Source: a virus
Virus record (IMG/VR): IMGVR_UViG_3300037147_000018
Span: 1-20,380 of that record
Strand: one strand, 5' to 3'
DNA length: 20,380 nucleotides
Shown: positions 1-20,380 of the stretch, piece by piece
How positions within the stretch are numbered: the first letter of the stretch is position 1
Layout: each line of letters starts with the position of its first letter
Program-made: the position numbers and the translations under genes
The notes under the pieces: generated by a model
Seen by the model: the letters and a program-made list of their open reading frames with translations, nothing else
What the model was told of the DNA's origin: nothing
Databases searched by the model: none

Positions 1-669
1 GTTGCCGAAAATTTCGCCGTACACCACCCATCCGGGATGGCGCTTACAGAGACGCTTCAGCCACGGGTTGTTTTCAAATACTCTCCAGAAAAGTGTGCTC
101 TTGTCACGCTTGCGGTAATGGTTGCGTGACCCGATCCACAAGTGACCTTTTTGATAAGTCGCACGAGAATTCATCCCGTGGATTTTTTCCGTGATCTCGA
201 CTAGCGTGTTCTCTGGAATCAAAGAACCGTATCGGAAATAGGAATCAATGTCGTACTCCGGCCCCGGTGTGGGCGGATCAGCAATCGGGTTGCCCTGGTT
301 GCCACCACCGCCCGCTCCATGTCCTTTACTTGGTCCAGGAACGTAATGCGTGATGCCCAGAAGCTCCGCAACATCGTCACCGACTTGTGCTCCCTCTGGT
401 GCCTTCAATACCAATCCCTGCGAAACAATGCCCCGGAGCCTCACCGCTTTGATACGGAGCTTGCCCTTGAGCCATACGTATTCCGGCTTGTCCGGGAGAA
501 CAGAATCAGGTGTTATGAATACAGCAAGATCACCAATTTTGAACTCAGAAGATCGAACTATACATTGATAGTTGTCAAAAATACGCAAAACGGAAAGGGT
601 ATTCGCATTTGGATGCTTTTCAATCCGATCTATCACAAAAACTTCAGCACGATGCGTTGAGTTACTCAA
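1..669 (-). CDS. RNA ligase with N-terminal OB-like domain (partial, C-terminus beyond left edge)
   Basis: ATP-dependent RNA ligase, likely joining or repairing nicked RNA such as cleaved host tRNA. The 223 visible residues hold an N-terminal beta-rich domain (about 5-112, with VRLRGIVSQGL near 77-87) like that of DraRnl/Rnl5-type ligases. A Gly/Pro-rich linker (about 112-140) follows, then the nucleotidyltransferase core: motif I EKIHG with the predicted AMP-accepting Lys162, motif Ia-like WIGSRN, and motif III VVYGEIFG near 215-222. Motifs IV-V lie off the window. No ATG or GTG gives this N-terminus; a TTG preceded by AAAGGGA fits best and overlaps the end of the upstream HNH gene by 8 nt. 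The family call is strong; the natural substrate is inferred. Confidence 0.87.
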   Translation of the reverse strand, partial: MSNSTHRAEVFVIDRIEKHPNANTLSVLRIFDNYQCIVRSSEFKIGDLAVFITPDSVLPDKPEYVWLKGKLRIKAVRLRGIVSQGLVLKAPEGAQVGDDVAELLGITHYVPGPSKGHGAGGGGNQGNPIADPPTPGPEYDIDSYFRYGSLIPENTLVEITEKIHGMNSRATYQKGHLWIGSRNHYRKRDKSTLFWRVFENNPWLKRLCKRHPGWVVYGEIFGN

Positions 670-1345
670 GACGGTATCCCTTTGCTTGATTACATGTTCT
701 ACAGATCAATCTTAAGTTTGTCAATTGGTTCAATCTTATCACATCTTCATTTGACTGGCAACCAGCTAGAGGTAGTATATGATCTATATGGGAGTTTGTC
801 AAGTCTATCGTTACAAGATTGCATCTTACGCATGATCTGCTTAGATATGGATTTAGATGGTGCAATAGAGCGGCTCTATCATAACCAAGAAGATCAAACG
901 TAGGTTTGCATTTCGATCCAGTCCATGCTTTTCGGAGAGACGAACGGAGCCGTCGAGAAAACACAAAAACTGGGTTGACACTCTGGCGTTGACGATAGGC
1001 AGCATTGTTTACTCGAACTTTTTCGGGATTATTTCGTCGCCAGTTTTGTGTATTAGCTATCCTATTTTCTTTATTTTCTTGATAATATTTGCGCCCATAT
1101 TCAATCTCATTTTGATGAAATTTTTGATGATTATTTCTTGAAGATATTCTTCCTTTTTCTGTATGATTATAACGATATTTGCGAGCTGCCGCTGCCGCTG
1201 CAAATGCTTGTGGGTCCGCTACCTTTTTCAATTGTATTTGTCTATTTCGACATTCTTTACAAACGCCTTCAAAACCAGATTTCCTACTTTTGTTTTTGAC
1301 AAATGCACTTTCAGTAGCCGATTTCATACATGATGAACATTTCAT
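662..1345 (-). CDS. HNH homing endonuclease with N-terminal zinc finger
   Basis: Free-standing HNH nuclease, probably a mobile homing endonuclease. With the ATG chosen (227 aa) it starts MKCSSC, giving a CxxC...CxxC zinc finger. A basic Lys/Arg/Asn-rich middle with repeated xxPEK/xTEKGR-like units follows (about 60-120). The HNH core is C-terminal: CVRC near 172-175, HIDHILPL near 186-193 and LTNLRLICRTCNQAKG near 208-223. An upstream GTG at 1408 would add 21 residues that overlap the membrane-protein gene and look unlike the family start. Neither start has a good ribosome site. The gene is visibly richer in A/T than its neighbours and sits between a small membrane-protein gene and the RNA ligase, as expected of a mobile insertion. 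Confidence 0.85.
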   Translation of the reverse strand: MKCSSCMKSATESAFVKNKSRKSGFEGVCKECRNRQIQLKKVADPQAFAAAAAARKYRYNHTEKGRISSRNNHQKFHQNEIEYGRKYYQENKENRIANTQNWRRNNPEKVRVNNAAYRQRQSVNPVFVFSRRLRSSLRKAWTGSKCKPTFDLLGYDRAALLHHLNPYLSRSCVRCNLVTIDLTNSHIDHILPLAGCQSNEDVIRLNQLTNLRLICRTCNQAKGYRLE

Positions 1346-1385
1346 GTATGTATTTACACATTTGCGATTATCCGGTGGAATGTAG

Positions 1386-1577
1386 TTAGATAAACATGTC
1401 GCCGTCACCGTTGGCGGCGTGTGGATTGATGTTCTTCGGAGGATCGGGTTGGTTGACCCACCAAACGAGAATGCCGGTCGGAATGCCGCCCGCCAACAGG
1501 CCGGAGAAGAATCCTAGCCAATAGCGATTGTGCATTGCCATCTCACAAATTACGGAGTCGATCATCATTCGTTCCAT
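1386..1577 (-). CDS. Small single-pass membrane protein
   Basis: Unrecognised 63-residue protein. One hydrophobic segment at about 20-41 (LGFFSGLLAGGIPTGILVWW) is followed by a polar, Pro/Asn/Asp-rich tail, so it is probably an inner-membrane protein with a short soluble C-terminus. Its ATG lies inside the end of the previous 46-residue membrane gene (13-nt overlap) and has a GGTGA ribosome site 7 nt upstream, which suggests coupled translation of the two. Size and pairing recall phage membrane-effector or lysis accessory proteins, but no specific match is seen and no function is assigned. Confidence 0.65.
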   Translation of the reverse strand: MERMMIDSVICEMAMHNRYWLGFFSGLLAGGIPTGILVWWVNQPDPPKNINPHAANGDGDMFI

Positions 1578-1705
1578 CTAATTTCACCTTTGCCAAAAGC
1601 AGTAACCCGATCACCGTCAACACTCCGATAAACCAGTAACAAAGCTGCATGACCCAGCCCAAGAGAGCCAAGCAAAAAGATCATCGTTTGGAGATCGTCA
1701 CACAT
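1565..1705 (-). CDS. Tiny membrane protein (46 aa)
   Basis: Unrecognised protein with one hydrophobic stretch at about 8-26 (MIFLLGSLGLGHAALLLVY) and a charged C-terminus. The ATG overlaps the stop of the upstream 133-residue gene by 8 nt, and its own end overlaps the next membrane-protein gene, so three consecutive genes are stitched by overlaps. A longer in-frame reading from 1993 runs antiphase through the upstream gene and is rejected as a shadow. Support is positional and compositional only. Confidence 0.55.
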   Translation of the reverse strand: MCDDLQTMIFLLGSLGLGHAALLLVYRSVDGDRVTAFGKGEIRWNE

Positions 1706-2099
1706 TCTTGGGAACCGTCTCCAGCACTTCAACCCGAACCTTATAGCACTTCCCGTGGCCCCGTTCCTCTTCGGCTTCCATGCCGTAGGGGAAACACATA
1801 TTGAGCAACATGCGTTCCGGGTAGACGAACAAAAAACGTGGCGAAGTGTTTCCTGTACGTTGCTCATAAAAGCTGGTGGGTGTGTGATCGGGTGGTGAAT
1901 CCAAATCCCACCAGCCCCAATAGGTACCCTCAGGATCTTCGACGACTCGAACTTTGAGAACTTCTGCCTTGTCATCGTGCATCCGCACACCAAAGGTATG
2001 TGGGTAGAAGGCCCAATAGCGAGTGCCGCTCTGTTTCGTGTTGTTCCACTCTCGTTCTAGGCAGTAGAGGACGGTTTCTTTGACTTCTGGCTTAGCCAT
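1698..2099 (-). CDS. Conserved-looking phage protein, 133 aa, unknown function
   Basis: No named family is recognised. The soluble protein is rich in aromatics: WAFYPH near 29-34, YWGWWD near 60-65 and CFPYGMEAEEERGHG near 101-115. There is no signal peptide or membrane segment. The start has a clear GGGGAAGGA ribosome site about 8 nt upstream. It lies in the tightly packed minus-strand block between two small membrane-protein genes, overlapping the upstream one by about 43 nt and the downstream one by 8 nt. The regular composition and good start support a real gene; function is unknown. Confidence 0.7.
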   Translation of the reverse strand: MAKPEVKETVLYCLEREWNNTKQSGTRYWAFYPHTFGVRMHDDKAEVLKVRVVEDPEGTYWGWWDLDSPPDHTPTSFYEQRTGNTSPRFLFVYPERMLLNMCFPYGMEAEEERGHGKCYKVRVEVLETVPKNV

Positions 2100-2218
2100 G
2101 TTACAATCCTTCCCCAGTACAATCCGATTTCAGTGAAGACCGGCAAAATAAAAGCCCAGTTCTGTGGAGCAAAAATTCCGTGAATCGGACAAAAGAAAAA
2201 TTCCCACAACATGTTCAT
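2057..2218 (-). CDS. Small membrane protein with FFFCPIHGIF motif
   Basis: A 53-residue protein starting MNMLWEFFFCPIHGIFAP. It has a hydrophobic middle (about 19-42) and a basic Lys/Ser tail. FFxCPxHG followed by PxNW resembles short membrane proteins common in environmental phages; that resemblance is from memory and no function is known. The ATG sits 2 nt past the stop of the upstream winged-helix-like gene. The 3' end overlaps the next gene by about 43 nt in another frame, which is unusually long for this block. A longer in-frame reading from 2314 is just the upstream gene in the wrong frame. Confidence 0.6.
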   Translation of the reverse strand: MNMLWEFFFCPIHGIFAPQNWAFILPVFTEIGLYWGRIVTWLSQKSKKPSSTA

Positions 2219-2220
2219 GT

Positions 2221-2418
2221 TCAAATCCAACTTTGCCGAAACACCTTCAAACCCAGCGCCGTGATTAGATAGGCACCCGTGTGTATCTTGCGCAGACAGA
2301 GCCGTTTCAACCAACCCCTATCTACCATGCGCTCTGCGACCTTCCGCTCATCGCCGTGGAAGTGATATTCCGGCTCTTGCCGGATGGTGCAAATCGTGGA
2401 CCACTGGAGATCAGTCAT
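2221..2418 (-). CDS. Small winged-helix-like protein
   Basis: A 65-residue protein starting MTDLQWSTICTIRQEPEYHF. It has a helix-turn-helix-like pattern (DERKVAERMVDRGWL near 26-40) and a wing-like ending AYLITALGLKVF near 50-61. That is the layout of small winged-helix proteins that report on or regulate early transcription, but DNA binding is inferred from the pattern only. The ATG overlaps the stop of the preceding 40-residue gene by 8 nt. An upstream in-frame ATG at 2484 is disfavoured because it would run through most of that gene. Confidence 0.62.
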   Translation of the reverse strand: MTDLQWSTICTIRQEPEYHFHGDERKVAERMVDRGWLKRLCLRKIHTGAYLITALGLKVFRQSWI

Positions 2419-2533
2419 TGTTTTCTGAATCCTGATAGTAGAGCCATTCGGCTCGATCTTGTTCCTGTTTCTTTTCTGCTTCATATTGCTTCCAAAGTTC
2501 CGCTTGTCGGTATGCCCAACTTTGATCTTTCAT
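2411..2533 (-). CDS. Tiny charged protein (40 aa)
   Basis: Unrecognised. It reads MKDQSWAYRQAELWKQYEAE and continues with a highly charged Lys/Glu/Gln helix ending in YYQDSENND, so it is likely a single soluble helix. A strong AGGAGG ribosome site lies 10 nt upstream of the ATG, inside the end of the preceding gene. Its stop overlaps the ATG of the winged-helix-like gene. The strong ribosome site is the main argument that it is translated. Confidence 0.6.
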   Translation of the reverse strand: MKDQSWAYRQAELWKQYEAEKKQEQDRAEWLYYQDSENND

Positions 2534-2539
2534 GCTGCT

Positions 2540-2815
2540 TCAACCTCCTAGGGCGTCAGGCGACGGGACATATACGTAATCGTCACCGTAATCGTCACCG
2601 CCGTCACCACCATCAAAACTGCCGTCAAGCTCTGCCACGATTCCTGAAGTTCCCCGACCAAAGACACGAAGTGTTCCATTGCCAGAGCCACCAAACACCA
2701 CCAGACCCAGCTTGTTCGCCTCTGAAGCTGCTTTAGACAGCCGCCGTGCAATTGAAGCGACCTTCTTGGTGTCTAAACCCAACTCGTTACATTTGTCGTC
2801 TTCGATGAACATCAT
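2540..2815 (-). CDS. Acidic Gly/Asp-tailed phage protein
   Basis: A 91-residue protein. The N-terminal helix pair (NELGLDTKKVASIARRLSKA) is followed by LGLVVFGGSGNGTLRV, then a strongly acidic, Gly-rich tail (about 68-91). There is no membrane segment. The upstream gene ends inside ATGA at the start; a second ATG one codon later has the better spacing from GGGTGA. Similar small phage proteins with an Ala/Lys helix and an FGGSG core are common in environmental phages, but no function is known. Confident as a gene, unknown in role. Confidence 0.7.
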   Translation of the reverse strand: MMFIEDDKCNELGLDTKKVASIARRLSKAASEANKLGLVVFGGSGNGTLRVFGRGTSGIVAELDGSFDGGDGGDDYGDDYVYVPSPDALGG

Positions 2816-3483
2816 TTCACCCTGGTCCTGGACTTGTCGGCGGCTTTAACGCACGCCACACACTTACCACGGCTAGTATATCGTTTCGTCGTCCCACCAC
2901 ACTTTTCATGCGGCTCGCCTTGGAAAAACTTACTGCCGTTTGCTTTGGCTTTTTTTCTAGCCAGCCTTCTTGCTAAATGCAAAAGGCTAGATGGGTGAGT
3001 TTTATCGTAATAGGTTTTGTTGAAGGCTTTCCTAGAGACTTTGCTCTCTGGAGTTTGCCTACGAGCTTTGGCAGCGGCTTTGACCGTTGGTCTTTTCCTA
3101 TAGTCTTTGTCGTAAGCTTTCTTGGAGGCTTTGTCCTCTGGTCTTTCTCTACTAGCTTTGGCAGCGGCTCGGCCCTCTGGACTTTCTCTATAGGCTTTTG
3201 CGCAAGCCACACAACTACCACTAATAGTATACGTCGTCCCTCCACATTTATGCGGACGACCCTGATAGAACTTCTCACCGGCTGCTTTGGCTTTCTTTTT
3301 GGCTGCTTTGGTTTCCTCTCTGGCTAGGACATCCGCTTCCGTCCACCCCTTGCTATAGCCGGGTTTTGACCGTTCATAAGCTCTTCGCTTATCTTTGCGT
3401 AGCGAGTCGAAAATTCGTCTCGCTGCTTTAAATGCGTCAGTGGATCTCTTCGTCTTTTGTTTTACAACTGCTTCGGTTGTCAC
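2812..3483 (-). CDS. Basic protein with two zinc-finger-like modules and Lys/Ala repeats
   Basis: A 223-residue, very basic protein. Two near-copies of a cysteine module are visible: KFYQGRPHKCGGTT...CVAC (about 71-94) and KFFQGEPHEKCGGTT...CVAC (about 185-211), each with one His and three Cys suited to Zn binding. Between them (about 98-162) lie degenerate repeats of the type xPE(D/S)KxxxKAY. Zinc modules and repeats of this style often accompany phage HNH endonucleases, but no HNH core is present, so it may be a nuclease-less DNA- or RNA-binding relative. The GTG start overlaps the previous stop as GTGA, indicating coupled translation. Nucleic-acid binding is inferred. Confidence 0.78.
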   Translation of the reverse strand: MTTEAVVKQKTKRSTDAFKAARRIFDSLRKDKRRAYERSKPGYSKGWTEADVLAREETKAAKKKAKAAGEKFYQGRPHKCGGTTYTISGSCVACAKAYRESPEGRAAAKASRERPEDKASKKAYDKDYRKRPTVKAAAKARRQTPESKVSRKAFNKTYYDKTHPSSLLHLARRLARKKAKANGSKFFQGEPHEKCGGTTKRYTSRGKCVACVKAADKSRTRVK

Positions 3484-3890
3484 ATACCCCGCTTTCTCAT
3501 TTCTTTGGAGGTTCCATCGAAGAGTTGTCGTGCGAACTTCAAGGTGCCATTCTCTTCGCCTCCCATACCGTCACCGAAGAAATCAATGAAGAGTTGTGCC
3601 ACCCGGCCCTCTTGAAGACGGGCGTAGACCGGGTAGGTGCCATCACCAAAACCAGTCGTTACACAAACGCCAAGCCCTTCGTGCCCCCGTGCATAATTGA
3701 AGCTCTTAGCGCCGTGATTCATGTCGTGAAGTTTGTCGCAAAAATCGCCCCAGTTTTTTCCGAGTGTCGAAGGCAATCCCTCTTCGTTGTGAATAACATA
3801 GCAAGGATCACCGATCCAGCACAATCCAGCGTCCACACCAAAATGACCGACCAACATCCATTCCGATTTGTCTTTCAGTAGGTCACTCAT
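3480..3890 (-). CDS. DUF4241-like phage protein
   Basis: A 136-residue protein with GVDAGLCWIGDPCYV (about 18-32), VTTGFGDGTYPVYARL (about 77-92) and LFIDFFGDGMGG (about 100-111). Early xDPCY followed by GFGDGxYPVY matches the pattern I associate with DUF4241-type proteins, widespread in bacteria and phages and of unknown biochemical role. No signal or membrane segment is seen. The start overlaps the upstream stop as ATGA, and the stop feeds the GTGA start of the next gene. Family assignment is by motif memory. Confidence 0.75.
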   Translation of the reverse strand: MSDLLKDKSEWMLVGHFGVDAGLCWIGDPCYVIHNEEGLPSTLGKNWGDFCDKLHDMNHGAKSFNYARGHEGLGVCVTTGFGDGTYPVYARLQEGRVAQLFIDFFGDGMGGEENGTLKFARQLFDGTSKEMRKRGM

Positions 3891-4264
3891 AGTCCCCGCT
3901 TTCTCAAATACTCATTCACTAACATGGTCAGAACCATGCCAACACCACGGAGCGCTTCTACGCTGTCCAGGACGACCCACGTGCGCAGCGGCCCGTTAAG
4001 GTCGCCACCTGATACATCTGGGTTCATCCGAGTCACATGAAATTGAACATCATGCATGTTCGATATGTGTCTTTTTCGAGCTATGCAGACAAGCTCTTCA
4101 TAAAGGCGGCGAATCGTGGCCGGTAGCGTTGGCCCCTCGATCAGCAAGTCAGAGATGAGCGTCACCCACTTGAACGGATCGGCTGGATCTTGTCGCCGAC
4201 CTTCTATCAGGACACTGAAAGAGATGGTGGGATGGCTATTTTTTGAGAATGTCCAGTCTGTCAT
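3887..4264 (-). CDS. Unknown protein, possibly leaderless
   Basis: A 125-residue soluble protein, not recognised. It starts MTDWTFSKNSHPTISFSVLI and ends in a helical EYLRKRGL, a tail also seen as MRKRGM in the next gene. There is no Shine-Dalgarno before the ATG, only TATCTAATTT. A promoter-like TTGACA with a TAGTAT/TTAGTA -10 lies so close upstream that its transcript would begin within a few bases of the ATG, so a leaderless start is possible. The stop overlaps the next start as ATGA. Confidence 0.68.
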   Translation of the reverse strand: MTDWTFSKNSHPTISFSVLIEGRRQDPADPFKWVTLISDLLIEGPTLPATIRRLYEELVCIARKRHISNMHDVQFHVTRMNPDVSGGDLNGPLRTWVVLDSVEALRGVGMVLTMLVNEYLRKRGL

Positions 4265-4271
4265 AAATTAG

Positions 4272-4301
4272 ATACTAACACGAATAGATGGAAGTTGTCA
4301 A
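4272..4301 (-). promoter_or_regulatory. Sigma70-like early promoter candidate with CTACTTGACAA box
   Basis: On the minus strand, TTGACA (4301-4296) is followed by TAGTAT (4277-4272, 18-nt spacer) or TTAGTA (4278-4273, 17-nt spacer). The -35 lies in CTACTTGACAA, the same string found at the two other minus-strand gene heads in this window. It overlaps the stop codon of the upstream 66-residue gene, so it would reset transcription inside the operon. The -10 is weaker than at the other two sites. Confidence 0.5.
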
Positions 4302-4501
4302 GTAGATGGCAATTCGTCGGTAGTGCCCGGTAAGCCCTCTTCCATTTGATCCATCGTTAAATCGATGATTTCAAAAGGCAAATCAAGTGCCTTCAAAACT
4401 TCGGCGGGCCGCAAACTGTGATTTTCAATTTTCAATTGTCCATCGACGTAAAGGCCGATCCAATCTCCGTCTTCGGCACTTACAAGTTTGATATTCTTCA
4501 T
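4298..4501 (-). CDS. Small acidic protein (67 aa)
   Basis: Not recognised. It starts MKNIKLVSAEDGDWIGLYVD, a two- or three-stranded beta pattern, followed by a helix (RPAEVLKALDL) and an acidic tail ending DELPST. The ATG chosen overlaps the stop of the PRTase-like gene as ATGA. A longer in-frame start at 4540 would lie inside that gene and is rejected. Its stop codon falls within the -35 of the next promoter candidate. Confidence 0.65.
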   Translation of the reverse strand: MKNIKLVSAEDGDWIGLYVDGQLKIENHSLRPAEVLKALDLPFEIIDLTMDQMEEGLPGTTDELPST

Positions 4502-4932
4502 GCTGGTACTTTCGTCATTGTGAACAGAGGTGTGATCCAAGACGGAAGCATGCCTTCGCTTCGATTGAAGATGATCGCACCGCTCACCGACGTGTATTGA
4601 AATTCTTGTGCGCCACCAAGGTAGGTGACATTTTCAGCAATTTTGGACATGTATTCCTCAAACAGGCGATTCATGCTGCCACCTGTCGTGAACACATCAT
4701 CCACGATCAAAAAATTGAGGCAACCCGGCGTGGCATAAACTCTCATGGCATTCGCTAACAGAATACCGCCCTGTGGCACACCAACGACTCCACCGAATTC
4801 GGGTAGTCGTTCACACAACAAGTACGCAATGCAATTCAAATCGTCAAGTGTCAAAGCATCACATTCAATTTTGAAATCGGACATCTGCCCGCTGTTCAAT
4901 CGAAAGTGTCCAAGCTGAAAAAGATTACTCAT
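4498..4932 (-). CDS. Orotate-phosphoribosyltransferase-like protein
   Basis: Type I phosphoribosyltransferase fold, 144 residues. Visible signatures: LGHFRLNSGQMSDFKIEC (about 7-24, like the PyrE N-terminal hood), GVPQGGILLANAM (about 51-63) and the PRPP-binding motif LIVDDVFTTGGS (about 75-86). Bacterial orotate PRTases are usually near 200-215 residues, so this is a compact relative. It may transfer phosphoribosyl to a pyrimidine or nicotinate-like base in nucleotide or NAD salvage; the substrate cannot be read from the sequence. The start overlaps the upstream stop as ATGA. Fold confident, substrate open. Confidence 0.82.
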   Translation of the reverse strand: MSNLFQLGHFRLNSGQMSDFKIECDALTLDDLNCIAYLLCERLPEFGGVVGVPQGGILLANAMRVYATPGCLNFLIVDDVFTTGGSMNRLFEEYMSKIAENVTYLGGAQEFQYTSVSGAIIFNRSEGMLPSWITPLFTMTKVPA

Positions 4933-5279
4933 GCGGAGATTTTTGACATATCACACATGTACAACTGCACACGTAGCGGGTGGTCGCTCATACATTTGAA
5001 ACAGGTATGATAAGTTTCGCTTGCTGAATGATCTGACATGCCAGGACTTAAATGTCCTTCCATTTTTATACCACAATGACAGTAACCGGTGGGAATGTCG
5101 CCATAACCCAGACAGTCCGGGCAAACTTCGACTACATAGGCGTGCATAGTTCCAGGTTGATCGGACGGCTGTCTAACCCAATCCTCGGCTTCCTCACGAC
5201 TGTCTGTATGTGATTCAATATCAAATCCAGTCGGAGACGCAATACCAAGCCGGTATCGAAAACTATTTTTTGGTTCCAT
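4929..5279 (-). CDS. Cys/His-rich zinc-binding-type protein
   Basis: A 116-residue protein. The N-terminal half resembles a small domain taking a modified-environment query (FDIESHTDSREEAEDWVRQP). The second half carries CPDCLGYG (about 53-60), CHCGIKMEGH (about 68-77), DHSASETYH and CFKC (about 93-96), a set of Cys and His ligands suited to one or two zinc sites. Cys pairs with a GH/DHS motif recur in small phage proteins of unknown function. The ATG shares one base with the stop of the upstream gene (TAATG). Zinc binding is inferred. Confidence 0.7.
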   Translation of the reverse strand: MEPKNSFRYRLGIASPTGFDIESHTDSREEAEDWVRQPSDQPGTMHAYVVEVCPDCLGYGDIPTGYCHCGIKMEGHLSPGMSDHSASETYHTCFKCMSDHPLRVQLYMCDMSKISA

Positions 5280-5665
5280 TAAATTTTGAATCCTGTTATT
5301 TCAATGAACTTCAAGAGTTTGGAGAGCGGTGTGTGGAACAGTTCTTTCCAGCCCAGCGGCGTGTTTTGGTTGTGATAAATTTCCAACCGGCGAATTGGAT
5401 TGAGCAATTCTTTGAAATCACCCGGCTTCGGTTCGTGTGTAGGACCCATTTCCGTTTTGCCACAAATGACACAAAGACGGCCCTGCGGATGCCAATCATC
5501 ATGATCGTATGAATACGTGCCAGCGTAATACGACGCCGTGATGACGACACAATTATGTTTGCACTGTGATTTCAAATCAGCGATTTCTTTGATGAGAACA
5601 TCACGAGCAACTTCGAGCGCCAGTTCTTTTTGACGAATCTTCTTAGCGAGAGTTTTGTAAGTCAT
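5279..5665 (-). CDS. Coiled-coil plus zinc-finger-like protein
   Basis: A 128-residue protein. The N-terminal helix (KIRQKELALEVARDVLIKEI, about 9-28) looks like a coiled coil. It leads to CKHNC (about 35-39), a beta hairpin rich in Tyr/Asp/His, and RLCVICGKTEMG near 63-74, together a possible Zn site. The C-terminus is helical. It starts MTYKTLAKKI; no strong ribosome site is evident. A 25-nt gap separates it from the upstream membrane-protein gene, one of the few gaps in the block. Function unknown. Confidence 0.68.
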   Translation of the reverse strand: MTYKTLAKKIRQKELALEVARDVLIKEIADLKSQCKHNCVVITASYYAGTYSYDHDDWHPQGRLCVICGKTEMGPTHEPKPGDFKELLNPIRRLEIYHNQNTPLGWKELFHTPLSKLLKFIEITGFKI

Positions 5666-5690
5666 GTTCGATTACTTCGTGTGAGTGAAA

Positions 5691-5825
5691 TTATAGCCAC
5701 TGCGACAAATAGTCGTCTTCTTCTCGTTTGAGACGGATGCCCTCTTGAATGAGACCAAACAGCCCCAAACCATACCTAGCCAAACACCAAAGATACAAGA
5801 AAGCGATGATTCCTAAAATGAGCAT
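5691..5825 (-). CDS. Small membrane protein (44 aa)
   Basis: It starts MLILGIIAFLYLWCLARYGL, an N-terminal membrane anchor, and is followed by a charged amphipathic tail (GIRLKREEDDYLSQWL). The ATG lies immediately after the stop of the adjoining 47-residue membrane protein. The two tiny membrane proteins in tandem mirror the pair at 1386-1705. No function is recognised. Confidence 0.6.
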   Translation of the reverse strand: MLILGIIAFLYLWCLARYGLGLFGLIQEGIRLKREEDDYLSQWL

Positions 5826-5826
5826 A

Positions 5827-5970
5827 TCAAAATGTTACCGTCACATTCAAAACGCAGGCCGCAAGCCAGTACATGGATCGTCGCCAGTCTCCAGAAAATG
5901 CGTATCCGATGGATGCGCCAAATTGGAGCGTTATGATGACGTACACGAAGATGCGCCCAATGTTCTTCAT
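5827..5970 (-). CDS. Small two-segment membrane protein (47 aa)
   Basis: It starts MKNIGRIFVYVIITLQFGAS. A first hydrophobic segment is followed by GYAFSGDWRRSMYW and a second short hydrophobic segment ending VTVTF. A GDWRxxxYWxAA turn between two membrane segments is a pattern common to tiny phage membrane proteins (recalled, not searched). The ATG overlaps the upstream stop as ATGA. Confidence 0.68.
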   Translation of the reverse strand: MKNIGRIFVYVIITLQFGASIGYAFSGDWRRSMYWLAACVLNVTVTF

Positions 5971-6266
5971 TGAATGGAAAATAACCTCTTGCTGATGGTG
6001 GGGATAAGTTCGGCTACGTTGACCGGGCTAATTCGATCTAGTACGTCGTAGTCAGTATTCACTAATGCCCCAAATTCAACTTCAAATAGTTCACTCCCGC
6101 TCAAGTAGCGGACATAAACATAATCAACGGATTTGCTGTTGGTGACCCGGAACTTTACTCCGTCGCCCATTGATGTGATGGCCTTACCGCCCCACAGCTT
6201 GTAAGCGACTGCACCGGATTTGAATGTCAAGAGATCAGTTATTGTGTTCGTATACTTGGTTTTCAT
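5967..6266 (-). CDS. First gene of the left minus-strand block, 99 aa, unknown
   Basis: A soluble, beta-rich protein starting MKTKYTNTITDLLTFKSGAV, with repeated short strands (VKFRVTNSKSVDYVYVRYL) and a C-terminal helix. No family is recognised. It is the promoter-proximal gene of the left block, preceded by a leader of 140-270 nt depending on which of the two upstream promoters is used. TAGGCAGGT before the ATG gives a usable ribosome site. The stop overlaps the next start as ATGA. The first position in an early operon suggests an early-expressed protein. Confidence 0.7.
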   Translation of the reverse strand: MKTKYTNTITDLLTFKSGAVAYKLWGGKAITSMGDGVKFRVTNSKSVDYVYVRYLSGSELFEVEFGALVNTDYDVLDRISPVNVAELIPTISKRLFSIQ

Positions 6267-6292
6267 TACCTGCCTAAGGTCTTCAGATCGTC

Positions 6293-6300
6293 TCTAAATA
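6293..6300 (+). promoter_or_regulatory. Late-promoter-like octamer TCTAAATA
   Basis: It matches the T4 late -10 consensus TATAAATA at 7 of 8 positions. The identical octamer occurs at 11062-11069, again at a minus-to-plus operon switch. It lies about 290 nt before the tail-tube-type gene, so it would give a long leader. Activity with this phage's gp55 is inferred. Confidence 0.35.
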
Positions 6301-6407
6301 CATGAGAGACATTGATATGGATACAACCTCTGGAAAAGGCAGGATCTTAGAGTCGTTTCAAAATCAAAAACGATCTCCAGCGAGTCAGCTATGATCTATT
6401 TGATCTG

Positions 6408-6436
6408 ATCTTAGCAGAGATGATTGATGCTGTCAA
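6408..6436 (-). promoter_or_regulatory. Second minus-strand sigma70-like promoter candidate
   Basis: TTGACA (6436-6431), a 17-nt spacer, then TAAGAT (6413-6408) on the minus strand, about 140 nt upstream of the 99-residue gene. It would act in tandem with the stronger promoter near 6542-6569. The -10 matches TATAAT at 4 of 6 positions. Confidence 0.4.
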
Positions 6437-6483
6437 GCATGAGATGCAAGTTTGAAACGAATTCGTCAAGAGGCGTTCAGAGG

Positions 6484-6515
6484 GTATCAGAGTATCTAGG
6501 TATCTTATAGATACT
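6484..6515. repeat. GTATC direct repeats with inverted copy (operator-like)
   Basis: Three direct GTATC copies about 8 nt apart (beginning 6484, 6492 and 6500) are followed by the inverse AGATAC (6509-6514). AGTATCTA (6491-6498) pairs perfectly with TAGATACT (6508-6515). Alternatively GTATCT (6500-6505) pairs with AGATAC (6509-6514). The cluster lies just downstream of the main minus-strand promoter and over the TATAGATA octamer, so it could be a protein-binding site or two competing hairpins. Confidence 0.5.
6506..6513 (+). promoter_or_regulatory. Late-promoter-like octamer TATAGATA before the tail-tube-type gene
   Basis: It matches the T4 late consensus TATAAATA at 7 of 8 positions and lies 75 nt upstream of the structural gene start, a sensible distance for a late promoter used by gp55. 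It falls inside the inverted repeat at 6491-6515. Confidence 0.42.
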
Positions 6516-6541
6516 AATGGTCTCTTGCGCTTACACTGTTC

Positions 6542-6569
6542 ATTGTAGCGTGGATTTTGAATTTGTCAA
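6542..6569 (-). promoter_or_regulatory. Strong sigma70-like early promoter for the left block
   Basis: On the minus strand, TTGACA (6569-6564), a 16-nt spacer and TACAAT (6547-6542). The -35 is embedded in CTACTTGACAA, shared with the other two minus-strand promoter candidates. Its transcript would carry a leader of about 270 nt through the repeat cluster before the first gene. Confidence 0.7.
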
Positions 6570-6587
6570 GTAGGTATAGGAGAGTAG

Positions 6588-7199
6588 ATGTCATTGCAAC
6601 TTCCCGCAGGAATAGGTATAGTCCAGAACCAGCCTACGAACCTAAACTTCTTGGCAACACACCGTTTCGTAGTGCAATTCTGGCGATGCCCTGCGATTCA
6701 ATACTTCGTCCAGGAGTGCAACCTGCCGGGTATCGCAATGGGCAACGCAAGCCAACCAACCCCGTTTGTAGACATACCTCGACCCGGTGATAAGGTCGTC
6801 TTTGAAGACTTCACCATGAGCTTCCCTGTTGACGAAAACATGCAAAACTACCGAGAGATCGCCAGTTGGATCGTCGCTCTTGGTTTTCCCCGTTCTTATG
6901 GACAGTATGCCGAAATTGCGGCATCGTCGGTCGGCACCACGTCGAACATCACATTGATGATCCTGGATTCTCATAACCAGCCCCAGCACACCGTCACTTT
7001 TACCGGCGCATTCCCCCATGCCCTCTCTGGGATTCAGTTTGACACGAAAGTACCTGATACGACCATTCCTATCGCCACTGCGTCTTTTAAGTATGTCTAT
7101 TGGGAACTCGATTCTACGGTTGTTAATTATCAGGATCAAACCGTGATTCAGAGCGTTAACGACCCGTCCACTATCGTAACTCAAGCCGATTCTCAGTAA
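6588..7199 (+). CDS. Tail-tube-type structural protein (T4 gp19/gp54 fold family)
   Basis: A 203-residue virion protein, probably the tail tube subunit or a tube-like baseplate protein. Its central part carries QECNLPGIAMGNASQPTPF (about 42-60) and DIPRPGDKVVFEDFTMSFPV (about 62-81), followed by DENMQNYREIASWIVALGFP. This NLPG...TPF...PGD...F.VDE.....EI..W pattern is the one I associate with tail-tube proteins of T4-like cyanophages. Length is close to T4 gp19 (163 aa), with a longer C-terminus. AGGAG sits 5 nt before the ATG. It is the first plus-strand gene after the control region and is followed by uvsY. Whether it is gp19 itself or a paralog is not settled. Confidence 0.78.
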   Translation: MSLQLPAGIGIVQNQPTNLNFLATHRFVVQFWRCPAIQYFVQECNLPGIAMGNASQPTPFVDIPRPGDKVVFEDFTMSFPVDENMQNYREIASWIVALGFPRSYGQYAEIAASSVGTTSNITLMILDSHNQPQHTVTFTGAFPHALSGIQFDTKVPDTTIPIATASFKYVYWELDSTVVNYQDQTVIQSVNDPSTIVTQADSQ

Positions 7200-7241
7200 A
7201 GTAGACAGATTTCAAATCAATGGTATCATCATTAAAGGAAA

Positions 7242-7682
7242 ATGCAACTAGAAGAATACCATGCAATGGTTCCTCAGGATCTTGCCATCAGAAAAGATCA
7301 GTTGAACGATGAGTCCGCCCGCACCTACCAGATTCATGACAAATTCTTGAAATATTGGCAGCACGAATTGAATGAACTGCGTCGCATGAGTCGTGGAATG
7401 AATAGCTTGGTCAAGAAAAAAACCGAGTACTATCTTGGAAAAAGCGATCCAGAAGTTTACAAAGAGAAGCCGTTCAATTTGAAAATCAAGCCAATAAAAT
7501 CCGATCTAAATTTGTATCTGAACGCCGACCCGGACATACAACGGGCGCAAGAGATAATTGACGTACAAGAAACCAAGGTCACCTATCTTAGAGAAACACT
7601 CAACCAGATCAACCGACGTGGCTATGAGATTCGAGAAATCAGAGAAGACAATCAATTCAAGTTTCCTAACAACGTCGCATAA
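7242..7682 (+). CDS. uvsY: UvsY-like recombination mediator
   Basis: In T4, UvsY loads the UvsX recombinase onto gp32-coated single-stranded DNA. This 146-residue protein (T4 UvsY: 137) is almost entirely helical. An N-terminal segment KYWQHELNELRRM (about 38-50) precedes KKKTEYYLGKSDPEVYKEK (about 57-75), equivalent to the ARLDYYSG region of T4, then a KPIKSDL...LNADPDIQ stretch and a long C-terminal helix ending NRRGYEIREIRED. AAAGGA lies close to the ATG. It precedes the GIY-YIG gene by one base and then uvsW, the normal uvsY-uvsW neighbourhood. UvsX and gp32 are not in the window. Confidence 0.9.
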   Translation: MQLEEYHAMVPQDLAIRKDQLNDESARTYQIHDKFLKYWQHELNELRRMSRGMNSLVKKKTEYYLGKSDPEVYKEKPFNLKIKPIKSDLNLYLNADPDIQRAQEIIDVQETKVTYLRETLNQINRRGYEIREIREDNQFKFPNNVA

Positions 7683-7683
7683 G

Positions 7684-8160
7684 ATGTTTCATGACGATGA
7701 TTATCTTGCATATCTACAAACAATTGACCCGTCCCTTTGTGCGGTCTTCATGGAACAAAACGGCAAAAGTGGTGTGTACGCCGTTGTTTCAAAGACGCTC
7801 AATAAAGGATATATTGGCATGTCCAAAGATTTAATGCGGCGCTGGCTCAGCCACTACGTGAGTATGTTGGACGGTCAACATAATGCGTCTTTGGTGCAGG
7901 CTGCACACGACCAATACGGTATTGATGATTTTGAATTTGTTGTGCTCGAATACGTCCCTTATGAACCGGGTTCGACCAAACTTCTGTTGGCTGAGCGCAA
8001 ATGGAAACTTAAAACGGATGCGAATAGATTGCTCAATAATCTGGGTGATAGAGTCATGAACACATCATTACAAAACGGCAAAACAAAACAACATACGAAA
8101 CTGTCTGAACAGCGTAAAGAGTATCAAGACTGGAAAAAAACGCTGGTCTGGTTAAATTAA
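7684..8160 (+). CDS. GIY-YIG homing-type endonuclease
   Basis: A 158-residue GIY-YIG nuclease. The catalytic module is visible as SGVYAVV (about 29-35), KGYIGMSKDLMRRW (about 41-54, with Arg52/53), His57 and the metal-binding Glu104 in LLAERKW. A short basic C-terminal tail could bind DNA. There is no Seg-type NUMOD or HTH tail of usual length, so specificity may be limited. It is inserted between uvsY (1-nt gap) and uvsW (29-nt gap), genes otherwise adjacent in T4-like phages, which suggests a mobile free-standing nuclease. The ATG has no good ribosome site and may depend on coupling to uvsY. Confidence 0.85.
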   Translation: MFHDDDYLAYLQTIDPSLCAVFMEQNGKSGVYAVVSKTLNKGYIGMSKDLMRRWLSHYVSMLDGQHNASLVQAAHDQYGIDDFEFVVLEYVPYEPGSTKLLLAERKWKLKTDANRLLNNLGDRVMNTSLQNGKTKQHTKLSEQRKEYQDWKKTLVWLN

Positions 8161-8189
8161 CCCGTAAATGCAGCACCTACATACTGGCA

Positions 8190-9803
8190 GTGTCAGAGAC
8201 TCTCTATATTTCAAAGTTCGACGAAACGCATGTCTGTGTGACCGGCGACCAGGCCGCTTTGCGTGAAATGTCAGATCGTTTCGCTTACATAGTCGAGGGC
8301 GCTGCATTTATGCCTTCGGTTCAAAACCGTTATTGGGACGGAAAGAAGCGGCTGTTCGATCAGAGATCGGGTAAGTTGTATTTCGGCTTGCATCCGTATG
8401 TCAAACAGTGGTGCGACGAAAATGATTACGAATGTGTCTATGAAGATCCACTCGACGTTGAGACGGCTTTCTCTGTAACCGAATGCCAACGCATGTTTGA
8501 GGCACTTCAGTTATCTCGAACGGCGGACGAAGGTCGAGTTGATTTAGTGCCGCATGACTTTCAAGAGAGAGCTATCATTCACGCAATCCAAGCAAATCGC
8601 AGCTTGTTGCTTTCACCCACAGCATCAGGCAAATCACTCATCATTTACGTGTTGATGCGTTACTACCTTGCAAAAACCAAAGGCAAGGTTTTGATCGTGG
8701 TGCCCACCAGCAATCTTGTCAATCAAATGTTTGATGACTTCAGGGACTACGCCGACCGACTCCAATGGGACGTAGAAAAGAATTGTCATTGCCTGCACGA
8801 AGGCTCAGAGAAGACCACAGAGAAACGGGTGGTCATTTCGACGTGGCAATCGTTGGCTGTCAAGGAACGGCTCCCTAAAGATTTAAGAGCCAAGATGAGC
8901 AAGTTCCAGATCAAGGAATGGAATAAGAAGGCCGAATACATCATGGATCAAAAGTATTTTGATGATGTAGAAACTGTCTTTGGCGACGAAGCCCACTTGT
9001 TTGCAGCCGATGAACTCAGTGGTGTGATGACTAAGTTGGTCAATGCTAGATTTCGGATTGGAACAACTGGCACACTGAAAGATTGCAAAGTCAATCATAT
9101 GATCCTGGAAGGTCTATTCGGGCCGGTGTACCAAACCACTACGACCCGTCAACTCATAGACGACGGCCAAGCCGCTCAGTTAGAGATCAACATTCTTCAA
9201 TTACAGTACAGCGACGAAGAGCGTAAAGCGTGTAAGAAGAAGACATATCAGGAAGAAATGGATTTCCTGCAATCACACGAGCGCCGCAACAACTTCATTT
9301 GTAATTTGGCAATGTCTTTGAAGGGTAATACATTAGTCCTTTATGACAAAGTGGAGAAACACGGACAGATCATTCACCAAATGATTGCCGACCGATTAGA
9401 AAAAGATCGTAAGTTGTTTTTCATTCATGGAGAAGTGAAGCCGGATGAACGCAATAAAGTGCGTTATATTGCCGAAGGCGAAACTAACGCTATCATTGTG
9501 GGTAGTTATGGCACATACGCAATGGGTGTAAACATTCGCAACATCGACAATGTGATTTCTGTCGCAACGGGTAAGAGCAAAATTCGCTTGTTCCAATCAA
9601 TTGGCCGTGGTCTGCGCCTGTCGTCTCGCAAGACAAAAATGCGCTGGTACGATATTAGTGACGACCTTTCCGTTTGGAACAAAGCACACACAGAAGTGCA
9701 TGATAACTATTCATTGCACCATTTGGAAGAACGAATTGCGTATTATGCGCAAGAGAGTTTTGATTACAAAAAATACAAAATAGAGTTAACAGATCATGAA
9801 TAA
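8190..9803 (+). CDS. uvsW: UvsW-like superfamily 2 helicase
   Basis: ATP-dependent RNA/DNA branch-specific helicase; in T4 it migrates Holliday junctions, rewinds DNA and unwinds R-loops at the shift from origin to recombination-dependent replication. The 537 residues (T4: 587) show an N-terminal substrate-binding region (about 1-118), PHDFQERAI (about 121-129), Walker A SPTASGKS (142-149), VPTSNLVNQM (about 171-180), Walker B/DEAH box GDEAH (265-269), GTTGTLKD (motif III-like) and the arginine-finger motif QSIGRGLR near 468-475. The start is GTG with only a weak ribosome site; no upstream in-frame ATG is suitable. The end overlaps the next gene by 8 nt. Confidence 0.93.
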   Translation: MSETLYISKFDETHVCVTGDQAALREMSDRFAYIVEGAAFMPSVQNRYWDGKKRLFDQRSGKLYFGLHPYVKQWCDENDYECVYEDPLDVETAFSVTECQRMFEALQLSRTADEGRVDLVPHDFQERAIIHAIQANRSLLLSPTASGKSLIIYVLMRYYLAKTKGKVLIVVPTSNLVNQMFDDFRDYADRLQWDVEKNCHCLHEGSEKTTEKRVVISTWQSLAVKERLPKDLRAKMSKFQIKEWNKKAEYIMDQKYFDDVETVFGDEAHLFAADELSGVMTKLVNARFRIGTTGTLKDCKVNHMILEGLFGPVYQTTTTRQLIDDGQAAQLEINILQLQYSDEERKACKKKTYQEEMDFLQSHERRNNFICNLAMSLKGNTLVLYDKVEKHGQIIHQMIADRLEKDRKLFFIHGEVKPDERNKVRYIAEGETNAIIVGSYGTYAMGVNIRNIDNVISVATGKSKIRLFQSIGRGLRLSSRKTKMRWYDISDDLSVWNKAHTEVHDNYSLHHLEERIAYYAQESFDYKKYKIELTDHE

Positions 9804-10260
9804 ACAAGTAGAAGAAGAAGCACCCGAGTCGATTCGGATAGAACCAGAGCCAGAAGCCACTTACGAATATCGTTTCCTGAAGCTCACTAACGGTGATGAC
9901 ATTCTTTGTCAAGTTCCGGTCATTCAAGTGATGCAGGAAATGCTTTTGGTTCGGTATCCATTGAAAGTCTCAACAATGTTCGACCCGTCCTCTGAAGAAG
10001 CCATTTATCTATTCACACCGTGGGTGCCCTTTACATCCCAAGAATTGATTACGATCAACAAGCTGACCATCGTGACTTACACGACAGTTCGGGACATGGT
10101 GAAGAACATCTATGAACAGAAAATTGAATCCATGAAGAAGCAATCCTTACAGGCAGTTTCGCTTCCAAATCATCCCTCGTCTGACGTAGATCCAGTTATC
10201 GACCCGGATGTGGATGAAGATGCGGTGCCGGGTCCGGTGAAGAAGCCGTGGCTGAACTGA
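9796..10260 (+). CDS. Sm-like (LSm) beta-barrel candidate next to uvsW
   Basis: A 154-residue acidic protein. The core (about 24-110) has an Sm1-like stretch YRFLKLTNGDDILCQVPVI and an Sm2-like stretch with LLVRYPLKVSTMF, followed by LFTPWVPFT and INKLTIVTYTTV. The L..NGD.I.....V then NPLKV-like pattern resembles the small Sm-like proteins carried by T4-like cyanophages and their relatives near uvsW. The ends are disordered: an acidic N-terminus and a Pro/Asp-rich tail. If Sm-like, it may bind RNA or assemble as a ring. The ATG overlaps the uvsW stop by 8 nt. It ends only 4 nt before the convergent minus-strand islet. Fold inferred from pattern. Confidence 0.6.
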   Translation: MNKQVEEEAPESIRIEPEPEATYEYRFLKLTNGDDILCQVPVIQVMQEMLLVRYPLKVSTMFDPSSEEAIYLFTPWVPFTSQELITINKLTIVTYTTVRDMVKNIYEQKIESMKKQSLQAVSLPNHPSSDVDPVIDPDVDEDAVPGPVKKPWLN

Positions 10261-10264
10261 TGAT

Positions 10265-10459
10265 TCATCGAAAGAAGGCGTTATAGACGATTGGGAACCC
10301 GATGATGAAGGTGAGGACCACACCAACGGCTAGAATAGCCCAAACGATTACCACACTGAATATCAGTCGGAAGATGCTGGCGATCATTCCACCCAAAGTC
10401 AAGGTAGATGACCGGAACAGTAGCAATCCGATTACCAAACCAATCAGTAAGAGGAACAT
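10265..10459 (-). CDS. Small two-pass membrane protein (64 aa)
   Basis: It starts MFLLLIGLVIGLLLFRSS. Two strongly hydrophobic segments (about 2-15 and 29-60, the latter perhaps two helices) are joined by a short polar turn. It is the last gene of the minus-strand islet; the ATG overlaps the preceding reading frame by 16 nt, with AGG 7 nt upstream. Its stop faces the stop of the Sm-like gene across 4 nt, leaving no room for an ordinary terminator. Holin-like in size, but no evidence ties it to lysis. Confidence 0.68.
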   Translation of the reverse strand: MFLLLIGLVIGLLLFRSSTLTLGGMIASIFRLIFSVVIVWAILAVGVVLTFIIGFPIVYNAFFR

Positions 10460-10641
10460 GGTTTACCTGTGACGCAATCGCATTCCTCATTCACCCACAC
10501 AGAGCAGTCACTAGCACATGAGGCAATGCTATTTGATGCTTCGGACACGGACCTGATCGAAACGCCCACAGACATCGTGAATTGATCTGGATGCAGTTCT
10601 TTGTTCTTTCTAACTCTCGCAGCTACTTGACCGTGTGTCAT
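10444..10641 (-). CDS. Small phage protein, possibly frameshifted
   Basis: The frame as read gives 65 residues. The N-terminus MTHGQVAARVRKNKELHPDQ matches a pattern I know from tiny phage proteins that continue with a Cys-Leu-Trp and Pro-Cys-Pro-x-His zinc-like module. In this frame such a module is absent; instead a different Cys-rich tail follows. Shifting one base after the HPD codons gives NSRCLWAFRSGPCPKHQ and a stop at 10493-10491. The in-frame version may be the true product, a frameshift mutant, or one product of a shift. The ATG overlaps the upstream stop as ATGA. Confidence 0.5.
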   Translation of the reverse strand: MTHGQVAARVRKNKELHPDQFTMSVGVSIRSVSEASNSIASCASDCSVWVNEECDCVTGKPCSSY

Positions 10642-10976
10642 AGTGCCCTCCGCTTTCGTGCTAAGTAGTCTGCCAACTCAATATCACCGACCGTAAGTCT
10701 GGCTACTTTCCGTGTCCTGTCAAAAACCGCCCGGTTACCATTCAAGCCGTATTGACAAAGTTGCGGAATTAAAGTCTTATACTCGCTCCGGTTCTCAGGA
10801 TGTATATCTCGGTGGTAATAAACAGCAGTACGGACATGCTGTAGATGAGCAGCTTCAATTTCACTAACACGAAACAAACTGCCTGCTCCCTCAATATTTG
10901 CCACACGATCAAATGCAGTCTGAGCCTCCACATACTCTTTTTGAGTCATCAATTCAGGTTCTTGGTAGTCGCTCAT
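10638..10976 (-). CDS. Unknown 112-aa protein heading the minus-strand islet
   Basis: A soluble, mostly helical protein starting MSDYQEPELMTQKEYVEAQT. It is rich in charged residues and ends with a basic helix (GDIELADYLARKRRAL). No family is recognised. It has a good start: GAGGA lies 4 nt before the ATG. A near-consensus promoter (-10 at 11029-11024) lies about 45-75 nt upstream, predicting a short leader. It is the first of three overlapping genes expressed against the flanking plus-strand core genes. Confidence 0.7.
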   Translation of the reverse strand: MSDYQEPELMTQKEYVEAQTAFDRVANIEGAGSLFRVSEIEAAHLQHVRTAVYYHRDIHPENRSEYKTLIPQLCQYGLNGNRAVFDRTRKVARLTVGDIELADYLARKRRAL

Positions 10977-11023
10977 AGTTCCTCAATCCTGTTCGTATGC
11001 CCCGTCAGGGTCATCATGGTTTC

Positions 11024-11052
11024 ATTGTATCACAGATGGAACTATTTGTCAA
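11024..11052 (-). promoter_or_regulatory. Near-consensus sigma70-like promoter for the minus-strand islet
   Basis: On the minus strand TTGACA (11052-11047), a 17-nt spacer and TACAAT (11029-11024), the best promoter in the window. Its -35 lies in CTACTTGACAA, and the wider string ATCTACTTGACAA is shared with the promoter at 4272-4301, as is TTCCATCT in the spacer. The predicted leader is about 40 nt. Confidence 0.78.
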
Positions 11053-11061
11053 GTAGATGCA

Positions 11062-11069
11062 TCTAAATA
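11062..11069 (+). promoter_or_regulatory. Late-promoter-like octamer TCTAAATA before gp55
   Basis: Identical to the octamer at 6293-6300 and one base from TATAAATA. It lies about 130 nt before the gp55 start and is adjacent to the divergent early promoter. A separate plus-strand TTGACA at 11090-11095 has no convincing -10. The remaining stretch to 11202 holds only a small GGCC-TGT-GGCC hairpin just before the gp55 ribosome site. Confidence 0.35.
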
Positions 11070-11202
11070 AAGTCTGCGTCTGCATCAACTTGACAGAATC
11101 GAAAGATGTAGTCTAATGGTACTGGGGCAAACACCCTACACATCGAATACTCCGCACACGTCGCTGTTTTAATTTTTGTTTTGGCCTGTGGCCGGAGAAA
11201 GG

Positions 11203-11838
11203 ATGGAAGCACCAAAAACCGAATCACCAAAAACCAAAGTTCACTATGTCGAAAATCGTGCTCTCTACGAAGCACTTGTAGAGTGGCAGAAACATATCCG
11301 AAGCAACACCCGGAAGAAGCTCCCCAGACCCCCTCTCCCCGATTTCGTCGCTGAATGCATGGTCAAGATGGCCAATCGGCTTTCTCAAAAGGCCGGGTTC
11401 GTCAACTACACCTATCGTGAGGACATGATCGGCGATAGTTTGGAAAGTTGCCTACGGTACATTCATAATTTCGACCCGGCAAAGAGCACCAATGCTTTCG
11501 CTTACATTACGCAGATCATCCACAATGCTTTCATCCGTCGAATTCAGAAGGAACAAAAGCAGCTTTACGTCAAAATGAAGATTATCGATCAATCTAATTT
11601 TGTGGATTCTTATGAAAGACAGGATGGCGACGGCACAAATTACAACAATAGCTATGTCACTTATCTCCAGGAAAATAAAGGTGACATTATTACAAAATTC
11701 GAGAATTGGAAAGAAGGCAAGAAACAAAGAGCGAACGCCAAAAAATCAGCGGCGACAATCGACAATTTGTTTGAAGACAATGGTAAAGGTGTGGCCGTCG
11801 CAACCAAGCCGGTGAAGAAAACCAAAAGAAAGAAGTAA
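11203..11838 (+). CDS. 55: Late-transcription sigma factor, T4 gp55-like
   Basis: A divergent sigma70-family factor that directs host RNA polymerase to late promoters in T4-like phages, together with the sliding clamp. It has 211 residues (T4: 185). The conserved block reads PDFVAECMVKMANRLSQK (about 41-58), then DMIGDSLESCLRYIHNFDPA (about 69-88) and the region-2-like NAFAYITQIIHNAFIRRIQK (about 92-111), followed by EQKQLYVK. The C-terminus is basic and low in complexity (PVKKTKRKK), longer than in T4. GGAGAAAGG precedes the chosen ATG; a TTG at 11176 would add nine residues but is less likely. It should recognise octamers such as those noted here; gp33 and gp45 are not in the window. Confidence 0.92.
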   Translation: MEAPKTESPKTKVHYVENRALYEALVEWQKHIRSNTRKKLPRPPLPDFVAECMVKMANRLSQKAGFVNYTYREDMIGDSLESCLRYIHNFDPAKSTNAFAYITQIIHNAFIRRIQKEQKQLYVKMKIIDQSNFVDSYERQDGDGTNYNNSYVTYLQENKGDIITKFENWKEGKKQRANAKKSAATIDNLFEDNGKGVAVATKPVKKTKRKK

Positions 11839-11841
11839 AAC

Positions 11842-12018
11842 GTGAAACACGACTATGTAAGCAAGTCGAATGCTGCCGGGTACCTCTGGCAATGTAGTAA
11901 GTGTTCGAGAACAAGTCCCTATCCGAGTCAAGTTGATGACAGTGATTGTCCCGGAGCGCCTTGTCTCTGCGTATACAAACAAAATTTGTGTCAATTACAC
12001 GGAAAGAAGAAATCATGA
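11842..12018 (+). CDS. Small zinc-finger-type protein (58 aa)
   Basis: It starts MKHDYVSKSNAAGYLWQCSK from a GTG three bases after the gp55 stop. It contains WQCSKCSRTS (about 16-25), then CPGAPC and CLC (about 36-43) and a final C...H, giving at least two Cys pairs for zinc. A similar WxCxxC...C layout is frequent in tiny phage proteins. Its stop overlaps the next ATG as ATGA. Function unknown. Confidence 0.62.
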   Translation: MKHDYVSKSNAAGYLWQCSKCSRTSPYPSQVDDSDCPGAPCLCVYKQNLCQLHGKKKS

Positions 12019-12419
12019 AGAAACGGAAAGAAATCACTGCGGAAAACATCAAGAAGGTCACTAAAGCTGCTCAATCAAAGGCACAACAGGAAGCAGCCGA
12101 AAAAGCTAAAAAAGAGAAACTACAGGACGCTGAGAATGATCGTTGGCTAAAAACAACCTTTTTAGACGAAGTGATAGACAATGCTCTTACTAGAATTATA
12201 TGTAAAGCCGAGCAATGTAAGTCCTCTACCACCTACGTTGTCGGGTACAATAATGCAGGCTCAACTGTAGCTCCATTGTTGGTTAATGCTCTGCGACAAA
12301 AAGGATTTAAAGCTGTCGCTAAACAAGAATCTTACCCGTCTTATGCCGGATGCGCTGATAATGGGTATGTAAATGCCCATGATGCTGGTTTTAGACATTG
12401 GGTGGAGATTTCCTGGTAA
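12015..12419 (+). CDS. Unknown 134-aa protein with basic N-terminal helix
   Basis: It starts MKKRKEITAENIKKVTKAAQ, continues as a Lys/Ala/Glu-rich helix to about residue 40, and then has an alpha/beta-looking domain (IICKAEQCKSSTTYVVGYNN, then LRQKGFKAVAKQ). No motif is recognised; the N-terminal half may be a coiled coil. The ATG overlaps the upstream stop. A longer reading from 11946 would overlap the small zinc-finger gene and is rejected. The stop and the next ATG share one base. Confidence 0.68.
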   Translation: MKKRKEITAENIKKVTKAAQSKAQQEAAEKAKKEKLQDAENDRWLKTTFLDEVIDNALTRIICKAEQCKSSTTYVVGYNNAGSTVAPLLVNALRQKGFKAVAKQESYPSYAGCADNGYVNAHDAGFRHWVEISW

Positions 12420-12628
12420 TGGGTTGGTGTAGCGGTACCGATATTTTTGATGTGGTAGTCGGTGCCCTTTTGGATAAGAAAACCACAAAAGAGGGAGTTA
12501 TTTCCTCTCTGATCGTGGCTCTAGAAGGCCATGATTGGGACTGTCAAGGCGACAGTGAATATTTTGAACATCCTGTGGTGCGCAAGGCAATGAAGGCCCT
12601 TCATCCCGAATGGTATAAAGATGAATAG
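12419..12628 (+). CDS. Small conserved-type phage protein (69 aa)
   Basis: It starts MGWCSGTDIFDVVVGALLDK and ends with EGHDWDCQGDSEYF...HPEWYKDE. The MGWCSxTxIFD opening and the DWDCQxDSxY motif form a signature I have seen in many small phage and plasmid proteins of unknown function (recalled, unsearched). It lies between the 134-residue gene (one-base overlap) and gp47 (8-nt gap), so it is probably co-expressed with the recombination gene. Confident gene, unknown role. Confidence 0.75.
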   Translation: MGWCSGTDIFDVVVGALLDKKTTKEGVISSLIVALEGHDWDCQGDSEYFEHPVVRKAMKALHPEWYKDE

Positions 12629-12636
12629 AAAGGAAA

Positions 12637-13722
12637 ATGAAAATTTGCTTACTGACTGACACACATTTTGGCTGGAAAAACGATTCTCTCGTTTTCGACG
12701 ATTACTTCAAGCGGTTCTTTAACGAAGTATTCTTCCCTACCTTGGAAGAGCGCCGCATCAAAACGGTTGTTCATTTAGGCGATCTGTTCGACCGGCGAAA
12801 GTACATCAACTTTCACATCTTACATCGTTGTCGAATGGACATTTTAAACAGATTGGAAGCTATGGGTATCACGATGCATGTGACTATCGGCAATCACGAT
12901 ACCTATTTTCGTGATTCCAATAACGTCAATTCCGTGACGGAGCTTTGTCAAGGCTACCCGAACCTCAAGATTTACGAAGAGCCGGAAGAGATCACCTTGG
13001 GGAGCCTACGCATTCTCTTGCTGCCGTGGATGAACCCTATGAATACTGCGCCGACGCTGAGTATAGTGAAGGCAAGCAAGGCCCCGGTGGTCATGGGCCA
13101 CCTGGAGATTGCCGGTTTCAACTACGACCGCTCAGTCGTCTGCGAACACGGATTGGACAGGAAGCTCTTCAAGAAATTCAAGAAAGTCTTCAGTGGGCAT
13201 TTTCATACACAATCGATGGACGGCGGCATTCATTTTCTCGGATCGCCCTATGAGATGACCTTCGCTGATACCGGCGACCCTCGGGGATTTCACATTTTCG
13301 ACACAGAGACATTGGAACTCGAATTCATACCCAATCCAAATCGGATGTTTCATAAAATCGTTTATGACGACCGAGATTCGGCAACTCATATGGTAATGCT
13401 GTCTCAAGACTTCAATCATCTGGAAAAGACGCAAGTCAAGATCAACGTGGCACACAAGACCGACCCGTATCTTTACGACCGCTGGCTGTCTAGGATCGAA
13501 GGAGTTAACCCGGACACACTGCAAATCATCGAAAGCTTTTCACTGGGTGTAGATGAAGAAGTAGATGACCAATTTGGAGATTTTGAGAAAGGAGAGGTTG
13601 TTTTGACGGACACATTGCAAGTATTAAACAGCTATGTGGACGCAATGACCATTGATCTTGACAAAAATCGAATGCGTGAGATCATGAAGATGCTGTATTT
13701 AACGGCCACTAGGGTCAATTGA
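12637..13722 (+). CDS. 47: Recombination nuclease subunit gp47 (Mre11/SbcD-like)
   Basis: Catalytic subunit of the T4-type gp46-gp47 complex, which resects DNA ends to feed recombination-dependent replication and degrades host DNA. The 361 residues (T4: 339) carry all Mre11 phosphodiesterase motifs: TDTHFG (D8, H10), HLGDLFDRR (D49), GNHD (85-88), GHLE (154-157) and GHFH (187-190). A capping/C-terminal region follows, with an acidic stretch (about 309-328). AAAGGA sits 3 nt before the ATG. Its partner gp46 is on the same strand, but six small genes lie between them. Active-site residues look intact. Confidence 0.95.
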   Translation: MKICLLTDTHFGWKNDSLVFDDYFKRFFNEVFFPTLEERRIKTVVHLGDLFDRRKYINFHILHRCRMDILNRLEAMGITMHVTIGNHDTYFRDSNNVNSVTELCQGYPNLKIYEEPEEITLGSLRILLLPWMNPMNTAPTLSIVKASKAPVVMGHLEIAGFNYDRSVVCEHGLDRKLFKKFKKVFSGHFHTQSMDGGIHFLGSPYEMTFADTGDPRGFHIFDTETLELEFIPNPNRMFHKIVYDDRDSATHMVMLSQDFNHLEKTQVKINVAHKTDPYLYDRWLSRIEGVNPDTLQIIESFSLGVDEEVDDQFGDFEKGEVVLTDTLQVLNSYVDAMTIDLDKNRMREIMKMLYLTATRVN

Positions 13723-13780
13723 TAACGAAAGCCCAACATCGAAAACTTTGCCAAAGGATAAACGTAGTTTGGTTGAGATA

Positions 13781-13924
13781 ATGTCATTTTCAGTGAAACC
13801 GGGTTGGACGATAGTCGATACTGATTACAGTCAATTGATCCCTTATCCCAAGAAATCAGAAAAGCCAGTTGAAATTGACGACGACCTAAGTTGGCTGATC
13901 GAGGATGAAGATGCCAGTATTTGA
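13781..13924 (+). CDS. Tiny acidic protein (47 aa)
   Basis: It reads MSFSVKPGWTIVDTDYSQLI followed by an acidic tail (EIDDDLSWLIEDEDASI). No ribosome site of note and no recognised family. It lies between gp47 and the next gene, with its end overlapping the latter by 14 nt. A 58-nt gap after gp47 precedes it. Its acidic surface could mimic nucleic acid, but that is speculation. The call rests on position and tight packing. Confidence 0.5.
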   Translation: MSFSVKPGWTIVDTDYSQLIPYPKKSEKPVEIDDDLSWLIEDEDASI

Positions 13925-14279
13925 ACGTAGTTGTCCTGCAATGACGCCCCGTGCCGATGTATACAAAGTCATCGACGGCGAGCGGGAGTATCAACAAACC
14001 CTCCCTCCCAACCGCAGCGAAGACCCTACTCGTCGTCGCACTGTGGCGGAATATTTGACCATGATGGATCATTATGTCCGTCATGCTCAAGACGCTTGGA
14101 CTATGCGAGCCGGGATTGAGTATCCATTGAACGACATGCGCAAGATCGCTGCACTGGCGGTTCGGTGCATGGAAGAGTGGGGAGCGTTGCCTAGAACTCC
14201 AGTGGGGAGCGAGCCGGAGCTTACTTTCGCTGAAGCACTGAGCACAATAAATAATCCAAATTTTTGCATGGAGCCGTAA
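13911..14279 (+). CDS. Conserved-type phage protein, 122 aa
   Basis: It starts MPVFERSCPAMTPRADVYKV. The C-terminal half carries YVRHAQDAWTMRAGIEYPLN and DMRKIAALAVRCMEEWGALPR. A helical DxxRKIAALAxRCMEExG segment is a recurring signature of an uncharacterised phage family (recalled). GAGG with 6-nt spacing selects this ATG over the one at 13905, where spacing would be zero. The stop is one base from the Nudix start. Soluble; no catalytic motif seen. Confidence 0.72.
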   Translation: MPVFERSCPAMTPRADVYKVIDGEREYQQTLPPNRSEDPTRRRTVAEYLTMMDHYVRHAQDAWTMRAGIEYPLNDMRKIAALAVRCMEEWGALPRTPVGSEPELTFAEALSTINNPNFCMEP

Positions 14280-14280
14280 A

Positions 14281-14712
14281 ATGAACAGCACAGAATACGT
14301 AGCCGGTTTCCTTTTTGACTCGTACCTTGAATACGTCGTTTTGATCCGCAAGGAAAAACCAGCTTGGCAGAAAGGCAAGCTGAACGGTGTAGGCGGCAAG
14401 ATCGAAGAAGGTGAGACACCGGCACAAGCGATGCGACGTGAGTTCTTGGAAGAGACCGGAATGGACGTGGAGCACTGGAATCAATACGTCACTTTGACGG
14501 GTGAAGGTTTCACGGTCCATTTCTTCCATGCCCGTTCGCATGATCTGTTTCTTGTGAAGTCCACAACGGACGAAACGGTACGGGTGTATGAAATTGAAAA
14601 TTTGAGCCGTCTTCAGACGATTCCAAATCTTCAATGGCTCATTCCGATGGCAATGACAATGGGAAGCGAATCCGCAGCGGCATTCGTAGTGACGGAGCAA
14701 AAGGCAGCATGA
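14281..14712 (+). CDS. Nudix hydrolase
   Basis: Hydrolyses nucleoside diphosphates linked to another moiety; likely substrates are oxidised nucleotides, ADP-ribose or a capped/NAD-type compound. The 143-residue protein has a perfect Nudix box from G39 to M61: GX5E (GKIEEGE), then TPAQAMR and REFLEETGM. The N-terminus AGFLFDSYLEYVVLIRKEKP and KGKLNGVGGKI are typical of small MutT-like enzymes. It sits in the gp47-gp46 interval, and its stop overlaps the following ATG as ATGA. A PRTase-like gene is elsewhere in the window, but no direct pathway link is shown. The substrate is unknown. Confidence 0.9.
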   Translation: MNSTEYVAGFLFDSYLEYVVLIRKEKPAWQKGKLNGVGGKIEEGETPAQAMRREFLEETGMDVEHWNQYVTLTGEGFTVHFFHARSHDLFLVKSTTDETVRVYEIENLSRLQTIPNLQWLIPMAMTMGSESAAAFVVTEQKAA

Positions 14713-14897
14713 AAATACCAATAAAACTGAACAAAGAGAAAATGGAGCGCTTTAATACGCTCGTGGCTCAATTGATTGAGGAAGGCTTTGACTTGGGGTT
14801 GAACAATCAACAACAAACTGCAACGCTCTATCTGAATAACACGTCATCGATGTACTCGCTCAATCTGCACTCTAACGGTACGTGGACGCTAGAGTAA
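14709..14897 (+). CDS. Small protein (62 aa), unknown
   Basis: It starts MKIPIKLNKEKMERFNTLVA. A helix rich in Glu and Leu is followed by beta segments (TATLYLNNTSSMYSLNLHSN). No family is recognised. The ATG overlaps the Nudix stop (ATGA), and the stop shares one base with the next ATG. An in-frame start at 14634 would lie inside the Nudix gene and is rejected. Confidence 0.6.
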   Translation: MKIPIKLNKEKMERFNTLVAQLIEEGFDLGLNNQQQTATLYLNNTSSMYSLNLHSNGTWTLE

Positions 14898-15052
14898 TGG
14901 GTTACCTGCCTTTGGAAAGTGACGAACCATGCGGGCATGAGCACTGGGAAGTGTGTCGTTGTGTTTGTCATGAAGATGGCGGGTTGGCGGCGGTTCATTG
15001 TGTTCCGTGCTGTGTATTGTGCCTGAGTTGTGGACGGAACATTGTTCGATAA
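14897..15052 (+). CDS. Small Cys-rich protein (51 aa)
   Basis: Nine cysteines in 51 residues: CGHEH (about 12-16), CRCVCH (about 20-25), CVPCC (about 36-40) and CLSCG (about 43-47). This layout could hold two zinc ions. It starts MGYLPLESDEPCG and ends in GRNIVR. The ATG overlaps the upstream stop by one base, and the next gene begins right after its stop. The Cys/His clustering makes chance unlikely. Role unknown; a zinc-ribbon adaptor or transcription/nuclease effector is possible. Confidence 0.68.
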   Translation: MGYLPLESDEPCGHEHWEVCRCVCHEDGGLAAVHCVPCCVLCLSCGRNIVR

Positions 15053-15214
15053 ATGGAACTATACTGGCTGTACATTCCGTTACATGTCATGAGCATAGAT
15101 GGCAAAACTACTTACATCTATCATGACGGAAAGTATTTTAAAGATTATGCAGAATGGTCTCGTTATTATGACAGCCGGGGACAATTAAGAAGTGATCCTA
15201 TTCAAAAGTGCTAG
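15053..15214 (+). CDS. Small Tyr-rich protein (53 aa)
   Basis: It starts MELYWLYIPLHVMSIDGKTT. The middle YIYHDGKYFKDYAEWSRYYD is rich in Tyr and Asp. The ATG follows the previous stop directly. The 3' end overlaps the first 23 nt of gp46 in another frame. No recognised family. The overlap suggests coupling of translation to gp46, whose GTG start is otherwise weakly supported. Confidence 0.52.
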   Translation: MELYWLYIPLHVMSIDGKTTYIYHDGKYFKDYAEWSRYYDSRGQLRSDPIQKC

Positions 15215-17015
15215 TTGGAAAAATTTTCTTGCTTCTGGGAATATTCCAACCGTAATCAAACTCGATCAGGCTTCGACCACGTTGGTCTTGGGTGTCAATG
15301 GCAGCGGCAAGAGCACACTCCTGGACGCCATTTGCTTTGGCCTGTACAAGAAGCCATTCCGTAAAATCAAGCTTGAACAGATCGTTAACACGATCAACAA
15401 TGCCGATTGCGAAGTCGTCGTTGAATTTGAGATCGGTACAAAGCAATACAAGGTCACTCGTACCTTAAAGCCAGCCGCAATGGAACTTCTGATCGACGGG
15501 AAGCCCCGCCCTCAAGAAGCCGCTACCAAAGACGATCAAGCATTCCTGGAACAGGACATCCTAAAGGTCGATTACGACTCTTTCACACAAGTTGTGATTC
15601 TCGGAAACGCAAAATACCTACCCTTCATGCAACTTCCGGCTGGTAAGCGCCGGGAGTTTATAGAAACCATTCTGGACATCGGTGTATTCTCCACGATGAA
15701 TGAAATTCTCAAAGAGAAAATGGATGATGTCAAAGATGATCTGAAAACGAATGGAACGTCTGTCATCTCGATCAAAGAGCAAATCGCCCTCATCCAAGGG
15801 TTCATTGCCAAGTTGGAAGCCGAACAGAAGAAAGCAGCCCAAGAAACTGAAAATCAAATCACGGAATTACAAGTTCAAATCGAAGAACGGGTGACGGCAA
15901 CCGACGCTCTCAAACTAGAATTGGTTTCTCTTCAAGCAACCGTCCAGGAATCGGTCATTGTTGAAGAAGATCGGGATGCCCATCAAAAAGAAAAACAAGA
16001 CATTATGGCGGCAGTTCAGACCGATGTAAAGCTCTTGGATGCCGACAAGAAAAAGATCAAATCCGATATTGAAAAAGCCAACAAGGTTCTTTCTTTTTAT
16101 AACAATACGTTAGTGTGTGATACATGCGGGCAAGAGATCAATGCATCGCACCGCACTGGTATTATTTCATCAACACAAACTGAAATTGATGACTATGAAA
16201 AAAAGATTGAAAAATTGGATACTGACCGCATCCGAATAATTGAAAATGGCAAACAGTCATGTAAGAACATCGATGAGAAGCTTGCGACTTTAACACCCCG
16301 GTTGGAAGAAGCTGCAAAGCAGAAGAAAGACTTGGAAAAGTTGCGCATGACTCTCTCTGAGAGAGCAAACGAGAAGAAAAATCTTGAAACCCGTATCGAT
16401 ATGTGCCGCCAGCTACTTGAACGCAAACCAAGTGGAAATATCGAAGAACAGACCAAAAAACTGACTGATAGCCATGCCAAGCTAGTTCGTCTGGAAGGCC
16501 AAAAGAAAGAACATCTGGAGACGCAGCAATTCTACATAGCCGCTGGCGTGATGCTCAAGGATTCGGGCATCAAGGCAGCGATCATCCGACAATACCTACC
16601 GGCCATCAACAAACTTGTCAACAAGTACTTGGCCGCACTTGATTTCTTCGTGTCCTTCTCTCTCGACGAGAGTTTTGATGAAACTTTCAAAGCCCGTCAC
16701 CGGGATACTCTTCAGTACAATAGTTTTAGTCAGGGAGAAAAACTTCGCATCGACTTGGCGCTTCTGTTCGCATGGCGTGAGATTGCCCGTCAGAAGAACT
16801 CCTGTGCAACCAATTTGCTTATTCTGGACGAAGTAATCGACGGGTCAATGGACGCCAATGGCACCGACCTGTTCATCAAATTATTGAATGATAACTTGCA
16901 AGGATCAAATGTTTTCGTCATCTCGCATAAGAACGATGCTGCGCTAGATAAGTTTCGGGCTACACTCAGGTTCGCCCGAGACAAGAACTTTTCCAAGTTG
17001 ATTGAGGAACTATGA
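15192..17015 (+). CDS. 46: Recombination ATPase subunit gp46 (Rad50/SbcC-like)
   Basis: SMC-like ATPase that partners gp47 in DNA-end resection. The 607 residues (T4: 560) show Walker A GVNGSGKST (34-42), the Q-loop region near 130-140, long coiled-coil arms (about 180-480) with a zinc-hook CDTC (C309, C312) at the turn, signature FSQGEKLRID (about 511-520), Walker B LLILDEVIDG (about 542-551) and the switch VISHK near 572-576. The GTG start (MILFKSASWKNF) has only AAGAA upstream and overlaps the previous small gene by 23 nt, so translation may be coupled. The stop overlaps the next ATG as ATGA. All ATPase motifs look intact. Confidence 0.95.
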   Translation: MILFKSASWKNFLASGNIPTVIKLDQASTTLVLGVNGSGKSTLLDAICFGLYKKPFRKIKLEQIVNTINNADCEVVVEFEIGTKQYKVTRTLKPAAMELLIDGKPRPQEAATKDDQAFLEQDILKVDYDSFTQVVILGNAKYLPFMQLPAGKRREFIETILDIGVFSTMNEILKEKMDDVKDDLKTNGTSVISIKEQIALIQGFIAKLEAEQKKAAQETENQITELQVQIEERVTATDALKLELVSLQATVQESVIVEEDRDAHQKEKQDIMAAVQTDVKLLDADKKKIKSDIEKANKVLSFYNNTLVCDTCGQEINASHRTGIISSTQTEIDDYEKKIEKLDTDRIRIIENGKQSCKNIDEKLATLTPRLEEAAKQKKDLEKLRMTLSERANEKKNLETRIDMCRQLLERKPSGNIEEQTKKLTDSHAKLVRLEGQKKEHLETQQFYIAAGVMLKDSGIKAAIIRQYLPAINKLVNKYLAALDFFVSFSLDESFDETFKARHRDTLQYNSFSQGEKLRIDLALLFAWREIARQKNSCATNLLILDEVIDGSMDANGTDLFIKLLNDNLQGSNVFVISHKNDAALDKFRATLRFARDKNFSKLIEEL

Positions 17016-17209
17016 GTCACCCGGCCAACACTCAGTACGCACCACACGATTGTGGAGATACAAGTTGCGAGTACTGCGCTCACAACGATGAGACGTACAC
17101 GACAATTGTTAAAGACATACAACGGGAGATCGACCGTGACATCATTCGGAGTCTTATCAAGGAAATGGAACAAGAAAACGACACATTGGAGTGGTTAATA
17201 GATGAGTAA
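17012..17209 (+). CDS. Small protein with CxxC and acidic helix (65 aa)
   Basis: It starts MSHPANTQYAPHDCGDTSCE, giving C14 and SCEYC (about 18-22), a possible metal site. A long acidic helix follows (VKDIQREIDRDIIRSLIKEM). The ATG overlaps the gp46 stop as ATGA. The end overlaps the next gene by 8 nt. No family is recognised; a coiled-coil partner of gp46 is possible but not shown. Confidence 0.65.
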   Translation: MSHPANTQYAPHDCGDTSCEYCAHNDETYTTIVKDIQREIDRDIIRSLIKEMEQENDTLEWLIDE

Positions 17210-17372
17210 AATAATACGATACACCGTTATTAAAGCTGATACAGTAGAGGAATTGATTACAGCCGTGAACGATTTCATCAACGAAGAAGGCGAAGCATGG
17301 CAGGCGTCTGGGAACATGACGACCAATCCCTATGGCTCCAAATTTTTCCAGACACTTTACAGGGACATCTAA
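17202..17372 (+). CDS. DUF1737-like protein (56 aa)
   Basis: It starts MSKIIRYTVIKADTVEELIT. The pattern YxVIKADTxEELIxxVNxFI followed by AWQASG fits DUF1737-type proteins, small beta-alpha modules common in phages and bacteria whose usual signature is xYxVV......LEExVNxxIxxGWQPxGG. Length is typical. Function unknown. The next gene begins directly at its stop. Confidence 0.68.
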   Translation: MSKIIRYTVIKADTVEELITAVNDFINEEGEAWQASGNMTTNPYGSKFFQTLYRDI

Positions 17373-17543
17373 ATGAAAAACGTTTTGAAATTTTTGTTGA
17401 TATTGACGACTATCCACATTGGATATTACCTATACTATCTTTCCGGTTTGCACTGGTACACCTTGTTGGGATTATTGCTTGGACCAACGCTCACTTTTGC
17501 CGTTCTGATATATTTTTTTGGCCGAGAGGCAATAAATGAGTAA
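17373..17543 (+). CDS. Small two-pass membrane protein (56 aa)
   Basis: It starts MKNVLKFLLILTTIHIGYYL. Two hydrophobic segments (about 4-24 and 30-50) flank a Ser-Gly-Leu-His turn, with a short charged tail GREAINE. The ATG follows directly on the previous stop; the end overlaps the next gene by 8 nt. No family known. A different-frame reading of the same stretch (17297-17539) shows a less plausible composition. Confidence 0.65.
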   Translation: MKNVLKFLLILTTIHIGYYLYYLSGLHWYTLLGLLLGPTLTFAVLIYFFGREAINE

Positions 17544-17829
17544 GAAAAAGGTTCTTGAAATCGTACCAGAGCCGATTGTCGATTCACGTCACGATAAGAA
17601 GTACCGGCCATCGCTCAAAAAACATCTTGCCTTGGTTGAGAAGTGGAGCGACGTGAGTGCTAAAGCTGCCGCTGGGTATCCCGAACAAGTCACAGCCGAA
17701 CAGCAAGAGCTTTACAATCAAGCCGTTCGATTGGCTGAAGAATGCAGAGAAGTTTATGACCAAATTATTGCCATGAACTTGTATCCGGCCCCACAGCATC
17801 CTTTGATTCCTGTTTTGGATTTGAGTTGA
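17536..17829 (+). CDS. Unknown helical protein (97 aa)
   Basis: It starts MSKKKVLEIVPEPIVDSRHD. The middle is Ala/Glu-rich and helical (LALVEKWSDVSAKAAAGYPE, then QLYNQAV/RLAEECREVYDQ). There is no membrane segment and no recognised motif. It overlaps the previous gene by 8 nt, and its stop shares one base with the methyltransferase ATG (TGATG), so the two are likely translated together. Helical phage protein of unknown role. Confidence 0.65.
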   Translation: MSKKKVLEIVPEPIVDSRHDKKYRPSLKKHLALVEKWSDVSAKAAAGYPEQVTAEQQELYNQAVRLAEECREVYDQIIAMNLYPAPQHPLIPVLDLS

Positions 17830-19121
17830 TGAAATATCAGATTTTTGAGGGAGACAACAAAATTGTTCTCCAAAAACTTATCGAAGATGGCGTGCAAGTA
17901 GACGCAGTTGTGACCGATCCGCCTTATGGACTTCGATTCATGAATCGAAAATGGGATTACGATGTCCCATCAGTTGAGTTTTGGGAATTGGTTTTGAAAA
18001 TTTTGAAACCGGGTGGTCATGTACTTTCATTTGGTGGGACTCGCACCTACCATCGAATGGTGGTCAATTTGGAAGACGCCGGATTTGAAATTCGTGACCA
18101 AATCGTTTGGATGTATGGAAGTGGTTTCCCCAAGTCAATGAACATAGGAAAATCTATTGATAAGGCAGCGGGTGTTGAACGTAAAATTGTAGGGTTCGAT
18201 GAAACACGATTTAGGGCTAATCGCACATATGAAGGCGGCGCAAAACATGAGGAGAGTGTTGAAGCTGTATACGTCGGACACGGCTTTGATCGTCGGGATA
18301 ACGGAGCAACAATAACCACACCGGCCACACCTGAAGCTATTCAATGGCAAGGATGGGGCACCGCACTCAAGCCAGCTATCGAACCCATCGTACTTGCACG
18401 AAAGCCGCTTGAAGAACCAACTGTTGCTGCTAACGTCCTGAAGCACGGAACTGGTGGGATCAATATTGATGAATGTCGAGTTAAAACAACCGACAAGCTG
18501 GGTGGTGGAGCAACTTCCAGTGACAAAGCTGTCATTGCAATAGAAGGCTTCGACAGGCCGTGGATGCATGACGAAACCAAGCTCAAAGAACATCAAGAAA
18601 AGATGCGCAAGAATGTCGTAAAAGCAGAGTCGTTGGGCCGATTCCCAGCCAACGTGATCTTGGACGAAGAAGCCGGGGAGATGTTGGACGAACAGACAGG
18701 AATTTCAACTTCGCCAACAAAGCCCGTTAAACAAGGTGGCCAAAAGAGTGTGGGTGGAATCATGAATAATGTCGGCGGGCCACGGCATGGGTTTGGTACA
18801 GGTTTTGGTGATTCTGGTGGTGCATCCCGCTTCTTCTACTGTGCCAAAGCGTCAAAGAAAGACCGTCGTGGGTCAAAACATCCAACCATCAAACCACTTG
18901 CCCTTATGCGCTACCTTTGCCGCTTGATTACACCACCCGGTGGAACCGTACTCGATCCCTTTGCCGGATCAGGAACAACCGGCGAAGCTGCCGCTTTAGA
19001 GGGCTTCCAGTCGATCCTTATTGAAAGGGAAGCTGAGTACATCCCTGACATTGAGAAACGCTTAGGAACGACGCCTGAAGCACCAAAGGCATCTTTAGAC
19101 GACCTATTTGAAGAGAACTAA
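17829..19121 (+). CDS. Beta-class DNA methyltransferase (N4-C or N6-A)
   Basis: Transfers a methyl group to an exocyclic amino group of DNA; in a phage it most likely shields the genome from host restriction. The 430 residues begin MKYQIFEGDN. Motif IV DPPYG lies near the N-terminus (30-34); KPGGHVLSFGGTRTYHRM follows (motif V/VI area), and the AdoMet-binding motif DPFAGSGTTGEAA is C-terminal (about 376-388), so motif order is IV...I, as in beta-class enzymes. Further family marks are YGSGFPKSMN, WQGWGTALKP and HPTIKPLALMRYL. The ATG overlaps the previous stop. A degenerate second copy follows downstream. The target sequence cannot be predicted. Confidence 0.92.
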   Translation: MKYQIFEGDNKIVLQKLIEDGVQVDAVVTDPPYGLRFMNRKWDYDVPSVEFWELVLKILKPGGHVLSFGGTRTYHRMVVNLEDAGFEIRDQIVWMYGSGFPKSMNIGKSIDKAAGVERKIVGFDETRFRANRTYEGGAKHEESVEAVYVGHGFDRRDNGATITTPATPEAIQWQGWGTALKPAIEPIVLARKPLEEPTVAANVLKHGTGGINIDECRVKTTDKLGGGATSSDKAVIAIEGFDRPWMHDETKLKEHQEKMRKNVVKAESLGRFPANVILDEEAGEMLDEQTGISTSPTKPVKQGGQKSVGGIMNNVGGPRHGFGTGFGDSGGASRFFYCAKASKKDRRGSKHPTIKPLALMRYLCRLITPPGGTVLDPFAGSGTTGEAAALEGFQSILIEREAEYIPDIEKRLGTTPEAPKASLDDLFEEN

Positions 19122-19273
19122 TGAGGAACATGGAAGTACTAATAACAGAAGAAACCCGTAATGAGCTATTGGAATTTTTGTCTGGACGCAATATGACCGA
19201 TATTTTTCAACCGGCAGACTTGGCCGATCTCATCCACCAAAATGTGTATCGTGTAACGATTGAAGAAGCTTAA
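19121..19273 (+). CDS. Small protein between methyltransferase copies (50 aa)
   Basis: It starts MRNMEVLITEETRNELLEFL, an acidic helix, followed by NMTDIFQPADLADLIHQNVY. The ATG shares one base with the methyltransferase stop, and the stop shares one base with the ATG of the decayed copy. A second ATG three codons later is possible. No family known. It is the only sequence separating the two methyltransferase copies. Confidence 0.55.
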   Translation: MRNMEVLITEETRNELLEFLSGRNMTDIFQPADLADLIHQNVYRVTIEEA

Positions 19274-19759
19274 TGAAGTATCAAATTTTTGAAGGAGACA
19301 ACAAAGTTGTTCTCCAAAAGTTAATTGAAGAGTGGCACCGTTAGCTATGGTAACAAGGCAGGTGGATATTCGTATGCTGGTTCTGAATATGAAGTTGATG
19401 GATTCGTGAAGTCTTGTAAACCTCAAGCACCCAGTAATTATGGTGATTCTGGCGGCGCATCCCGTTTCTACTACTGTGCCAAAGCGTCAAAGAAAGAACG
19501 TCGTGGTAGCAAGCATCCAACAGTAAAACCGCTTGCGCTTATGCGCTATCTTTGCCGGTTGATTACACCACCCGGTGGAATCATACTAGATCCTTTTGCT
19601 GGATCAGGCACGACCGGAGAAGCAGCTTTGTTAGAAGGCTTTGAACCCCTGCTTATTGAATTGGAATCTCAGTACGTGCAGGACATAAAAAGTCGTTTAA
19701 ATGAAGTTGAGAGTAGCGAAAGAGATTTGTTGGCTGATGTATTTGAGGCAAAAATATGA
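19273..19759 (+). pseudogene. Decayed second copy of the DNA methyltransferase
   Basis: The first 18-20 codons (MKYQIFEGDNKVVLQKLIEE) repeat the start of the intact gene; a stop follows after 23 codons (TAG at 19342-19344). Another frame, opening at a TTG at 19325, carries the C-terminal third: GGASRFYYCAKASKKERRG, HPTVKPLALMRYLCRLITPP and DPFAGSGTTGEAA. The DPPY motif and nearly all of the central region are missing. Alignment offsets put the copy 809 nt shorter than the intact one, not a multiple of three, which explains the frame change. A 144-residue C-terminal product could still be made from the TTG but would lack motif IV and be inactive alone. Confidence 0.85.
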
Positions 19760-20190
19760 GTTGTACGAGTTGTGATTGTTCAGCGGAAGCAGTATGTGAC
19801 CATTGTGTGCCCCGTAGAAATCGAGTAGACAAGATGTCTTCTGGCGAATATGCCATCCGAGAAGCCGTACAAGAAGTTGAGGCAATGGGAGCCGACGTGC
19901 GCCTGACCCAAGCTGTGATCCTGTTGGGAGAAGCCAAGGACAAAGTTGCTGATTTCGTGGACGGAATACCCGGTTCTGATGTTCAAACATTTACGAATTG
20001 CGTCACGGTGCCTGAAGGTTCACTATTCTCGAATTGTGTTTTTTATCGTAATGAAGACGATGAAGACAACGATACCAGCGTCAAAGGTGATACTTTATCA
20101 AATCTTGTCTGCGCCGTCATTGCTCTGAGTCTTGCCACTGCAATTGGAATGGTAGTGGGAATCATCATCGGCGCAATTATAGGAAACTGA
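19756..20190 (+). CDS. Cys-rich, C-terminally membrane-anchored phage protein
   Basis: A 144-residue protein in three parts. The Cys-rich start MSCTSCDCSAEAVCDHCVPR (1-20) could hold a metal. The middle helical module SGEYAIREAVQEVEAMGADV (about 29-48) then LTQAVILLGEAKDKVADFVD resembles a module shared by many phage proteins (recalled). After a polar segment there is a C-terminal hydrophobic stretch (about 117-142, AIGMVVGIIIGAIIGN at its end) suited to a tail anchor with Gly-rich packing. The ATG overlaps the end of the decayed methyltransferase. Function unknown; likely membrane-attached with the bulk in the cytoplasm. Confidence 0.72.
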   Translation: MSCTSCDCSAEAVCDHCVPRRNRVDKMSSGEYAIREAVQEVEAMGADVRLTQAVILLGEAKDKVADFVDGIPGSDVQTFTNCVTVPEGSLFSNCVFYRNEDDEDNDTSVKGDTLSNLVCAVIALSLATAIGMVVGIIIGAIIGN

Positions 20191-20252
20191 GGAATTTGTT
20201 GCCTACATACGTACAGGAAGGATTCCATTGGTTGAGAGCGTGGAATGGGTGA

Positions 20253-20380
20253 ATGATGGATACGTTAAAACAAAAAATTTTACAACGCACAGCTAATGTT
20301 GCTGTGATCGGCGGCGGCTACGTTGGTTTACCTTTAGCCGTTGAATTTGGTAAGGTAGGATTTCAGGTTACTATTTTTGA
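20253..20380 (+). CDS. Nucleotide-sugar dehydrogenase, N-terminal fragment
   Basis: Only the first 42 codons are in the window; the frame is open to the right edge. It reads MMDTLKQKILQRTANVAVIG and continues GGYVGLPLAVEFGKVGFQVT, the NAD-binding Rossmann start (GxGYVGLPLA) of the UDP-glucose/GDP-mannose dehydrogenase family. The lead helix and the LAVEFGK sequence are closest to UDP-N-acetylglucosamine 6-dehydrogenase (WbpA-type) enzymes, but substrate class cannot be settled from this fragment. The second ATG (20256) has better spacing from GGGTGA. It suggests a sugar-nucleotide or glycan cluster beyond the edge. The 62 nt before it hold no convincing gene. Confidence 0.85.
   Translation, partial: MMDTLKQKILQRTANVAVIGGGYVGLPLAVEFGKVGFQVTIF

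Follow-up and report, generated by a model that had tools for sequence, protein, structure and literature searches.

An intact DNA methyltransferase gene and the broken copy of a related gene beside it in a phage genome

The window, by which we mean the whole stretch of DNA that was analysed, is a virus record of 20,380 nt. The neighbouring genes for gp46/47-like nuclease subunits, a UvsW-like helicase and a late sigma factor point to a T4-like phage, and gp46 shows about 40% identity to its counterparts in methylotroph and cyanobacterial myoviruses. Downstream of an intact DNA methyltransferase gene, parts of this gene occur a second time, which raises the question of what the second copy is and how it came to lie there. 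The following features were distinguished at the locus.

17829..19121, plus strand: intact DNA methyltransferase gene, 430 aa (Pfam, PHROG, and motif alignment)
19121..19273, plus strand: small 50-aa ORF between the copies (ORF list; no Pfam or PHROG match)
19270..19331, plus strand: retained 5' end of the second methyltransferase (85% direct repeat; 18/20 residues as in the intact copy)
19331..19332, no strand: approximate position of the putative deletion junction (identity collapses after 17887/19331; about 270 parent codons including DPPY missing, frame shifted)
19332..19437, plus strand: presumed remainder of the second methyltransferase's linker (the C-terminal frame is open here; without recognisable counterpart in the intact copy)
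19438..19759, plus strand: retained C-terminal domain with SAM motif I, DPFAGSGTTG (80% direct repeat; ORF 19325-19759 without ATG)

The product of the intact gene matched the Pfam family PF01555 (N6_N4_Mtase) with 106.5 bits (curated cut-off 26.7) over profile positions 1-220 of 221, and PHROG 67 (DNA methyltransferase) over the full length with an E-value of 1e-63. The motifs DPPY (motif IV, residues 30-33) and DPFAGSGT (SAM motif I, residues 376-383) are arranged in beta order. In an alignment of 20 sequences the columns of D30, P31, P32, and Y33 as well as F378, G380, and G382 are invariant, the A and the S of FAGSG being the exceptions. Judged by these sequence features, the gene appears to encode an N6/N4-type phage DNA methyltransferase of the beta order, with DPPY located before FAGSG. 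As can be expected from the family, its product presumably methylates the phage DNA, e.g., as a protection against host restriction. With the beta-order methyltransferases of the CcrM, RsrI, and PvuII type, for which structures have been solved, the C-terminal SAM-binding part can be aligned, the sequence alignment being confined to residues ~345-420; the phage enzyme reached 59 bits and thus remained far below the curated CcrM cut-off of 830 bits.

An earlier note on this DNA had reported that the start of the intact gene recurs downstream, as does the C-terminal third, the latter without gaps. Without making use of its coordinates we recovered two ungapped direct repeats, namely 17826-17887/19270-19331 with 85% identity and 18803-19064/19438-19699 with 80% identity. 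The blastn E-values of 1e-12 for the start and 3e-53 for the C-terminal quarter exclude chance repeats. The edge after position 17887 is sharp, the identity in 30-nt windows falling from 24/30 to 3/30, and at 18805 similarity is gained abruptly in such windows. Between the copies lies a single gene of 50 residues (ORF 19121-19273), as had been stated.

The second copy (19273-19759) comprises 487 nt vs. 1293 nt of the intact gene, i.e., 806 nt are missing over the whole gene, and 809 nt net in the register of the C-terminal part; neither of the two is divisible by three. The start frame of the second copy, MKYQIFEGDNKVVLQKLIEEWHR, has 23 codons and ends at the stop codon 19342-19344. In the frame of the C-terminal part only 19325-19759 is open; this ORF begins with TTG, and no ATG precedes the conserved domain. 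A single frame from start to stop is therefore absent, the two ends being in different frames. DPPY was not found in 19273-19759 and about 270 central residues are gone. This agrees with the earlier description of a copy that had lost DPPY and the central region, a net 809 nt, and its reading frame. Whereas the intact copy resembles PHROG 67 and PF01555 from end to end and possesses DPPY, the SAM motif in the C-terminal part, and a variable linker inside, the open frame of the second copy matched PF01555 at profile positions 150-220 only, the C-terminal SAM-binding part, and has no catalytic motif. With homologous ends in the original order, a missing middle, and a broken frame, the second copy classifies as a gene remnant. 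Very probably it is not an active methyltransferase, judging from the family; methylation by the remnant is very unlikely because DPPY and the central strands are missing.

Such an arrangement might also be produced if two methyltransferase alleles had been fused during assembly, and the copies do have exact runs in common, 27 and 22 nt long, which could confuse an assembler. The breakpoint at 19331, however, lies away from both runs. Furthermore, the separately assembled contig IMGVR_UViG_3300047539_000049 (60,860 nt) is identical to the window over positions 5192-20380 and 99.86% identical over 1704-5217; it carries the same two methyltransferase copies and no other, although the two samples may be related. 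Since the arrangement recurs in this second contig, whose sequence departs from that of the window further left, we consider an assembly error unlikely and a fusion of alleles hardly credible. Further left, the region 513-1703 was seen to be strain-variable: the window contains an HNH endonuclease ORF (662-1408, minus strand) and the near-identical contig G001 about 920 nt of other sequence. The RNA ligase is encoded by one open frame in the window (1-669, minus strand) and by two overlapping frames in the twin contig (L203:7236-8371).

The relationship of the two copies was assessed with a set of 76 distinct full-length methyltransferases. Over the first 20 residues the copies agree in 18 positions, and the best of the 76 relatives reaches 10. 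Over the C-terminal 87 residues the copies are 80% identical to each other, a small margin over the nearest outsider, the methyltransferase of the viral contig L018 (IMGVR_UViG_3300049926_000093) with 78% and 76%, which resembles neither copy to a notable degree in its N-terminus and linker. In the tree the two copies are sisters with moderate support (SH-aLRT 78). Because the ends are each other's closest match and the copies are placed as sisters, they appear to share a private ancestor within the sampled relatives. This supports the view that the second copy is either a paralogue that would have arisen by duplication within the genome or a copy taken from a very close relative, both of which fit the data.

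A different origin had been favoured in the earlier note, where the stretch 19346-19441 was described as having no evident counterpart in the intact copy. According to this explanation the second copy would be the remnant of a distinct, separately acquired methyltransferase or a mosaic formed by recombination with a relative. Indeed, 19346-19441 gave no significant match to the intact gene, and the family is widespread and mobile, 994 phage records matching it. The unmatched piece, however, appears to occupy the place of the linker, which is hypervariable throughout the family and predicted to be disordered. The family shows almost no conservation at residues 292-325 of the intact copy, which directly precede GDSGGASRF, and residues 262-339 have a pLDDT <50 in a structure model of moderate overall confidence. 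The spacing from DEQxG to GDSGG is 29-36 residues in the relatives; the remnant keeps 38 residues before GDSGG in the C-terminal frame. From its position, its length, and its open frame, 19332-19437 would be the remnant's own linker.

The similarity of this middle segment to the linkers of the relatives was no better than that of shuffled sequences, 51 of 300 shuffles reaching its mean score and 105 of 300 its best score. The intact copy's own linker barely beats the shuffles either (12/300 for the mean and 37/300 for the best score). As the linker is hypervariable family-wide and predicted to be disordered, the missing counterpart is uninformative and consequently cannot serve as an argument that the copy recombined with a different relative. 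In general, unmatched sequence in the hypervariable linker before GDSGGASRF is a pitfall and must not be read as a sign of recombination. In addition, none of the relatives found is as near to either end as the intact copy is, and IMG/VR, the GTDB genomes, and the phage records yielded no better donor. A separate or mosaic origin is thus unlikely in our opinion. BLAST alignments of P0002 extended over its residues 2-128 with L039, Jinkies, and mycobacteriophages, but as matches of the middle segment these extensions were rejected, since a shuffle test showed that they are carried by the C-terminal domain.

Counted by first, second, and third codon position, the copies differ at 12/8/33 sites of the C-terminal part and at 2/0/7 sites of the N-terminal part. 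For the C-terminal part dN is 0.13 and dS 0.71, resulting in a dN/dS of 0.18 (0.19 on the family alignment). These values are in the upper part of the range for close pairs of the tree (about 0.03-0.22), higher values being reached by certain other pairs whose codons are saturated or poorly aligned. Because the changes are mostly at third positions and dN/dS is 0.18-0.19, the copies appear to have diverged while coding, which suggests that they are old and evolved as working genes under purifying selection. A recent gene conversion of the ends was ruled out, the synonymous divergence being high in both. Of 46 conserved columns the remnant departs from five, as does the intact copy, and the column score of the remnant is -89, with a median of -88 for the relatives. 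As the C-terminus of the remnant still fits the family profile, the break looks much younger than the divergence of the copies, with little decay since; that the C-terminus is still in use is a less likely alternative. From the earlier suggestion of a tandem duplication with a decayed second copy, the broken copy beside an intact one can be retained, but not a recent duplication: with a dS of ~0.7 and a dN/dS of ~0.19 the copy would have been broken later and would have decayed little.

The possible use of the C-terminus deserves consideration. The frame 19325-19759 could encode a functional stand-alone SAM-binding protein or could be joined to the 5' piece by frameshifting; its 144 codons are open, the conserved columns are retained, dN/dS is low, and short PHROG families limited to the C-terminal part exist. 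A low dN/dS, however, is already predicted by a recent break alone. TTG is the sole start, an ATG being absent and a ribosome-binding site not visible, the 20-nt overlap of the frames contains no slippery site on inspection by eye, and the catalytic DPPY strand is missing. The earlier note had raised the possibility that the C-terminal frame is a conserved stand-alone gene in related phages, but no comparable stand-alone ORF of high similarity was found in the other fetched loci, where the short ORFs are either distant (35-46% identity, 43-118 residues) or cut by the contig end. Hence we regard a functional fragment as very improbable. There is at best a slim chance that the 144-codon fragment, which is free of decay apart from the deletion, has been preserved as a small protein with a SAM-binding domain or as a gene-conversion donor for the intact SAM domain.

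We consider it probable that two working, related genes diverged for a long time and that the downstream copy was then broken by an internal deletion. The phage lineage would formerly have had two related beta-order N6/N4-type methyltransferase genes side by side, both going back to one ancestor, either through a duplication or through uptake of the copy of a close relative. Long evolution as functional enzymes would have brought the conserved parts to about 80% DNA identity and rendered the linker unrecognisable. Later, a single out-of-frame deletion of about 0.8 kb near 19331 would have removed residues ~21 to ~288 of the downstream copy, including the catalytic DPPY strand, and put the remainder out of frame, leaving behind an inactive relic. 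Remnant scans of IMG/VR, the GTDB genomes, and the phage records did not find an intact second gene, and the only near relative, G001, carries the same broken copy. As the relatives found do not include one whose second gene is intact, we infer the deletion and its exact endpoints. A comparison of the neighbouring genes for synteny in related phages did not reveal the ancestral state, because the twin contig alone shares the downstream 144-aa gene and the gp46 relatives are only ~40% identical.

The second copy is an ordinary gene remnant and no new kind of system; methyltransferase remnants are ordinary products of phage gene turnover. The titles and abstracts of the literature on duplicated or decayed phage methyltransferases contained nothing specific. 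The locus clearly illustrates how methyltransferase genes turn over in an undescribed T4-like phage, in which one of two genes was probably broken after long divergence; no wider principle is at stake. At L051, a viral contig, as in the window, a piece of a related methyltransferase recurs downstream (121 nt of the 3' end, 91% identity), but in that contig it forms an in-frame fusion with a fragment read by eye as terminase-like (L051:7096-7413), and a 5' end is lacking. Nested in the linker of the methyltransferase gene of this locus (L051:4627-6399) is an HNH-like ORF (5577-6029). At L082, 76 nt from within the methyltransferase gene (5845-5920) recur just past the gene (6428-6503) with 95% identity.

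Some further observations concern other parts of the window. A NUDIX hydrolase gene (14281-14712, plus strand) is situated within the recombination/replication cluster. A GIY-YIG homing-endonuclease-like ORF (7558-8160, plus strand) overlaps the preceding ORF 7242-7682. The uncharacterised ORF 2812-3483 on the minus strand, for which a Pfam search gave no match, encodes repeated Cys-containing segments, and two 90-nt tandem repeats with 74% identity are located inside it at 3010-3189.
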